From NCBI GenBank assembly GCA_020859845.1, contig JAJBVL010000002.1, positions 1 through 57,375 on the forward strand: 57,375 bases of DNA. The letters run 5' to 3'. The position numbers were made by a program, and so were the translations under genes. Of this stretch, positions 1 to 57,375 are shown piece by piece; position 1 is the stretch's first letter, and each line of letters begins with the position of its first letter. The notes under the pieces are model-generated. The model saw only the letters and a program-made list of their open reading frames with translations, did no database searches and was not told the origin of the DNA. The stretch comes from Bacteroidales bacterium (GTDB lineage: Bacteria > Bacteroidota > Bacteroidia > Bacteroidales > Muribaculaceae).

Positions 1-120
1 GCTTTCGCAGTGCAGCGGCCCTCCGCTGCTCTTTATGCGGCGGCCCTCCGCCGCCGATAAATTCGCGAGACAGAGGGCTGGCTCTCAATGAGCAGCGGAG
101 GGCCGCTGCACTGCGAAAGC
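1..120. repeat. 31-bp perfect inverted repeat with nested GC-rich palindromes
   Basis: Bases 1-31 are the exact reverse complement of 90-120, around a 58-nt centre. Inside are three related short palindromes of the form CxGCGGCCCTCCGCxG: one in each arm and a GCGGCGG/CCGCCGC version near 37-56. The unit could fold into a long hairpin with a side hairpin, as REP/BIME-type elements do. No coding signal is seen in it. The left arm starts at the window edge, so the element may extend further left. Confidence 0.75.
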
Positions 121-190
121 TGCCGCAGAGGGGGAAGCCGTCGCTTCGGGGCCGCGAGGCCGCCGGGCCCGCCGAAACGCCGAAACGCCA

Positions 191-221
191 AGAGGGCAGC
201 GTCGCCAAGACGCTGCCCTCT
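191..221. terminator. strong hairpin between repeat element and gdhA
   Basis: A 13-bp perfect stem (AGAGGGCAGCGTC, loop GCCAA, GACGCTGCCCTCT) lies 40 nt beyond the gdhA stop. On the gdhA (minus) side it has no U-run; on the plus side a loose T-rich stretch follows. It may end gdhA transcription without a U-tract, or serve a plus-strand gene left of the window. Direction is uncertain. Confidence 0.5.
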
Positions 222-260
222 CTCATCTTTATTTACCTAAAATTGCGATTGAATACTGCT

Positions 261-1598
261 TTAGAGGATGCCCTGTGCCTGCATAGCGCGAGCCACCTTC
301 ATGAAGCCTGCCACGTTGGCACCCTTCACGTAGTTGATGTAGCCATCCTTCTCCTTGCCGAAGAGTTCACACTGATGGTGAATCTCGGCCATAATGCTCT
401 TGAGCTTGTCGTCAACCTCCTTGGCGCTCCAAGTGAGCTTCTGGGAGTTTTGAGCCATCTCCAAGCCCGAAACGGACACACCGCCTGCGTTGGCAGCCTT
501 GCCAGGAGCATAGAGGATACGAGCCTTGATAAACTCCTTGATAGCCTCGGGGGTAGAGGGCATGTTGGCACCTTCGCTCACGGCGATACAGCCTTGAGCC
601 AGCAGGGCACGTGCATCGTCGCCGTCGAGCTCGTTCTGGGTAGCCGATGGCATGGCGATGTCACACTTCACGCGCTGCCAGGGACGCTCACCGGGGAAGT
701 ATTCGCAGCCATACTCCTCAGCAAACTCGCTGATACGGCCACGATATTCGTTCTTCAGACGGAAGATGTAGTCGAGTTGCTCCTGAGTGATGCCGTCGGG
801 CACGTAGATTGTGCCGTCGCTGTCGCTCATCGACACCACCTTGGCGCCGAGCTGCAGGAGTTTTTCTGCGGTGTAGGTAGCCACGTTGCCCGAGCCGGAG
901 ATAGCCACCTTCTTATCCTTGATGTCGATGCCACGGGTCTGGAGCATGTTGAGCAGGAAGTATACGTTGCCGTAGCCAGTGGCTTCGGGACGTATCAGCG
1001 AACCGCCAAACTCGATGCCTTTGCCGGTGAATGTACCGGTAAATTCGCGGGCCATCTTTTTATACATACCATACATGTAGCCCACCTCGCGACCACCTAC
1101 GCCGATATCGCCGGCAGGCACGTCGGTGTCGGGGCCTATCTGACGCCAGAGTTCGGTGATGAAGGCCTGGCAGAAACGCATTACCTCCATGTCGCTCTTG
1201 CCGCGGGGCGAGAAGTCGCTACCACCCTTGGCGCCACCCATAGCGAGGGTGGTGAGGGAGTTTTTGAAGGTCTGCTCAAAGGCGAGGAATTTGAGAATCG
1301 ACTGGTTGACAGAGGCATGGAAACGTATACCACCCTTATAAGGGCCAATGGCGTTGTTGTGCTGTATACGATAGCCCATGTTATTTTGCACCTTTCCAGC
1401 GTCGTCAACCCACGACACACGGAAAGAATAGATACGATCAGGAATGCAGAGACGCTCTATAAGATTGTAGCGCTCAAATTCGGGATACTCGTTGTAGGTG
1501 TCTTCGATGGACATCAACACCTCTTCAACGGCCTGAAGATATTCCGGCTCGTTGGGGAAGCGACGCTTAAGGTCGGCAAGTACTTCGGTTGCTTTCAT
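261..1598 (-). CDS. gdhA: NADP-type glutamate dehydrogenase
   Basis: Makes glutamate from 2-oxoglutarate and ammonium in the cytoplasm (or the reverse), the main ammonia-assimilation route in gut Bacteroidales. The 445-residue length is normal for the hexameric bacterial family. Visible are the substrate-site run PYKGGIRFH near residue 87, the catalytic-Lys segment GGAKGGSDFSPRGKSD (residues 121-136), and a Rossmann core with KVAISGSGNVATYTAEKLL. The C-terminal AGGVSVSGLEMAQNS block is typical. It stands alone, ATG start, with a TAACTTTG -7 box about 70 nt upstream. Coenzyme choice is inferred from overall similarity to GdhA, not read from a single residue. Confidence 0.96.
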   Translation of the reverse strand: MKATEVLADLKRRFPNEPEYLQAVEEVLMSIEDTYNEYPEFERYNLIERLCIPDRIYSFRVSWVDDAGKVQNNMGYRIQHNNAIGPYKGGIRFHASVNQSILKFLAFEQTFKNSLTTLAMGGAKGGSDFSPRGKSDMEVMRFCQAFITELWRQIGPDTDVPAGDIGVGGREVGYMYGMYKKMAREFTGTFTGKGIEFGGSLIRPEATGYGNVYFLLNMLQTRGIDIKDKKVAISGSGNVATYTAEKLLQLGAKVVSMSDSDGTIYVPDGITQEQLDYIFRLKNEYRGRISEFAEEYGCEYFPGERPWQRVKCDIAMPSATQNELDGDDARALLAQGCIAVSEGANMPSTPEAIKEFIKARILYAPGKAANAGGVSVSGLEMAQNSQKLTWSAKEVDDKLKSIMAEIHHQCELFGKEKDGYINYVKGANVAGFMKVARAMQAQGIL

Positions 1599-1671
1599 TA
1601 AGTGAGATTGTGAATTTTTCTAATTTTATATTTTAGTTGACGTTGAGTACTTCTTTTTCACATATCGGCTG

Positions 1672-1679
1672 CAAAGTTA
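1672..1679 (-). promoter_or_regulatory. -7 box for gdhA
   Basis: On the minus strand this reads TAACTTTG, a full match to the Bacteroidota -7 consensus TAnnTTTG. No TTTG -33 box is seen 19-21 nt upstream, so it may depend on an activator or be a partial match. It would give a leader of roughly 65 nt. Confidence 0.45.
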
Positions 1680-1765
1680 ACACTTTTCTGCCATATAAGT
1701 TGCATTTCGACACACATTTTGTGCATTTTGAGTGGAAATTAGCACAGGCATGCATCCTATCGACC

Positions 1766-1950
1766 AACCCCGTAGGGGTTGTTCCAAATAGATAGGCATA
1801 AATATAATTTTCCCTCTTGATGTGCTCCTGCGGAGCCAACCATCCGGGTACGTTTGCCCATAATATTTCCTTGCTATTTGGAAGAATCCCTACGGGATTC
1901 CTTCCCATGAGACAATCAATGGCTATTTGGAAGAATCCCTACGGGATTCC
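1766..1950. repeat. REP-like repeats with ATCCC/GGGAT palindromes
   Basis: A 29-bp sequence starting GCTATTTGGAAG and ending in the palindrome AATCCCTACGGGATT plus CC occurs identically at 1873-1901 and 1922-1950. A related palindrome, AACCCCGTAGGGGTT, lies at 1766-1780. Such short GC-rich palindromes scattered between genes fit REP-type elements mobilised by RAYT transposases; no transposase is in the window. With the gdhA -7 box and the GH20 promoter they fill the 470-nt gap between the two genes; a 91-codon open frame here is judged not to be a gene. Confidence 0.7.
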
Positions 1951-1991
1951 GAGGGTAAAGCGGTGGGCATAAGGGATTATTATCCTTTTCT

Positions 1992-2023
1992 TTTGGCACT
2001 GATATAAATAATGTGTAATTTTG
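1992..2023 (+). promoter_or_regulatory. promoter of the GH20 gene
   Basis: TTTG (1992-1995), 20-nt spacer, TAATTTTG (2016-2023): a complete Bacteroidota housekeeping promoter. It overlaps the TTG at 2021 that would give the longest open frame, so translation must start downstream. Confidence 0.75.
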
Positions 2024-2068
2024 TGGTCATCACCCTTATTAATCATCCCTCAAAAACAGTTAGTCACC

Positions 2069-4120
2069 GTGAAACGTCTTTTCATCGCCTTAGCTCTCCT
2101 GTCGGCTCTACCAGCCCTCCCAGCCCTTGCCGACATTCATCATCTGCTGCCCACCCCTCGCCAGATTACCGCCATCGAGGGCGTCAGCGAGCCTATACGC
2201 AGCGTCATGCTCTCAACGCCAGCCTATGAAGAGGCATGGATTGAGTGGCTCGACGAGCAAAGCATCCCTGTGACCGACGATGCGCCAGTGGCCATCACAG
2301 CCACCCTTGTCGACGACATCCCCGGCCTCACCCTCCCCGACGATGCTCGCCGCGATGAGGCCTACCGCCTCGCAGTAAGGCCATCCTCCATCGAAGTGGA
2401 GGCCATCACCCCCACCGGTATCTACTGGGCGCTGCAGACTCTGCGCCAACTAGCCGAGAAAGACCAGCTATCACGCCTGCCTCTCCAACTGCCTCTCTGC
2501 ACCATCGCCGACTATCCCGCTTTCCCCTGGCGCGGCATACTGATGGACGTGGGGCGCTCCTATCTCACTATGGACGAACTTAAGCGCGAGATAGAACTGC
2601 TGTCGCGCTTCAAAGTCAACGTCTACCACTGGCACTTGACCGAAAACCAAGGTTTCCGCCTCGAAAGCACTACCTTCCCAGCACTCAACGACTCTATATA
2701 CACCACCCGCTTCCCCGGCCATTACTACACCCTCCAAGAGGCTCAAGAACTCGACAGCTTTGCTCGCGCCCACGCCATGATGTTGCTGCCCGAGATTGAC
2801 ATGCCAGGCCATAGCGCAGTGTTTCAGCGCGCCACGGGCCATGATATGCAGTCGGCCGAGGGTATGGAGATTCTCAAGCCTATCGTAGCAGAGGCTTGCG
2901 CCACCTTCTCAGCGCCCTACTTCCATATCGGCACCGACGAGGTGGAGTTTACCAACCCCGACTTTGTACCAGAGATGGTGGCCTTCGTGCGCGACAAGGG
3001 CAAGAAGGTGATATCTTGGAATCCTGGATGGCACTACGCCCCTGGCGAGATTGACATGATACAAATGTGGAGCTATCGCGGACGCCCCATCGCCAAGGCG
3101 CCGGCCTTTGACTCGCGTCTTCATTACATCAACCACTTTGACGTCTTTGCCGACATCGTAGCGCTCTATCGCAGCAACATCTCAGGCGCCACCGAGGCCA
3201 ACGACTCAATCATAGGCATGGAGATAGGTGTTTGGAACGACCGTCTGCTTGCCGACGATATCATCGCCGACCAAGAGGCTATCGTGGGTCAGAACTCCCT
3301 TTATCCCTCGATGCTCGCCTTGGCCGAGAGAGCGTGGATGGGTGGTGGCACGGAATATTTCGACGTCTATGGCACCAATCTGCGCCCCGATCTTGAGGAG
3401 GACTTTGCAGCGTTTGCCGACTTCGAGCGTCGCATGATGCACCATAAGGATAATACACTCCGCGATGTGCCTTTCCCCTATGTGGAGCAGACTGGAGTCA
3501 ACTGGCTTATCACCGACGCTTTCCCCAACGAAGGGGAGCTCGACCGAGTATTCCCTCCAGAGACCGAGGGAATCAAAGCAGAATACGTCTACAACGACTC
3601 CACCTACTCCACTACACCAGCCACTGGCGCTGGCATCTATCTGCGCCACGTGTGGGGTCCTGGTACAGTGAAGACTTTCTATCCTAACCCTCAGCCCAAC
3701 CACACCGCCTATGCCTTTACCCAGGTGTATTCGCCCGTGGAGCAGACCGTAGGACTGCAGTTTGAGACGCAAAACTATTCGCGCTCGGAGAAGGACATAC
3801 CGCCGCGTCAAGGCACGTGGGACTATCGCTCATCGCGCCTGTGGATCAACGGCGAGGAGATACAGCCGCCCGTATGGACCGCCACCCACACCGAGCATAG
3901 CAACGAAATAGCTATGGGCAACGAAAACTTCGCCGCACGCGAGCCGCTCCCCATCACTCTCCACGAAGGTTGGAACACGGTGATGATAAAGTTGCCTATC
4001 GGTAAGTTTTCGGCTCCTGAAACCCGCATTGCTAAGTGGATGTTTACCTGCGTCTTCACCACTCCCGACGGTCGCCACGCCGCCCCCGGCCTCATCTATT
4101 CTCCCGAAGGAACAAAATAG
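2069..4120 (+). CDS. beta-N-acetylhexosaminidase, GH20
   Basis: Removes terminal GlcNAc/GalNAc from glycans, probably in the periplasm or at the surface. The GTG at 2069 is chosen because upstream starts fall inside the promoter and because it opens a clean signal peptide (VKRLFIALALLSALPALPALA). The GH20b-type N-terminal domain is followed by the catalytic barrel with FPWRGILMDVGR, NVYHWHLTENQGFR and the catalytic Asp-Glu pair in HIGTDEVEF (D290-E291 from this start). The last 220 residues form an extra beta-rich domain of unknown role. It is not in a sus-type locus here: no SusC/SusD pair is present. Mucin or N-glycan trimming is an inference. Confidence 0.92.
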   Translation: MKRLFIALALLSALPALPALADIHHLLPTPRQITAIEGVSEPIRSVMLSTPAYEEAWIEWLDEQSIPVTDDAPVAITATLVDDIPGLTLPDDARRDEAYRLAVRPSSIEVEAITPTGIYWALQTLRQLAEKDQLSRLPLQLPLCTIADYPAFPWRGILMDVGRSYLTMDELKREIELLSRFKVNVYHWHLTENQGFRLESTTFPALNDSIYTTRFPGHYYTLQEAQELDSFARAHAMMLLPEIDMPGHSAVFQRATGHDMQSAEGMEILKPIVAEACATFSAPYFHIGTDEVEFTNPDFVPEMVAFVRDKGKKVISWNPGWHYAPGEIDMIQMWSYRGRPIAKAPAFDSRLHYINHFDVFADIVALYRSNISGATEANDSIIGMEIGVWNDRLLADDIIADQEAIVGQNSLYPSMLALAERAWMGGGTEYFDVYGTNLRPDLEEDFAAFADFERRMMHHKDNTLRDVPFPYVEQTGVNWLITDAFPNEGELDRVFPPETEGIKAEYVYNDSTYSTTPATGAGIYLRHVWGPGTVKTFYPNPQPNHTAYAFTQVYSPVEQTVGLQFETQNYSRSEKDIPPRQGTWDYRSSRLWINGEEIQPPVWTATHTEHSNEIAMGNENFAAREPLPITLHEGWNTVMIKLPIGKFSAPETRIAKWMFTCVFTTPDGRHAAPGLIYSPEGTK

Positions 4121-4159
4121 CCCTGAATACATTTCTATTCAAAAGCCCCCAGTCCCCTG

Positions 4160-5722
4160 ATGGAACCTACACGACGAAGATACCCCATTGGCATACAGAC
4201 CTTCTCAGAAATACGGGAAAAAGATTACCTGTATATTGACAAGACAGAAGTGATATTTAATCTTCTGACTTCCACCTCCAAGTATGTCTTCCTGAGCCGT
4301 CCTCGGAGATTCGGCAAGAGCCTGCTGTGCTCCACGCTGCGAGCCTACTTCGAGGGGCGACGCGACCTCTTCAAGGGGCTGGCCTTGGACCGTCTGGCCA
4401 CCGACTGGACGCCTCACCCTGTGGTCCATCTAAGCCTCGGAGGCATCAAGACCCAGGATCCAGCGACGCTCCGCGGCTCCATCCATAATGCCTTGGAATG
4501 GATAGAGCGGGAATTTGGGATTGACGGCAACGAGGGGATGAGTCTCGGCGACCGCCTGATGAAGATTATCAAGAATCCAGCGGAGAAGACCGGCCAACAG
4601 ACGGTGGTGATTATCGACGAGTATGACAACCCGTTGCTCAACGTGATCCACCTCGACCAAGAGAAGATAGAGGCCGTGCGAGGGGTCATGTCGGAATTGT
4701 ACGCTCCGCTCAAGGACTGCGACCCGTGGCTGCGCTTCGTCTTCATCACTGGCATCACCAAGTTCTCCCAGATGAGCATCTTCAGCTGCCTCAACAACAT
4801 CAAGAACATATCTATGATGCCCCGCTATGCCTCCATCTGCGGCATTACTCTCGACGAAATGCTCTCGGAGATGGCTCCCGACATAGAGATTTTGGCGCAG
4901 GCTCGGGGCTTGACGCGCGAAGAGGCAGTGGCGCAGCTCAGCCATCACTACGACGGCTATGCCTTCTCGGAATACTCGCCTGAGATCTTTAACCCCTTCA
5001 GCCTGATGAACTGCTTCGACGAGTGCAAGTTTGGGGCGTTTTGGTTTGCCTCGGGGACTCCGACGTCGCTGGTGCAGGTGATGCGCAAGTACGACACCAT
5101 CCCCTCGGAGCTCGACGACATCGTGGTCGACGCCACCGACTTCGACACCCCAACGGAGCTCATCTCCAACGTCATCCCGCTGATGTACCAGAGCGGCTAC
5201 CTCACCATCAAGGGCTACAAGGAGGTCAACGGCCGCTACATCCTCGGCATCCCCAACCAGGAGGTGCGCGTGGGGTTGATGAACTCCCTCCTCCCCGACT
5301 ACGTGCGCAACCCCATGCTGGCTCGCAACGTAGTTGGCGACCTCATCGAGCTCTTCAGCGAAGGCGACATAGAAGGGGCCATGGAGGCCTTGAAGAAGTT
5401 CTTCGCCACGGTGCCCTACTGCAGCAACATCGACTACGAGGGCCACTGGCAGCAGATGCTCTACGTGGTGTTCTCGCTGCTCGGAGCCTACGCCGACGTA
5501 GAAGTGCGCACACGCGAGGGACGCGTGGACATCGCCATGGCCTACCGCGGCAGGCTCTACCTGATAGAGGTGAAACTCAACGGCTCGCCCGAGGAGGCTC
5601 TGGCGCAGATAGAGCGCAAGCAGTATGCCGCCCGCTTCCAGCTCAGCAAGCTCCCCTTAGTGAAGATTGGCATCAACTTCTCCACCACCGAGCGCGGCAT
5701 CACAGGCTGGCTGATTCAATAA
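4160..5722 (+). CDS. AAA-ATPase-like protein with PD-(D/E)XK nuclease domain
   Basis: Member of the large Bacteroidales family combining an AAA-ATPase-like domain (PF09820 type) with a C-terminal PD-(D/E)XK nuclease-like domain (PF08011 type); cellular role unknown. Seen: the N-terminal YPIGIQTFSEIRE signature, a P-loop variant SRPRRFGKSLL (GKS at 52-54), Walker B VVIIDEYDNPLL, and near the end the nuclease-like core GRVDIAMAYRGRLYLIEVKL. Genomes in this order often carry many copies, and an acquired or selfish character has been suspected. The ATG at 4160 lies 39 nt after the GH20 stop with no evident promoter, so read-through is possible. Confidence 0.88.
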   Translation: MEPTRRRYPIGIQTFSEIREKDYLYIDKTEVIFNLLTSTSKYVFLSRPRRFGKSLLCSTLRAYFEGRRDLFKGLALDRLATDWTPHPVVHLSLGGIKTQDPATLRGSIHNALEWIEREFGIDGNEGMSLGDRLMKIIKNPAEKTGQQTVVIIDEYDNPLLNVIHLDQEKIEAVRGVMSELYAPLKDCDPWLRFVFITGITKFSQMSIFSCLNNIKNISMMPRYASICGITLDEMLSEMAPDIEILAQARGLTREEAVAQLSHHYDGYAFSEYSPEIFNPFSLMNCFDECKFGAFWFASGTPTSLVQVMRKYDTIPSELDDIVVDATDFDTPTELISNVIPLMYQSGYLTIKGYKEVNGRYILGIPNQEVRVGLMNSLLPDYVRNPMLARNVVGDLIELFSEGDIEGAMEALKKFFATVPYCSNIDYEGHWQQMLYVVFSLLGAYADVEVRTREGRVDIAMAYRGRLYLIEVKLNGSPEEALAQIERKQYAARFQLSKLPLVKIGINFSTTERGITGWLIQ

Positions 5723-5758
5723 TCCCCCAGATTTTAATCCCCCTAAAGAAAACATAGA

Positions 5759-5794
5759 CCATCCTCATAGCTCCAATAGGCGTTATGAGGATGG
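5759..5794 (+). terminator. hairpin terminator after the AAA/PD-(D/E)XK gene
   Basis: Arms CCATCCTCATA (5759-5769) and TATGAGGATGG (5784-5794) pair perfectly, followed by a modest T-rich tail. It separates the ATPase gene from the protease-serpin pair. The rest of the 263-nt gap is A+T-rich; it contains a TATTTTTG -7-like box at 5875-5882 without a clear -33 box. Confidence 0.65.
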
Positions 5795-5985
5795 CCTTAT
5801 TATGTGTGAATAGGTAGTTATTAAATACGTCTATGTTTTTTATTGTTTAGTCTATAAATAGTCCGTCAATGTCTTATTTTTGAAATACTGACTGTAAGAT
5901 TTTGCCCTTTCTCATCTCCTTATAATAGAAGGCTATCTTGCCTCAAATTTATTCCACAATTTTATTTATCCCATAATTCATCATC

Positions 5986-7419
5986 ATGAACAAAACAACC
6001 TTTTTTTCAGCCTTGAGCCTCTTAGCTCTTGTTGGCTGTTCCCAAGACGGTCCATTGAAGGACCAAAAAAAAGAGGTGCAGACGGATTTGTCTTGTCCAC
6101 TTCTAACTCTTCCAGACACAGCCACGGTAGTTGAGAGCTCGCGTGCGCTAGATGTGGCTACCGCTGTGCTCGCTGAGAATGAGTCCCGCTCAAGGAGGAG
6201 AATCCCCGAGAAGGTAAGTACGGTAAGCGACGAGGATGGCACTCCCCTTTACCACGTTGTTAACTTTCTGGGAGGGGGCTACGTAGTGGTTTCGGCCACG
6301 CGCGACTATACTCCCGTCATCGCCTATTCCGAGGAGGGGCGCTTCGACCTCCCGCTGGGGGAAGAGAACGGAGTCTCCCTCTGGATGTCCCTCCATAAAG
6401 AGAACATCAGGCAGGCATCGGCTCAGCCAGACAGTGTGCGCCTTGCCTTCCGCCAGGGGTGGGGGCGCTACAATCCAAACTCGCAGGAGATTCCCTCCCA
6501 AGGCCAATCTAGGACATTGGATCCTTCGCAGACATACGACATTACGTACGCAGTTACTGAGTGGCAAAATCAAGGGTATTACGTCTACACGTATGAAAAT
6601 TTTCAAGCGACACCTGAATATATGGGCCTCACTGAGGGAGAGCGTACACAGATGGAACAGGCCTACCATTTCAACGAGATGTATGGCTTTGATCCATCTG
6701 AGACCGTTTTCGTCCGAATAAAGTACAACACTCAGACCACAAGCCAAGGACCGTTTCTCTCAACATCATGGGGACAGAATTATGGATACAACAAGTATAT
6801 TCCTGGCTACAATAGTAGTTATCCAGCCCTACGCCCTACGGGTTGCGTTGCTGTAGCTGTGGGTCAGATTATGAAGTATCACCAGAAACCAACCACTTAT
6901 GCTTGGAGCAGCATGGCTGACAATTCTCCAAATGATATTACTGCCTCATTCCTTTACGATGTGGCAGAGGCTGTCTATACCCAATATGGGGATTCGGCTT
7001 CTGGCTCGGATGGTGTGTACGCTCACGCTGCATTGAAAAGGTTTGGTTATACTCAAGCATCTTATACCTCTTACTCTTGGGGTACTGCTAGAGATAACCT
7101 GGCCTCAAGTCATCCCTTATATATGCAAGGAAAGGATACTACTAAAAACACAGCTCATGCTTGGGTAAGCGATGGATATAAGATATCAACAAGTAGCACT
7201 GAAATATCTTTGATGGCATATGTGGGTGAATATTATTCAATGTATGGTGAGTACATGGAGAACTTATGGTCAAAGACGACGCAAGGAGGAAGTGGTACCT
7301 ATTTACATAACAACTGGGGGTGGCATGGTTCATACAATGGATGGTTCTCATCTTCTAATTTCAGCCCTGGTTCTTATAATTTCAATACAAATACAAAGAT
7401 TATATACAATATTTATTAA
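5986..7419 (+). CDS. C10 (streptopain-type) cysteine protease lipoprotein
   Basis: Papain-fold protease of the SpeB/interpain family, probably lipid-anchored at the outer membrane. The lipobox ends LLALVGC with Cys18. A propeptide-like region (about 50-125, including VVNFLGGGYVVVSATRDYTPV) is followed by the catalytic domain: nucleophile Cys287 in RPTGCVAVAVGQIMKYH and catalytic His391 in NTAHAWVSDGYK, then NNWGWHGSYNGWF. Residues about 160-240 form an insert not expected from the minimal family. It lies 17 nt upstream of a serpin gene on the same strand. Base composition shifts from G+C-rich in the first third to A+T-rich later, hinting at a mosaic. Family call is firm; substrate unknown. 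Confidence 0.9.
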   Translation: MNKTTFFSALSLLALVGCSQDGPLKDQKKEVQTDLSCPLLTLPDTATVVESSRALDVATAVLAENESRSRRRIPEKVSTVSDEDGTPLYHVVNFLGGGYVVVSATRDYTPVIAYSEEGRFDLPLGEENGVSLWMSLHKENIRQASAQPDSVRLAFRQGWGRYNPNSQEIPSQGQSRTLDPSQTYDITYAVTEWQNQGYYVYTYENFQATPEYMGLTEGERTQMEQAYHFNEMYGFDPSETVFVRIKYNTQTTSQGPFLSTSWGQNYGYNKYIPGYNSSYPALRPTGCVAVAVGQIMKYHQKPTTYAWSSMADNSPNDITASFLYDVAEAVYTQYGDSASGSDGVYAHAALKRFGYTQASYTSYSWGTARDNLASSHPLYMQGKDTTKNTAHAWVSDGYKISTSSTEISLMAYVGEYYSMYGEYMENLWSKTTQGGSGTYLHNNWGWHGSYNGWFSSSNFSPGSYNFNTNTKIIYNIY

Positions 7420-7436
7420 CCAAAAAAACCACCAAT

Positions 7437-8693
7437 ATGAAACTAAACTATTTGACCTTTCTAAAGATTTTTGTCTTTGTGATAATGGAGGTTCTTTGGA
7501 GTTGTGATTCAACTGATGCTCCTAAGAACGTAGAGGAGGAAGAAGATAATCCTCTTGTTGAAATTGTCCTTTCCCGCTCAGAACAGGAATGGGTAGAAAG
7601 TAATGTGACTTTTTCCAATAAACTTTTAACAGCTCTTGTTCAGGAGAAGGAAGAGAATTTCCTTGTTTCGCCCTATGCCCTTGCCAACAACTTAATTATA
7701 ATTGCAAATGGAAGTGAAGGAAATGGGAAGCAGGAAATCATTGACGCTTTATATCCTGGAGGAGAGGATTTAGAGGAAATTAACCTGTTATATGAGAGAT
7801 TACTGACATCTCTTCCTTCCTTGGACAAAAAATGTGATCTAAAGATATTTACATGTCATTTGAGAAGTCACCCTGTTATGGCAGAATATACTGAGGATTT
7901 TTTTAGAGTTTTAGAATCTTTTAAAGTGGATACCTTCCCTTTATTTGAGAATGAAGATAAGATGATTGAGAAAGCATCCCAGTGGAGTGAACAACGTATA
8001 GGGTACTCGTTTGATTTCGAAGATTTACAATCCTATAATTTTTATGGGCTTCTAACAAATGCTCTGTCTTTTGAAGGAAAGTGGCGAAAGAGCTTCGATT
8101 CAGACAATACAAAAAAAGCAACTTTCTACGGACGTACAAAAACAGTTTCAACTCAAATGATGTACGATTCCAAAAAGCTTGGACGCTTTTGGGAAGATGA
8201 TGAATTCACCTGGGCCATGTGGCCGTATGGCAATGAGGCATTCTCTTTTATCGTTGCAATGCCCAACAATTATACTACTGTAGCCCCTTCCTTAGATGAA
8301 AAGTGGTTGAAGGAAAGCCAAGAAGGAGAGACAGTAGCCTCCCTTACAATGCCAAAGTTTACTATAGAGGGTAATATAGAATTAATGGACGCGCTTCAAT
8401 CTATGGGAATAAAGGATATATTTGGTAATGCAACGGCTAAATTATACGGAATGTACAAGAATCTAAAGGACAGTGATATAGGTATTGGCATTGGGCCGAT
8501 TGTACAAGATTATTTTTTAGAGGTAAATGAAGGAGGGACCAAAGTAAGTCTGACATCTACCTCTACAGAAACTTGGGTCATATCACCTCTATTACCGATA
8601 AAAGAGGTTGTGATTGACCATCCATTTTATTTCTTCATACGCGAACAGAGTACAGGCCTCATCCTTTTCATGGGCAAAATAGAGAATCTTTAA
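7437..8693 (+). CDS. serpin-family protease inhibitor lipoprotein
   Basis: Serpins trap proteases by cleavage of an exposed loop followed by a large fold change. Seen: lipobox-like VLWSC (Cys23), a mature domain of about 370 residues, NFLVSPYALANNLIIIANGS (helix B region), TNALSFEGKWRKSFD, and a C-terminal block with VNEGGTK followed by VIDHPFYFFIREQSTGLILFMGKI. The reactive-centre loop (about 365-388) has the G-T hinge start, then Val, Ser, Leu and Thr where inhibitory serpins prefer small residues, so inhibition needs testing; the scissile bond is probably near TWVIS. It follows the C10 protease with a 17-nt gap, suggesting co-expression. The gene is clearly A+T-richer than most of the window. 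Confidence 0.9.
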   Translation: MKLNYLTFLKIFVFVIMEVLWSCDSTDAPKNVEEEEDNPLVEIVLSRSEQEWVESNVTFSNKLLTALVQEKEENFLVSPYALANNLIIIANGSEGNGKQEIIDALYPGGEDLEEINLLYERLLTSLPSLDKKCDLKIFTCHLRSHPVMAEYTEDFFRVLESFKVDTFPLFENEDKMIEKASQWSEQRIGYSFDFEDLQSYNFYGLLTNALSFEGKWRKSFDSDNTKKATFYGRTKTVSTQMMYDSKKLGRFWEDDEFTWAMWPYGNEAFSFIVAMPNNYTTVAPSLDEKWLKESQEGETVASLTMPKFTIEGNIELMDALQSMGIKDIFGNATAKLYGMYKNLKDSDIGIGIGPIVQDYFLEVNEGGTKVSLTSTSTETWVISPLLPIKEVVIDHPFYFFIREQSTGLILFMGKIENL

Positions 8694-8703
8694 ATAGTTT
8701 TAC

Positions 8704-9750
8704 TCAGAGGCGAAGGAGGTGGGAGAGAGTATCGTAGCGCGGAAGCACCACGAGCTGGAGCGAATGGCGGCGCGCCTCTATCGACGAGGAGCCATCGCCA
8801 ATGCCCGGTGCTCCCGCCTCCATCAACGCTTGTCGAGAAGCCGCGAGTGCCAACTCAGGAGTGTTGTTGTCGGCGCTAAGATGGCATAAGAAGACGTTGC
8901 GCAGCGCTGGGGTATAGATTTGCTTTAGGAAGGCCGCAGTGGTCATATTATCCAGATGACCATTGTCGGCCTTTATCCGTGCCTTAAGATAAGGAGGATA
9001 GCGGCCAGCTGCGAGCATGGCCGCATCATAATTGCTCTCCAGCATCACAAACTGAGCCTGCCGCATATAATAGTCGACGCGCGGCGTGATACATCCGAGG
9101 TCGGTGGCCACGGCAAAATTAAACCCTCCTCGCTGTATGAAGAAGCCAGCATTGTCGGTGCCATCGTGGCTAACGTCGAAGGCCGTGATAGTAAAGCCCG
9201 CGAGCGAGAACTCAAACTCCTTGTAGATAGCCTTATGATAGTCCTTGAGGCGACGCGAGATGGAGTGGCGACGCATGATGCCTGAGAGAGCCTTGGGCGT
9301 GCAGTAGACAAAGATATCCTTATGCTTGCGTAGCAGGGTGTAGACGTAGCGCACGTGGTCGGAGTGGTCGTGGGTCAGCAGGATGCCCTTTACGTTGGCC
9401 ATCGAGAGACCATTGACTCTCAGTCCGTCGATAATCTTGGTAGGGTCAACACCAGCATCAATCAGGAAACCCTCGCCACTCGACGACCCTATATAAGTGC
9501 AATTGCCCGACGAGCCGCTGCCGAATGATATGAAAGTCAGAGTGTCGGGTATCGAAAGAGGGCCAATGGGTTCGTCAAGTATGGGATGAGAAGGGGCGGA
9601 GGGGCTATGATGATGAGGAGCGTTGACTATAAAGTTGGCTATCGCGGGATGTACGGGGAGTTCCTCGGGCTGCGAGGTGTCTCGTAGTTCGGGTATGTCA
9701 AAGAGGCTTGGTTGCTGCGGGCGGTATGTGAGTTTACGTTTCTTGGCCAT
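8704..9750 (-). CDS. MBL-fold metallo-hydrolase, YycJ/WalJ-like
   Basis: Metallo-beta-lactamase-fold hydrolase of the group that includes YycJ, a 5'-to-3' exonuclease-like protein; precise role here unknown. Seen: FGSGSSGNCTYI, FLIDAGVDPTKI, and the two-metal motif THDHSDH (about residues 126-132 from this start), then VSHDGTDNAGFF and later MLESNYD and HLDN blocks. An extra 50-residue N-terminal tail rich in Pro precedes the domain. The ATG at 9750 (MAKKRKL) is preferred over one 30 nt upstream; either start overlaps the end of the RsmI-like gene, implying translational coupling. Ends 10 nt from the convergent serpin gene. Confidence 0.88.
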   Translation of the reverse strand: MAKKRKLTYRPQQPSLFDIPELRDTSQPEELPVHPAIANFIVNAPHHHSPSAPSHPILDEPIGPLSIPDTLTFISFGSGSSGNCTYIGSSSGEGFLIDAGVDPTKIIDGLRVNGLSMANVKGILLTHDHSDHVRYVYTLLRKHKDIFVYCTPKALSGIMRRHSISRRLKDYHKAIYKEFEFSLAGFTITAFDVSHDGTDNAGFFIQRGGFNFAVATDLGCITPRVDYYMRQAQFVMLESNYDAAMLAAGRYPPYLKARIKADNGHLDNMTTAAFLKQIYTPALRNVFLCHLSADNNTPELALAASRQALMEAGAPGIGDGSSSIEARRHSLQLVVLPRYDTLSHLLRL

Positions 9751-10459
9751 AGAGGAGAAAGATTGCAGGCGTCTTGTCATAATTGTACGACCGCTGACGC
9801 CACTGTTGGAGAGAAGCCGTGACGATAGTCTCAGCCGGGCCTGTCAGGTCGGAGGCCACGCAGAGACGTAGCTGAGGAGGGAGCGTCTGGCATAGCTCTT
9901 CTATGAGGCGATTGTTGCGGTAAGGCGTCTCGATAAAGATTTGTGTCTGACGTTCGCGGGTGATGCGTGTCAACATTTCGCGCAGGCGCGCCGAGCGCTT
10001 GCCGCGTTCTACAGGAAGATAGCCCTCAAAGGCAAAGCGCTGACCGTTGAACCCCGAGGCCATCAGCGCCATCAGGATAGAGCTGGGCCCTACCAGCGGC
10101 ACCACTTGCAAGCCTCGTCGGTGAGCCGCGGCCACGGCCAATGCTCCCGGGTCGGCCACCGCCGGGCAGCCAGCCTCCGACATCAACACCGTAGGCTCCC
10201 CGCCCGCCAATGGCTCGAGCATCTGGTCGACATCGGCGACAGAAGTGTGCTCGTCGAGGGTGAAAAAGGTCAAGCTGTCGATATCAATGTCGGTCGCCAA
10301 GGAGCGGGCACAGCGCTTGAGATAGCGCCGCGCCGTCCTCACATTCTCCACGATGAACACACGCGCCTGAAGAGCCAGCTCGAGATTGCGAGCGGGCATC
10401 ACCAGTAGCGGGTCGGTATCGCTAAGCGTTACCGGCATAAGATAAAGGGCAGCATTCAT
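9734..10459 (-). CDS. RsmI-like SAM-dependent methyltransferase
   Basis: Tetrapyrrole-methylase-fold protein of the RsmI group, which 2'-O-methylates a cytidine of 16S rRNA. The defining motif is MSEAGCPAVADPGA (about 93-106), with VVPLVGPSSILMALMASG and IETPYRNNRLIEEL downstream. At 241 residues it is shorter than E. coli RsmI, as is one of the two paralogues usual in Bacteroidota; the start of the domain (LYLMPVTLSD) departs from the usual YLVATPIGN. It may therefore modify another site. Overlaps the MBL gene. Confidence 0.85.
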   Translation of the reverse strand: MNAALYLMPVTLSDTDPLLVMPARNLELALQARVFIVENVRTARRYLKRCARSLATDIDIDSLTFFTLDEHTSVADVDQMLEPLAGGEPTVLMSEAGCPAVADPGALAVAAAHRRGLQVVPLVGPSSILMALMASGFNGQRFAFEGYLPVERGKRSARLREMLTRITRERQTQIFIETPYRNNRLIEELCQTLPPQLRLCVASDLTGPAETIVTASLQQWRQRSYNYDKTPAIFLLYGQET

Positions 10460-10479
10460 GCTGCAAAATTACTAAAAAG

Positions 10480-12201
10480 TCAGCAACTTAGCAACTCTTC
10501 TCCATCGGGAGTTGGTTCTACCATTTCTTCTCCCGAGGCCTCGGAGGTGACAGCCTCCAAGCGGCGCATGATAGAGAAGATAAAGAGGGCAGCGAGCAGA
10601 CATACGCCTACGAGGATGCCCCACATCAACGGCAGACTCATCTTGCCCCATAGCATCATGGGTATTGACGTCAGATAGTTGCCGATAGCCGTGGCCGCAA
10701 ACCAGCAACCCATCATGGCTCCCTTATACTTGGGAGGCGCCACCTTGGTGACAAACGAGATACCGATAGGCGAGAGCAGCAGCTCAGCAAAGACAAGCAT
10801 CAGATAGGTGCCCATAAGCCAGTTGGGCGACACAGAGCCGCTCACCTGCCCATTCTCCACCGTGCACGTCAGCGACGCCAGTATCATCACCACGTAGGCC
10901 AGCGCAGCCACTATCATGCCATAGCCTATCTTGCGCGGTGCGGAAGGCTCACGACCGCTACGCGCCAGCCAAGCAAAGAGCGAAAGCGACACGGGCGTCA
11001 GAGCGATGATATAGAAGGGATCAAACTGCTGATACTCCATGGGCTGAATATCCGTGAGAGGATTGGGAGTAGTGGCGTAGAACCACCATAGCCCAGCGGC
11101 ACACACCACCAGCACCAAAGCGCTGACACTGCGCGAGGCCACGGTCTTGTTTTGGAATACGCCAAAGAGAGCAAAGACGGCTATCGATATCAAGCAGAGA
11201 GCCCAGATGTTGAAACCTATACGTGTGGCGCCATAAGCCTCAGGAGCTGTACATTCGGCAGCGAAGAGCGTGAGAGTGGCTCCATTTTGCATAAACACCA
11301 TCCAGAAGAAGATTACCACGCCAAACACCAGCAGCAGCGCCACAATGCGCTGTCGGGTCTGTTCGGGAGTAAGCTCGGCCCCCTTGACCTGTTCAGCCTT
11401 CTTTTCAGAGCCCTGCGCCTTCTCAGTGATAATGTGAGCATACGTCTGTTTGCCGAGAGCAAAGATGGCATAGGAAAGCACTACCGACACACACGCCACG
11501 GCAAAGGCGTAGCCATAGCCCGTGGAGAGCGCCGACATATAGCGCTCGGCAAAAGCCAGCACGCTGCCTCCCACCTCCATGCCAGCCGCCGAGGCCACGG
11601 AGATAATCTCCTGGGCGCGGGAGCTGTCGCCATCGATAAAGGCGTTGCAGAGCGCCGGTAGCTGCATATTGTAGACCAACCCCTCTGACGAAAGAGCAAA
11701 GTTGGTAATCACCTTGGCCGTAATCGGGGCAAAGACAGCGCCGATGTTGATAAACATGTAGAAGAGGTTGAAGCCTGTGTCGCGCTGCGAGGCATACTTA
11801 GTGGCGTTGTAGAGGTCGCCTATCATCACCTGCAGATTGCCCTTGAAGAGGCCGGTGCCTATCGACACCAAGGCGAGGCCGCCAAACAGAAACACCATAG
11901 CCTCACGCGAGCGCAGGCCTGAGGGAAGAGCTATCACCAGATAGCCAGCAAACATGATGGCCATGCCCAGCACCACACACTTGGAGAAGCTCCAGCGATC
12001 GGCTATCCAGCCACCGATGAGTGGCAGGAAGTAGGCCATGGCCAAGAAAATACCGTAGATTTGACCTGAAATGGTGGAGTCGAACGCAAACTTGGCCTGC
12101 AGATACAAGACCAAGACGGCTATCATTGTATAGTAGCCAAATCGCTCGCCAGTATTGGCGAGCGACAGGATATAAAGACCTTTCGGTTGATTCTTAAACA
12201 T
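10480..12201 (-). CDS. POT-family proton-peptide symporter
   Basis: Imports di- and tripeptides using the proton gradient (PTR2/POT branch of the MFS), inner membrane. Seen: NTGERFGYYTMIAVLVLYL, matching the ExxER-type helix 1, the GGWIADR loop, GTGLFKGNLQVMIGDLY, and FNLFYMFINIGA, all conserved in the family. About 12-14 hydrophobic helices, with a longer loop around 200-270. It is the downstream member of a tandem pair, 11 nt after the other POT gene. Length 573, longer than its partner; the C-terminal tail is acidic. Likely one transcript with the neighbour. Confidence 0.93.
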   Translation of the reverse strand: MFKNQPKGLYILSLANTGERFGYYTMIAVLVLYLQAKFAFDSTISGQIYGIFLAMAYFLPLIGGWIADRWSFSKCVVLGMAIMFAGYLVIALPSGLRSREAMVFLFGGLALVSIGTGLFKGNLQVMIGDLYNATKYASQRDTGFNLFYMFINIGAVFAPITAKVITNFALSSEGLVYNMQLPALCNAFIDGDSSRAQEIISVASAAGMEVGGSVLAFAERYMSALSTGYGYAFAVACVSVVLSYAIFALGKQTYAHIITEKAQGSEKKAEQVKGAELTPEQTRQRIVALLLVFGVVIFFWMVFMQNGATLTLFAAECTAPEAYGATRIGFNIWALCLISIAVFALFGVFQNKTVASRSVSALVLVVCAAGLWWFYATTPNPLTDIQPMEYQQFDPFYIIALTPVSLSLFAWLARSGREPSAPRKIGYGMIVAALAYVVMILASLTCTVENGQVSGSVSPNWLMGTYLMLVFAELLLSPIGISFVTKVAPPKYKGAMMGCWFAATAIGNYLTSIPMMLWGKMSLPLMWGILVGVCLLAALFIFSIMRRLEAVTSEASGEEMVEPTPDGEELLSC

Positions 12202-12212
12202 AGAGCCGGGGA

Positions 12213-13736
12213 TTATTTAGCCACTCTTTCGAGCCAGTTGACCATACCGAGCATGATACCCATCGATACCAAGCAGACGATAAGGAACACCGACCAGCAC
12301 TGCCAGAGAGGAATCTTGTTGTACATCAACGGGCCAATCCAGAGCAGGAGGTTGCCCACGGCTGTAGCGCCAAGCCACAGTCCTTGGCAGAGGCCTTGGA
12401 GGTCCTTAGGAGCCACCTTGGAGACGAAGCTCAAGCCCAGAGGCGATATGAAGAGTTCGGCCACGGTGAGGAAGAAGTAGAGCAGGATGAGCACCCATGG
12501 ACCCGTCTTCATCATCTCCTGAGCGCTGACAGCCATTTCGCGGAAGTCGGTACCCGAAGGATAGTTTTCGATAATGGAGACGATGGTCAGGAAGAGGTAG
12601 GCCAAGCCTGCAAGACCCATACCGATGGCTATCTTGCGGGGGGTGGAGATCTCCGTGCCGCGACGCGAGAGGGCAGCGAAGAAGGCCATGATGATTGGAG
12701 TCAAGACTATCACGAAGAAGGGGTTGACAGCCTGCCATATCTCAGGGGCTATGGTGTCGGTCTTCACGAAGTCGCGAGCGAAGAGCGAGAGCGAGGTGCC
12801 GTTCTGGTGGAATGAGAACCAGAAGAAGATTACCACGCCAAGCACAGCGAAGAGGGCGCTCATACGCTGGCGTATCTCCTTGGCCATAGCCTTGCGCTCC
12901 TCGGGGGTGTACTGCACACTCTCCACGGCGGCGCGGGGCGTTGGGTCGGGCAGACCGCGCTTGTAGGCGCAGAAGATGACGAGCGAGATGAGCATAGCGG
13001 CCACAGAAGCTATAAACGAGTAGTGGACACCGGTGTTGAACACCTCGAGATACTGCGTACAGAAGGCCTGGATGTCGCCTGCCGTGTCGCCACCTACGCG
13101 GGTGATGAGAGCGTAGAGGTTCTCCATATTTTCCTCGGTCATCGTGTCGGTGACGCTGAGATACTGATGGCAGAGAGCAGGTAGCGAGGCGTTGTAGGAT
13201 AGATTGTGCACACCGAGCCACCAGCTACGGAGCAGAGGAGCCACGAAGGGAGCTATCAGACCGCCCACGTTGATAAACACGTAGAAAATCTGGAAACCAC
13301 TGTCGCGCTTGTCGGCATACTTAGGGTTGTCGTAGAGCTGGCCCACCACGGCCTGAAGGTTGCCCTTGAAGAAGCCGTTGCCAAAGGCTATCATAAAGAG
13401 AGCCACGCAGGTGAGAGTAAGTAGCCAGGTGTGGTTTTCGTTGGTGGCCATGATGGGGATGGAGAGCACCACGTAGCCCAGCGCCATTATCACGAGGCCC
13501 TGCATGATGGTGCGCTTATAGTTGCACGTGCGGTCGGCCACGATACCACCTACGAGCGACAGCAGGTAGATGCCAGCGTAGAAAAATGAATAGATGAGCG
13601 TACTGGTCTCTTCGGCCAGACCGAATTTAGAACAGAGAAACAACACCAAGACGGCGTTCATGATGTAGTAGCCAAAACGCTCGCCCATGTTGGAGAGCGC
13701 GGCGGGGATTAGACCCTTAGGTTGATCTTTAAACAT
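12213..13736 (-). CDS. POT-family proton-peptide symporter (first of tandem pair)
   Basis: Second proton-coupled peptide transporter, 507 residues, same family as its neighbour. Seen: NMGERFGYYIMNAVLVLFL, GGIVADR, GNGFFKGNLQAVVGQLYD, FQIFYVFINVGGLIAPF, and the C-terminal SPLGLSFVSKVAPK. The N-terminal FKDQPKGL matches the neighbour's FKNQPKGL, supporting an old tandem duplication followed by divergence. The insert after helix 6 is shorter than in the partner. Peptide uptake fits an asaccharolytic side to metabolism alongside gdhA and secreted proteases, an inference from context. Confidence 0.93.
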   Translation of the reverse strand: MFKDQPKGLIPAALSNMGERFGYYIMNAVLVLFLCSKFGLAEETSTLIYSFFYAGIYLLSLVGGIVADRTCNYKRTIMQGLVIMALGYVVLSIPIMATNENHTWLLTLTCVALFMIAFGNGFFKGNLQAVVGQLYDNPKYADKRDSGFQIFYVFINVGGLIAPFVAPLLRSWWLGVHNLSYNASLPALCHQYLSVTDTMTEENMENLYALITRVGGDTAGDIQAFCTQYLEVFNTGVHYSFIASVAAMLISLVIFCAYKRGLPDPTPRAAVESVQYTPEERKAMAKEIRQRMSALFAVLGVVIFFWFSFHQNGTSLSLFARDFVKTDTIAPEIWQAVNPFFVIVLTPIIMAFFAALSRRGTEISTPRKIAIGMGLAGLAYLFLTIVSIIENYPSGTDFREMAVSAQEMMKTGPWVLILLYFFLTVAELFISPLGLSFVSKVAPKDLQGLCQGLWLGATAVGNLLLWIGPLMYNKIPLWQCWSVFLIVCLVSMGIMLGMVNWLERVAK

Positions 13737-13788
13737 CGATTAGGGGTTGATGGTGATGAATTAGAGGGGGGTTAATGATGATGATTGA

Positions 13789-14217
13789 TTATTTCTTTTC
13801 TTCGAGAGCGCGAAAGGCCACAGCGTAGAGCTTCATCTGCTTCACCATGGCCAGCAGGCCATTGGAGCGCGTGGGCGAGAGATTTTCGGCCAGCCCTATC
13901 TTGTCGATAAAGTAGAGGTGGCAGTCGGCAATCTCTGCTGGAGTGTGGCCATTGAGCACCTTTACCAGCAAGGCAATGATGCCCTTCACGATGATGGCGT
14001 CGCTATCGGCGGTGTAGTACACCAAGCCGTCGCGGAGCTCGGCATTGAGCCATACACGGCTCTGACACCCCTCGATAAGATGGTCGGGGGTCTTATATTT
14101 TGGGTCGATAGGAGGGAGCGAGTTGCCCAGATCGATGATCATGGCGTAGCGGTCCATCCAGTCGTCAACGCCTTCAAATTCTTCAATTATCTCGTCTTGT
14201 ATCTGATCTATAGTCAT
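13789..14217 (-). CDS. sufE: SufE-family sulfur acceptor
   Basis: Accepts persulfide sulfur from a SufS-type cysteine desulfurase and passes it to Fe-S cluster assembly. The acceptor Cys51 lies in LIEGCQSRVWL, the family hallmark; SLPPIDPKYKTPDH precedes it and NGLLAMVKQMKLYA ends the domain. Length 142 is normal. No other suf gene lies in the window, which is common in Bacteroidota. TAATTTTG at 14226-14233 on the minus strand lies just before the ATG and may be its -7 box. Confidence 0.93.
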   Translation of the reverse strand: MTIDQIQDEIIEEFEGVDDWMDRYAMIIDLGNSLPPIDPKYKTPDHLIEGCQSRVWLNAELRDGLVYYTADSDAIIVKGIIALLVKVLNGHTPAEIADCHLYFIDKIGLAENLSPTRSNGLLAMVKQMKLYAVAFRALEEKK

Positions 14218-14225
14218 GATGGCTA

Positions 14226-14233
14226 CAAAATTA
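14226..14233 (-). promoter_or_regulatory. -7 box before sufE
   Basis: Minus strand TAATTTTG matches TAnnTTTG, only about 8 nt before the sufE start. No TTTG is seen at the right distance upstream. If used, the mRNA would be almost leaderless. Confidence 0.35.
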
Positions 14234-14280
14234 GTGAAAATATTTGGATTCTTACGTCTATCTCTCTATATTTCTACCCT

Positions 14281-15303
14281 CTATCTCTCTGAATAAACGA
14301 GATTAACCACTGTCTGCCCCACAGCCTTGAGCGTGGAGCGGTCGATGGCTTGCAGGTCGTCGTTGAGAGTATGCCACTGAGGGGGGAAAGAGCCAGTCTC
14401 TACGTTGTTACACTCCACGATGTCAATACAGGGAATGCCACCTCTCACAAGCTGGACATGGTCGTCGATGATGGCTCCGCCGGTCTCGTTGGGGAAGTAT
14501 TCGCCATAGCCGCTGCGAGCCGCCATACTCCACACCTTGTTGACCACCGAGGGGGCGTTTGACTCGGAGTAGTATTCGCGATAGAAGCGTGCGCCGCGTC
14601 CTCCCACCATGTCGAGCACGATGCCGTAGCGTGGACTGTTGGAGGCGGTGTAAGGCTGATGGCGGGCCCAGTATTGCGAGCCGAGACACCAAGTGTCCTC
14701 TCCCCCGCCCCAAGGACCACTGATGCCAGAATCCTCAGCGTCGACAAATAGGAGATCCACCCCTATGGCTGGGCGATGCTGCCCCAAGACGCGCGCTATC
14801 TCAAGAAGCACCCCTACCCCGCTACCGCCATCGTTGGCGCCGGGGATGGGACGCTGGAGAGCCGCGTCGGTCTGCTCAGCGTCGTTCCAAGGACGCGTAT
14901 CGTAGTGGGCCACGAGTATTATACGGTCGGCAGCCTCTGGGTTGATGCGACCCATTATATTGGTGATGGGCAGCGACTTATTATAGGCGTCCGAGACTGT
15001 GGCGCGTTGCAATGTGACGGTGTCCACTCCTGCAGCGTTGAGAGTTGAGGTGATAAAGTCGACACACTTGGCATGAGCCTCCGAGGCAGGCACTCGCGGC
15101 CCCAGAGCCACCTGCTGAGCCACGTATTGATAGGCCGAGTCGGCATTAAATATCATATCATGGGTCTGCGCCGAGGCGCTGGGGGGTTGCTCTTGGGCTG
15201 CAGCGTCAGCCGTGGCTGAGGATACAGAGCTGTTGTTGCCATGACAACTCATCAAGGCTATAGCCAGGGATAAAAATGAAAGATAAAAGGCAGTGTGGTG
15301 CAT
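14281..15303 (-). CDS. M28-family zinc peptidase / glutaminyl cyclase-like lipoprotein
   Basis: Zinc-dependent exopeptidase-fold protein; the closest type is the glutaminyl-peptide cyclotransferase-like branch of M28, common in Bacteroidales. Lipobox AIALMSC places it in the envelope (Cys20). Metal-site residues visible: His133 and Asp135 in [10 protein letters not shown], Asp158 in [10 protein letters not shown], Glu190 in [12 protein letters not shown] later [18 protein letters not shown] block carries the last His region. It could trim N-terminal residues or form pyroglutamate; the sequence alone does not decide. Divergent from ligA. Confidence 0.88.
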
Positions 15304-15323
15304 ATTTCTACTGTTGTAAGCTA

Positions 15324-15331
15324 CAAAATTA
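15324..15331 (-). promoter_or_regulatory. -7 box for the M28 peptidase gene
   Basis: Minus strand TAATTTTG, about 21 nt before the ATG. No good -33 box at 19-21 nt. It shares the short divergent region with the ligA -7 box. Confidence 0.4.
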
Positions 15332-15375
15332 CAAAAATCCTACCGTATCTAAACGTTTTATGGGGGAAAAATGGT

Positions 15376-15383
15376 TATATTTG
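15376..15383 (+). promoter_or_regulatory. -7 box for ligA
   Basis: TATATTTG, a full TAnnTTTG match 28 nt before the ligA ATG. The -33 position is T-rich (GTTTTA) but not a clear TTTG. Its place inside the longest open frame argues for the ATG at 15412. Confidence 0.5.
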
Positions 15384-15411
15384 CACACCCCTTAATTACA
15401 CCCTCAACGTC

Positions 15412-17424
15412 ATGACCCCGATTCAAGAACGCATAGAGCAGCTCCGACGCGAGCTCAACGACCACAATCATCGCTATTATGTCGACAATGCCCCTGTGAT
15501 TAGCGACCAAGAGTTTGACCGACTGATGAAGGAGCTTGAAGAGCTTGAGCAGGCCCATCCCGAGTATGCCGACCCTCTCTCGCCCACCCAGCGCGTGGGC
15601 AGCGACCTTACGAAAGGCTTTGAGCAGACGCCCCACATTTATCCCATGCTGTCGCTGGCCAACACTTACTCCATCGAGGAGGTTGACGAGTGGGTGCATC
15701 GCACACGCGATGCCCTCATGGGCCAAGAGTTTACCGTCGTGGGCGAGATGAAGTTTGACGGTAGCGGCATCTCTCTCATCTATGAAGATGGGCGCCTGGT
15801 GAGAGCCGTCACCCGTGGCGACGGAGAGAAGGGCGATATTGTCACCGACAATATCAAGACCATTCGCAGCATACCATTGGTGCTCAAGGGCGAGGGGTGG
15901 CCTCGCTTCTTCGAGATTCGCGGCGAGATAGTGTTGCCATGGAAGGAATTTGACCGACTAAACGCCGAGCGTGCCTTCAACGAAGAGCCCCTCTTTGCAA
16001 ACCCACGCAACGCCGCTTCTGGCACACTCAAGATGCAAAATTCGCGCGAGGTGGCTCGCCGCGGCCTCGATGCCCGTTTCTACTATCTCTTAGGACCCGA
16101 CCTACCCTACGACAACCACTACGATAATATGGTGGCTGCCCGCTCGTGGGGCTTCAAGGTGAGCACCGCCATGACATGCCTTCACACCCTCCAGGAGGTC
16201 GACGACTATATCAACCACTGGGACACGGCTCGCAAGGAGCTGCCAGTGGCCACGGATGGATTGGTGTTTAAGGTCAACTCGCTGCGCCAGCAGCTCAATC
16301 TCGGCTATCGCTCCAAGTCGCCCCGCTGGGCCATCGCTTATAAGTTTCAGGCCGAGAGGGCGTTGACAAGGCTTAGATTCGTTTCGTTTGAGGTGGGCCG
16401 CATGGGCATTGTCACCCCCGTGGCCAATCTTGACCCGGTGCTTCTCTCCGGCACCATCGTCAAGCGCGCGTCGCTCCACAACGAGGATATCATCAAGGCT
16501 CTCGACATCCACGAGCACGACATGCTCTACGTGGAGAAAGGGGGCGAGATTATCCCCAAGATCACCGGTGTGGAGGAGGCGGAGCGCGAGAAAGGGGCGC
16601 GACCAGTGGAGTTTGTCAGCTATTGCCCTTCGTGTGGCACAAAACTCGTGCGCAAGGAGGATGAAGCGGCCTGGATGTGTCCCAACAAATATGGTTGTCC
16701 ACCTCAGATCACAGGCCGAGTGGAGCACTTCGTAGGCCGCCGCATGATGAACATCGACGGCATTGGCGAGGAGACCTCCGAACTCCTCTTCCAGACCGGC
16801 CTCGTGAAAAATATCGCCGACCTTTACTCGCTGCGCAAAGAGCAACTCGAAGGCCTTGAGGGCTTTGGCGAGAAGAGCGCCGACCGCATCATGCAAGGCA
16901 TTGAGGACTCAAAGAAGGTGCCATTTGACCGCGTGGTCTACGCTCTCTCCATCCCCTATGTGGGCGAGACTGTGGCCAAGAAACTCGCCAAAGGCGTAGG
17001 CTCGATGGACAATCTGATGACCATGAGCCGCGACGACCTGGTGGCCATCGAAGATATCGGGCCGAAGATTGCCGACAGCATCATCGAATATTTTGCAGCG
17101 CCCATCAACCAGCAGATAATAGCGCGTCTGCGCGAGGTGGGTATCCAGATGGAGATGGCCCAAGAGGCCACAGCGCCGCTGGGCGACGCCTTGAAAGGCA
17201 AAAGCGTGGTGATAAGCGGAGTGTTTGAGCACCATTCGCGCGACCAATACAAGGAGATGATAGAGCGCTATGGAGGCAAGAACGTAGGCTCGGTGTCGAA
17301 GAAGACCGACTTTATCCTCGCTGGCGCCAATATGGGGCCAGCCAAGCTGGAGAAAGCTCAGAAGTTGGGTATCCCGGTCATCAACGAAGATGAGTTTTTG
17401 GCGATGTTGGGAAAAGAGCGATGA
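15412..17424 (+). CDS. ligA: NAD-dependent DNA ligase
   Basis: Seals nicks in replication and repair using NAD. From the ATG at 15412 ([15 protein letters not shown]) the protein is 670 residues, the usual length. Domains in order: Ia NAD-binding ([19 protein letters not shown]), adenylation domain with catalytic Lys114 in [10 protein letters not shown] fold, zinc finger (Cys405, 408, 423, 429), helix-hairpin-helix repeats, and a C-terminal BRCT domain with [12 protein letters not shown]. An open frame continues 39 codons upstream but covers the -7 box. The stop overlaps the next gene's ATG (ATGA), so the two are coupled. Confidence 0.97.
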
Positions 17425-18560
17425 GGACATTTTTGCGCATAGGGTTGATGGCCAGCATGTTGATGGTGGCTATTGAAGGTTATTGCCAGGACAACATCTT
17501 TCAGCGCATCATACGCTACTTCGACGAGAGCAACAAGCCTCAGGGGGTGGATGGCTTAGACTTCTCGATAATCGGCGGTCCTCACTACGCCTCCGACACC
17601 AAGCTTGGCATAGGCCTCGTAGCTGCCGGCCTCTATCGCCACGACAAGGAGAATCTGGAGTTGCCTCCCTGCAATGTGTCGCTCTACAGCGACTTCTCCA
17701 CCTCGGGCTTCTTCTTGGTCGGTATTCGTGGCAATGACATAGGGTGCCGTGACCGCCGTAGGATAGAGTATGATGTCAACTTCTATCGCTTTCCTACGAA
17801 GTTTTGGGGGATAGGCTACGCGGAGGCCAATAGCGATAGCCATGAGGTGAAGTATACTCAGTGGTGGGCGAGCGCCGAGGCGCGCATCCTGTGGCGTATG
17901 GCGCCCTCACAACTCTTTATAGGACCCACGGCAAGATTTTGCTTCGTGCAAGCGCGCTCCATCGAGGAGGATTACCGCGACCGCCCCAGCGCTCTCATCC
18001 TCGACCAGACGCCCATCACCCGCGATTACAGCCTGGGGGTGGCTTTGCGCTGGGACACTCGCGACAACTTGACCGCTCCCGAGCGTGGATGGCTCGCATC
18101 GCTCGAAGGACGATGGTCGCCAGCTTGGCTTGGCAACGACTGGGTCCACTCCACCGCCCTTCTCACCGTGGCCCACTACCAGAGGGTGTGGCGAGGCGGA
18201 GTGGTGGCATCCCTCCTCCACGCCGATTTCAACTGGGGACGGCTGGCTTGGAGCCAGATGGCTTCTTTTGGTGGGAGCAACACTATGCGCGGCTACTACG
18301 AGGGTCGTTACCGCGACAAGTGTGAGGCCGACTTGACAGTGGAGCTTCGCCAGAGGGTGTGGCATCGCTCGGGCATCGCCGTATGGGCCGGGATGGCCAC
18401 AGTGGCTCCACGGATAGGAGATATGCGATGGCGCAAGGTGTTGCCCAACGGGGGTATCGGTTATCGGTGGGAGTTTAAGAAATATACCAATATAAGGCTC
18501 GACTATGGCATAGGTCGTGGCGAGTCGTCGTTCTTATTCAGCATCAATGAAGCGTTCTAA
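17421..18560 (+). CDS. Omp85/BamA-like outer-membrane barrel protein
   Basis: Predicted C-terminal-type barrel of the BamA/TamA (surface antigen D15) superfamily without POTRA domains. Seen: signal peptide ending at about GYCQ, alternating aromatic strands, [18 protein letters not shown] (the R-G-Y motif of the Omp85 lid strand), and a final aromatic residue (INEAF) as in barrel proteins. 379 residues, too short for full BamA. It overlaps ligA by 4 nt upstream and the EptA-like gene by 14 nt downstream. Role unknown; such short forms are common in Bacteroidota. Confidence 0.85.
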
Positions 18561-20238
18561 AGCCATATTATTGCTATGGTGGACGCTCATCGTGGGGCTT
18601 ATCCCCAATGTGGCGCTTGGCTTTACAGAGCCTATGGGATGGATAGGCGCTGTGGCAGGAGTGTTGCTCCCAGGAGGGATTTATCTCTTGTTGCTGTCGT
18701 GGAGCCGACGGATAGGCCGGGGGGTGCTGGGGCTGACGTTCATACTGTTTCTGGCTGCTTTTCAGTTGGTGCTACTTTACCTCTATGGTCGCTCTGCGAT
18801 AGCTGTGGATATGTTTCTCAACCTCTTGACCACCAATTCCGACGAGGTGGGCGAACTGCTCGACAATATGGTGACGATTATAGCCGTGGTCATCGCGCTC
18901 TACGCGCCTCCTCTTACAGTGGGCATCGTGGCCTTGGCTCGCGGATGGATGCTAAGCCTACGCCAAGCCCACACCTACAGATGGGCCGGTGGGGGGTTAG
19001 TGATAGCAGGCCTGATAGCCCTGAGCCTCGCCCGGCTCACGAGTCGCGATTATAACGCACTCGACGACCTCTACCCTCTCAATGTGGCCTACAACATCTT
19101 CCTTGCCGGCCAACGCACGATAGCCAGCCAACATTCACAAGACGCCAGTCGCGACTTTCTCTACGATGCCGAGCAAGAGGCCATGATCAACGGGGAGGAG
19201 GAGCGCCGAGTGGTGGTGCTGGTCATCGGCGAGACGTCGAGAGCAAGCGAGTGGCAACTGCTGGGCTACGAGCGCCCAACAACTCCATCGCTCATCGACC
19301 GCACCGAGCTCGTAGCCTTCCCCCACGCTATGAGCGAGAGCAATATCACCCACAAAAGTGTACCGATGCTGCTATCTCATCTGGAAGCTAAAAACTTCAA
19401 CGACTCCATTTACCGGGTGAAGAGCATCATCTCGGCCTTCAAGGAGGCTGGGTATCACACAGCGTTTCTCTCCAATCAACGGCGCAATCACAATCTTATC
19501 GACCACTTTGGCGAGGAGGCCGACCGTTGCACCTTTGTCAAAGAAGCGCTTAGCGAAGAGGCAATAGTCTACGACAAGGAGCTACTGCCTTTTGTTACCG
19601 AAGAGCTTAAGGAGGGGGAAGATAAGCCGTTGCTAATAGTGCTCCACACCTATGGGTCGCACTTCAGCTACAATGACCGCTATCCCGCCGAGGCAGCGCG
19701 GTTTACACCCGACCGTCCTCTGAAAGTGAAGCCCGAATATCGCGAGGAGATGGTCAATGCCTACGACAACACTATCCTCTACACCTCTACCCTTCTCGAC
19801 AGCCTCATGACTATGCTCGAAGAGAGCGGACGCCGAGCTGCACTCATCTATACCAGCGACCATGGCGAGGATATCTTCGACGATGGTCGAGGTCTGTTTC
19901 TCCACGCATCGCCTGTGCCATCGGCACAGCAGCTCCACGTGCCATTCTTGGTGTGGGTCTCCACGGCTTTTGACGCAGCCCACCCCGACGTAATGTCGCG
20001 ACTTCGCTCCAATAGGATGAAGGCGGTGTCGAGCAGCCTGTCGTTTTTCCATACGGCAGTAGACCTTGGAGGCATTGACACCTGGGCCCTTGACCGTAGT
20101 CTATCACTGGCTTCGCGGAGCTACATCCCGCTGAAACGCGTTTTTCTCAACGACCATAATCAAGCGGTAACCCTCGACAAGTGTGGTTTCACACGCGAAG
20201 ATTACCGCTATCTTAGAAAACATGAACTGACGTGGTGA
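18547..20238 (+). CDS. EptA-like phosphoethanolamine transferase (sulfatase fold)
   Basis: Inner-membrane enzyme with a periplasmic alkaline-phosphatase-fold domain that transfers phosphoethanolamine, usually to lipid A or other glycans, lowering negative charge. About five N-terminal helices (to about residue 170) precede the catalytic domain: nucleophile Thr230 in VLVIGETSRASEWQLLGY, and the metal-binding YTSDHGEDIFD plus LHASPVPSAQQLHVPFLVW. Start at ATG 18547 ([12 protein letters not shown]) gives the proper membrane signal and a 14-nt overlap with the barrel gene; an alternative 30 nt upstream is less convincing. The acceptor is not shown by sequence. Confidence 0.88.
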   Translation: MKRSKAILLLWWTLIVGLIPNVALGFTEPMGWIGAVAGVLLPGGIYLLLLSWSRRIGRGVLGLTFILFLAAFQLVLLYLYGRSAIAVDMFLNLLTTNSDEVGELLDNMVTIIAVVIALYAPPLTVGIVALARGWMLSLRQAHTYRWAGGGLVIAGLIALSLARLTSRDYNALDDLYPLNVAYNIFLAGQRTIASQHSQDASRDFLYDAEQEAMINGEEERRVVVLVIGETSRASEWQLLGYERPTTPSLIDRTELVAFPHAMSESNITHKSVPMLLSHLEAKNFNDSIYRVKSIISAFKEAGYHTAFLSNQRRNHNLIDHFGEEADRCTFVKEALSEEAIVYDKELLPFVTEELKEGEDKPLLIVLHTYGSHFSYNDRYPAEAARFTPDRPLKVKPEYREEMVNAYDNTILYTSTLLDSLMTMLEESGRRAALIYTSDHGEDIFDDGRGLFLHASPVPSAQQLHVPFLVWVSTAFDAAHPDVMSRLRSNRMKAVSSSLSFFHTAVDLGGIDTWALDRSLSLASRSYIPLKRVFLNDHNQAVTLDKCGFTREDYRYLRKHELTW

Positions 20239-20286
20239 AAGCCTTAAAGCTTTCTAACTCAATATAAAAACTTAGGGAGAATTAGT

Positions 20287-20910
20287 TTAATTGGGATAGA
20301 TACGCGATATCTTGCCTTCGCGCATCATAGTGAAGTGTTTATGTCCCACTTCGTATTTCATCGTGTTGTCGTGGATCTCTACGTCGTCGAGATGGTGGAG
20401 CTCCATGATCGAAGTGGTCAGTGAGCGCTTGAATGCTCCCTGTATGAGCATTATGACGTGGGGCTTCAGGGAGTCGGTGGAGGCAGTGGTGACGTTGGTG
20501 AGCATGTTGTTGGAGAGCACCACGCTCTCGGGGTCGACCTCCACGTCGATGCTTTGAGGATCGATGATGATAGCTATCTCATCGCCATCCGTGGCCTGCC
20601 AAGTGCCGGTGGCAGTGGCTGAGCCAGCTGCGGTGAGGCTAAAAGGCTGGTCGATACCTTGGGCATTGTTGATGGCCCCCGTGGCTGATACCATAGCGGT
20701 GAGCATAAAAGTGCCACCCTTCGTCCCGTTGTCGAGGGTAAAGGTATAGTTGTTGACCACGGTAAGTTCGTTGGAGAGGTTGTCGGTGAGACGCTGAGGA
20801 GCGCCGCTCCACGTGCCTTGAATTTTGTCGGCCAGTCGAGAGGCATCGTCACACGACGCAAGTGCCAGCGTTGCCAGCACCATCAGAGCGATTGAGTAAA
20901 GTTGTCGCAT
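20287..20910 (-). CDS. lipoprotein of unknown function
   Basis: Predicted lipoprotein with signal MRQLYSIALMVLATLALASC followed by DD; the ATG at 20910 is preferred because it starts a textbook signal, though an in-frame ATG at 20955 is possible. The rest (about 185 residues) is beta-rich, with an IQGTWSGAP opening like lipocalin-type or DUF4923-like stress lipoproteins; that resemblance is weak. The C-terminal part HKHFTMMREGKISRIYP looks like a final strand. Converges with the EptA-like gene across 48 nt. No function assigned. Confidence 0.75.
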   Translation of the reverse strand: MRQLYSIALMVLATLALASCDDASRLADKIQGTWSGAPQRLTDNLSNELTVVNNYTFTLDNGTKGGTFMLTAMVSATGAINNAQGIDQPFSLTAAGSATATGTWQATDGDEIAIIIDPQSIDVEVDPESVVLSNNMLTNVTTASTDSLKPHVIMLIQGAFKRSLTTSIMELHHLDDVEIHDNTMKYEVGHKHFTMMREGKISRIYPN

Positions 20911-21035
20911 AAGAGGTAGTAGAAATGATGTTTTTATACGGGTGGTTTGCTTCATCTAAGTAACACTCATTGTCTATAATAAGTTTTGTAACAGAGGGCG
21001 TTCCCGGCCGTTTAGCGATTTTTATACCCAAAAAT

Positions 21036-21066
21036 TTTGTCATTAAGGGAGTAATGCCTACCTTTG
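21036..21066 (+). promoter_or_regulatory. promoter of tRNA-Leu(UAG)
   Basis: TTTG (21036-21039), 19-nt spacer, TACCTTTG (21059-21066): full match to the Bacteroidota consensus, about 25 nt before the mature tRNA 5' end. Confidence 0.8.
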
Positions 21067-21090
21067 CACCCATAAAACCCATCAGGACCT

Positions 21091-21172
21091 GCGCATGTGG
21101 CGTAATTGGTAGCCGCGTTAGACTTAGGATCTAATGTCTTAGGACGTGGGGGTTCGAGTCCCTTCATGCGCA
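21091..21172 (+). tRNA. tRNA-Leu (anticodon UAG)
   Basis: Acceptor stem GCGCATG pairs exactly with CATGCGC at 21165-21171, discriminator A at 21172. Anticodon stem TTAGA/TCTAA with loop CTTAGGA gives anticodon TAG. A long variable arm marks a class II tRNA, as for Leu. CCA is not encoded (CAT follows). Own promoter and own terminator. Confidence 0.96.
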
Positions 21173-21179
21173 CATTATC

Positions 21180-21212
21180 ATCCTCTAAATCGTTGATTTA
21201 GAGGATTTTTTC
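21180..21212 (+). terminator. terminator of tRNA-Leu(UAG)
   Basis: Perfect 12-bp stem ATCCTCTAAATC / GATTTAGAGGAT with a 3-nt loop, followed by TTTTTC: a strong intrinsic terminator. Confidence 0.9.
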
Positions 21213-21233
21213 TTGAGGTATTTCAGAAGGTGT

Positions 21234-22418
21234 TCAATATAACATTCCAAACATCCATAGGGGAATTTTATTGCCTACTCCTATCTCCATATGGTCAGCG
21301 GCCACATAGCTATTGGGGATGTCGGCAATCTGCTTGTACTTCTTCCTTTTTCCTCCCACTTCTACTGTCCAACGCCCATCAATCAATATATCTCCCTGCT
21401 GTGGCATCAATAGTTTATGGCCCTGCGACATCTGTGAGGCAAAAAAGGTTTCGCGAAGCGACCCTTCCTTTTCCCGACCGAAGGCGTAGATTATATTTGT
21501 ATTGTCAAAGAGTATCTTCTCGGGCTTTGCCATGCCTGAAATACCATCCTTAGAGTAGAGTTTTCGCATGATAGCGGCAAGACACACCAGATCAATCATT
21601 TTCATCACGGTGTTGCGGTTCTCCTCAAGGCGCTTTGCGAGATCATTAACATTAAGAGTGTAAGGATTATCAGAGGCAAGAGCAGCCAGAAAACGTTTGA
21701 TTTTATAAGTAGTGGAATATTCTATGTTGCTTACAGCAGGGATTTCCACGTTGATAATCGTATCAATAACATTTAGGAGACGTTCTTCAAATTGATCTCC
21801 ATCATGGCGATAAAAAGGATAATAACCTTTACGAAGATACTGCTCAAATAGAAGTAGCGGCTTTACCTTCTGACTAATATCCACGGCTATCTGAGAGTGA
21901 CTGGTCAATAATTGTTCGAGTGAAATGGGGGGAAAGTCAAGCCCAGTCTCAAGATTGATAAATTCGCGGAGGGATAAGCCTCTGAGTTCATACTTTATGT
22001 GGCGACGCGAAAGGTCGGCTTTCGACTTCTCCAGTTGGAGCATTGAAGATCCAGTGACCACAATATGTAAGTCAGGGTAATAGTCGTAGATATTCTTTAC
22101 CTCTTGCTCCCAATTCTGATATTTGTGGACTTCATCAAGAAACATGTGGGTACCCCCATGAGTGTAGAGATACTCGGCAAGATCCAGGAGAGAGTGACTG
22201 GTAAACCAAATGTGGTCAAGCGACACATAAAGAGCCTTGGAAGAGTCGGGAAAAGTTTCCTTGATATGCTGAAGCACCAAGGTAGTTTTCCCAACTCCTT
22301 TAGCCCCTTGTATGACAATGAGTCGATTGGTCCAGTTGATCTTATGGTAAAGATAGCGAAAGAAATCTGTGGGCGTACTAGCCAATTTCCTAAGGTATAG
22401 GACTATAAGTTGCTCCAT
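21234..22418 (-). CDS. AAA+ ATPase with DUF4143 domain
   Basis: Family of ATPases common in Bacteroidales, function unknown. Start at ATG 22418 (MEQLIVLYLRKLA): a longer frame from 22448 covers a -7 box. Seen: Walker A GAKGVGKTTLV (38-45), Walker B MFLDEVHKYQNWE (Asp95-Glu96), TGSSMLQLEKSKADLSRR (sensor region), RYELRGLSLREF-type segment, and a C-terminal DUF4143 part with LASDNPYTLNVNDLAKRLEENRNTV split around an HTH-like stretch. The gene is A+T-richer than neighbours. Three palindromic repeats spaced 33 bp lie just upstream and may be its operators. Confidence 0.9.
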   Translation of the reverse strand: MEQLIVLYLRKLASTPTDFFRYLYHKINWTNRLIVIQGAKGVGKTTLVLQHIKETFPDSSKALYVSLDHIWFTSHSLLDLAEYLYTHGGTHMFLDEVHKYQNWEQEVKNIYDYYPDLHIVVTGSSMLQLEKSKADLSRRHIKYELRGLSLREFINLETGLDFPPISLEQLLTSHSQIAVDISQKVKPLLLFEQYLRKGYYPFYRHDGDQFEERLLNVIDTIINVEIPAVSNIEYSTTYKIKRFLAALASDNPYTLNVNDLAKRLEENRNTVMKMIDLVCLAAIMRKLYSKDGISGMAKPEKILFDNTNIIYAFGREKEGSLRETFFASQMSQGHKLLMPQQGDILIDGRWTVEVGGKRKKYKQIADIPNSYVAADHMEIGVGNKIPLWMFGMLY

Positions 22419-22435
22419 ATAATTAATTTTTGACG

Positions 22436-22443
22436 CAAAGATA
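22436..22443 (-). promoter_or_regulatory. -7 box for the DUF4143 ATPase gene
   Basis: Minus strand TATCTTTG, 17 nt before the chosen ATG and about 16 nt from the first palindrome of the array at 22460. No TTTG at 19-21 nt; the -33 region falls within the first palindrome, as expected if that palindrome is an operator. Confidence 0.5.
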
Positions 22444-22459
22444 CACATAATTTCTCAAA

Positions 22460-22545
22460 GTGCTATTTCAAAATAGCAGAAAATAAACAAAAGTGTTATT
22501 TCAAAGTAGCAAAAAACAACAGAATGTGCTATTTCAAAGTAGCAC
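22460..22545. repeat. three palindromes at exact 33-bp spacing
   Basis: Copies start at 22460, 22493 and 22526. Core of copy 1 is TGCTATTT-CA-AAATAGCA, a perfect 8-bp inverted repeat; copies 2 and 3 keep GTG(C/T)TATTTCAAAGTAGCA with one or two changes. The spacing is about three helical turns, so all three face the same side of the DNA. The array sits between the divergent DUF4143 ATPase and DUF3943 genes. The best reading is a multi-site operator; the alternative is a small repeat element. The remainder of the gap to 22690 shows nothing else clear apart from a 14-nt repeat at 22615-22628. Confidence 0.8.
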
Positions 22546-22690
22546 ATTTGTCCCATGGACTGGAAATGGCAGGAGAAAACAATGAGAACCCTGGATTTGT
22601 TATCTTTTAAACTTTAATTGGTCTCTATAACACACGTTTTATACTGATGGTTGGCCACGCTCGGCCTCTACAGATACTACGATTACTATT

Positions 22691-23509
22691 ATGAGGGAAT
22701 GGCTGACATACCTGATGCTGATGGTGGCAAGCGTGGCTTGCGGGCGCGATTCGATACAGGCGCTGCAAACTCGCCAGCTTGACAACCGCCCCTTGACACT
22801 CTACGACCTCCCCTACTCGCGCACACTGAGCATCCCCAACTGGAACAGGCTGTGGGTCAATACGGGAGTGTTGTTGGCAGGCGGCTTCACAGCACTGGGC
22901 ATTCTGGAGGCTCTCCCCGACGAGTCGACAGCCTGGAGCCGCTCGGAGCGGCGCCGTGTCCCTTTCTTTCAGCGATGGGTCAACCACGTAAAGGCAGGCC
23001 CTGTGTGGGATGGCGACAAGTTTATCTTCAACTTTATCCTCCATCCCTATGGTGGAGCGGCTTATTATATGAGCGCTCGTAGCTGCGGCTTCAACTCGTG
23101 GGGCTCTTTCCTCTATGGATTTTGCATCTCCACCTTCTTCTGGGAATATGGCGTAGAGGCGTTCAACGAGACACCTTCGGTGCAAGATCTTGTGATAACG
23201 CCCGTGGTGGGAGCCGTGCTTGGCGAAGGTTTCTACCACGTGAAGCGCCACATCGTCAGTCATGGCTATCGCCTTTTGGGCTCACCTGTGCTGGGTGGCA
23301 TTGTGGCTTTCTTCATGGACCCCGTCAACGAAGTGGTGGGCTACTTTCGCGGAGAGCAGCGCCGTATCTACAAGCGTTACAACCAAGCTCACTGCTTGGC
23401 CGAAGCGCCTCCATCCGAAGAAGAGAAAAAGGATGTTGGCCTCAGCTATCTCGAAAGCAATTGGTGGATAGGCGAAGGCATTGGCATGACTATCAGGGTA
23501 AAATTTTAA
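22691..23509 (+). CDS. DUF3943-family membrane-associated protein
   Basis: Matches DUF3943 proteins of Bacteroidota by NWNRLWVNTGVLLAGG, a FNFILHPYGGAAYYMSARS block and a SFLYGFCISTFFWEYGVEAF block, then PVVGAVLGEGFYHVKR and FMDPVNEVVGYF. Function unknown; the family has several hydrophobic stretches and is thought to be envelope-located. N-terminal signal-like segment includes VASVACG, so a lipoprotein form is possible. 272 residues. Ten nt and one short repeat separate it from the PCMD gene, so both may be co-expressed. Confidence 0.82.
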   Translation: MREWLTYLMLMVASVACGRDSIQALQTRQLDNRPLTLYDLPYSRTLSIPNWNRLWVNTGVLLAGGFTALGILEALPDESTAWSRSERRRVPFFQRWVNHVKAGPVWDGDKFIFNFILHPYGGAAYYMSARSCGFNSWGSFLYGFCISTFFWEYGVEAFNETPSVQDLVITPVVGAVLGEGFYHVKRHIVSHGYRLLGSPVLGGIVAFFMDPVNEVVGYFRGEQRRIYKRYNQAHCLAEAPPSEEEKKDVGLSYLESNWWIGEGIGMTIRVKF

Positions 23510-23534
23510 AGAAACATAATTGGTCTCTATCACT

Positions 23535-24533
23535 ATGATACTGAAAAAATTACGATTAGCTAAAGGGCTTATAAGGCTTATGGGGCTTATAGGGCTTATA
23601 GGGCCTATACCAGCAATGGCAGCAGAGCCGGCGCCTGGGCGCCATTACGAACCCATAAAATACGGCGATATGGAGAATTGGGTGACACGCCATATCACCG
23701 AGAGCGTGGTGATAGGGGGCAAGCAGCGCGAGGTGTATGCCATCGCGCCAACACAAATCGTGGATGGCAACGACCCATATAAGCCTATGGGCAATAGTCC
23801 GTGGGCCACGAGCAATGTCTACGCCAAAGTGTCGGGCATCACCAAAGCCTCTAACGCTGTATTCCCCCATATCCGCGTGGCGGGCGACACATGCGCCAAA
23901 CTTTGCACACAACTTGAGACTGTAAAAGTGCTGGGGCTTATCAACATGAAGGTGCTGGTCACCGGGACGATATTCCTGGGCGAAATGCTTGAGCCAATCT
24001 CCGGCACCAAGGACCCACTGAAGAAGATGGTGATGGGCATCCCCTACTCCAAGCGGCCCTCATGCTTGAAGCTCGACTACATGGTAGATGTCCCTCTGGG
24101 CAACACCCGCATTAAAAGTTCGGGGTTTGGTGGCCGCAAGACCATCGAGGGACGCGACTCGGCTGTGGTATTCGTGATGCTCCAGCGGCGCTGGGAGACC
24201 CCCGACGGACGTGTCCATGCCAAGCGCGTGGCCACGGGAGGCGAGGTGTTTGGCGAAAGCGTCCCCTGGCAGAAAGATCATGAGATACCCCTCATCTACG
24301 GCGACTGCTCGCAAAGCGAAGAGCTGAAATGGCTCGACCTTCGCAACGGCGAACGCGCCTACTGCACGCGCAACTCCCACGGCAAGATAGTGCCCATCGA
24401 GGAGGAAGGCTGGGACGACCCCGGCGCACAGCCCACCCACGTGATAGTGTTGATGAGTTCGGGCAACGACGAGCCCTACGTTGGCACCCTCGGCCTTACA
24501 CTTTATGTCGACAACATAGCATTTGGCTTTTAA
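23535..24533 (+). CDS. secreted PCMD-domain protein
   Basis: Resembles the putative carbohydrate metabolism domain (PF13201) proteins of Bacteroidales surface loci. Seen after the signal peptide: YGDMENWVTRHI, NSPWATSNVYAK, RVAGDTCAKLCTQLETVKVLG, TGTIFLGEM, and the last strand LTLYVDNIAFGF, all typical. Start ATG 23535 (MILKKLRLAKG) is preferred; one at 23520 is in the same frame. The signal peptide is built from five 9-bp DNA repeats. Role unknown, likely glycan-binding or scaffold at the surface (inference). Confidence 0.82.
   Translation: MILKKLRLAKGLIRLMGLIGLIGPIPAMAAEPAPGRHYEPIKYGDMENWVTRHITESVVIGGKQREVYAIAPTQIVDGNDPYKPMGNSPWATSNVYAKVSGITKASNAVFPHIRVAGDTCAKLCTQLETVKVLGLINMKVLVTGTIFLGEMLEPISGTKDPLKKMVMGIPYSKRPSCLKLDYMVDVPLGNTRIKSSGFGGRKTIEGRDSAVVFVMLQRRWETPDGRVHAKRVATGGEVFGESVPWQKDHEIPLIYGDCSQSEELKWLDLRNGERAYCTRNSHGKIVPIEEEGWDDPGAQPTHVIVLMSSGNDEPYVGTLGLTLYVDNIAFGF
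23565..23609 (+). repeat. five 9-bp tandem repeats inside a signal peptide
   Basis: GGGCTTATA-type units follow one another five times with small changes and encode GLI-RLM-GLI-GLI-GPI, the hydrophobic core of the PCMD protein's signal peptide. Units are in frame, so gain or loss would lengthen or shorten the core by three residues. Confidence 0.85.
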
Positions 24534-24558
24534 ATAGTATTAAAAGGATGCAAAAAGT

Positions 24559-24589
24559 GTTGTAACACCAACTTTTTTAGGTACTTTTG
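24559..24589 (+). promoter_or_regulatory. promoter of the secreted C10 protease gene
   Basis: GTTG (24559-24562), 19-nt spacer, TACTTTTG (24582-24589), about 70 nt before the ATG at 24661. A small hairpin GTGTT/AACAC with a T6 run (24557-24578) overlaps its -33 box and could end transcription of the PCMD gene, so terminator and promoter appear interleaved. Confidence 0.6.
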
Positions 24590-24660
24590 TGGTCGCTAAG
24601 GTTTCCTCAAGCTAATTTCTGAAACTACATAAAACCATCCCCAAATCTATCTAAAAGAGA

Positions 24661-27156
24661 ATGAAACGACAATCTTTTACCCTGCTTTTGGCAGCGTTGA
24701 CGCTTACGACGGTGAGTGCTCGTCAGTTGACCGCCAATGAAGCTCTGGAAAATGCGCGCCAATGGCTTGGTCAAAGCCGCGCTACTCAAGCAATTACGCT
24801 TAGCGACGAATCGCAAATGGTGTACTGTGGCAGCGCAGAAGGATACAACACATTTTATGCTTTCAATCAACCCGATGGCGGCTGGGTGCTCGTCAGCGCC
24901 GACGACTCTACAGCCCCAATATTGGGTTATAGCCCCACAGGCTCCTTCTCGATGACCGAAGCGCCATCCAATCTCCGTTCGTGGCTCAAAGGATATTCCC
25001 GCGAGATAGTGAGAAGCATCCATATGGGCCTCACTTACTCCCCCATGCAATCGCGCTCGGAGAGCGACTGGGCGGCCATAGAGCCTATCTGCAAAACTGA
25101 GTGGGCACAAACCGAACCCTACAACAACCTCTGTCCACAGATTTCTGGCAGGCGAGCTGTAGCTGGCTGTGTGGCTACTGCCATGGCTCAAATAGCCAAA
25201 GTACACAATTGGCCTCCGCAGGGCGTTGGCACAATGACCTACTCCGACAACGGTACAACACGCACGCTCAACCTCGGCGAGATGACCTTTGACTGGGACA
25301 ACATGCTCGACGACTACTTCTACACCGACTACACCACCGAGCAGGCCACCGCTGTGGCACAAATCACTCAAGCCATGGGCTACTGCGCTGAGATGAACTA
25401 TGGAGTGAATGAGAGTGGCGCGACTCCTGCCGACGCCGCCACCAATATGATACTCCACATGCAGTATGACAAGGGGATGCGCGACATCTGGCGCTACGTC
25501 ACCCCCTATGAGGAATGGAAAGAGATGCTCTATGCAGAGCTTACCGCTGGACGTCCCGTAAACTACAATGGCGACAACTCCACGGCTGGCCACTCTTTTG
25601 TATGCGACGGTTATGACGGCAACGGCTACTGGCACATCAACTGGGGCTGGCGCGGCATGAGCGATGGCTACTTCCTTCTTTCGGTGCTCAATCCCGAAGA
25701 GCAAGGGACAGGTAGCTCAGAGGGTGGATATAATCTCAACCAAGAGATGATTATTGGCATCCAGCCCGCACAGGATGGCAGCGAATATGTCTACTCAGCC
25801 GTATGGGAAGGCAACTTCACCCCAACCTCTACAGGAGTGCGCAAAAACGCCAACAGCCTCGTACAGTTTGGTCGCGAAGGCAATAACACGTTCTGGAAAA
25901 ACATCTCGCTCACCACTGTCAAGATGTCGCCCGGCATTAAGCTCACCGACAGCAAGGGTGAAGCCACTTATCTGGTTAGCACCTATGGCAACGGCATCGA
26001 AGTAGGTTATGGCCAAGGATATTACTTCTTCTCGGTGCAGGCTACTTCCTTCCCCGATGGCGACTATGTTGTCACCCCAGCTTACAAAGTAAATGATCAA
26101 TGGTATGACATGCCTGCAGGCCTAAGCTACATCAACCAAGTAAATGTAAGCGTAGCCAACAACTATATCACCCTTTCTTGGGACGAGAAGACTACTGACT
26201 TTATGGTTACGGATGCTGTAGTAAGCACCGTCTACGGCAACCAGCCCGCGCAGGTAGATGTAATCTTTAAAGCCACTAAAGAGACCTACACTGAAGTTAC
26301 ACCCGTGCTGTACAAGGATGGAGTCATAGCAGCTCAAGCTTCCGCGATAGGAATTTCGCTACTTGAAGGCGAGACAGCCTCCTATACTTTCTTCTGCAGT
26401 TTTTACGAAGTGTCAAGAGCAAGTTCAAGCTCGCTTGAAGCTGGCGAATATACTCTCGGTTTCCTGAACGATGGCACAACACCTGTGACTATTGAAGACA
26501 ACAAGACTATCGCTGTAACAGTTGATGAATTTGAAGCTGGTACGCCTGTAATTAAGAGTATTAACTTTGTTGACAGTCCTTATCAGGGCACAAGCCAAAC
26601 CCGCCCAGCCACTCTGCCAATGGTAGGAGGCGAAGTGGAGATGGAAATCACTTCAGTAGGTGGTATGTATATCGAACAACTCTCGATGGGCATAGGCCAA
26701 CTCCTTGGCACTTCTTGGTATTTCAACTATTACCTTGATCCTCAATATGTAGTGATAGGAGAGAATGAGACTGCGACAATCACCTTCCGCCCAACACTGA
26801 CAATGCTCGAGGAAAACGAGACTTACTGCTTCCTGGCGTTTAAGAACGATGGGAATTGGCTCGACTCATCGCAGATTCGCTACTTCCAGGTGACCGACAA
26901 TGTAGGCATCCAGACTGTAGGCTCCGATGCTCGTCTGGGTCTCCTTTACACCGCTGGCGACAGCTACGCCACCATCCTGGGCCTCAACGGCGAGGCAAGC
27001 GTGGCCATCTACTCGATTAATGGTAGACTGATGAGCGCCTCACGTATCAACAGCTCGTCGGCTCAAGTGGCTGTAAGCCAGCTGCCAGCCGGCCACTATC
27101 TGATAAAGGTGAGCGACAACGAAGGCACATCGACTCTACGCCTCATGAAACGCTAA
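24661..27156 (+). CDS. secreted C10 cysteine protease with T9SS-like C-terminal domain
   Basis: Interpain/streptopain-type protease. Signal peptide ends near VSA (residue 20). Propeptide about 25-125 (WVLVSADDSTAPILGYSPTG), catalytic domain with Cys170 in AVAGCVATAMAQIAKVHNW and His311 in NSTAGHSFVCDGYDGNGYWH, then INWGWRGMSDGYFLL. After about residue 370 come beta-sandwich repeats of unknown role, and the last 75 residues (SVAIYSINGRLM, LPAGHYLIKV, TLRLMKR) resemble a type A T9SS sorting domain, suggesting export to the surface by the Por system. 831 residues, compared with 477 for the other C10 protease here. Heads a run of five plus-strand genes. Confidence 0.92.
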   Translation: MKRQSFTLLLAALTLTTVSARQLTANEALENARQWLGQSRATQAITLSDESQMVYCGSAEGYNTFYAFNQPDGGWVLVSADDSTAPILGYSPTGSFSMTEAPSNLRSWLKGYSREIVRSIHMGLTYSPMQSRSESDWAAIEPICKTEWAQTEPYNNLCPQISGRRAVAGCVATAMAQIAKVHNWPPQGVGTMTYSDNGTTRTLNLGEMTFDWDNMLDDYFYTDYTTEQATAVAQITQAMGYCAEMNYGVNESGATPADAATNMILHMQYDKGMRDIWRYVTPYEEWKEMLYAELTAGRPVNYNGDNSTAGHSFVCDGYDGNGYWHINWGWRGMSDGYFLLSVLNPEEQGTGSSEGGYNLNQEMIIGIQPAQDGSEYVYSAVWEGNFTPTSTGVRKNANSLVQFGREGNNTFWKNISLTTVKMSPGIKLTDSKGEATYLVSTYGNGIEVGYGQGYYFFSVQATSFPDGDYVVTPAYKVNDQWYDMPAGLSYINQVNVSVANNYITLSWDEKTTDFMVTDAVVSTVYGNQPAQVDVIFKATKETYTEVTPVLYKDGVIAAQASAIGISLLEGETASYTFFCSFYEVSRASSSSLEAGEYTLGFLNDGTTPVTIEDNKTIAVTVDEFEAGTPVIKSINFVDSPYQGTSQTRPATLPMVGGEVEMEITSVGGMYIEQLSMGIGQLLGTSWYFNYYLDPQYVVIGENETATITFRPTLTMLEENETYCFLAFKNDGNWLDSSQIRYFQVTDNVGIQTVGSDARLGLLYTAGDSYATILGLNGEASVAIYSINGRLMSASRINSSSAQVAVSQLPAGHYLIKVSDNEGTSTLRLMKR

Positions 27157-27159
27157 CCA

Positions 27160-27720
27160 ATGAGACGACAACAAATATTGACAATAGCAACCAGCGCCGC
27201 CATCCTCACGGGGATGGCGGCTTGCTCAACATCTAAGCCAGCAACGGCTGAAAGCACGTCGTCGGCCACGGCCACCACTGCCGTGGCTGTGGCCTCCTCT
27301 ACGACCAAGCGTGGAGGCCCCGCGATGGCTCTTCCCAAAGCCTTAGCCTACAAGATGAACGGAGCGTGGCAAGACAACGTGGCCGTCAATCTCAACGCAT
27401 CGGGGACAACCATTGAGAGCTATCCAGCCCCTACCGACCTCAGCGAGAGTCAGCGACCAATTCCCTTGGCCGACGGATTCTGGCTCGACCGACGCGGGAT
27501 AAGCACCCATAGCCGCTTCACCCGATATACCTGGAAGGAGTATGAGTCGCTGAGCAAGGCCCCTACCCCTCAAGAGCTGATGAATGCTATCATCCCAGAG
27601 GCCCGAGTGGTGGAAATGGTGGAGCTGCCGATGACGCTGGAGACGGCCGTCAACGACACTGCGGCCGTCAACGCCTATCTTCGAAGCCAAATAAAACGCC
27701 TGCCTGCCAATGGTCAATAA
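27160..27720 (+). CDS. small lipoprotein of unknown function
   Basis: Lipoprotein signal with lipobox GMAAC, followed by a Ser/Thr/Ala-rich linker and a domain of about 120 residues (PKALAYKMNGAW, PLADGFWLDRRGISTHSRFTRYTWKEYESL) that I do not recognise. It starts 3 nt after the protease stop and overlaps ssb by 11 nt, so it is translationally tied to both. No function is assigned. Confidence 0.75.
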   Translation: MRRQQILTIATSAAILTGMAACSTSKPATAESTSSATATTAVAVASSTTKRGGPAMALPKALAYKMNGAWQDNVAVNLNASGTTIESYPAPTDLSESQRPIPLADGFWLDRRGISTHSRFTRYTWKEYESLSKAPTPQELMNAIIPEARVVEMVELPMTLETAVNDTAAVNAYLRSQIKRLPANGQ

Positions 27721-28042
27721 GGTGATACTGGTGGGCAACGTAGGCAAGGACCCCACGATACGATTTGTGGAGACGCGCCAGTTGGCCGAGTTTACGCTCG
27801 CCACCACTGAGCGCGGCTACACCACAGCCACCGGTGTGCAGATACCCGAGCGCACGGAGTGGCACAACATCGTGATGTGGGACCGCCATGCCGAATTTGC
27901 CGAAAAGTATATCCGCAAGGGCACCAAGCTCTTTATCGAAGGACGCCTACGCTACCGCACGTGGGTAGACCGCACAGGCCTCAAGCACAACATCACGGAG
28001 ATTCTCGTGGAGCAATTTGATCTCCTCTCAAGAGCCACCTAA
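27710..28042 (+). CDS. ssb: single-stranded DNA-binding protein, short form
   Basis: OB-fold SSB that coats single-stranded DNA. Seen: MVNKVILVGNVGKDPTIRF, LATTERG, TEWHNIVMWDRHAEFAEKYIRKG, LFIEGRLRYRTW. At 110 residues it ends at the OB fold and lacks the acidic C-terminal tail (DDDIPF-like) that recruits repair proteins. It may be a second, specialised SSB. Overlaps the lipoprotein gene by 11 nt and lies 33 nt before the OPT gene. Confidence 0.92.
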   Translation: MVNKVILVGNVGKDPTIRFVETRQLAEFTLATTERGYTTATGVQIPERTEWHNIVMWDRHAEFAEKYIRKGTKLFIEGRLRYRTWVDRTGLKHNITEILVEQFDLLSRAT

Positions 28043-28075
28043 ACATTCTCACGCATCAACCAATCAATCACAACA

Positions 28076-30043
28076 ATGGAAAAAGAAGACATCTACATGG
28101 AGGCGGACCCCATCCAACTCCCCGACAACGCCTTTCGCGAGCTGGGCGAGGATGAGCATTACCGTCCTATCATGCACCCGGCCCACGACTATCGAGAGGT
28201 GACACCCTACTCGGTGAGCTTAGGGCTTATCCTGGCCATCATCTTTAGCGCGGCGGCAGCCTATCTGGGGCTGCGCGTAGGCCAGGTGTTTGAAGCCGCT
28301 ATACCTATTGCTATCATCGCTGTGGGCCTCTCGGGAGCGCTGAAGAAGAAAGACCCACTGGGCCAAAACGTCATCATACAGAGCATCGGAGCCTGCTCGG
28401 GAGTAATCGTGGCGGGAGCCATCTTTACTCTCCCGGCTATCTATATCCTTCAGGCCAAGTATCCCGAGATAGTGCCATCGTTTCTTCAGATCTTCTTGAG
28501 CTCGCTGCTCGGAGGTGTGCTTGGCATCCTGTTTTTCATTCCTTTCCGAAAGTATTTCGTAAAGGATATGCATGGCAAGTATCCCTTCCCCGAAGCCACG
28601 GCCACCACGCAAGTGCTGGTAAGCGCTCAGGCCAAGAGCGGGAGCGGACAGGCCAAGACGCTGGTGATAGCCTCGCTCATAGGTGGTATCTACGACTATG
28701 TGGTGGCCACCTTTGGACTGTGGGCCGAGAACCTCTCGACCCTTGCCACAAGCTGGGGGACTACTCTGGCTGAGAAGACCCGACTGGTGGTGAGCTGCAA
28801 CACTGGCGCCGCTGTGCTGGGCTTGGGCTACATCGTGGGCTTGAAATACTCGTTTGTCATCTTTGCCGGCTCCATCTTCGTGTGGTGGATCATCATCCCC
28901 TTGATGGGCACGTATGGGAGCCCTGAACTCACCGCGATGGCTCCCACCGCTATCTTTAGCGACTATGCTCGCTTGATAGGCATTGGTGGTATAGCGATGG
29001 CTGGCATCATAGGCATCATCAAGTCGTGGAGCATCATCGTGCAGGCCGCAGGTCTTGCCGGACGCGAATTTCGTGGCGGAGTGTCGACCAAAGCCACTCT
29101 CCGCTGGCAGCGCGACATCTCGATGAAGCATATAGTGTTCTTTATCGTCCTGGCTCTGCTGGCCGTCCTTGGTTTCTTCTGGGCAGGCGTGCTCCACAAC
29201 TTCTGGCAGGCCATAGTGGCTTGGGTAGTGGTGACGGTGATTGCCTTCCTTTTCACCACCGTGGCCGCCAACGCCATAGCCATCGTAGGCACCAACCCCG
29301 TGAGCGGCATGACGCTGATGACACTCATCGTGGCCTCGGCTATCTTCGTGGCCGTAGGTATCAGTGGCACCTCGGGCATCGTGGCGTCCATGATAATCGG
29401 CGGCGTGGTGTGTACGGCGCTGTCGATGGCAGGAGGCTTTGTGACCGACCTTAAGATTGGCTATTGGCTGGGGTCAACTCCCGCTAAGCAGGAGCGCTGG
29501 AAATTTCTTGGCACACTGGTGTCGGCAGCCACCGTTGGCGGAGTGATACTGCTGCTCAACGACGTATATGGCTTTTCGGGCCCCAACGCCCTCGTGGCGC
29601 CACAGGCCAACGCTATGGCCAAGGTGATAGAGCCCATCATGATGGGTGGCGACACCCCTTGGATACTCTACATGACCGGAGCCATCCTGGCCTTGATTCT
29701 CAACTGGCTTGGCGTGCCAGCCTTAGCCTTCTGTCTGGGTATGTTTATCCCCCTGCAACTCAATACTCCGCTGCTTGTGGGCGGCGCTATTGCTTGGCTG
29801 GTATCTACCCGCTCAAAAGACAGCGCCACCAACGACGCACGCCGCGATCGTGGCACGCTGATTTCTTCGGGTCTGATAGCCGGCGGCGCGCTGTTTGGAG
29901 TGTTTGCTGCCCTTACCCGCTTTGCTGGCTACGAGGGAACCTCACCCTTCAATGAGCTTACTCAGCAGATAATAGGAGTGGGGGTCTATGCAGCCCTTAT
30001 CCTCTATCTCATCTGGGATAGCATGCGCGCCAAGAAAGCCTAA
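28076..30043 (+). CDS. OPT-family oligopeptide transporter
   Basis: Inner-membrane carrier of the oligopeptide transporter superfamily, 655 residues with about 16 hydrophobic helices. Seen: EVTPYSVSLGLILAIIFSAAAAYLGLRVGQVFEAAIPIAI, split as the first helices of the family, KYPFPEATATTQVLVSAQ, and a NPVSGMTLMT motif. Substrate could be peptides or metal chelates; not set by sequence. Follows a secreted protease gene by two genes, consistent with use of the released peptides (inference). Stop overlaps the MATE start (TAATG). Confidence 0.93.
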   Translation: MEKEDIYMEADPIQLPDNAFRELGEDEHYRPIMHPAHDYREVTPYSVSLGLILAIIFSAAAAYLGLRVGQVFEAAIPIAIIAVGLSGALKKKDPLGQNVIIQSIGACSGVIVAGAIFTLPAIYILQAKYPEIVPSFLQIFLSSLLGGVLGILFFIPFRKYFVKDMHGKYPFPEATATTQVLVSAQAKSGSGQAKTLVIASLIGGIYDYVVATFGLWAENLSTLATSWGTTLAEKTRLVVSCNTGAAVLGLGYIVGLKYSFVIFAGSIFVWWIIIPLMGTYGSPELTAMAPTAIFSDYARLIGIGGIAMAGIIGIIKSWSIIVQAAGLAGREFRGGVSTKATLRWQRDISMKHIVFFIVLALLAVLGFFWAGVLHNFWQAIVAWVVVTVIAFLFTTVAANAIAIVGTNPVSGMTLMTLIVASAIFVAVGISGTSGIVASMIIGGVVCTALSMAGGFVTDLKIGYWLGSTPAKQERWKFLGTLVSAATVGGVILLLNDVYGFSGPNALVAPQANAMAKVIEPIMMGGDTPWILYMTGAILALILNWLGVPALAFCLGMFIPLQLNTPLLVGGAIAWLVSTRSKDSATNDARRDRGTLISSGLIAGGALFGVFAALTRFAGYEGTSPFNELTQQIIGVGVYAALILYLIWDSMRAKKA

Positions 30044-31362
30044 TGAAAGAGATATGGCGCTTGGCCATCCCGGCCATTGTCACCAATATTACTACCCCCC
30101 TGCTGGGGCTTTGCGACCTGGCCATCGTGGGCCATCTGGGGAGCGCGGCCTTTATCGCCGCCATAGCTGTGGGCACGAGCATGATGAATATGCTCTACTG
30201 GCTTCTTGGCTTCCTGCGGATGGGCACCAGCGGCCTCACGGCGCAAGCCTATGGAGCACAAGCTTGGACGAGAGCACGCCTTACCCTCTGGCGTGCTCTC
30301 GCCGTAGGGGTGGGTATAGGCGCCTTGTTTATCTGTCTGCGCGAGCCGCTCTGCAGCTGGATATTGGCCTTTATGGACCCAGATGAGACGACGCGAGAGA
30401 TGGCCGAAGCTTATTTCTTGATATGCATCTGGGGTGCGCCCGCCTTCCTCGGGAGTTTCGTCTTGACAGGATGGTATCTGGGGATGCAAAACTCGAAGAT
30501 AACGATGTGGATAAGCATCTTGACCAACGTCACCAACATCGGCCTCAGCCTGGTGCTCGTCTTGGGATGGCACCTCGGCATGACAGGCGTGGCTTGCGGC
30601 ACCTTGATAGCCCAATGGGTGGCCTTCCTGACAGGGATGGCCTATATCCACCGCGAACTCAGCCGCCATGCTCCAAAGGCGGTGGACTCTCTCGAGAATA
30701 TCGAGAGTATCGAAAAGCTCGATAAGAGCCCCTCCCCCCTCGCCATCTACATCGACATCTTCCTGCGGACAGTGATGCTCGTGGCTGTCACAGTGTGGTT
30801 TACTCGCGTGGGTGCCCAGCAAGGGCCAGTGATGCTGGCGGTCAACGCCTTGCTGATGCAACTATTCACCCTCTTTTCATTCTTTATGGATGGCTTTGCC
30901 TTTGCTGGAGAAGCTCTCTGCGGACGCTTTCAAGGCGCAGGCGATCAGCAGCAGCTTAAGCTGACCATACGACATCTCCACTATATAGGAGCTGGCGTAG
31001 CGCTTCTCTTCACGCTTATCTATGCCTGCGGAGGCACGTCGTTTTTAAGCCTTATGAGCGACGAGCGTGGAGTGGTGGAGGCCGCGGGGGAGTATCTGTG
31101 GTGGGCTGCCTCGATACCCTTTATGGGTTTCTTGGCGTTTACCTGGGACGGTATCTTCATCGGCCTTACGGCTACGCGCAAAATGCTGATGGCGATGGGA
31201 AGCGCCACCGCCATCTACTTTATCGTGTATCTCTTGCTTTATCCTACGCTGGCCAACCACGGACTGTGGATAGCCTTCCTTGCCTACTTGCTGACACGAG
31301 GATTAGTGTCGGCTGCGCTTTTTAATTCGGCCAATAAACAGAAAACCGATATACCACATTAA
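30043..31362 (+). CDS. MATE-family efflux transporter
   Basis: Cation-coupled multidrug/organic-compound exporter, 439 residues, 12 helices. Seen: IWRLAIPAIVTNITTPLLGL, DLAIVGHLGSAAFIAAIAVG, FLRMGTSGLTAQAYGA, and the second-half FMDGFAFAGEALCGRF. Overlaps the OPT gene by 1 nt, so is coupled to it. Its last 60 nt overlap the 3' end of the WecA-like gene on the other strand. Substrate unknown. Confidence 0.93.
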   Translation: MKEIWRLAIPAIVTNITTPLLGLCDLAIVGHLGSAAFIAAIAVGTSMMNMLYWLLGFLRMGTSGLTAQAYGAQAWTRARLTLWRALAVGVGIGALFICLREPLCSWILAFMDPDETTREMAEAYFLICIWGAPAFLGSFVLTGWYLGMQNSKITMWISILTNVTNIGLSLVLVLGWHLGMTGVACGTLIAQWVAFLTGMAYIHRELSRHAPKAVDSLENIESIEKLDKSPSPLAIYIDIFLRTVMLVAVTVWFTRVGAQQGPVMLAVNALLMQLFTLFSFFMDGFAFAGEALCGRFQGAGDQQQLKLTIRHLHYIGAGVALLFTLIYACGGTSFLSLMSDERGVVEAAGEYLWWAASIPFMGFLAFTWDGIFIGLTATRKMLMAMGSATAIYFIVYLLLYPTLANHGLWIAFLAYLLTRGLVSAALFNSANKQKTDIPH

Positions 31363-32397
31363 GAAGTCGGCCACCAACACCAGATTGATATTAATCAAAG
31401 TGGAGAGATAGATGTTGATGAGGGTAAAGGTAGTGGCTCCAGCCACGATTATCACCATGGCCATACGCTGAGGTATGCCAGCAGCAAGGAGCTTGTGGTG
31501 GATATGGTTCTTGTCGGGGAGGAAGGGGTTGGTGTGATGGCGCAGACGCCAAGCGTAGACTCTCACCACATCAAAACAGGGGACAATCAGCGGCGAGAAG
31601 GCCACGACAAACATGTTGACCTCGGTGTTGGGGCCAAGATTGATCATCTTGAACGAGAGGATACAGGCCATCATGCCGATAGTGAGCGAGCCAGTGTCGC
31701 CCATGAATATCTTGCGCTGCTTCTGCGGGTCGCCAAACACATTGTAGTAGAAGAAGGGTATCAATACACCGAGAGTGGCAGCTGAAACGATAGCATACTC
31801 GTAGGCTCCAGCCCAAAAGAAGACGATGCAATAAGTGAGCATCATCACCGAGGTGAGGCCCGAGGCTAAGCCGTCGATGCCGTCTATGAGGTTGATAGCG
31901 TTGACGATAAAGACAGTGATGAGCAGCGTCAGAGGCCACGCCAGCCACGTGGGTATCTCGTTAATACCCAGCAGCCCGTAGGCATTGTCAACGTCCAAGC
32001 CGCCAGCTATGAGCAGACAGCCGCAAGCTATCTGCACCACAAACTTAGCGCGATAGCGTATACCTATAAGGTCGTCGCCAAGGCCCACCACGTAGAGCAT
32101 CAGCAGAGCGCAAAAGCCAAAGCTCCATATCGTAGGGTCGTCGATGACAGCCGGCATCACGCGCGAGCCAGGCATAGAGATGTCGATGCCCAGCAGGAGG
32201 GCCATCGTGAAGAATATCACTGGCATGAAGGCCATGCCACCAAGGCGTGGCACCAGCGATGTGTGGATCTTTCTCTCATCGGGCTCGTCAAACAGACGAC
32301 GCCGAAAAGAGATGAGCAGAATCTGTGGGATAAGAATTCCCGCGAATAATATTGCTAAGAAAAGCGCCGCAAGTGTGTTAATCAGCCAAAATAGCAT
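31303..32397 (-). CDS. WecA-like UDP-sugar : undecaprenyl-phosphate sugar-1-P transferase
   Basis: Polytopic transferase of the MraY/WecA family that starts lipid-linked glycan synthesis. Seen: FDEPDERKIHTSLVPRLGG (cytoplasmic loop), GLGDDLIGIRYRAKFVVQ, the catalytic NAINLIDGIDGLASG, FMGDTGSLTIG, and the HIHHKL motif in DKNHIHHKLLAAGIPQR that marks WecA-type enzymes. 364 residues. Probable product is GlcNAc-PP-undecaprenol for O-antigen, capsule or teichoic-like glycan. Has its own full promoter; its 3' end overlaps the MATE gene. Confidence 0.92.
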   Translation of the reverse strand: MLFWLINTLAALFLAILFAGILIPQILLISFRRRLFDEPDERKIHTSLVPRLGGMAFMPVIFFTMALLLGIDISMPGSRVMPAVIDDPTIWSFGFCALLMLYVVGLGDDLIGIRYRAKFVVQIACGCLLIAGGLDVDNAYGLLGINEIPTWLAWPLTLLITVFIVNAINLIDGIDGLASGLTSVMMLTYCIVFFWAGAYEYAIVSAATLGVLIPFFYYNVFGDPQKQRKIFMGDTGSLTIGMMACILSFKMINLGPNTEVNMFVVAFSPLIVPCFDVVRVYAWRLRHHTNPFLPDKNHIHHKLLAAGIPQRMAMVIIVAGATTFTLINIYLSTLININLVLVADFLMWYIGFLFIGRIKKRSRH

Positions 32398-32463
32398 AAT
32401 GGAAGCTTGTTATGGGGGATTAGGTCAACTCATTAAAAATAAAGATTAAAGGTCAACGCACTG

Positions 32464-32494
32464 CAAAGGTAGAAACAATTCCTCAAATACCAAA
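32464..32494 (-). promoter_or_regulatory. promoter of the WecA-like gene
   Basis: Minus strand: TTTG (32494-32491), 19-nt spacer, TACCTTTG (32471-32464), about 66 nt before the ATG. Full consensus match. Confidence 0.75.
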
Positions 32495-32503
32495 AGTTTT
32501 TAC

Positions 32504-32511
32504 TAATTTTG
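32504..32511 (+). promoter_or_regulatory. -7 box for the GH97 gene
   Basis: TAATTTTG, 33 nt before the ATG at 32545. No TTTG box at 19-21 nt. It lies back to back with the WecA-like promoter. Confidence 0.5.
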
Positions 32512-32544
32512 TAGCGATTCTAACTATAACCTTGTTTTTTTGCA

Positions 32545-34653
32545 ATGAGAAAATCTATTTACCTGATTATGGCGGCTACAGCAGCCATCAGCTGCAGCTG
32601 CAGCGGTCATGACGACAGCGTCACCTCACCCAACGGCGACCTGCGATTCACCTTGAAAGTGGAGCAGAACGGTGCCCCACAGTACTCTGTTGCCTGGAAA
32701 GGACGCGAGATCATCAAGCCATCAGGCTTAGGCTTCAAACTGCTGGATGGCAGCGTGTTGACCGATGGCTACACGGTAGATTCTACCCGCGTCACCGACT
32801 TCCACGAAGTGTGGACACCCGTATGGGGCGAGAATGCCCAGATCGACAACACTTATCGCCAACTGACAGTCTACATGACACGCGGCGACCTGAAGGTCAA
32901 TCTGGAGGCTCGCGTGTTTGACGACGGTGTGGGATTTCGCTACGTCTTCCCCGAGCAATCCACCGACACTATCTTTGTGGCCGAGGAGTTGACACAGTTT
33001 GCCATGGAAGATATGACTGCTTGGTGGATACCGGGCGACTACGACACTCAGGAGTATGAGTATATCAAGAGCCGCCTGAGCGAGATTCGCGCCCACAACA
33101 GCGATGACCACATGAGCAACGTATCCCAGACCTCCTTCTCCCCGACAGGCGTACAGACCTCGCTGATGCTCAAGGACGACCAAGGCCTCTACATGAACCT
33201 TCACGAGGCTGCCGTGGTGGACTATCCAGCGATGCACCTCAACCTCGACGACTCTACGATGACCTTCCAAAGCTGGCTGACACCGGGCATACCCGAATGG
33301 AAAGCTGCTATCGCTACCCCCGGCGCCACTCCCTGGCGTGTATTGATGGTAGGCGAGAAGGCCACCGACATCCTTGCCTCCAATATTATCTACAACCTCA
33401 ACGAGCCCTGCGCTCTCGACGACACCAGCTGGATCCATCCCACGAAGTATATGGGGGTATGGTGGGAGATGATTGCCGGCAAGAGCAATTGGAGCTACGG
33501 CAATCTCGACAACGTAGACCTCACGACGGTCAACTATAAGAACGTGAAGCCCCACGGCAAGCATGGCGCCAACAACGCCAACGTGCGTCGATATATCGAC
33601 TTTGCAGCCGACAACGGCATGGACGAGCTCCTCATCGAGGGCTGGAACATTGGCTGGGAAGACTGGCTGGGCAAGGAGAAGGAATATGTGTTTGACTTCG
33701 TGACCCCCTACCCCGACTTTGACATCAAGGCTCTCAACGACTATGCCCACCAGAAAGGCATCAAGCTGATGATGCACCACGAGACCAGCGGCTCCGTGGC
33801 CAACTATGAGGCTCATATGGACACCGCCTATGCCCTGATGAATATGTATGGCTACGACGCAGTGAAGAGTGGCTACGTGGGCAACATCCTCGGCAAGAGC
33901 GCCGATGGCGAGCGCCGCGAGACCCACTATAGCCAGCGCATGGTGCAGCACTATCTCGACGCTGTGAAGAAGGCTGCTGCTTATAAGATAATGGTTAACG
34001 CTCACGAAGCTGTGCGCCCCACGGGATTGGCTCGCACCTACCCCAACCTCGTAGGCAACGAATCAGCCATGGGCCAGGAATACCGCAACATGTCGCCTCA
34101 GCACGTCACCATCCTCCCCTTCACTCGCCTCAAGGGTGGCCCAATGGACTTCACGCCCGGCATCTTTGTGATGGACCTCGGCACATGGGTGCCCGGCTCC
34201 AACGAGCATAAGAAAGCCACCATCGCCAATCAGCTCGGTCTCTACGTGACGATGTACTCGCCGCTGCAGATGGCTTGTGACCTCCCCGAGCATTATGCCG
34301 CCAAGGCCGATGCTTTCCAGTTTATCAAGGATGTGCCAGTAGATTGGCAGCGTTCCATCTACGTCGATGCTGAGCCCGGCGAATTTATCATCGCTGCCCG
34401 TCAGGACAAGAAGAGCGACGACTGGTATGTGGGCGGCGTGGCCAACCAAGCCCGCGACTGCGAGCTGACCCTCGACTTCCTCCCCGAAGGCAATGTATAT
34501 GAAGCCACCATCTATGCCGACGCTCCTGATGCCGACGCTGTCACCAACCCCGAGGCTTACCAGATTACGACCCAGGAGGTGAAGAGTGGCGACAAGCTCC
34601 CCATCCACATGGCCAATGGCGGCGGCGTGGCCATCTCCCTCAAAAAGAAATGA
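32545..34653 (+). CDS. GH97 glycoside hydrolase (SusB-like)
   Basis: Calcium-dependent alpha-glucosidase or alpha-galactosidase family, 702 residues as usual. Signal with AISCSC suggests a lipoprotein or periplasmic form. N-terminal beta-sandwich, then barrel with KYMGVWWEMIAGKSNWSYG, LLIEGWNIGWEDW, KLMMHHETSGSVANYE, VNAHEAVRPTGLARTYPN and GNESAMGQEY. Glu in MHHE, and the NAHE and GNES Glu residues, match the set of acidic residues seen in inverting (SusB-type) members; this favours alpha-glucosidase, but is an inference. No SusC/SusD genes nearby. The stop codon is the first TGA of the heptamer array. Confidence 0.92.
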   Translation: MRKSIYLIMAATAAISCSCSGHDDSVTSPNGDLRFTLKVEQNGAPQYSVAWKGREIIKPSGLGFKLLDGSVLTDGYTVDSTRVTDFHEVWTPVWGENAQIDNTYRQLTVYMTRGDLKVNLEARVFDDGVGFRYVFPEQSTDTIFVAEELTQFAMEDMTAWWIPGDYDTQEYEYIKSRLSEIRAHNSDDHMSNVSQTSFSPTGVQTSLMLKDDQGLYMNLHEAAVVDYPAMHLNLDDSTMTFQSWLTPGIPEWKAAIATPGATPWRVLMVGEKATDILASNIIYNLNEPCALDDTSWIHPTKYMGVWWEMIAGKSNWSYGNLDNVDLTTVNYKNVKPHGKHGANNANVRRYIDFAADNGMDELLIEGWNIGWEDWLGKEKEYVFDFVTPYPDFDIKALNDYAHQKGIKLMMHHETSGSVANYEAHMDTAYALMNMYGYDAVKSGYVGNILGKSADGERRETHYSQRMVQHYLDAVKKAAAYKIMVNAHEAVRPTGLARTYPNLVGNESAMGQEYRNMSPQHVTILPFTRLKGGPMDFTPGIFVMDLGTWVPGSNEHKKATIANQLGLYVTMYSPLQMACDLPEHYAAKADAFQFIKDVPVDWQRSIYVDAEPGEFIIAARQDKKSDDWYVGGVANQARDCELTLDFLPEGNVYEATIYADAPDADAVTNPEAYQITTQEVKSGDKLPIHMANGGGVAISLKKK

Positions 34654-34713
34654 CTTTTGACTCTTGACTTTTGACTCTTGACTTTTGACTTTTGACTCTT
34701 GACTTTTGACTTA
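34651..34713 (+). repeat. nine-unit TGACTYT heptamer array, leader of dnaB
   Basis: Nine tandem 7-bp units, TGACTTT or TGACTCT (the last is TGACTTA), starting with the GH97 stop TGA itself and ending 2 nt before the dnaB ATG. Because 7 is not a multiple of 3, TGA stops occur in all three plus-strand frames. A similar array lies at the right window edge, so this is a dispersed repeat. Confidence 0.9.
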
Positions 34714-34715
34714 TC

Positions 34716-36209
34716 ATGTCCTCCCCACTCTACGATTACGGCGGCCGCAAGCTCCCCTACGACACGGAGATTGAAGAGGCAGTGCTCGGCGCACTGATGC
34801 TCGAGAAGGACGCCTATACAGCCGTCTGCGATATCCTCAAGCCCGAAAGTTTCTACGAGCCCAAACATCAAAAGGTCTACGAGGCCATCCAGATGCTTGG
34901 CGCCTCGCAGCAGCCCATCGATATGCTTACCGTCACTGAGCGACTGCGCCTCAACGGCAAGCTCGACGAGGTAGGAGGCCCGGGATTTATCTCGGGACTG
35001 ACGCTTAGCGTGGCCTCTGGCGCCCACGTAGAGTATCATGCCAGGATAGTAGCTCAGAAGTATTTGGCGCGCGAACTGATACGATTCTCGAGCGAGGTGC
35101 AAAAGAAAGCCTTCGATGAGAGCAACGACGTTGACGACCTTCTCCAAGAGGCCGAAGGTCATCTATTCGAAATATCGCAGCGCAACGTAAAAAAAGACGT
35201 CACACAGATCGACCCCGTAATATCCCAAGCTATCGACCAGATCCAAAGCGCGGCCAACCGCGCTTCGGGTCTGAGCGGCTTGGAGTCGGGATTTCATGAG
35301 CTCGACAAGCTCACCTCCGGTTGGCAAAACTCCGACCTCATCATCATCGCTGCACGCCCGGCAATGGGTAAGACGGCCTTCGTCTTGTCGATGGCCAAGA
35401 ACATGGCGGTCAACTACAACACACCTGTAGCCATCTTCTCGCTTGAGATGTCCAATCTCCAGCTTGTCAACCGCCTGATAAGCAACGTCTGCGAGCTTGA
35501 AAGCGAGAAGATCAAGAGTGGCAACCTCCAGCCGTGGGAGTGGGACAGCCTGCTGGCAAGGGTCAACAACCTGCGTGGCTCCCAGCTTTATATCGACGAC
35601 ACCCCCTCGCTCTCCATCTTCGAGCTGCGCACCAAGGCTCGCCGCCTCGTGCGCGAGCACCAAGTGAGGATTATTATCATCGACTATTTGCAGCTGATGA
35701 ATGCCTCGGGCATGAAGTTTGGCAGCCGTGAGCAGGAGGTGAGTATGATTTCGCGCTCGCTCAAGCAGCTGGCAAAGGAACTCAACATCCCCATCGTAGC
35801 CCTGTCGCAGCTCAACCGCTCGGTGGAGAGCCGCGGCGACAGCAAGGAGGGAAAGCGACCTCAGCTTAGCGACCTTCGCGAGAGCGGTGCCATCGAGCAG
35901 GATGCCGACATAGTATGCTTTATCCATCGACCCGAATATTATCTGCGCAGCGACACCGACGCTTCTGGCCACGACATCCGCGGTCTGGCGGAGTTTATCG
36001 TAGCGAAGCATCGTAGCGGTCGCGTCGACGATGTGAAGATGAGGTTTAAAGCCAAGTTTGCCCGCTTTGAAAACTGGGAGGAAAACCTCGACACCATCCC
36101 CACCCAAGTAGGCTCGCGCCTCAACGAAGCCTCCTCAGCCGCGCCCCCCACTCCCCAACTCAGTGGAGGCACCGCCGAATTCACCTCCAACGAAGAAGCG
36201 CCATTCTGA
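34716..36209 (+). CDS. dnaB: replicative DNA helicase DnaB
   Basis: Hexameric 5'-to-3' fork helicase. N-terminal DnaB domain (EEAVLGALMLEKDAY), linker, then RecA-like ATPase with Walker A ARPAMGKTAF (213-222), IFSLEMSNLQLVNRLISN, Walker B IIIIDYLQLM, and SDLRESGAIEQDADIVCFIHR near the end. 497 residues, no intein. The 5' region is the heptamer array only: no consensus promoter or Shine-Dalgarno sequence is seen between it and the GH97 stop, so it may depend on read-through or on the array. Confidence 0.97.
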   Translation: MSSPLYDYGGRKLPYDTEIEEAVLGALMLEKDAYTAVCDILKPESFYEPKHQKVYEAIQMLGASQQPIDMLTVTERLRLNGKLDEVGGPGFISGLTLSVASGAHVEYHARIVAQKYLARELIRFSSEVQKKAFDESNDVDDLLQEAEGHLFEISQRNVKKDVTQIDPVISQAIDQIQSAANRASGLSGLESGFHELDKLTSGWQNSDLIIIAARPAMGKTAFVLSMAKNMAVNYNTPVAIFSLEMSNLQLVNRLISNVCELESEKIKSGNLQPWEWDSLLARVNNLRGSQLYIDDTPSLSIFELRTKARRLVREHQVRIIIIDYLQLMNASGMKFGSREQEVSMISRSLKQLAKELNIPIVALSQLNRSVESRGDSKEGKRPQLSDLRESGAIEQDADIVCFIHRPEYYLRSDTDASGHDIRGLAEFIVAKHRSGRVDDVKMRFKAKFARFENWEENLDTIPTQVGSRLNEASSAAPPTPQLSGGTAEFTSNEEAPF

Positions 36210-36233
36210 CGCGAAATCCTTCTGCATAGTCAT

Positions 36234-36282
36234 AAATGATAGCATATTTTGGTTGTACGCTGAAATTTTGCTATCATTTTTG
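36234..36282 (+). terminator. hairpin terminator after dnaB
   Basis: Arms AAATGATAGCA (36234-36244) and TGCTATCATTT (36269-36279) pair perfectly across a 24-nt loop, followed by TTTG. The final T-run doubles as the -33 box of the asnB promoter. Confidence 0.65.
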
Positions 36283-36310
36283 TTGGAGTAAAAACTTATT
36301 GCTATCTTTG
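36279..36310 (+). promoter_or_regulatory. promoter of asnB
   Basis: TTTG (36279-36282), 20-nt spacer, TATCTTTG (36303-36310), about 48 nt before the ATG. Full consensus match, touching the dnaB terminator. Confidence 0.75.
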
Positions 36311-36358
36311 CGGCGTTTTTAATTGCAAAATGTCATTCACTATTAATATCCAATTTTT

Positions 36359-38050
36359 ATGTGCGGTATTATTGCTGTATTTGGGAGTGAAGAAAACCTT
36401 GCCGGGATGCGGCCACAGGTGCTGAAGATGTCAAAGACCATCCGCCACCGCGGTCCCGACTGGAGTGGTATTCATTGTTCCCCCCGAGCCATCCTGGCTC
36501 ACGAACGTCTGTCAATAGTAGATCCTGAGAGCGGAGGTCAGCCTCTGAAGACCGCCGATGGAAAAGTGATATTAACCGTCAACGGAGAGATATACAATCA
36601 TCGCGAACTGCGTCAGCGCTACGCTGGGAAGTATACCTTCCTGACGGGGAGCGACTGCGAGGTGATCCTCGCGCTGTATCGCGACAAAGGTCCCGACTTC
36701 CTGGAGGAACTTAACGGCATCTTCGCCTTCTCGCTTTACGACACTGAGCGCGACTTCTACATGGTGGCCCGCGACCATATTGGCGTCATCCCCTTGTATA
36801 TGGGAACCGACCGCCGTGGCAGCAAGTATTTTGCCTCGGAGCTCAAAGCCCTCGAAGGCCAATGCGATGTGATAGAGCCTTTCCTTCCCGGCCACGTATA
36901 CGTCAGCCATACCAATCCCGACGATCCTACGAGCCCCGCTGAGATGCGCCGCTGGTACAAGCGCGACTGGGAGAGCTACGACGCCGTGAAGGACAACACC
37001 ACGTCGATAGCCGCTCTTCGCACAGCCCTTGAGCAGGCCGTGGAGCGCCAGCTGATGAGCGACGTGCCGTATGGTGTGCTGCTCTCCGGCGGCCTCGACT
37101 CCTCCGTCATCTCAGCAATAGCTGCCAAATATGCCCCTCGAAGAATCGAGACCGGAGGCGAACAAGCTGCATGGTGGCCTCGCCTTCACTCGTTTGCCGT
37201 AGGACTGGAGGGAGCGCCCGACTTAGCCGCGGCGCGCCGCGTGGCCGAGCATATCGGCACCGTCCACCACGAGATACACTACACCGTTCAGGAAGGCATC
37301 GATGCTCTGCGCGACGTGATCTACTTCATAGAGACCTACGACGTCACCACCGTGCGGGCCTCCACGCCTATGTATCTGCTGGCCCGCGTCATCAAGTCGA
37401 TGGGTATCAAGATGGTGCTCTCAGGAGAGGGCGCCGACGAGATTTTTGGTGGATATCTCTACTTCCATAAGGCTCCATCGGCCCAGGCATTCCACGAGGA
37501 GACCGTGCGCAAGCTCTCAAAGCTTCATCTCTACGACTGCCTGCGCGCCAACAAGAGCCTCTCGGCTTGGGGTGTAGAAGGGCGTGTGCCGTTCTTGGAC
37601 AAGGAGTTTCTCGACGTGGCTATGCGTCTCAATCCCGCCGACAAGATGGCTGGCCATGGCAAGATAGAGAAGTGGGTGGTCAGGAAAGCCTTTGAAGACC
37701 TTCTCCCCGAGGAGATATGCTGGCGCCAGAAGGAACAGTTTTCCGACGGCGTGGGCTACTCGTGGATCGACTCTCTTAAGGCTCTCACCGCCAGCCAAGT
37801 GACCGACGAAATGATGGCCAACGCCGCTCGCCGCTTCCCAGTCAACACGCCGATGAACAAGGAAGAATACTTCTATCGCTCCATCTTCGAGGAGCACTTC
37901 CCCAGCGCCACAGCAGCTGCTTGTGTGCCATCCGTGCCATCCGTTGCCTGCTCCACCGCCGAGGCCCTGGCATGGGACGCCTCCTTCCAAGGCATGAACG
38001 ACCCTTCGGGCCGCGCCGTGCTCGACGTCCATCAAGGCGCCAACGCCTAA
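36359..38050 (+). CDS. asnB: glutamine-hydrolysing asparagine synthase B
   Basis: Makes asparagine from aspartate, ATP and glutamine. Cys2 (MCGIIAVFG) is the glutaminase nucleophile, and fixes the start. RHRGPDWSGIH and NGEIYNH belong to the N-terminal amidotransferase domain; the synthetase domain has the pyrophosphatase motif LLSGGLDSSV (243-249), GEGADEIFGGYLYF and RVPFLDKEFLD. 563 residues, usual length. Well-defined promoter and terminator, so a single-gene unit. Confidence 0.97.
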   Translation: MCGIIAVFGSEENLAGMRPQVLKMSKTIRHRGPDWSGIHCSPRAILAHERLSIVDPESGGQPLKTADGKVILTVNGEIYNHRELRQRYAGKYTFLTGSDCEVILALYRDKGPDFLEELNGIFAFSLYDTERDFYMVARDHIGVIPLYMGTDRRGSKYFASELKALEGQCDVIEPFLPGHVYVSHTNPDDPTSPAEMRRWYKRDWESYDAVKDNTTSIAALRTALEQAVERQLMSDVPYGVLLSGGLDSSVISAIAAKYAPRRIETGGEQAAWWPRLHSFAVGLEGAPDLAAARRVAEHIGTVHHEIHYTVQEGIDALRDVIYFIETYDVTTVRASTPMYLLARVIKSMGIKMVLSGEGADEIFGGYLYFHKAPSAQAFHEETVRKLSKLHLYDCLRANKSLSAWGVEGRVPFLDKEFLDVAMRLNPADKMAGHGKIEKWVVRKAFEDLLPEEICWRQKEQFSDGVGYSWIDSLKALTASQVTDEMMANAARRFPVNTPMNKEEYFYRSIFEEHFPSATAAACVPSVPSVACSTAEALAWDASFQGMNDPSGRAVLDVHQGANA

Positions 38051-38056
38051 CTAATT

Positions 38057-38103
38057 AAAGTCTTTACTCCACGGCTAACGGCCAAGAGTAAAGACTTTTT
38101 CTC
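38057..38103 (+). terminator. terminator of asnB
   Basis: Arms AAAGTCTTTACTC (38057-38069) and GAGTAAAGACTTT (38086-38098), a 13-bp perfect stem, followed by TTCTC after the T-run. Strong intrinsic terminator; only 10 nt remain before the TIR gene. Confidence 0.9.
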
Positions 38104-38113
38104 CCTACTACCC

Positions 38114-40810
38114 ATGAAATCACAATATAAATACTATGCCTTTATAAGCTATTCCCATCGCGACGAGGAATGGGCTAAATGGCTTCAGCATGAATTTGAA
38201 CATTACCACCTCCCAACAAGCGTCAATCGTCACCCTAACCTTCCAGAAAATTTCCGCCCTATCTTCAGAGATATCGACGAGCTAAGCGGTGGACAATTGG
38301 GTCCTCAGATATCACAAGCGCTGGCTTCATCGGCCTATCTCGTGGTGATATGTTCTCCTTGGTCGGCCAAATCGCCATACGTCAGCGACGAGATACGCGA
38401 ATTTATAACCATTGGGCAGGCAAGAGGAATAGACAATGAGGAGCGAATCTTTCCCTATATTGTGGATGGTATACCCCACGATAGGCTTAACGAGTGTTTC
38501 CCTCAACCTTTAAAGGAGCTTAGTGAGGAACTCATAGCCGGCGATGCCACCAAGCATGGACGCGAGCACGCATTTGTCAAAGTATTGGCTGGCACTTTGC
38601 GCAATTCCAACATTGACTTTGGAATGCTGTGGAATCAGTTTGAGCGCGATAGGATAGAAGAGGAGAGAAAAAAACGCGAAGAACGCGACCGACTCTTGCT
38701 TATGCAGAGTAGACTTATCGCAGAGAAATCACAAGATTTAGTGGCTGAAGGCGATTCCTACCTTGCTCGACGTATCCTTTTGGAAGCGCTACCAAATGAC
38801 ATGTTAGACCCAGAAGCTCGTCCATATTGTCCCGAGGCTGAATGTGCATTGCGCAACGCTCTGCACTACGACTCTGCCATCCTGCCACATCAAAATATGA
38901 TCACAAGCATTAATCTTCACCCAAACCATCGGATGCTTGTTTCCTCGTCAATGGACGGAACAGTCAAGGCATGGGACTTAACCTCTGGGAAAGAACTATA
39001 TTCCTTAAAGGGGCCCTCCTTGGAATGCTACTATTATGCTGCATTCAATCATCAAGGCACTATCCTGGCCTCTTCTTCTGCCAATTTAATAAATGATTCA
39101 TACGCTCTATCTCTATGGGGTTTCCCTTCCTTAGAAAACCTATGGAGCATATCGACGCCTTCAGAGGTGACCTTCATACGGTTTTTCTATAATGACAACC
39201 TGTTGTTGACCTCCTCCAATGACCACACTTTGCGTATATGGGAAGTCGCCAGCGGCAAATTGCTAAATGAAGTTCAGTATGCCTCATCCTATTACAATAA
39301 ACCGATAATATTGGAAACATCTGGCATCCTCATATATCCTGATGGAAACGACGTGACACTACTTGATTTAAATAACCACAACAAAGAGAAGTTGACAGGC
39401 CACTCCGACAATATCACCTTTTCTTCTTACGATTACAAAAGCCAAGAGCTGCTCACCGCTTGCGAGAAGGAAATAATCAGATGGGACTTAGTCGCCCTCC
39501 AAGAGCTTGAAAAAGTTGAACTCAAAGAATGGGAGTACCCTCGCGGATCATCGCCAGAAGGTCTCATTATATATAATTCAAAAAGGCGTTGCTATCTACT
39601 CGTAAGGCATTCCTATCTTAAGAAGCAGCATCTTTTAAACTTTAAAGAGACTGGAGTAATCAATATGATTTATTCATCTGCTGCAAATCAGATGATTATC
39701 GCAGATAATAATGCCATTCACTTATGTCCATTGACACCAAAGAGCACAGTGGTGATGAGAGTGGAGGAAGTGGATAAAATGGCTTTCTTTGGGCTGAATC
39801 AAGTGGTATTTGTCACCAGAGATAAAAATATAGAGATTTATGATCTCTCGAACCGAATTCCAAGCAAGCGCATCACCTCCTTCTCAGGATTTAAGGATTT
39901 GTCCTTAGAGTGCTTTTTAGCTCATGGACAATATCTATTGATGAGCCATGAACAATCGCTCTTTTTAGTTGACCTTCTCACTGAGGATATCAAAGAACTG
40001 ACTTTTGACGGCTCATGGATTGATAAGGCGTTTATGGATGACACAAATAGATATTTAGTAGCCCTTAACCTGGATTCCACTCTCAGTGTATGGGATGTAA
40101 CGCATGAGCGGCCCGCGCTTCTTATAGCTTCACAAAGTCTCGAGAAGATGAGCCCGGATGCTCATACATACTTAAAGGCTACGGAGAATGACATGACAGC
40201 CGTTATAGATGTCCTCTCCGGAAAGGAAATTAGCATAATACCAGCAGGTATAGAAGAGCAAAATCTTGACTTTTCTGCCGACTCCAAGCTTTTGGTTTCA
40301 GCGCCAGAAGTGGTTTATCCGAAGGATGTATGGAAAATATCAAGTGGTCAACATCTTTGCGCCCTGCAACGCATAGACGATGGCATAGTGGTCCAATTGC
40401 TCTATAGTGAAGTGCAAGAGCTCATTATTGGCTACACGACCAATCACAAAATCATCTTTTGGGATGCAAGCACTGGAAGGATTAAAACCATCTTAGAGGG
40501 CCATACCGATACTATAAGCCATCTTTTGTTAAGCCACTCCGAGCAAGTGTTGGCGAGCCTTTCACGCGATGGCTGGATAAAAGTCTGGGACATCGCTACT
40601 GCCTCTTTGATAATGGCTAAAAATGCAGAGGTTGGGGAGTATATCAACAGCATGTTTAATCCAGATGACACATTGCTGATGTATAAGACTGGCGATGATG
40701 AAATGTATGTTTTGGAAATAGAACCTCTTCAAGAAATAATCAATCGCGAACGCAATCGCTTCTTCTCACGTCAATTGACCGAAGAGCAAAAACGTAAGTA
40801 TTATCTCTAA
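38114..40810 (+). CDS. TIR-domain protein with WD40 repeats
   Basis: TIR domain at about 5-150 (KYYAFISYSHRDEEWAKWL; PIFRDIDELSGG; YLVVICSPWSAKSPYVSDE) followed by a charged coiled-coil-like stretch (about 175-215, EEERKKREERDRLL), an AEGDSYLARRILLEALP helix pair, and WD40-type repeats from about 260 to 870 (SSMDGTVKAWDLTSGKEL; SSNDHTLRIWEVASGKLL; SRDGWIKVWDIATA). Glu93 in SPYVSDEI is at the place of the catalytic Glu of TIR NADases. No signal peptide, so cytoplasmic. TIR-propeller proteins are suspected sensors or effectors, including in phage defence; that role is inference here. A+T-richer than flanks; no promoter seen in the 10 nt after the asnB terminator. Confidence 0.9.
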   Translation: MKSQYKYYAFISYSHRDEEWAKWLQHEFEHYHLPTSVNRHPNLPENFRPIFRDIDELSGGQLGPQISQALASSAYLVVICSPWSAKSPYVSDEIREFITIGQARGIDNEERIFPYIVDGIPHDRLNECFPQPLKELSEELIAGDATKHGREHAFVKVLAGTLRNSNIDFGMLWNQFERDRIEEERKKREERDRLLLMQSRLIAEKSQDLVAEGDSYLARRILLEALPNDMLDPEARPYCPEAECALRNALHYDSAILPHQNMITSINLHPNHRMLVSSSMDGTVKAWDLTSGKELYSLKGPSLECYYYAAFNHQGTILASSSANLINDSYALSLWGFPSLENLWSISTPSEVTFIRFFYNDNLLLTSSNDHTLRIWEVASGKLLNEVQYASSYYNKPIILETSGILIYPDGNDVTLLDLNNHNKEKLTGHSDNITFSSYDYKSQELLTACEKEIIRWDLVALQELEKVELKEWEYPRGSSPEGLIIYNSKRRCYLLVRHSYLKKQHLLNFKETGVINMIYSSAANQMIIADNNAIHLCPLTPKSTVVMRVEEVDKMAFFGLNQVVFVTRDKNIEIYDLSNRIPSKRITSFSGFKDLSLECFLAHGQYLLMSHEQSLFLVDLLTEDIKELTFDGSWIDKAFMDDTNRYLVALNLDSTLSVWDVTHERPALLIASQSLEKMSPDAHTYLKATENDMTAVIDVLSGKEISIIPAGIEEQNLDFSADSKLLVSAPEVVYPKDVWKISSGQHLCALQRIDDGIVVQLLYSEVQELIIGYTTNHKIIFWDASTGRIKTILEGHTDTISHLLLSHSEQVLASLSRDGWIKVWDIATASLIMAKNAEVGEYINSMFNPDDTLLMYKTGDDEMYVLEIEPLQEIINRERNRFFSRQLTEEQKRKYYL

Positions 40811-40822
40811 ACGGTTCAGGGG

Positions 40823-40854
40823 GTTGTTTTTACGAGGGGAATTTATTAATTTTG
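40823..40854 (+). promoter_or_regulatory. promoter of the Fic gene
   Basis: GTTG (40823-40826), 20-nt spacer, TAATTTTG (40847-40854). The -7 box is a full match and the -33 box three of four. It favours the ATG at 40886 over a TTG at 40868. Confidence 0.65.
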
Positions 40855-40885
40855 TAGAAGAAACTCCTTGTACCCTTCCCCTATT

Positions 40886-41956
40886 ATGATTGATTACGAA
40901 GCCTATATCCATAGTGGCGAACCATCAAAAGCTCAGCGGGCCAGCAACTGGTTGGCCGCTATTGGCTTGCAGCAAGTGGATGGCCTGAAGACTTCGGAAT
41001 ATCTCAACGAAGTGGCTCGTCGCAACATCGAAGGAGATATCACCGTGGAGGAATCCAAAGAATTGGTATCTGCCTATTATCAAAAGAAAAGCTCTCGAGA
41101 GAGATTAGAAAAAGGGGTGGAAGAAGCCGACCGAGCAGCCGCCAATATAAATGCCTTGCTGGCTGAGCCATCTTTTACATTTTCGGTGACAGGATTAGCT
41201 GCAATTCATAGGCGGATCTTTGAGGGGGTGTTCAAGCATGCAGGACAATTCCGCGCTTTCGATATCACCAAGCAAGAATGGGTACTCCGAGGGGCTACCG
41301 TTACTTATGGGATGGCCTCCGAATTAAAAGCCACTGTCGAATACGATTTAAGCCGGGAAAAGGCCTTTAACTACAAGCATTTGTCGAAAGAAGACGTGAT
41401 AGCCCATCTGGCCCAATTCATAGCCGACCTATGGCAGATACATCCTTTTGCAGAAGGCAATACCCGCACTTCAGCGGTGTTTCTCATCAAATATCTACGC
41501 TCTATGGGTTTCTCTGTGGACAACCAGCCGTTCAATCTTCATTCTTGGTACTTTCGCAACGCCCTTGTAAGAGCCAATTACAGCCACATTGCAGATGGGG
41601 TAACTGCCGATTATACCTTCCTGGAACATTTTCTTTCCAACATCCTCATAGGCACCGATTACCCGTTGAAAAACAGACTTATGCATCTTGACTATAAGCC
41701 TGACAAAGTGGAAGAACCATTGAATATCTCCTCCAACAATCTGCCTGTAAATCTGCCTGTAAATCTGCCTGTAAAACAGCAACGCATATTAAGTATATTA
41801 CACAAGGAGCCAATGAAGACATACGACCAATTAGCACAAGCTTTAGAGTGTAGCCGAGAGACGATAAGAGTGCACATTAAAGCCTTGACGGCCAAAGGCC
41901 TGCTTACTCGTATAGGTAGCGACAAGACAGGTCATTGGAAAGTGGAGGTGGGTTAG
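40886..41956 (+). CDS. Fic-domain protein with C-terminal winged helix
   Basis: Fic proteins usually transfer AMP from ATP to target proteins. The N-terminal Fic_N region carries an EVARRNIEGDIT segment whose Glu49-Gly resembles the inhibitory motif, though Arg replaces the usual Ser/Thr. The catalytic loop is HPFAEGNTRT (186-195): His and Glu-Gly-Asn are present, Thr replaces the second Gly, and the final Arg is Ala. The linker NLPV-NLPV-NLPV is encoded by three 12-bp repeats at 41738-41773, and a C-terminal HTH (TYDQLAQALECSRETIRVHIKAL) suggests DNA binding, possibly autoregulation. Start chosen after the promoter. Ends 18 nt from the convergent propeller gene. Confidence 0.92.
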   Translation: MIDYEAYIHSGEPSKAQRASNWLAAIGLQQVDGLKTSEYLNEVARRNIEGDITVEESKELVSAYYQKKSSRERLEKGVEEADRAAANINALLAEPSFTFSVTGLAAIHRRIFEGVFKHAGQFRAFDITKQEWVLRGATVTYGMASELKATVEYDLSREKAFNYKHLSKEDVIAHLAQFIADLWQIHPFAEGNTRTSAVFLIKYLRSMGFSVDNQPFNLHSWYFRNALVRANYSHIADGVTADYTFLEHFLSNILIGTDYPLKNRLMHLDYKPDKVEEPLNISSNNLPVNLPVNLPVKQQRILSILHKEPMKTYDQLAQALECSRETIRVHIKALTAKGLLTRIGSDKTGHWKVEVG

Positions 41957-41974
41957 ATGGGGAATCCTCACAAA

Positions 41975-43069
41975 TTAATGAAGATTCTTGACCTCGAGGA
42001 GGGAGGGATTGGCGTCGGGGTCGTCGGAATCGATGAGAAAGAGAAACGAGTCAGGACTCTCGCAAGCGCTGAGTGTGTTGATGAAGCGAGGGTCGGCGGT
42101 AGGTGTAAGGTCGGTGGTTAGAGTGGCTTCTTCGAGGGGGTAATAGCAATAGCGGTGGCTGTCGGCGTCCGAGGCGACGTTTAGACACCACTTGCCGCCC
42201 GGCATGCGGAGCACCATCAGCACCTTGTCGTCCACCTGTCGAAACGAACTGATGCCAATAAATTCGTCGGTCACCTTCATAGCCTGCACCCTATACCCAT
42301 ACCTCTGAAAATACTCCCTATTAATCTCCAAAGTCTCCAGGCCTTCCACAGGAGGAATAATATCTTCGAGCTCAAACTGGAGAGTAGAGGGAGTGAAACT
42401 TATGGCAGTATTGGAAGTTTCAAGTTGGCTAACTATCTTTTCCCCTACCCTCTGGAACGCGATAGGCGAAAGTCCGCTGATGGCTTCTTCTTGTGGAAGA
42501 AAAGCAGCTACCACCTCGCCATCCATCTGACACACCTTATAGACCTCCTCATCCACGGTCTGCATTACAATAAGCTCATAGTCGGGAAGGTATTTAAAGC
42601 GCGTGGCCACATAGGGGAGTTCAAGAAGATCGATAAAATCCATGGTCGCAGCCGAGTAGCGATAGATACCTCGGTCAGCCGACACCCAAATCTCGCTCCG
42701 GTCCTCCACCACGTCAAAGTCGAGCATCTGGGTATATTCTCCCGAGCCTTCGCCCGTGTGGGATAGACGGCCTACATAAGCCCCTTGGAGGTCAAAGACC
42801 ACAACATCATTGCTTGAACGCACGTAGAAACGCTCCCCACTCTTTATCACCTTGCGCTGACGACCGCCTATCAGCGAACTATCGTTGGTCTCCAGCGCTA
42901 TGATCCTTGTCTCCAAGAATACATCCTTGAGCGCTGTAGGAGTAGTGGCCACATTATCAATCGAAATCATAGGCAGAAGCACCTCCTCCTGCGTATCTTT
43001 ACCTTGTCCACAAGACGCAAGAAGAAGGCTCACCAAGGCCAACCCCCACAAATATTTAAAACTTCTCAT
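41975..43069 (-). CDS. 6-bladed beta-propeller lipoprotein
   Basis: Matches the 6-bladed propeller lipoproteins (DUF4934-like) of Bacteroidales. Start is taken at ATG 43069 (MRSFKYLWGLALVSLLLASC); ATG 43075 is also possible, while a longer open frame reaching 43213 would translate the tRNA gene and is not real. After the Cys comes VFLETRIIALETNDSSLIGG, then blades such as FYVRSSNDVVVFDLQGAYVG and VVEDRSEIWVSADRGIYRYS, typical NHL-like strands. About 365 residues. Role unknown; often surface-linked. It lies just downstream of tRNA-Leu(CAA) on the same strand, beyond that tRNA's terminator. Confidence 0.85.
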   Translation of the reverse strand: MRSFKYLWGLALVSLLLASCGQGKDTQEEVLLPMISIDNVATTPTALKDVFLETRIIALETNDSSLIGGRQRKVIKSGERFYVRSSNDVVVFDLQGAYVGRLSHTGEGSGEYTQMLDFDVVEDRSEIWVSADRGIYRYSAATMDFIDLLELPYVATRFKYLPDYELIVMQTVDEEVYKVCQMDGEVVAAFLPQEEAISGLSPIAFQRVGEKIVSQLETSNTAISFTPSTLQFELEDIIPPVEGLETLEINREYFQRYGYRVQAMKVTDEFIGISSFRQVDDKVLMVLRMPGGKWCLNVASDADSHRYCYYPLEEATLTTDLTPTADPRFINTLSACESPDSFLFLIDSDDPDANPSLLEVKNLH

Positions 43070-43096
43070 AATCATATAGTTGAAAGACCAAAAACA

Positions 43097-43132
43097 AAAC
43101 TTCCCTCGCCTAATTAAGGATAAGGGAAGTTT
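43097..43132 (-). terminator. terminator of tRNA-Leu(CAA)
   Basis: On the minus strand, AAACTTCCCT and AGGGAAGTTT pair as a 10-bp perfect stem, followed by TGTTTTTGG. It ends the tRNA transcript; the propeller lipoprotein gene begins about 25 nt further on. Confidence 0.8.
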
Positions 43133-43134
43133 CT

Positions 43135-43219
43135 TGGTACCCAGACTCGGGCTCGAACCGAGATGGATTGCTCCACTGGTGTTTGAGACCAGCGCGTCTA
43201 CCGATTCCGCCATCTGGGC
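43135..43219 (-). tRNA. tRNA-Leu (anticodon CAA)
   Basis: Minus strand: acceptor GCCCAGA pairs with TCTGGGT (one G-U), discriminator A, then an encoded CCA (43137-43135). Anticodon stem CTGGT/ACCAG with loop CTCAAAC gives CAA. A long variable arm fits Leu. It encodes CCA, unlike the UAG Leu tRNA at 21091. A TAACTTTG -7 box lies just upstream. Confidence 0.95.
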
Positions 43220-43229
43220 ATTTGCGCTG

Positions 43230-43237
43230 CAAAGTTA
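43230..43237 (-). promoter_or_regulatory. -7 box for tRNA-Leu(CAA)
   Basis: Minus strand TAACTTTG, full TAnnTTTG match 11 nt before the tRNA. No TTTG -33 box at 19-21 nt. Confidence 0.5.
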
Positions 43238-43320
43238 CAAACAATTATTGAAATACGCCTCATCTTGACTGCATTTTTTGTTTATTCACATTTTTATTAT
43301 GACATACACGGCTCTTTTTG

Positions 43321-43328
43321 TACCTTTG
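43321..43328 (+). promoter_or_regulatory. -7 box for the Ser-rich lipoprotein gene
   Basis: TACCTTTG, full match, 37 nt before the ATG at 43365. No -33 box at the right spacing. Confidence 0.5.
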
Positions 43329-43364
43329 CAGACAATATTAACCCATAAAATCATCATCACACCA

Positions 43365-43925
43365 ATGAAAAAGACTTGGCTACTGGCCATACTGCCGGCG
43401 TTGCTCTATGGCTGCCAGAGCAGTGGCAATCAAATGTCGCGTGAAGAGATAGAAGCTATCGTAGATGCCCGCATAGAGGCGAAGCTTGCCGAGAATCCTT
43501 CAGCTCGGCCTCAGGGGTCATCCTCGTCATCCAGCGGCGATGGCTTCTCATCGAGCAGTCGCTCTTCATCGTCATCCTCATCCGTCGACGACCCTCAGAA
43601 TTGGGTAGGCACGTATGAGTTTTCCGATGACTTCAACACCTGGGAAATCACCGTCAACCCCGACGAGACCTGTACGATAGTCAACAAATCGAAGGGAGGA
43701 GAGACCATTGGCTACGGCTCATGGCGCCACTACAACCTCTATGGGGGTCATTATGGAGTGTCGTTTGACGACTTGGTGCCTCAGGTGTGGTTTGAGGGCG
43801 AAGGCGACTTCTCACGCCTGTCGCGTCCCGATATAACCGACGACCTGCAATGGATCTACAAAGACGACAGCTCGCTCAAGGCCAAAAACCCCAAGAAGCG
43901 TCTTCCTCTCCGCAAAACGAGCTAA
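43365..43925 (+). CDS. Ser-rich lipoprotein of unknown function
   Basis: Lipoprotein: MKKTWLLAILPALLYGC. ATG 43365 is preferred because the longer frame from 43278 spans the -7 box. After the Cys comes a short helix (MSREEIEAIVDARIEAKLAE) of the kind that forms coiled coils, a poly-Ser linker of about 30 residues, then a compact beta domain (WVGTYEFSDDFNTWEITV; GYGSWRHYNLYGGHYGVSFD) and a basic tail. I do not recognise the domain. Envelope location likely. Confidence 0.75.
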   Translation: MKKTWLLAILPALLYGCQSSGNQMSREEIEAIVDARIEAKLAENPSARPQGSSSSSSGDGFSSSSRSSSSSSSVDDPQNWVGTYEFSDDFNTWEITVNPDETCTIVNKSKGGETIGYGSWRHYNLYGGHYGVSFDDLVPQVWFEGEGDFSRLSRPDITDDLQWIYKDDSSLKAKNPKKRLPLRKTS

Positions 43926-43962
43926 GGGGGGGAAGGCTAATGTGCCAAAACACAAACAATTT

Positions 43963-43994
43963 CTTGCACAGTTGAGGAATTTGTCGTAAATTTG
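43963..43994 (+). promoter_or_regulatory. promoter of glgB
   Basis: CTTG (43963-43966), 20-nt spacer, TAAATTTG (43987-43994), about 55 nt before the ATG. Full -7 match, -33 three of four. Confidence 0.65.
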
Positions 43995-44049
43995 CGTTAT
44001 AGGTATAAACCGATTAAAAGCAAACCAACACAAACACAATCATAACCAT

Positions 44050-46101
44050 ATGGCAAGACCAAAAAAGACCCTTAACCTCATCAAGAACGACCCTTGGCTT
44101 GAGCCTTTTGCCCCAGCCATCATAGGACGCTATGAGGATGCTGTCAAGAAAGAACAAGAGCTCGTGGGAAAGAAAGGCTCGCTCGACGAGTTTGCCAACG
44201 CCCACAATTACTTTGGGCTCCACAAGACCGCTGATGGCGGCTGGGTGTTTCGCGAATGGGCTCCCAATGCCACCGAAATCACCCTTATTGGCGACTTCTC
44301 CGACTGGAAGGAGCAGGCACGCTATCGCCTCCATCATGTGCCCGACAGCAATGGTGTGTGGGAGATAACCCTCCCAGCCGATGCTCTTCACCATGGCGAG
44401 CTCTACAAGCTCATCATCCGCTGGCCCGGCGGCGAGGGGGAGCGCATCCCGGCTTTTGCCCAGCGCGTGGTGCAGGACGAGAAGACCCACGTATTCTCCG
44501 CCCAAGTGTGGGACCCCGAACATCCCTACGAATGGCAGATTGACAAATTCAAGCCCGACACCAAGCCACTCCTTATATATGAATGCCATATAGGCATGGC
44601 GCAGGAGCGCGAAGGCGTAGGCACCTACGTAGAGTTTCGCGACCTCATCCTGCCGCGTATCGCCAAGGACGGCTACAACGCCATCCAGATAATGGCCATC
44701 CAAGAACACCCCTACTATGGCTCCTTCGGCTATCACGTATCCAGCTTCTTCGCAGCCTCCAGCCGCTTTGGCACCCCCGACGAGCTCAAGAGCCTCATCG
44801 ACCGCGCCCACGAGCTTGGCATAGCCGTCATCATGGATATCGTGCATAGCCACGCTGTGAAGAACGAGGTGGAAGGTCTGGGACGCTTCGATGGCAGCTA
44901 CAACCAGTATTTCTATGGCGACCATCGCCGTGAACACCCCGCGTGGGACTCGCTCTGCTTTGACTACGGCAAGAACGAGGTGCTCCACTTCCTGCTCTCC
45001 AACTGCAAATATTGGCTCGAAGAATACCACTTTGACGGATTCCGCTTTGACGGTGTCACCTCGATGCTCTACTACAACCACGGATTGGGACAGGCCTTTG
45101 GAAGCTACGACGACTACTACAACGGCAACCAAGACACCAATGCCATCACTTATCTGACGCTGGCCAACAAACTCATCCACCAAATCAACCCCTCGGCTAT
45201 CACCATCGCTGAGGAGATGAGCGGTATGCCCGGCCTGGCCATTCCTATCAAGGATGGAGGCATCGGCTTTGACTATCGTATGGCCATGGGTATCCCCGAC
45301 TACTGGATCAAGATGCTCAAGGAGAAGAAAGACGAGGATTGGCACCCCACCTCCATCTTCTGGGAGCTCACCAACCGCCGCGCCGACGAAAAGACCATCT
45401 CATACGTGGAGAGCCACGATCAAGCATTGGTGGGCGACAAGACAGTAATCTTCCGCCTCATCGACGAGCAGATGTACTGGCACATGATGAAGAACGACGA
45501 CAATCTCGTGGTGGCTCGTGGCATCGCCCTCCACAAGATGATACGCCTCGTCACCGCCTCGACCATCAACGGTGGCTACCTCAACTTCATGGGCAATGAG
45601 TTTGGCCATCCCGAATGGATCGACTTCCCGCGCGAAGGCAACGGCTGGAGCTACAAGTACGCCCGTCGCCAGTGGGACCTCGTGGACCGTCAAGAGCTGA
45701 AGTATGTATACCTCAACGACTTTGACAACGCGATGATCGACCTCATCAGCAGCGTCTACAACTTCCAGGCCCTCCCCATCGAGAAGCTGTGGGAGAAGGA
45801 CGACGACCAAGTGCTGGCCTACAAGCGTGGCAATCTGGTGTTTGTATTCAACTTCAACCCCTTCAAGTCGTTTAGCGACTATGGCATCCTGACGCCTCCG
45901 GGAGAGTATGAGGTAGTGTTGTCGACCGACAATCCCGACTTTGGCGGCTATGGCAACATCGATGAGAAGGTGCGCCACTTCACTACTCCCGACCCGCTCT
46001 ACGATTCTCACGGTGTGGCTTGGCTCAAGCTTTACCTGCCGGCACGCTCCGCAATGGTGCTCCGCAAGCGTCCCGAGCGTAAATCGCGCGCTAAGAAATA
46101 G
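44050..46101 (+). CDS. glgB: 1,4-alpha-glucan branching enzyme, eukaryote-like GH13
   Basis: Adds alpha-1,6 branches to glycogen. A CBM48-like N-terminal domain (WVFREWAPNATEITLIGDFSDW) precedes the barrel with nucleophile Asp334 in FDGFRFDGVTSMLY, acid/base Glu388 in TIAEEMSG, and His456-Asp457 in ESHDQALVGDKT. These match the GH13_8 type also found in eukaryotes and many Bacteroidota, not E. coli GlgB. 683 residues. Stand-alone with own promoter and terminator; no other glg gene in the window. Confidence 0.94.
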   Translation: MARPKKTLNLIKNDPWLEPFAPAIIGRYEDAVKKEQELVGKKGSLDEFANAHNYFGLHKTADGGWVFREWAPNATEITLIGDFSDWKEQARYRLHHVPDSNGVWEITLPADALHHGELYKLIIRWPGGEGERIPAFAQRVVQDEKTHVFSAQVWDPEHPYEWQIDKFKPDTKPLLIYECHIGMAQEREGVGTYVEFRDLILPRIAKDGYNAIQIMAIQEHPYYGSFGYHVSSFFAASSRFGTPDELKSLIDRAHELGIAVIMDIVHSHAVKNEVEGLGRFDGSYNQYFYGDHRREHPAWDSLCFDYGKNEVLHFLLSNCKYWLEEYHFDGFRFDGVTSMLYYNHGLGQAFGSYDDYYNGNQDTNAITYLTLANKLIHQINPSAITIAEEMSGMPGLAIPIKDGGIGFDYRMAMGIPDYWIKMLKEKKDEDWHPTSIFWELTNRRADEKTISYVESHDQALVGDKTVIFRLIDEQMYWHMMKNDDNLVVARGIALHKMIRLVTASTINGGYLNFMGNEFGHPEWIDFPREGNGWSYKYARRQWDLVDRQELKYVYLNDFDNAMIDLISSVYNFQALPIEKLWEKDDDQVLAYKRGNLVFVFNFNPFKSFSDYGILTPPGEYEVVLSTDNPDFGGYGNIDEKVRHFTTPDPLYDSHGVAWLKLYLPARSAMVLRKRPERKSRAKK

Positions 46102-46153
46102 AGTCAATCCCCCTCCGCCCTTCATCGAAGGAGGTCAAATCCATATATCGAAG

Positions 46154-46190
46154 TCCCCAAGCCGTCCCAGCAAGGCTTGGGGATTTCTGT
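46154..46190 (+). terminator. terminator of glgB
   Basis: Arms TCCCCAAGCC (46154-46163) and GGCTTGGGGA (46174-46183), followed by TTTCTGT. Strong stem, modest U-run. Confidence 0.8.
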
Positions 46191-46240
46191 ATATTTTCAC
46201 TTTTTTATGAGAAACTGCGCGGTGATTAGATGATTTTATG

Positions 46241-46248
46241 TAAATTTG
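46241..46248 (+). promoter_or_regulatory. -7 box of the TerY-P-type cassette
   Basis: TAAATTTG, full match, 43 nt before the first gene of the four-gene cassette. No TTTG at the proper -33 spacing. It is the only promoter-like box seen for the whole set. Confidence 0.55.
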
Positions 46249-46291
46249 CATCCAATCGCTCACCCCCAACACACATCCCGCTCTAACGACC

Positions 46292-46654
46292 ATGTATCAC
46301 ATTTCGAAAGACGCATTTGTAATGGCGGCCTACTGTCCGAAGAACGAAGGTGCCCCCTACGGCATCACAGTGGACAAGCTCAAGCCACGCTCCTACTCCA
46401 TGATCTGGGCCTTTAAGCTCAACAAGCAGCGGCTGAAGCACGAAGGCTTTGGCGCCACCAAGGTCAATGGCACATTATACCCCGACTCGGAATATCCCGG
46501 CTGCCCCTATTGTGGCAGCCAGACAATTGCTATCTGCAATTGTGGGGCAGCAATGTGCTGGCATGGAGAGAAGGTGACAAAGTGTCCGGGCTGCGGACAG
46601 ATGTGTGAATGGCAAATGGTGGAATCTATCACCATGACTGGAGGAAAAATATAA
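46292..46654 (+). CDS. TerY-C-type zinc-binding protein
   Basis: Small cytoplasmic protein, 120 residues. The second half is dense in metal ligands: Cys71, Cys74, Cys82, Cys84, Cys89, His91, Cys98, Cys101 and Cys105, arranged as CPYC, CNC, CWH and CPGC. This resembles the C-terminal metal-binding domain of TerY proteins (TerY_C), here encoded alone. The N-terminal half (ISKDAFVMAAYCPKNEGAPYGI, split around Cys15) is a domain found with it. It is first in a row with kinase, VWA and phosphatase genes, 15 nt from the kinase. Likely adaptor or phospho-substrate (inference). Confidence 0.8.
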   Translation: MYHISKDAFVMAAYCPKNEGAPYGITVDKLKPRSYSMIWAFKLNKQRLKHEGFGATKVNGTLYPDSEYPGCPYCGSQTIAICNCGAAMCWHGEKVTKCPGCGQMCEWQMVESITMTGGKI

Positions 46655-46669
46655 AGAAGAATCACAAAT

Positions 46670-47941
46670 ATGGAACTCACCCCTGGACAAACCGTAAATC
46701 TCACCATAGGCGAGAAGGCCACAGTGGTCAAAGAGCTTGGCCGTGGCGGTCAAGGCATAGTCTATCTGGTAAAGGTAGGCAAGAAAGATATGGCCTTGAA
46801 ATGGTATATCAATCCCCCCGACGACAAGTTTTATCACAACCTGGAGAAGAACGTCAGCTCTGGTGCTCCCAACGCAGCTTTTATCTGGCCCGAATACCTG
46901 ACAGTGCGCGAAAATGGCAGCTATGGCTACATAATGCGTCTGCGCCCCAAGGACTACTACGAGTTTGGCACATTCCTGCTGGCGAGGGTCAACTTCCGGT
47001 CGTTTCACGCCATGCTAACGGCTGCCCTCAAGATATGCGCCGGCTTCAAGGTGCTCCACCTCCAGGGGTATAGCTACCAAGACCTCAACGATGGCAACTT
47101 CTTTATCAATCCTGAGAATGGCGACGTGCTCATCTGCGACAACGACAATGTGATGGCGCAGGGCGAGAAGTCGGGCATTCTGGGCAAAGCTCGCTACATG
47201 GCTCCCGAAGTGATGGCCGGCAGCGCCCCCGACAAGTATAGCGACCGTTTCTCGCTGGCCGTCATCCTCTTCATGCTCTTCTTTGCCAACCATCCCTTTG
47301 AAGGGGCCAAGGTGGTGGCGTGTCCTTGCATGACGGAGGCTTATGAGAAGAAATTCTATGGCTCGGAGGCTCTCTTCATCTTCGACCCGAAGGACAAGAG
47401 CAACCTCCCGGTGAGAGGCGTGCATCAGAACGTGATCCGCCGCTGGCCCCACTTCCCCGAGCGTCTGCGCCGGGCCTTCACCGAGGAGTTTGACAGCGAG
47501 CATCTCCAGAATCCTAAGAAGCGCATGATAGAAAACATGTGGGAACGGCTCATTATGCAGGTGCGCGACGAGCTCATCCGCTGCCCTCATTGCAAGGAAG
47601 AGACCTTTGTGGAGAGCAGCCTTGCCTCCGATAAATGTATGAATTGCGGCCACCCCATCAACCTCAGCCAGCGCATCAAGATAGGCCAACGCGAGATGAT
47701 GTTGGCGCTTGAATCGCCTCTCTATGTGGATGGCGACGAGATAGCCGACGCCAAGGTGGTGGCCAGTCCCAAAGGCGACGGCGCGCTGTGGCTCCAGAAC
47801 GTTTCGCCTAAGGCCTGGACCGTGGAGACAGCCAGCGGCAAGCTCAAGCAAGTGGAGCCTCAGGGCATGATGCCTGTGCGCACCGGCATGAAGATATCCT
47901 TCGGGCTTGACAATCTCAAGGGCGAGGTTGTGGCGAAATAA
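46670..47941 (+). CDS. Ser/Thr protein kinase with zinc ribbon and FHA-like C-terminus
   Basis: Eukaryote-like kinase: glycine loop GRGGQG (24-29), Lys44 in MALKWY, catalytic Asp138 in YQDLNDGNFFI, and the metal Asp157 in ICDNDN, where DND stands for the usual DFG. KARYMAPEVMAG is the activation-segment end. C-terminal to about 290 comes a Cys4 zinc ribbon (CPHC near 311, CMNC near 330) and a beta domain (GALWLQNVSPKAW...) that looks FHA-like or related. 423 residues, no membrane segment. It belongs to the TerY-P type set (kinase, PP2C, VWA); the four genes presumably form one operon, though a heptamer array lies between kinase and VWA gene. Confidence 0.88.
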   Translation: MELTPGQTVNLTIGEKATVVKELGRGGQGIVYLVKVGKKDMALKWYINPPDDKFYHNLEKNVSSGAPNAAFIWPEYLTVRENGSYGYIMRLRPKDYYEFGTFLLARVNFRSFHAMLTAALKICAGFKVLHLQGYSYQDLNDGNFFINPENGDVLICDNDNVMAQGEKSGILGKARYMAPEVMAGSAPDKYSDRFSLAVILFMLFFANHPFEGAKVVACPCMTEAYEKKFYGSEALFIFDPKDKSNLPVRGVHQNVIRRWPHFPERLRRAFTEEFDSEHLQNPKKRMIENMWERLIMQVRDELIRCPHCKEETFVESSLASDKCMNCGHPINLSQRIKIGQREMMLALESPLYVDGDEIADAKVVASPKGDGALWLQNVSPKAWTVETASGKLKQVEPQGMMPVRTGMKISFGLDNLKGEVVAK

Positions 47942-47998
47942 GGCAAAAGGCAAAAGGCAAAAGTAAAAAGGCAAAAGGCAAAAAGGCAAAAGTAAAAA
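47942..47998 (+). repeat. GGCAAAA heptamer array between kinase and VWA genes
   Basis: About eight 7-bp units, mostly GGCAAAA with GTAAAAA variants and one unit lengthened by an A, starting right after the kinase stop and ending about 18 nt before the VWA ATG. It is related in period and core (TTTTGCC on the other strand) to the TTTTGAC arrays at dnaB and the right edge. Confidence 0.85.
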
Positions 47999-48016
47999 GT
48001 AATAAAATATACGGAT

Positions 48017-48763
48017 ATGTCACTATTAGATGAAGTAGTAGAAGTGCCGCGTCGCACTATGACTCTGTTTTTCCTTATCGACACCTCGGGCAGCATGGCA
48101 GGCAATAAGATTGGCGCCGTGAACGATGCCGTGGTCAACGTTCTCCCCATCCTCAACGACATCTCGGCCTCCAACCCCGACGCTGAGATAAAGGTGGCAG
48201 CGCTGGAATTCTCGAGCGGTTGCAGCTGGCTCTACAGTGAGCCCAAGCTCGCCAGCGACTTTATATGGCAAGACGTAGAGGCCGAGGGCCTTACCTCGCT
48301 GGGCGAGGCCTGCGAAGAGCTTGCCTCCAAGCTGTCGAAGAGCGGATATATGAAGTCGGCCAGCGGCTCTTTTGCGCCAGCCATCATCCTTCTCTCCGAC
48401 GGTGGTCCCACCGACGACTTTTATGGAGGCTTGGGCAAGCTGAAAGCCAACAACTGGTTTAAGCATGCCATCAAGGTGGCTATCGCAATTGGCGACGATG
48501 CCGACCTTGAGGTGCTGAAGGACTTCACGGGCAACATGGAGGCAGTGTTCTCGGTCCACAACATCGACGCCCTCAAGAAGATAATCCGCGTGGTGGCCGT
48601 CACCTCTTCGCAGATAGGCAGCAAGAGCAGCTCGGCAGGCGACACCACCAAGCAGCAGCAGGTGATCGACGAGGTGAAGCAGAGCGTGGAGGATATCGAT
48701 GGTGCCGAGGCAGCCTCGGATGCCAGCGTCGACAGTTCATCCTACGACGACGATTGGGATTAA
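48017..48763 (+). CDS. TerY-like VWA domain protein
   Basis: Von Willebrand factor A domain, cytoplasmic, 248 residues. MIDAS motif IDTSGSMAGNKIG (Asp22, Ser24, Ser26), Thr at EGLTSLGEA, and Asp in LLSDGGPTDD complete the metal site. The first 175 residues are the TerY-type domain; the tail is Ser/Asp-rich (VDSSSYDDDWD) and could be a phosphorylation target. VWA proteins of this type act as metal-dependent scaffolds with kinase and PP2C partners. The zinc domain normally fused to TerY is encoded by the separate gene at 46292. Confidence 0.88.
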   Translation: MSLLDEVVEVPRRTMTLFFLIDTSGSMAGNKIGAVNDAVVNVLPILNDISASNPDAEIKVAALEFSSGCSWLYSEPKLASDFIWQDVEAEGLTSLGEACEELASKLSKSGYMKSASGSFAPAIILLSDGGPTDDFYGGLGKLKANNWFKHAIKVAIAIGDDADLEVLKDFTGNMEAVFSVHNIDALKKIIRVVAVTSSQIGSKSSSAGDTTKQQQVIDEVKQSVEDIDGAEAASDASVDSSSYDDDWD

Positions 48764-48781
48764 TCGCCAAGCTCCACCGCT

Positions 48782-49924
48782 ATGAGACACTACGCTTCAA
48801 CGTGTCAAGGCGAGAGTCATAAGGCGACTGCCAAGCCCTGTCAAGACAGCTCGATGAGTGGGCAGAAGGATGGGGTGTTGGTGGCTGTGGTATGCGATGG
48901 CCATGGTGGCGACCGCTACTTTCGTAGCGACCGCGGCAGCCGCTTGTGTTGCGAAGTGACGGCCAAGGCAGTGCGTGAATTTGCCCGAAAGGCTCCCGAC
49001 GATTTATTTGCTGGCGCTTCTCTCACTCAGCGCGGCCCCTTGTCAACGCTGGATCCTGCCGACAAGCTCCGCCGCCAAGACATCATGCTGCGCCAGCTCT
49101 TCGCCTCCATCATTGCCCGCTGGAGCGAGGCTATCTTAGCCGATGCCCAAGCGTCGCCACTCTCCGATGATGAGCGCTCGCAGCTCAAGCCAGAGTGGCA
49201 AGAGGCCTTTGAGCAAGGGCTCGATCTTGAGAAGGTGTATGGCACCACGCTTATGGCCTATGTACAGACTCGAAGCTACTGGTTGGCCTTTCATATAGGC
49301 GACGGTAAGCTGGTGGCTTACGATGGCAAAGAGTGGAGCGAACCAGTGCCGTGGGACGACCGCTGTTTCCTCAACAAGACCACATCTATCTGCGATGTAG
49401 ACGCTATCGACAAGGTGAGGTATTGTTATTGTGGCGACGGCTCGTTTCCTGTGGCAGTGTTTTTAGGCAGCGATGGCATCGACGACAGTTTTGGCCCGAT
49501 GGACAATCTCATCGACTTCTATCGCCAGGTGGCCAAGGCCATCGTAATGGAAGGGCCTATCAAGACACGCAACACTCTCGCCAACCTCCTGCCTCAGCTG
49601 AGCAAGCGTGGCAGCCAAGACGACATGTCGGTGGCCTACGTCTACGATGAAGAGCGCCTCCCTGCCCTTATCCCTGCCATCATCCGCCAGCAGATAGAGC
49701 GTCAAGAGGCCGCTATCGCCAGCCTGCGTTCCACTATCGAGGCCGAGCAAGCCAAAGCAGAGAGCCTGAGCGAGGCCACCTCTCAACGCGACACCATAGA
49801 GCGCGACTACGCCCTAAAAAAAGCGGAAACCCTCCAGCTTAAGATGGAGGCTGAGGAGCAGCGCCTCGCCAACCTCCAAGCCGAGCTGCAGTCGCTCCCC
49901 GCGCCTTCACAATCTGAACCATAA
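48782..49924 (+). CDS. PP2C-family protein phosphatase
   Basis: Metal-dependent Ser/Thr phosphatase expected to reverse the kinase. Seen: PCQDSS (Asp22), VVCDGHGGDRYF (Asp39-Gly40), FLGSDGIDDSF, and GSQDDMSVAYV with the last metal Asp. An insert at about 75-140 and a coiled-coil tail (about 300-370, rich in Glu, Gln and Ala) are extra. 380 residues. It starts 18 nt after the VWA gene. The family is well known; the pairing with the kinase is from context. Confidence 0.92.
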   Translation: MRHYASTCQGESHKATAKPCQDSSMSGQKDGVLVAVVCDGHGGDRYFRSDRGSRLCCEVTAKAVREFARKAPDDLFAGASLTQRGPLSTLDPADKLRRQDIMLRQLFASIIARWSEAILADAQASPLSDDERSQLKPEWQEAFEQGLDLEKVYGTTLMAYVQTRSYWLAFHIGDGKLVAYDGKEWSEPVPWDDRCFLNKTTSICDVDAIDKVRYCYCGDGSFPVAVFLGSDGIDDSFGPMDNLIDFYRQVAKAIVMEGPIKTRNTLANLLPQLSKRGSQDDMSVAYVYDEERLPALIPAIIRQQIERQEAAIASLRSTIEAEQAKAESLSEATSQRDTIERDYALKKAETLQLKMEAEEQRLANLQAELQSLPAPSQSEP

Positions 49925-49946
49925 ACTGATTTTACCCCCTACAAAC

Positions 49947-50078
49947 ATGCAACTCCACGAAGCGCTACGCACCACATACCGACAGAAAGGCTCAAGCTAT
50001 ATGCTTGAGTCGAAGGTGGTCAACACACTGGCCGACCTTCGAGCCTTCGAGCAACATCCTGCGATGAGAAACGTATTC
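49947..50078 (+). pseudogene. 5' fragment of a fifth cassette gene
   Basis: ATG 22 nt after the PP2C stop opens a convincing N-terminus of 44 residues (MQLHEALRTTYRQKGSSYML, then NTLADLRAFEQHPAMRNVF), after which the frame turns into the antisense of the O-antigen ligase-like gene and ends at 50150 as unlikely protein. The start resembles N-termini of Bacteroidota proteins found after such kinase/phosphatase genes, from memory only. I read it as a truncated gene, cut near 50080 by a deletion or recombination. Confidence 0.55.
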
Positions 50079-51348
50079 TCCGATTCACGACGCCTTGGAG
50101 CATGCCGTAGAAGCCAAAAGGCATGGCGAGGGTGGTCATGGAGTAGGTGAAGACGTTCTCGGCCACTTGGGTGGAGACTACGCCTACCATAGAGCTTACC
50201 ACTACTATGGACATGAGGCGCAGCGCCCAGTTGGCCGAGCGCCTGTATAGGCGCCAGCTGCTCACCACTACCATCGTGATGGCCGCGAGATAAAGCGCGA
50301 GGCCTATCAAGCCGTTGTCGCAGCGTAGCAGCACGAAGTCGTTGTGGGGCTGACGTATCCCTCCAAACACAAAGTTGGAGTAGAGATAATGCTGAATCGT
50401 GCCACTCCCGCTGCCAGCCAGAATGTGGGGAGCATAAAACTGCTGTTCAAGCGCTTGCCACACCCCAAAGCGAGCATTGGAGTTGATATCATCCTTTTTC
50501 ATCCTGCCCTCGGTAAGAGTGGTAAGAGTGACGGTGCTCGAATGGAAAGTTTTCTCCCTAAGCGATGGTATAGCGAAGATGCATGCCACACCTATTATCA
50601 TACCAGCAATCATCGGAAGAAGAGCCTTTAATCGCCACCGCAAAAAGGAAAAGAAGATCACAGCCACGGCCAGACCCAAAATGCTCGTACGGAATACCCA
50701 GATAAAGGGAGGCAACGAGAGAAAAATAGTCCAAAGCAAATCGGTGAGGCGCCGTCCATGGTAGAAATATAGCGCGGCTGAGAAGGCAGCCAACGATATG
50801 TAGTTGATGGCCGCCGCTGTCTCATACCAGAAGACACCGGGCAAATAGATGTCCCTAAATGGCAACCACGACACCACAAAACTTACAAGCGCCAATCGCC
50901 GAGCCCACATTCCCGCCACAAGAAACACATGGAAACTCCCCGCCACCGCCATTCCCGTCAAGGCTATCAGAAGAGGATAACAATACTTTACCATCGCCCT
51001 TAGCCCATATAATGGCGCCTGCGAATAGACACACCCTAACGCTACCCACACCATAAAGGCCAAATAAAGCAATAGAGCGAGAGGCCACCTGCCCACGCTG
51101 CGCGACATGATAGCCAAGATACACAGCATCTCCAACACCATCAGACGCACTGCCTGTAGGTCGATAGTGCCCTCGGCGGTGAAGGCAAAGAGACTGGTGG
51201 AGAAAAGTATCACCCAAAAGTGTTCGCTACCCGTGGAGGGCATCCACCGACGGCGAAAAGAGAGGGTGATGTTGCGGCGCTGGGAATAGAGCATCACCAG
51301 CTCCACTCCTCCAAGCATAATGAGATATAGATAATTGAGCAATACCAT
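50020..51348 (-). CDS. O-antigen ligase-like (WaaL/RfaL type) membrane protein
   Basis: Polytopic protein of about 11 helices with the large periplasmic loop of Wzy_C/O-antigen ligases: NARFGVWQAL, then GIRQPHNDFVLLRCDNGLIGLALYL, the H-N motif. Would link polysaccharide to lipid A core or polymerise it. 442 residues. The last 20 residues (RIRFSSQDVARRLEGRPVC) are encoded by the antisense of the truncated gene at 49947, so the native C-terminus was probably replaced or extended. Full promoter upstream at 51448-51478. Confidence 0.85.
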   Translation of the reverse strand: MVLLNYLYLIMLGGVELVMLYSQRRNITLSFRRRWMPSTGSEHFWVILFSTSLFAFTAEGTIDLQAVRLMVLEMLCILAIMSRSVGRWPLALLLYLAFMVWVALGCVYSQAPLYGLRAMVKYCYPLLIALTGMAVAGSFHVFLVAGMWARRLALVSFVVSWLPFRDIYLPGVFWYETAAAINYISLAAFSAALYFYHGRRLTDLLWTIFLSLPPFIWVFRTSILGLAVAVIFFSFLRWRLKALLPMIAGMIIGVACIFAIPSLREKTFHSSTVTLTTLTEGRMKKDDINSNARFGVWQALEQQFYAPHILAGSGSGTIQHYLYSNFVFGGIRQPHNDFVLLRCDNGLIGLALYLAAITMVVVSSWRLYRRSANWALRLMSIVVVSSMVGVVSTQVAENVFTYSMTTLAMPFGFYGMLQGVVNRRIRFSSQDVARRLEGRPVC

Positions 51349-51447
51349 TTTACCTGTATTTACTTTACCGATTAGAAAAACAATCCTCGTAGATTAGAGC
51401 ACAGCAGAGGGAGAGAAAGGGATAATTGTGCTTCTTTAAGGTGAGGA

Positions 51448-51478
51448 CAAATTTAATCCTTTTATCCGACACTGCAAA
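51448..51478 (-). promoter_or_regulatory. promoter of the O-antigen ligase-like gene
   Basis: Minus strand: TTTG (51478-51475), 19-nt spacer, TAAATTTG (51455-51448), about 100 nt before the ATG. Full consensus match. The rest of the 282-nt gap between the ligase and the YbhN-like gene shows nothing certain. Confidence 0.75.
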
Positions 51479-51630
51479 GGATTAACTCAAGAATATCTTT
51501 TGTGAACCAGCGGGGGGAGGCAGGGGTTATAATTTAAACAGGTAAAATCGTCACGACTCTGAAAACTTCTGCCTCACAACCAGCAAATGCTTGCCCTTCG
51601 CGCACAGTATGGGATGACCTCAAAAGATGG

Positions 51631-52638
51631 TTGTCTCCGGCCTTGCGTTTCGTAGTGCCAATAGGCTGCAGCGTGGCCTTGGTGTGGTGGCTCTTCTCGA
51701 AGGTCAACTTCCACGACATGATGGAGGTGCTGCGCCACAATGTGAAGTTTGGCTGGCTGGCAGGCTTGATGATTTTCAATGCCCTCTCCTATATGATACG
51801 CGCTCGCCGGTGGGGGCTGCAGCTTGAAGGTGTAGGCGTCAAGGTGGATTATGCCACGCTCTGCGTCTCCATCTTCGGAGCCTATGCTCTCAACCTCCTG
51901 ATGTCGGGCGTAGGCGAGGCGTGGCGGTGTCTCTTCATAGCCAAGAGGGGCAAGTGTAGTCTCTCCAAGGTGGTGGGCACCGACGTTGGCGACCGCTCTA
52001 CCGACGGTGTGTGTGTGCTGGCGCTGCTGGGCCTTACGATGCTTGTGGCGGGGAGCGCCATTCATGCTTTTGTGGTCCACTACGCCATAGGGCGCGATGT
52101 GGTGAAGTATGCCGACAATCCGTGGATGTGGGCGTGGACCTTCCTGGGCCTCAGCATCCTCTTCTGGGTAATCCACTGGCTGCGCAACTACAAGTTTATG
52201 CGCCGCGTTGACAACTGCTTCACCGACATCTGGGAAGGCTTCAAGGTATTGTTCACGATGCCCCACAAGTGGCTCTACTTCTGGCTGACGATAGGCATCT
52301 GGGTATGCTATTTCCTGCAGACCTACGTATGCTTCCCCGGATTCCCCTTCACCGATGCTCTCCTTACGCCCGAATATAGCTATGGGTTGGTGCCAGGCCT
52401 CGTGGTGTGTCTTTTCGCTTCAATGTCGATGGCAATCCCCAGCAGTGGAGGCCTTGGCCCGTGGAACCTGGCCATCATGTTTGCGCTCTCGCTCTACGGC
52501 GTGGGGCAGACCGAGGGCGCAGCCTTCGCCATGCTACTCTGGGCTGCTGAGGCTACGATGCAAGTGATGCTGGGCGTGGGGAGCCTTATCTACGTCGTGG
52601 TGACGAATAAGAAGGCATGTCGCGCCGCTTCAAAATAA
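51631..52638 (+). CDS. YbhN/LPG-synthase-like membrane protein (UPF0104)
   Basis: Lysylphosphatidylglycerol-synthase transmembrane-domain protein, 335 residues, about 8 helices, without the C-terminal aminoacyl-transferase domain, so flippase-like or unknown. Seen: CSVALVWWLFSKVNF, MIRARRWGLQLEG, ISIFGAYALNLL-type segment (VSIFGAYALNLLMSGVGEAW), GTDVGDRSTDGVCV and a late AIPSSGGLGPWNLAIMFAL. No ATG gives the first helix: the frame is open from 51538 and the TTG at 51631 is the best start seen, so the 5' end is uncertain. Its 3' end overlaps the RND gene by 53 nt. Confidence 0.85.
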   Translation: MSPALRFVVPIGCSVALVWWLFSKVNFHDMMEVLRHNVKFGWLAGLMIFNALSYMIRARRWGLQLEGVGVKVDYATLCVSIFGAYALNLLMSGVGEAWRCLFIAKRGKCSLSKVVGTDVGDRSTDGVCVLALLGLTMLVAGSAIHAFVVHYAIGRDVVKYADNPWMWAWTFLGLSILFWVIHWLRNYKFMRRVDNCFTDIWEGFKVLFTMPHKWLYFWLTIGIWVCYFLQTYVCFPGFPFTDALLTPEYSYGLVPGLVVCLFASMSMAIPSSGGLGPWNLAIMFALSLYGVGQTEGAAFAMLLWAAEATMQVMLGVGSLIYVVVTNKKACRAASK

Positions 52639-55600
52639 AGAGCGGCAGGAAAAAGAACACCCCTACGAGCGACATTGCCAATCCGCCTATCGTCCCCAGC
52701 GCCAACGGGAACCAGAACGACTCCTTGGTAGTGCCAATCAAGAAGGGCAAGAAGCCCAGGATAGTGGATACTACCGTCAAGAAGATAGGCAGCACCTTGA
52801 TATTCCAAGCCTTAAGATAAAGCCGCAGAGGATTCTGGCGGGGATGATTCTCCCTGAGGGTGTTGTACTCGTTGAGCACATAGATGGCAGCATTGACCGT
52901 GATGCCACACAGCAAGATAAAGGCCGCAAATCCTCCCTGGTCAAACTTCATCTCCGTGAGATAAAATATCAGAAACACCCCTATAAAAGCTATCGGGATG
53001 GTAAGGATGATACCGATAGGCTGACGCAGGGAGTTGAAGAGAATGCTCGACGTGAAGAATATCACCACTATCACCAGCACCAGCAGCCACCAGTTGCTCC
53101 CATTATTGTCGCCGAAGCGCCACGAGCGGTCGACATTCTCCGCCGTATACCCCACGGGCATCATGGAGTTGATGCGCTCCAAGTCTTGCTCCAGCAGTTT
53201 CTTGCCCTGCTGCGACGACCCAATATAAGAATACTGCAAGCAAAGACGATACTGCTGATTCTCCTTAGAGATTGAGGGCGGAGCGTTGCGCTGGGCCATC
53301 GTGGCCAGGTCGGCCAGCTTATAGCTCTTGTCGCCTATCTGCAGCGGCACGTTCATCAGCGACCACACGTCATATTCCTGGCCTTGACGCGATAGCAGGA
53401 TGATATCTTCATACTCCCCGTCCACATAGAGAGTGGCAGCCTTCTGCGACCCACCGTAGATAGGCTGCATGGCTCCATATAGCTGACTGATGGTCAAGCC
53501 AGCCTTGGCGAGGCGCTCCTTGTCGATGTCGAGATAAAACTCCGTATAGTCGTCTTTCCACCACGAAAACTCGTTTTTGATGGTAACCTCCTTGATGCGT
53601 CGACGCTCTAAGAGGATATCTTTTAGCACAGCAGCCCAATGCTCAAGTTCGTCGTAATTGTAGCCCAACATCTTGATGCGATAGTCGCCTGCCGACTCGC
53701 GCACATCGTTGTTGAATCCATTGTCTTGCAGACCATACACACTCCAAGAGCCTCCTCCGAGGGTCAAAGCCTTGGCGATGATATCGCTCTTTAGAGTGTA
53801 AGGGAAGCCAGAAGCGGCAGCTTCGGGGGTGAAATATATCTGCATAGAGGCACGCCGTGGCGCCACCGAGGTCTGGAACTGGCGTATCTCCTTGAACGTG
53901 GTGAGATAGGCCTCCATGCGTTGTATCAGCTCGTTCATTTGGTCGAGAGTGGTGCCATTGGGGAGAGTGGCGTTGACCGAGAGCACCACCTCGCCATCGC
54001 TTCTCCCGAAATATCCTCCTGAGAACACGTCCTTGGCGAAAAGACGCAGCGACCCTCCAAGACACTTGTCGACCCATGGACGCAGGGTCTTATTGTAGAG
54101 GTCGGAGCCTATGGTCTTGTTGTAGGCCGTGGCCCATATAGTATGGCTATCCTTGATGCTCTCCGGCAACAGGTAGGTGGGAAGGCCAAAAGAAAGGATT
54201 AAAATGATATAGCATATAGCCTTATGCCTCACAGTAAAGGCCACAAAACGCCCATACACGCGCGTAAACCTCACCGCAAAGCGCTTGCGCCACGATATGC
54301 GGCCCCGCTTCTGCTGGCGCATCCCGATGCGTGTGATTAGCGCAGGCACCAAGAAGAGAGCCACCATCAACGATACAGCCAGATTGACTATCACCACTAT
54401 CACGAAGTCGACCAGATTGAGGCGAATCTCCTCGTCGAGGAAAAACACCACGCCAAGAGCTCCTATCGTGGTCAAGGTAGCCGCCAAGATAGATGTGAAA
54501 GCCTTAAGATTGGCCTTATGGCGTATATGGTCGGTCATCACTATGATGTTGTCAATGATAAGATTGAGCGAGATAGTGATGCCAGCCAGCGAATATAGCT
54601 GTATCTCTATAGCCAGGAGGTAATAGAAAATCACGGCTATCGAGAGGTTGATGAGCAAGGAGATGGTGACCACCAACATATAGCGCACGTTGAGGGTGAT
54701 GAGCCCCACGAAGAGCAGCAGTATGGCAAGCGTCAAGCCCGTGCGAAAATAGATTTTGTTGAGCTCATTGTTGATGGTCTCGGTGCCGTCGTAGCGCAGA
54801 TTGACCATATACCCTTGTGGGAGGGCAGCTATCAATCCGTCCATAGCCAGCCTCACCTTCTTGGCAAGCTCTATCTGATTGGCATCCTCATCGGCCTTTA
54901 TGTTGCAATAGATGGAGTTGAGGCCATTGATACGGAAGTAGCTGGTGGCTGCTTGCTCCACATGGCGCACCTTCACCAATTTGTCGAGCGTCATCGCACT
55001 CCCATCTTTAAGGTCCACCTCTATCACCGACGGGTCAAAGGTGGCTTCTTCGCCCTCGGCCAGCGTAGAGGCTGTCACTCTCAGCCAGTCGCCATCAAAG
55101 TCGGCAATGCCCAGAAAGGTGCTCTTGGTCAATGTCACTATAGCATTGCTCAAGTCGGCCGGGGTAAGGCCCAAGGCCTTGAGCTGGTCGTTGTCATACT
55201 CCAGCTGCCACTCCATGGGAGTGGCTCCGCTAAGGTCCACGCTATAGATACCCTTTATCTGGCCAATGACTGGCTTGATATACTCCTCGGCATAGCGTTG
55301 TATCTCAATGGGCGATGCTGGAGCGTTGATAGTATAGGTAAGGAAAGGACGCGAGGCCTTATTATCAACTTGGCGCGTGGTGATGGTGGGATACGACACC
55401 CCGCGTGGCAGCTCGGCCCATGCTTGCCTGACGATGGTCGACACCTCAAATCGCGTGGCCTCCATGTCAACATGCTTGTCAAGCGAGATGGAGATGGAGC
55501 CGCTATTATTTGACGACGTAGAAGAAATCTCCTTCACACCCTGCACTCGCGACAGCATCGACTCCAGCTTGCTCGTCACTTCGCTCTCGATGACACGCGC

Positions 55601-55771
55601 CGAATGGTTAGGCATCGTGAAGTTGACAGTCAACGAAGGCATCGAGCGCGATGGCACCAGCTTGACCGGCAGCAAGGGGATCATAGCTATCCCCACCATG
55701 GCGAGCGCTATGCAGACCACGATGACCGTAAAGCTGGACAGTCTTGAAAAGTCTTTGCTACGCTTTGACAT
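52586..55771 (-). CDS. RND efflux permease
   Basis: Inner-membrane pump of the resistance-nodulation-division superfamily, 1061 residues, exporting small molecules or metals by proton exchange. Seen: FTVIVVCIALAMVGIAMIPLLPV (helix 1, split here), the GVKEISSTSSNNSGSISISL porter domain, GITISLNLIIDNIIVMTDHI in helix 4 region, FLDEEIRLNLVDFVIVVIVN, and a second half with GFAAFILLCGITVNAAIYVLNEY. Helix-4 acidic residue is Asp in LIIDN. Starts 24 nt after TolC on the same strand; no membrane-fusion partner inside the window. Substrate unknown. Confidence 0.93.
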   Translation of the reverse strand: MSKRSKDFSRLSSFTVIVVCIALAMVGIAMIPLLPVKLVPSRSMPSLTVNFTMPNHSARVIESEVTSKLESMLSRVQGVKEISSTSSNNSGSISISLDKHVDMEATRFEVSTIVRQAWAELPRGVSYPTITTRQVDNKASRPFLTYTINAPASPIEIQRYAEEYIKPVIGQIKGIYSVDLSGATPMEWQLEYDNDQLKALGLTPADLSNAIVTLTKSTFLGIADFDGDWLRVTASTLAEGEEATFDPSVIEVDLKDGSAMTLDKLVKVRHVEQAATSYFRINGLNSIYCNIKADEDANQIELAKKVRLAMDGLIAALPQGYMVNLRYDGTETINNELNKIYFRTGLTLAILLLFVGLITLNVRYMLVVTISLLINLSIAVIFYYLLAIEIQLYSLAGITISLNLIIDNIIVMTDHIRHKANLKAFTSILAATLTTIGALGVVFFLDEEIRLNLVDFVIVVIVNLAVSLMVALFLVPALITRIGMRQQKRGRISWRKRFAVRFTRVYGRFVAFTVRHKAICYIILILSFGLPTYLLPESIKDSHTIWATAYNKTIGSDLYNKTLRPWVDKCLGGSLRLFAKDVFSGGYFGRSDGEVVLSVNATLPNGTTLDQMNELIQRMEAYLTTFKEIRQFQTSVAPRRASMQIYFTPEAAASGFPYTLKSDIIAKALTLGGGSWSVYGLQDNGFNNDVRESAGDYRIKMLGYNYDELEHWAAVLKDILLERRRIKEVTIKNEFSWWKDDYTEFYLDIDKERLAKAGLTISQLYGAMQPIYGGSQKAATLYVDGEYEDIILLSRQGQEYDVWSLMNVPLQIGDKSYKLADLATMAQRNAPPSISKENQQYRLCLQYSYIGSSQQGKKLLEQDLERINSMMPVGYTAENVDRSWRFGDNNGSNWWLLVLVIVVIFFTSSILFNSLRQPIGIILTIPIAFIGVFLIFYLTEMKFDQGGFAAFILLCGITVNAAIYVLNEYNTLRENHPRQNPLRLYLKAWNIKVLPIFLTVVSTILGFLPFLIGTTKESFWFPLALGTIGGLAMSLVGVFFFLPLFILKRRDMPSYSSPRRR

Positions 55772-55795
55772 ACCAGAGCCTACGAAATGGGTGGA

Positions 55796-57301
55796 TTAGC
55801 GAGTGATGCGATGGAGATTGTCAAACTTGTCGGGTAGCGGCATTCCCAACTCAAAGTCGTAGAGCGTCAGCTTGCGCAGCTTGTAGTAGCTCAGCCAGTA
55901 GTTTTGGAGCGCGGAGATATAGTTGCTATTTGCATCCTGCTGGCGATTGTGGGCCAATGTCAAGGTGTTGAGGTCGGCCTTGCCAATGATGAAGCGTTGC
56001 TTGGTCTGAGCATAAGCCATATCAGCGAGGTCGAGAGCTTCGAGGGCGCTCTCAATCAGACGCTGCTGTATATTGAAGTCGCTGACGGTCATTATCACGT
56101 CTTCTTCGAGGCTAATCTCCTCCTGGCGAGCAGCAATTTCGGTGACATTAAGCTCGTTTTTAGCCATATTCACCTTGCCTTTTCTCACGCCCCAGTCGAT
56201 GAGGGGGATAGTGAGAGTGATTGACACAAGGTCTTGTCGCAAAGGATGTCGATAAACGTCGGCAAAGGTCTCAGACACCTGATTGAAGCCCACGCTGGCA
56301 TCAAGACTGGCGCTAAAGCGCTGCTCTATAGTGGTCTTGTTGAGACTTTGCTGTGCTTCCAGCACGCTTTGTCGCTGTTGGATCAGCGTAGGATTGTTGG
56401 CTTTGGCTTGCTCCAAGGCAAGGCCCGTGGATATATTCATTCCCGTGGGGCAGGAGGGCAAAATCACCTCGATATCGGTGTTTTGCTCCATCCCCAGGAA
56501 TGACGCGAGCGAGGTCATGGCGCGTTTTAGGGCTATGCGGGTGTTCTCGAGTGAGTTTTCAGCATTGATTTTGTCGAGCTTGAGCGTGAGGAGTTCGCTT
56601 TGCGAGATGGCTGCAATCTTGAATCGGCGCTCACCGATGATATACATGGTGTCGCACGACAATACATTCTCCTGAGCCAGACGATACTCGGCCTGTGCCA
56701 AAGCGAGTGCAAAGAAGTAGGTCACGGCGTTTTCCGACACTTCCTCCATATTGTAAAGAAATTGCTTCTTCACCTTCTCATACTTCAGAGGTTCGATTTT
56801 TCTGGCCCACTTAAACTCGTTGTAGCCCAGCAGCGATTGAGAGTAGCCGATACGCACTGGCACCGAGGAATATTGCGTGGAGTTGATGTCGCCAAAGTTG
56901 CGCAGATAGTCGAGGCTTGTCTTAATATAGAAGGTACCACCCAGAGGGTCAAAGTTTTGAGTGATATTAAGCCCCGCATATGCCTCATACATCTGCTGGG
57001 CACGATACACATCGATATTCTCCTGCGAATCGTAGCGCTGCGTAAGGTAGTGGTAGTAAGACACCGGGGTAAGGCTCAGCGACAAGCTTGGCAGACGCTC
57101 TGCGCGATACGACCGATACTCCCAGTAGCCACTAAGGTATAGGTTTTGGTTGCGAAAGGCTGTCAACGAGCTGTCGTTGGCTATTTCGATAGTGCGCTGG
57201 AGATCGAGCACCACTGGCTGCGCGGCCCACGACGTGAAGCCACACCCACTCAGCAGCAGGCCCAACAATAAGAAAAGATTATGTATATGATGTCGTCTCA
57301 T
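55796..57301 (-). CDS. TolC-family outer-membrane efflux protein
   Basis: Outer-membrane channel of tripartite pumps. Signal peptide MRRHHIHNLFLLLGLLLSG with CGFT, so a lipoprotein as is common for these proteins. Helical repeats with EIANDSSLTAFRNQNLYLS and a second half with ALEQAKANNPTLIQQRQSVLEAQ, typical OEP domains. 501 residues. Upstream of, and probably co-transcribed with, the RND permease. The adaptor gene may lie to the right of the window. A heptamer array precedes the ATG. Confidence 0.93.
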   Translation of the reverse strand: MRRHHIHNLFLLLGLLLSGCGFTSWAAQPVVLDLQRTIEIANDSSLTAFRNQNLYLSGYWEYRSYRAERLPSLSLSLTPVSYYHYLTQRYDSQENIDVYRAQQMYEAYAGLNITQNFDPLGGTFYIKTSLDYLRNFGDINSTQYSSVPVRIGYSQSLLGYNEFKWARKIEPLKYEKVKKQFLYNMEEVSENAVTYFFALALAQAEYRLAQENVLSCDTMYIIGERRFKIAAISQSELLTLKLDKINAENSLENTRIALKRAMTSLASFLGMEQNTDIEVILPSCPTGMNISTGLALEQAKANNPTLIQQRQSVLEAQQSLNKTTIEQRFSASLDASVGFNQVSETFADVYRHPLRQDLVSITLTIPLIDWGVRKGKVNMAKNELNVTEIAARQEEISLEEDVIMTVSDFNIQQRLIESALEALDLADMAYAQTKQRFIIGKADLNTLTLAHNRQQDANSNYISALQNYWLSYYKLRKLTLYDFELGMPLPDKFDNLHRITR

Positions 57302-57308
57302 ACGCTAT

Positions 57309-57375
57309 TAACTCTTGACTTTTGACTCTTGACTTTTGACTTTTGACTCTTGACTCTTGACTTTTGACTCTTGAC
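57309..57375. repeat. TGACTYT heptamer array at the window edge
   Basis: At least nine tandem units (TGACTTT/TGACTCT) run from about 8 nt before the TolC ATG to the end of the window and continue outside. Same unit as at dnaB, but opposite orientation relative to the following gene. Confidence 0.9.

Follow-up and report, generated by a model that had tools for sequence, protein, structure and literature searches.

Judged from the proteins it encodes, the four-gene cassette at positions 46,292–49,924 of the window (the whole 57,375-nucleotide stretch of Muribaculaceae DNA that was analysed) is a TerY-P triad accompanied by a separate TerY_C gene, and it is probably a phosphorylation switch. 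With a modest balance of confidence, we favour the reading that the four genes are the regulatory heart, or core, of a conflict or stress system of the TerY-P type. Its partners would carry as a tag a domain of about 100 aa that has no Pfam family (called TAD in what follows) and would be encoded partly in trans.

The cassette lies on the forward strand and begins with a TerY_C metal-binding protein of 120 aa (46292..46654), followed by a Ser/Thr protein kinase of 423 aa with a probable C-terminal zinc ribbon (about residues 305–327) and a short tail (46670..47941), a TerY-type VWA protein of 248 aa with an intact MIDAS (D22, S24, S26, T93, D128; 48017..48763) and a PP2C-type protein phosphatase of 380 aa (48782..49924). 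The ORF coordinates give gaps of 15, 75 and 18 nt, as a previous sequence-only reading had described them, and a further 22 nt separate the phosphatase from a truncated fifth ORF. All four core ORFs are intact, and the HMM check proposed in that reading placed each product above its Pfam cut-off (in brackets): TerY_C at 41 bits (28.4), Pkinase at 56.5 bits (31.7), VWA at 33.8 bits (23.8) and PP2C_2 at 100.9 bits (24). Among 46 loci retrieved by searching with the VWA protein, a set that is not dereplicated (L066 and L067 come from one assembly, for example, and L172 and L173 are identical over their common stretch), the kinase is present in 46, PP2C in 45 and a TerY_C match in 33, and the single locus without PP2C (L073) is ended by a contig edge. 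The co-conservation of kinase and PP2C rules out four unrelated genes that are adjacent by chance. The earlier reading would have been abandoned had TerY/TerY_C similarity been missing or had the genes not stayed together in relatives; the Pfam matches and the 46 loci speak for it on both counts.

The same reading had treated the TerY_C part as split off from TerY, a peculiarity of this DNA. The VWA and TerY_C proteins of the window are indeed two genes and not one polypeptide, and the fused form occurs among ter-type VWA proteins that other genomes in the family encode (e.g. L019 and L022). However, relatives in the clade also carry TerY_C, where it is found, as its own gene, which rules out a window-only event; in L172 the assignment of the TerY_C-like gene comes from a 32% BLAST match. 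Thus the triad with a separate TerY_C gene and the probable phosphorylation switch stand, whereas the split is not peculiar to the window, and a 'self-standing' switch is not supported, since a TAD gene usually follows it (broken here) and two more are located elsewhere in the genome.

The residues expected of active or metal-binding proteins are well conserved. In TerY_C, C71, C74, C82, C84, C89, C98 and C101 are at least 95% conserved (29 sequences including the window), as are the MIDAS residues of the VWA protein (46 sequences including the window) and D39-G40-H41-G42, D231, D234, D235, D280 and D281 of PP2C (42 sequences including the window). In 20 aligned kinases, K44, D138, N143, D157, D159 and APE178-180 are invariant, and so are C305, C308 and C323, with a fourth Cys nearly so, while the Pfam zinc-ribbon matches of the kinase are all below cut-off. 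In a kinase tree of 52 rows the window's row is long-branched and falls outside every supported subgroup. The VWA protein ends in the tail SYDDDWD (48740..48760, forward strand), a candidate docking motif: all 50 complete relatives, with 33 distinct tails, have Trp at position -2, in a set where some loci share genomes and from which the contig-cut L073 was dropped. Beyond this set, Trp is the last residue in L172, and L174, L025 and the second tandem VWA of L003/L017 are without it. PDB searches gave one weak match each for the VWA protein (8s05) and for TerY_C (the zinc-finger protein 2i13), and one record of a phage collection had a weak VWA match. The gap between the kinase and VWA genes is filled by an AAGGCAA tandem repeat (47940..47999, forward strand). 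The sequence TAAATTTG (46241..46248, forward strand), 43 nt 5' of the first gene, matches the Bacteroidota-type -7 box, whose consensus we take to be TAnnTTTG; the next match on this strand is at 55899, and the single site is weak evidence because the window holds 36 matches against 19.8 (sd 4.5) expected. A scan of sigma-70-type promoters and terminators found no excess above shuffles.

TAD is an apparently uncatalogued adaptor domain. Of the 40 loci with at least 1.5 kb of sequence beyond the PP2C match, 30 have a TAD that starts within this distance, and it is found anywhere in 29 of the 35 loci with at least 5 kb available downstream, the six without it being L033, L034, L037, L042, L070 and L077. 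It is located N-terminally on diverse proteins, including the protein that precedes the radical-SAM genes of the His-Xaa-Ser (Hxs) system, FtsK, a DUF4011 helicase and an FGE-sulfatase. A fusion of TAD to a core component is missing from most loci, as only L069 has a VWA-TAD fusion, which is absent from the window's genome; in L141, an Hxs locus without TerY-P, the related protein starts after the TAD, a single case. When 48 TAD members were compared with Pfam, no family matched more than two of them, and no effector-associated domain (EAD) family was among the matches. Among 85 author-chosen control loci without the kinase in view, from which the TAD-bearing L142 and L144 were left out, the TAD profile had one match below E 0.01, in the window's own stretch (L093), and two at 0.034; against 703 shuffled proteins there was none at E <= 1. 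A PDB profile search returned 11 rows at E <= 1, the sole strong one being the engineered protein 4rzp, which was set aside as spurious, with no stretch passing alone.

The truncated fifth gene (49947..50108, forward strand) consists of the first ~50 codons of a TAD gene, matching profile positions 1–54 of 101 at 35.7 bits, with an E of 1e-7 in a whole-genome TAD search. The sequence-only reading had overlooked this fragment. Six-frame translation of 49901–52000 revealed no continuation, and beyond the junction at ~50100 lies an O-antigen-ligase-like (Wzy_C, 47.6 bits) ORF on the reverse strand (50020..51348), whose 3' end overlaps the fragment. The Wzy_C ORF occurs in one of 34 genomes of the genus and the junction in one of 61 genomes, in both cases the window's own. 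In eight of eight stretches of the genus (L095 being short) the window's right-hand genes were not found at the glgB flank, and no clean empty site was seen among them. The contig may instead be a chimera that joins two loci, with the fifth gene really intact. Two truncated ORFs meet head to head at the junction, which is unique to this genome among those searched, and this favours such an artefact, but the cassette GC (0.556) is near that of the neighbouring glgB (0.559); the latter bears on the left side only and is not decisive, and we consider a chimera rather unlikely. If true, it would change the 'broken gene' part and leave the reading of the core as it is.

Counting the fragment, TAD is found in three places in the genome, the other two being intact genes on other contigs. 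One encodes a 252-aa TAD protein, full-length relatives of which lie inside the TerY-P loci L036, L040, L041 and L063 (22–33% identity). The other encodes a TAD-FGE-sulfatase and adjoins a UvrD helicase/exonuclease gene. Full-length relatives of this TAD-FGE (42–46% identity), each next to a UvrD helicase gene, are located inside the TerY-P loci L048, L147 and L172, although in L048 and L172 the stretch ends within the helicase. Rumen Bacteroidales isolates with a complete locus include Segatella baroniae (L050) and Prevotella sp. E2-28 (L147). Among 393 genomes of the order, the kinase is present in six, TAD in six and both in four (hypergeometric p 2e-7, phylogeny ignored); without the window's genome, three are shared among five kinase and five TAD genomes (p 1e-5, phylogeny ignored). 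G381 and G517 have the kinase without TAD, and G494 and G554 have TAD without this kinase. In the genus, the window's genome is the sole carrier among 34, neither gene having been found in the 33 others, although completeness reaches 90% in only 14 of the 34.

Since the names TerY_C and VWA derive from ter loci, the cassette could be a classical tellurite or metal-stress ter module that lost its other ter genes and controls metal homeostasis without effectors, and one relative (L032) does have two terD-type genes upstream. Nevertheless, TerD is near only 1 of the 46 relatives, which counts against this reading. In addition, the VWA belongs to a different subfamily from the ter-type VWAs in this family (24–33% identity), the tails differ (..LPPPPPEVN in the ter type as compared to ..DDWD), and the frequent neighbours are TAD and Hxs genes, all of which makes a ter module quite improbable. 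The absence of ter genes from the window, as claimed before, was upheld for its TerD part: a tblastn search with one set of TerD, Hxs, FtsK and helicase queries gave no window match better than E 0.5. A second alternative is a TerY-P anti-phage system that stands alone, like that of Gao et al. 2020, and would need no further effector. PMC7699616 reports TerY-P alone as active against T7-like phages, and the six of 35 loci without TAD fit such a system; TAD genes are, however, usually linked, and Gao-type kinases carry an OB-fold where cassette-type kinases have a zinc ribbon (PMC11090510). Moreover, PADLOC profiles gave no match at E <= 1 for the VWA protein or TerY_C, and for the kinase they matched other kinases only (mad6 at 5.9e-13, PD-T4-6 at 1e-12); we regard this alternative as improbable.

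The cassette might also be a dedicated regulator of the Hxs radical-SAM peptide system, now a remnant whose client was lost. HxsB and HxsC are present in 22 of the 35 TerY-P loci with at least 5 kb downstream, and in 20 of these 22 the region after PP2C carries a TAD gene, HxsA, HxsD, HxsB and HxsC in this order, while the other two, L034 and L040, have their Hxs genes ahead of the kinase. No HxsB of the window's genome passes the curated cut-off, in line with a lost client. On the other hand, 13 of the 35 loci are without HxsB/C within the stretch examined, the four core ORFs are not decayed, and the two TAD genes of the genome persist, with relatives that are not of the Hxs-linked kind. In the reverse direction, TerY-P occurs in just 2 of 14 HxsB genomes, one of them on a separate contig, which rules out Hxs as an obligate client and leaves a dedicated Hxs regulator unlikely. 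Other neighbours point to defence: in L172 PglX-PglZ-BrxL precede the TerY_C-like gene, L056 and the closely related L171 have type IIG restriction-methylase genes upstream, and ZorA2 is found in L147 and L056. The stress or conflict link that had been suspected gains support from these BREX, type IIG restriction and ZorA2 neighbours in a few relatives.

Several known systems resemble the cassette. The TerY-P triad of Anantharaman, Iyer and Aravind (2012), as described in PMC11090510, unites a TerY-like VWA protein, PP2C and a Ser/Thr kinase with C-terminal zinc ribbon in one operon, as here, whereas the separate TerY_C gene, the often-linked TAD gene and the partners at other loci set the cassette apart. 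The TerY-P defence system of Gao et al. 2020 shares kinase, phosphatase and VWA protein, but adaptor-tagged partners are not mentioned in the available portions of PMC7699616 and PMC11090510. The EADs of MoxR-vWA and GAP1 conflict systems (PMC7159879) are likewise small domains on various effectors, beside the core and elsewhere in the genome, with FGS as an effector type, which we take to be the FGE-sulfatase domain of TAD-FGE; kinase-zinc ribbon, PP2C and vWA gene sets are noted there for actinobacterial GAP1-N2 systems. TAD differs in that its core is TerY-P and not MoxR-vWA, iSTAND or GAP1, and in that core fusion was seen once (L069). The TAD-fused proteins are putative effectors. CoCoNuT type II/III-A also has a TerY-P module on a restriction-type system (PMC11090510); a few relatives of the cassette adjoin BREX, type IIG restriction or ZorA genes. 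As for the Hxs system (TIGR03976–TIGR03979), L063 has HxsB, HxsC and HxsD above curated cut-offs and an HxsA below cut-off that carries a peptidoglycan-binding domain; Hxs genes are TerY-P-linked in relatives and absent from the window.

In the favoured reading of a core with TAD-tagged partners, the VWA protein would be a metal-dependent scaffold, and the zinc-ribbon kinase and TerY_C may detect or hold a signal, for example metal, nucleic acid or oxidative damage. The kinase would then phosphorylate the Ser-rich VWA linker (SSQIGSKS) or TAD-tagged partners, and PP2C would reset the switch. TAD, like an effector-associated (coupling) domain, could bring different outputs to the core, namely a putative membrane protein with HxsA and radical-SAM maturases, an FtsK-like ATPase, a DUF4011 helicase, or an FGE-sulfatase with UvrD helicase/exonuclease. 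In the window's genome a rearrangement would have truncated the adjacent TAD gene, leaving as partners the 252-aa protein and the TAD-FGE-sulfatase beside UvrD, which may act in trans. More tentatively, and with rather less than even confidence, TAD may be a hitherto undescribed type of coupling domain that is particular to zinc-ribbon TerY-P switches, so that one core would control interchangeable TAD-tagged outputs genome-wide, recruited via the VWA tail ..DDW(D/G) or the MIDAS, with this genome as a scattered core and partners; these outputs, alongside BREX and ZorA genes, would comprise UvrD with FGE-sulfatase, FtsK, the DUF4011 helicase and a membrane HxsA with radical-SAM enzymes.

To our knowledge, no substrates of TerY-P switches are known. 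TAD would mark likely partners even when they are distant in the genome, which offers a short, testable list of phosphorylation targets. Furthermore, the poorly understood Hxs radical-SAM system would gain a candidate regulator in Bacteroidales, and both TerY-P and Hxs would be tied to helicase, restriction, BREX and ZorA neighbourhoods. A switch that appears to have lost its neighbouring output gene, in a genome that retains two intact TAD proteins, suggests how anti-virus or stress machinery may be controlled.

The core of the cassette comprises genes for TerY_C (46292-46654), a Ser/Thr kinase (Pkinase; 46670-47941), a VWA protein (48017-48763) and a PP2C phosphatase (PP2C_2; 48782-49924). 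ORF calling and inspection of the sequence bore out the sequence-only reading of four genes on one strand, here the + strand, separated by gaps of 15, 75 and 18 nt, and the domain identities that it had proposed were recovered by Pfam, with each product above its curated cut-off. An NCBIfam scan of the core products gave nothing above a cut-off, and PADLOC returned convincing matches for the kinase only, to other kinases (mad6, 5.9e-13; PD-T4-6, 1e-12), together with one weak row for PP2C. In 20 aligned kinases, K44, D138, N143, D157/D159 and the APE motif do not vary, and at least 95% of sequences retain the MIDAS residues of VWA (46 sequences), the metal-binding aspartates of PP2C (42) and seven Cys of TerY_C (29); each of these three sets includes the window. 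In addition, an AAGGCAA-type tandem repeat occupies the kinase-VWA gap (47940-47999), and a similar A/G-rich string, judged by eye, apparently recurs at about 34.6-35.1 kb of the window and in L157, a locus on contig C53 of the same genome.

The core is a TerY-P, which is an already known kind of system. In the parts of the literature covered here, gene sets of kinase-zinc ribbon, PP2C and vWA are described, as are effector-associated domains (EADs) (PMC7159879), TerY-P is reported to counter T7-like phages (PMC7699616), and TerY-P with a kinase-zinc ribbon is attached to CoCoNuTs in an article whose covered part mentions neither the His-Xaa-Ser (Hxs) system nor radical SAM (PMC11090510). The titles and abstract openings listed by the literature searches contain no link between TerY-P and Hxs and no domain such as that described below, and a 2012 paper on Ter systems may describe one.

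When the VWA protein was used to query a collection of species genomes, 46 loci were obtained (not dereplicated; L066 and L067 are one assembly), which by record title are mostly Bacteroidota, with two Bacillota and one titled proteobacterium. The genes largely stay together: the kinase is present in all 46 loci, PP2C in 45 and a TerY_C match in 33. TerY_C of the relatives is a separate gene of variable position, found ahead of the kinase, in the kinase-VWA interval (L049, L051, L052) or downstream (L036, L040, L041, L065). In the own genome, 2.9 Mb in 112 contigs, one TerY_C match and one VWA relative were found, both inside the window. Ter-type VWA proteins from other genomes of the family share 24-33% identity with the window's VWA and end in LPPPPPEVN, or carry a fused TerY_C. 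In the window's VWA subfamily, the second-last residue is Trp in 50 of 50 complete relatives, and the linker before it is variable (33 distinct tails; some genomes contribute rows from two collections, and the contig-cut L073 was dropped). Outside this set, L172 ends in Trp, which is missing from L174 and L025 and from the second VWA of the tandem pair in L003/L017. A plasmid-borne relative also exists, on a plasmid typed as non-mobilizable, and a viral-contig collection, which may include non-viral contigs, yielded five relatives of the kinase, including two distant ones (37% and 32%).

A candidate adaptor domain of about 100 aa, named TAD here, often follows the core. Its HMM matched 52 ORFs in the fetched loci, and in a Pfam scan of 48 members no family matched more than two at E 0.1 (the best single match had E 0.003). 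Among 40 loci that extend 1.5 kb past the PP2C match, 30 have a TAD in that interval, and among the 35 that extend 5 kb, 29 have one at any position; it was not found in the other six (L033, L034, L037, L042, L070, L077). The domain heads proteins that match TPR weakly, contain a single membrane segment as judged by eye, and precede HxsA, HxsD, HxsB and HxsC. It also heads an FtsK (L056), a DUF4011-AAA helicase (L035) and FGE-sulfatase proteins (L147, L157), whereas a VWA (L069) and a protein of unknown kind (L059, L062) carry it at the C-terminus. In L075 (10744-14741), a Clostridia bin from another phylum, four successive TAD genes, one of them weakly matched (E 0.0009), lie downstream of a kinase-VWA-PP2C set.

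In the window, a fifth ORF starts 22 nt past PP2C, and its first ~50 residues match the N-terminal TAD of the relatives' gene near the same place. The domain breaks off at about 50084-50108, at the point where an O-antigen-ligase-like ORF enters from the opposite strand. As this junction was seen in only 1 of 61 genomes and the ligase-like gene in only 1 of 34 (the own one), the cut may stem from a recent rearrangement or from an assembly error.

HxsB and HxsC occur in 22 of the 35 TerY-P loci with 5 kb, in 20 cases downstream in the order TAD, HxsA, HxsD, HxsB, HxsC; in L034 and L040 they lie upstream of the kinase. HxsB exceeds its curated cut-off in 14 genomes of the order, two of which have TerY-P (L144; G539); in G539 the Hxs and TAD genes (L142) and the kinase cassette (L169) are on separate contigs. 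The other 12 Hxs stretches, some of them short, gave no TAD at E 0.001. In one of these, L141, the protein before HxsA aligns with TAD-TPR proteins from their residue ~126 on, and by this alignment it is a TAD-TPR protein minus TAD. Such a TAD-less version, here a single case, would be expected if TAD were a plug-in adaptor. Another recurrent neighbour, located ahead of the kinase or HxsA, is a gene for a DNA/RNA non-specific endonuclease (L036 by Pfam; L158 and L143 by eye).

The TAD profile, run against 393 genomes of the order (threshold E 1e-6), matched six, among them the own genome with three matches. One of these is the window fragment; the other two, a 252-aa protein (contig C4) and a 381-aa TAD-FGE-sulfatase (C53), are unlinked to the window as judged from contigs. 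Full-length TAD-FGE relatives (42-46% identity) lie within TerY-P loci L048, L147 (Prevotella sp. E2-28 plasmid) and L172, and relatives of the 252-aa protein (22-33%) within L036, L040, L041 and L063. On C53 the TAD-FGE gene is followed after 48 nt by that of an 871-aa UvrD helicase that carries an RNase_T exonuclease domain, and the same helicase gene adjoins TAD-FGE in L048, L147 and L172 (incomplete in L048 and L172, where the stretch ends). A few kb before the C53 pair, at 4404-6547 of L157, a GmrSD_N (DUF262) gene and an AAA_15 ATPase gene overlap.

The kinase is likewise present in six of the 393 genomes, four of which also have TAD (p 2e-7; 1e-5 minus the own genome), p-values that ignore phylogeny, with the genes mostly linked outside the own genome; several of these genomes recur among the named loci, e.g. 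the L158 and L035 kinases are identical. G381 and G517 have the kinase without TAD, and G494 and G554 TAD without the kinase. In the latter, the TAD genes (L160, 9822-11557; L159, 8258-9813) adjoin a conserved 73-aa ORF. Within the genus, kinase and TAD each occur in 1 of 34 genomes, both times the own one (completeness is 90% or more for 14 of the 34).

Defence genes adjoin a handful of related loci. PglX, PglZ and BrxL lie immediately upstream of a TerY_C-like gene in L172 and in L173, which are identical across the 9,189 bases compared, type IIG restriction-methyltransferase genes are upstream in L056 and its close relative L171, and ZorA2-type genes occur in L147 and L056, with weaker ZorA/ZorB-like ones in L168. 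The latter (7646-14636, G381) is a divergent TerY-P locus with a second VWA and without TAD. In L147 and L170 (plasmid pE2-28), several ADP-ribosylglycohydrolase genes flank the TerY-P/TAD operon, and ZorA2-type and OmpA genes stand at the end. In the window, a TIR domain fused to WD40 repeats (38114-40810) is followed by a Fic/DOC protein with a winged helix (40868-41956), a pair 4-8 kb upstream of the cassette that may represent signalling or defence genes. A tRNA-Leu (43135-43219) lies about 3 kb upstream of the cassette, and in 8 of the 14 genus loci compared a 75-109-base match to its region lies close to glgB. An AAA-ATPase_like protein with a PDDEXK_9 nuclease domain is encoded at 4160-5722.

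The core and its catalytic residues are conserved, and TAD is often linked to it; the TAD pattern behaves similarly to that of EADs. The metal/zinc sites of the core may sense a cue, upon which the core would phosphorylate the VWA linker or TAD partners; phosphorylation would assemble or release the outputs, and PP2C would reset the switch. The VWA tail is the most economical choice of candidate docking site. The adaptor-coupled arrangement around TerY-P, partly in trans at other loci of the same genome, is the new part.
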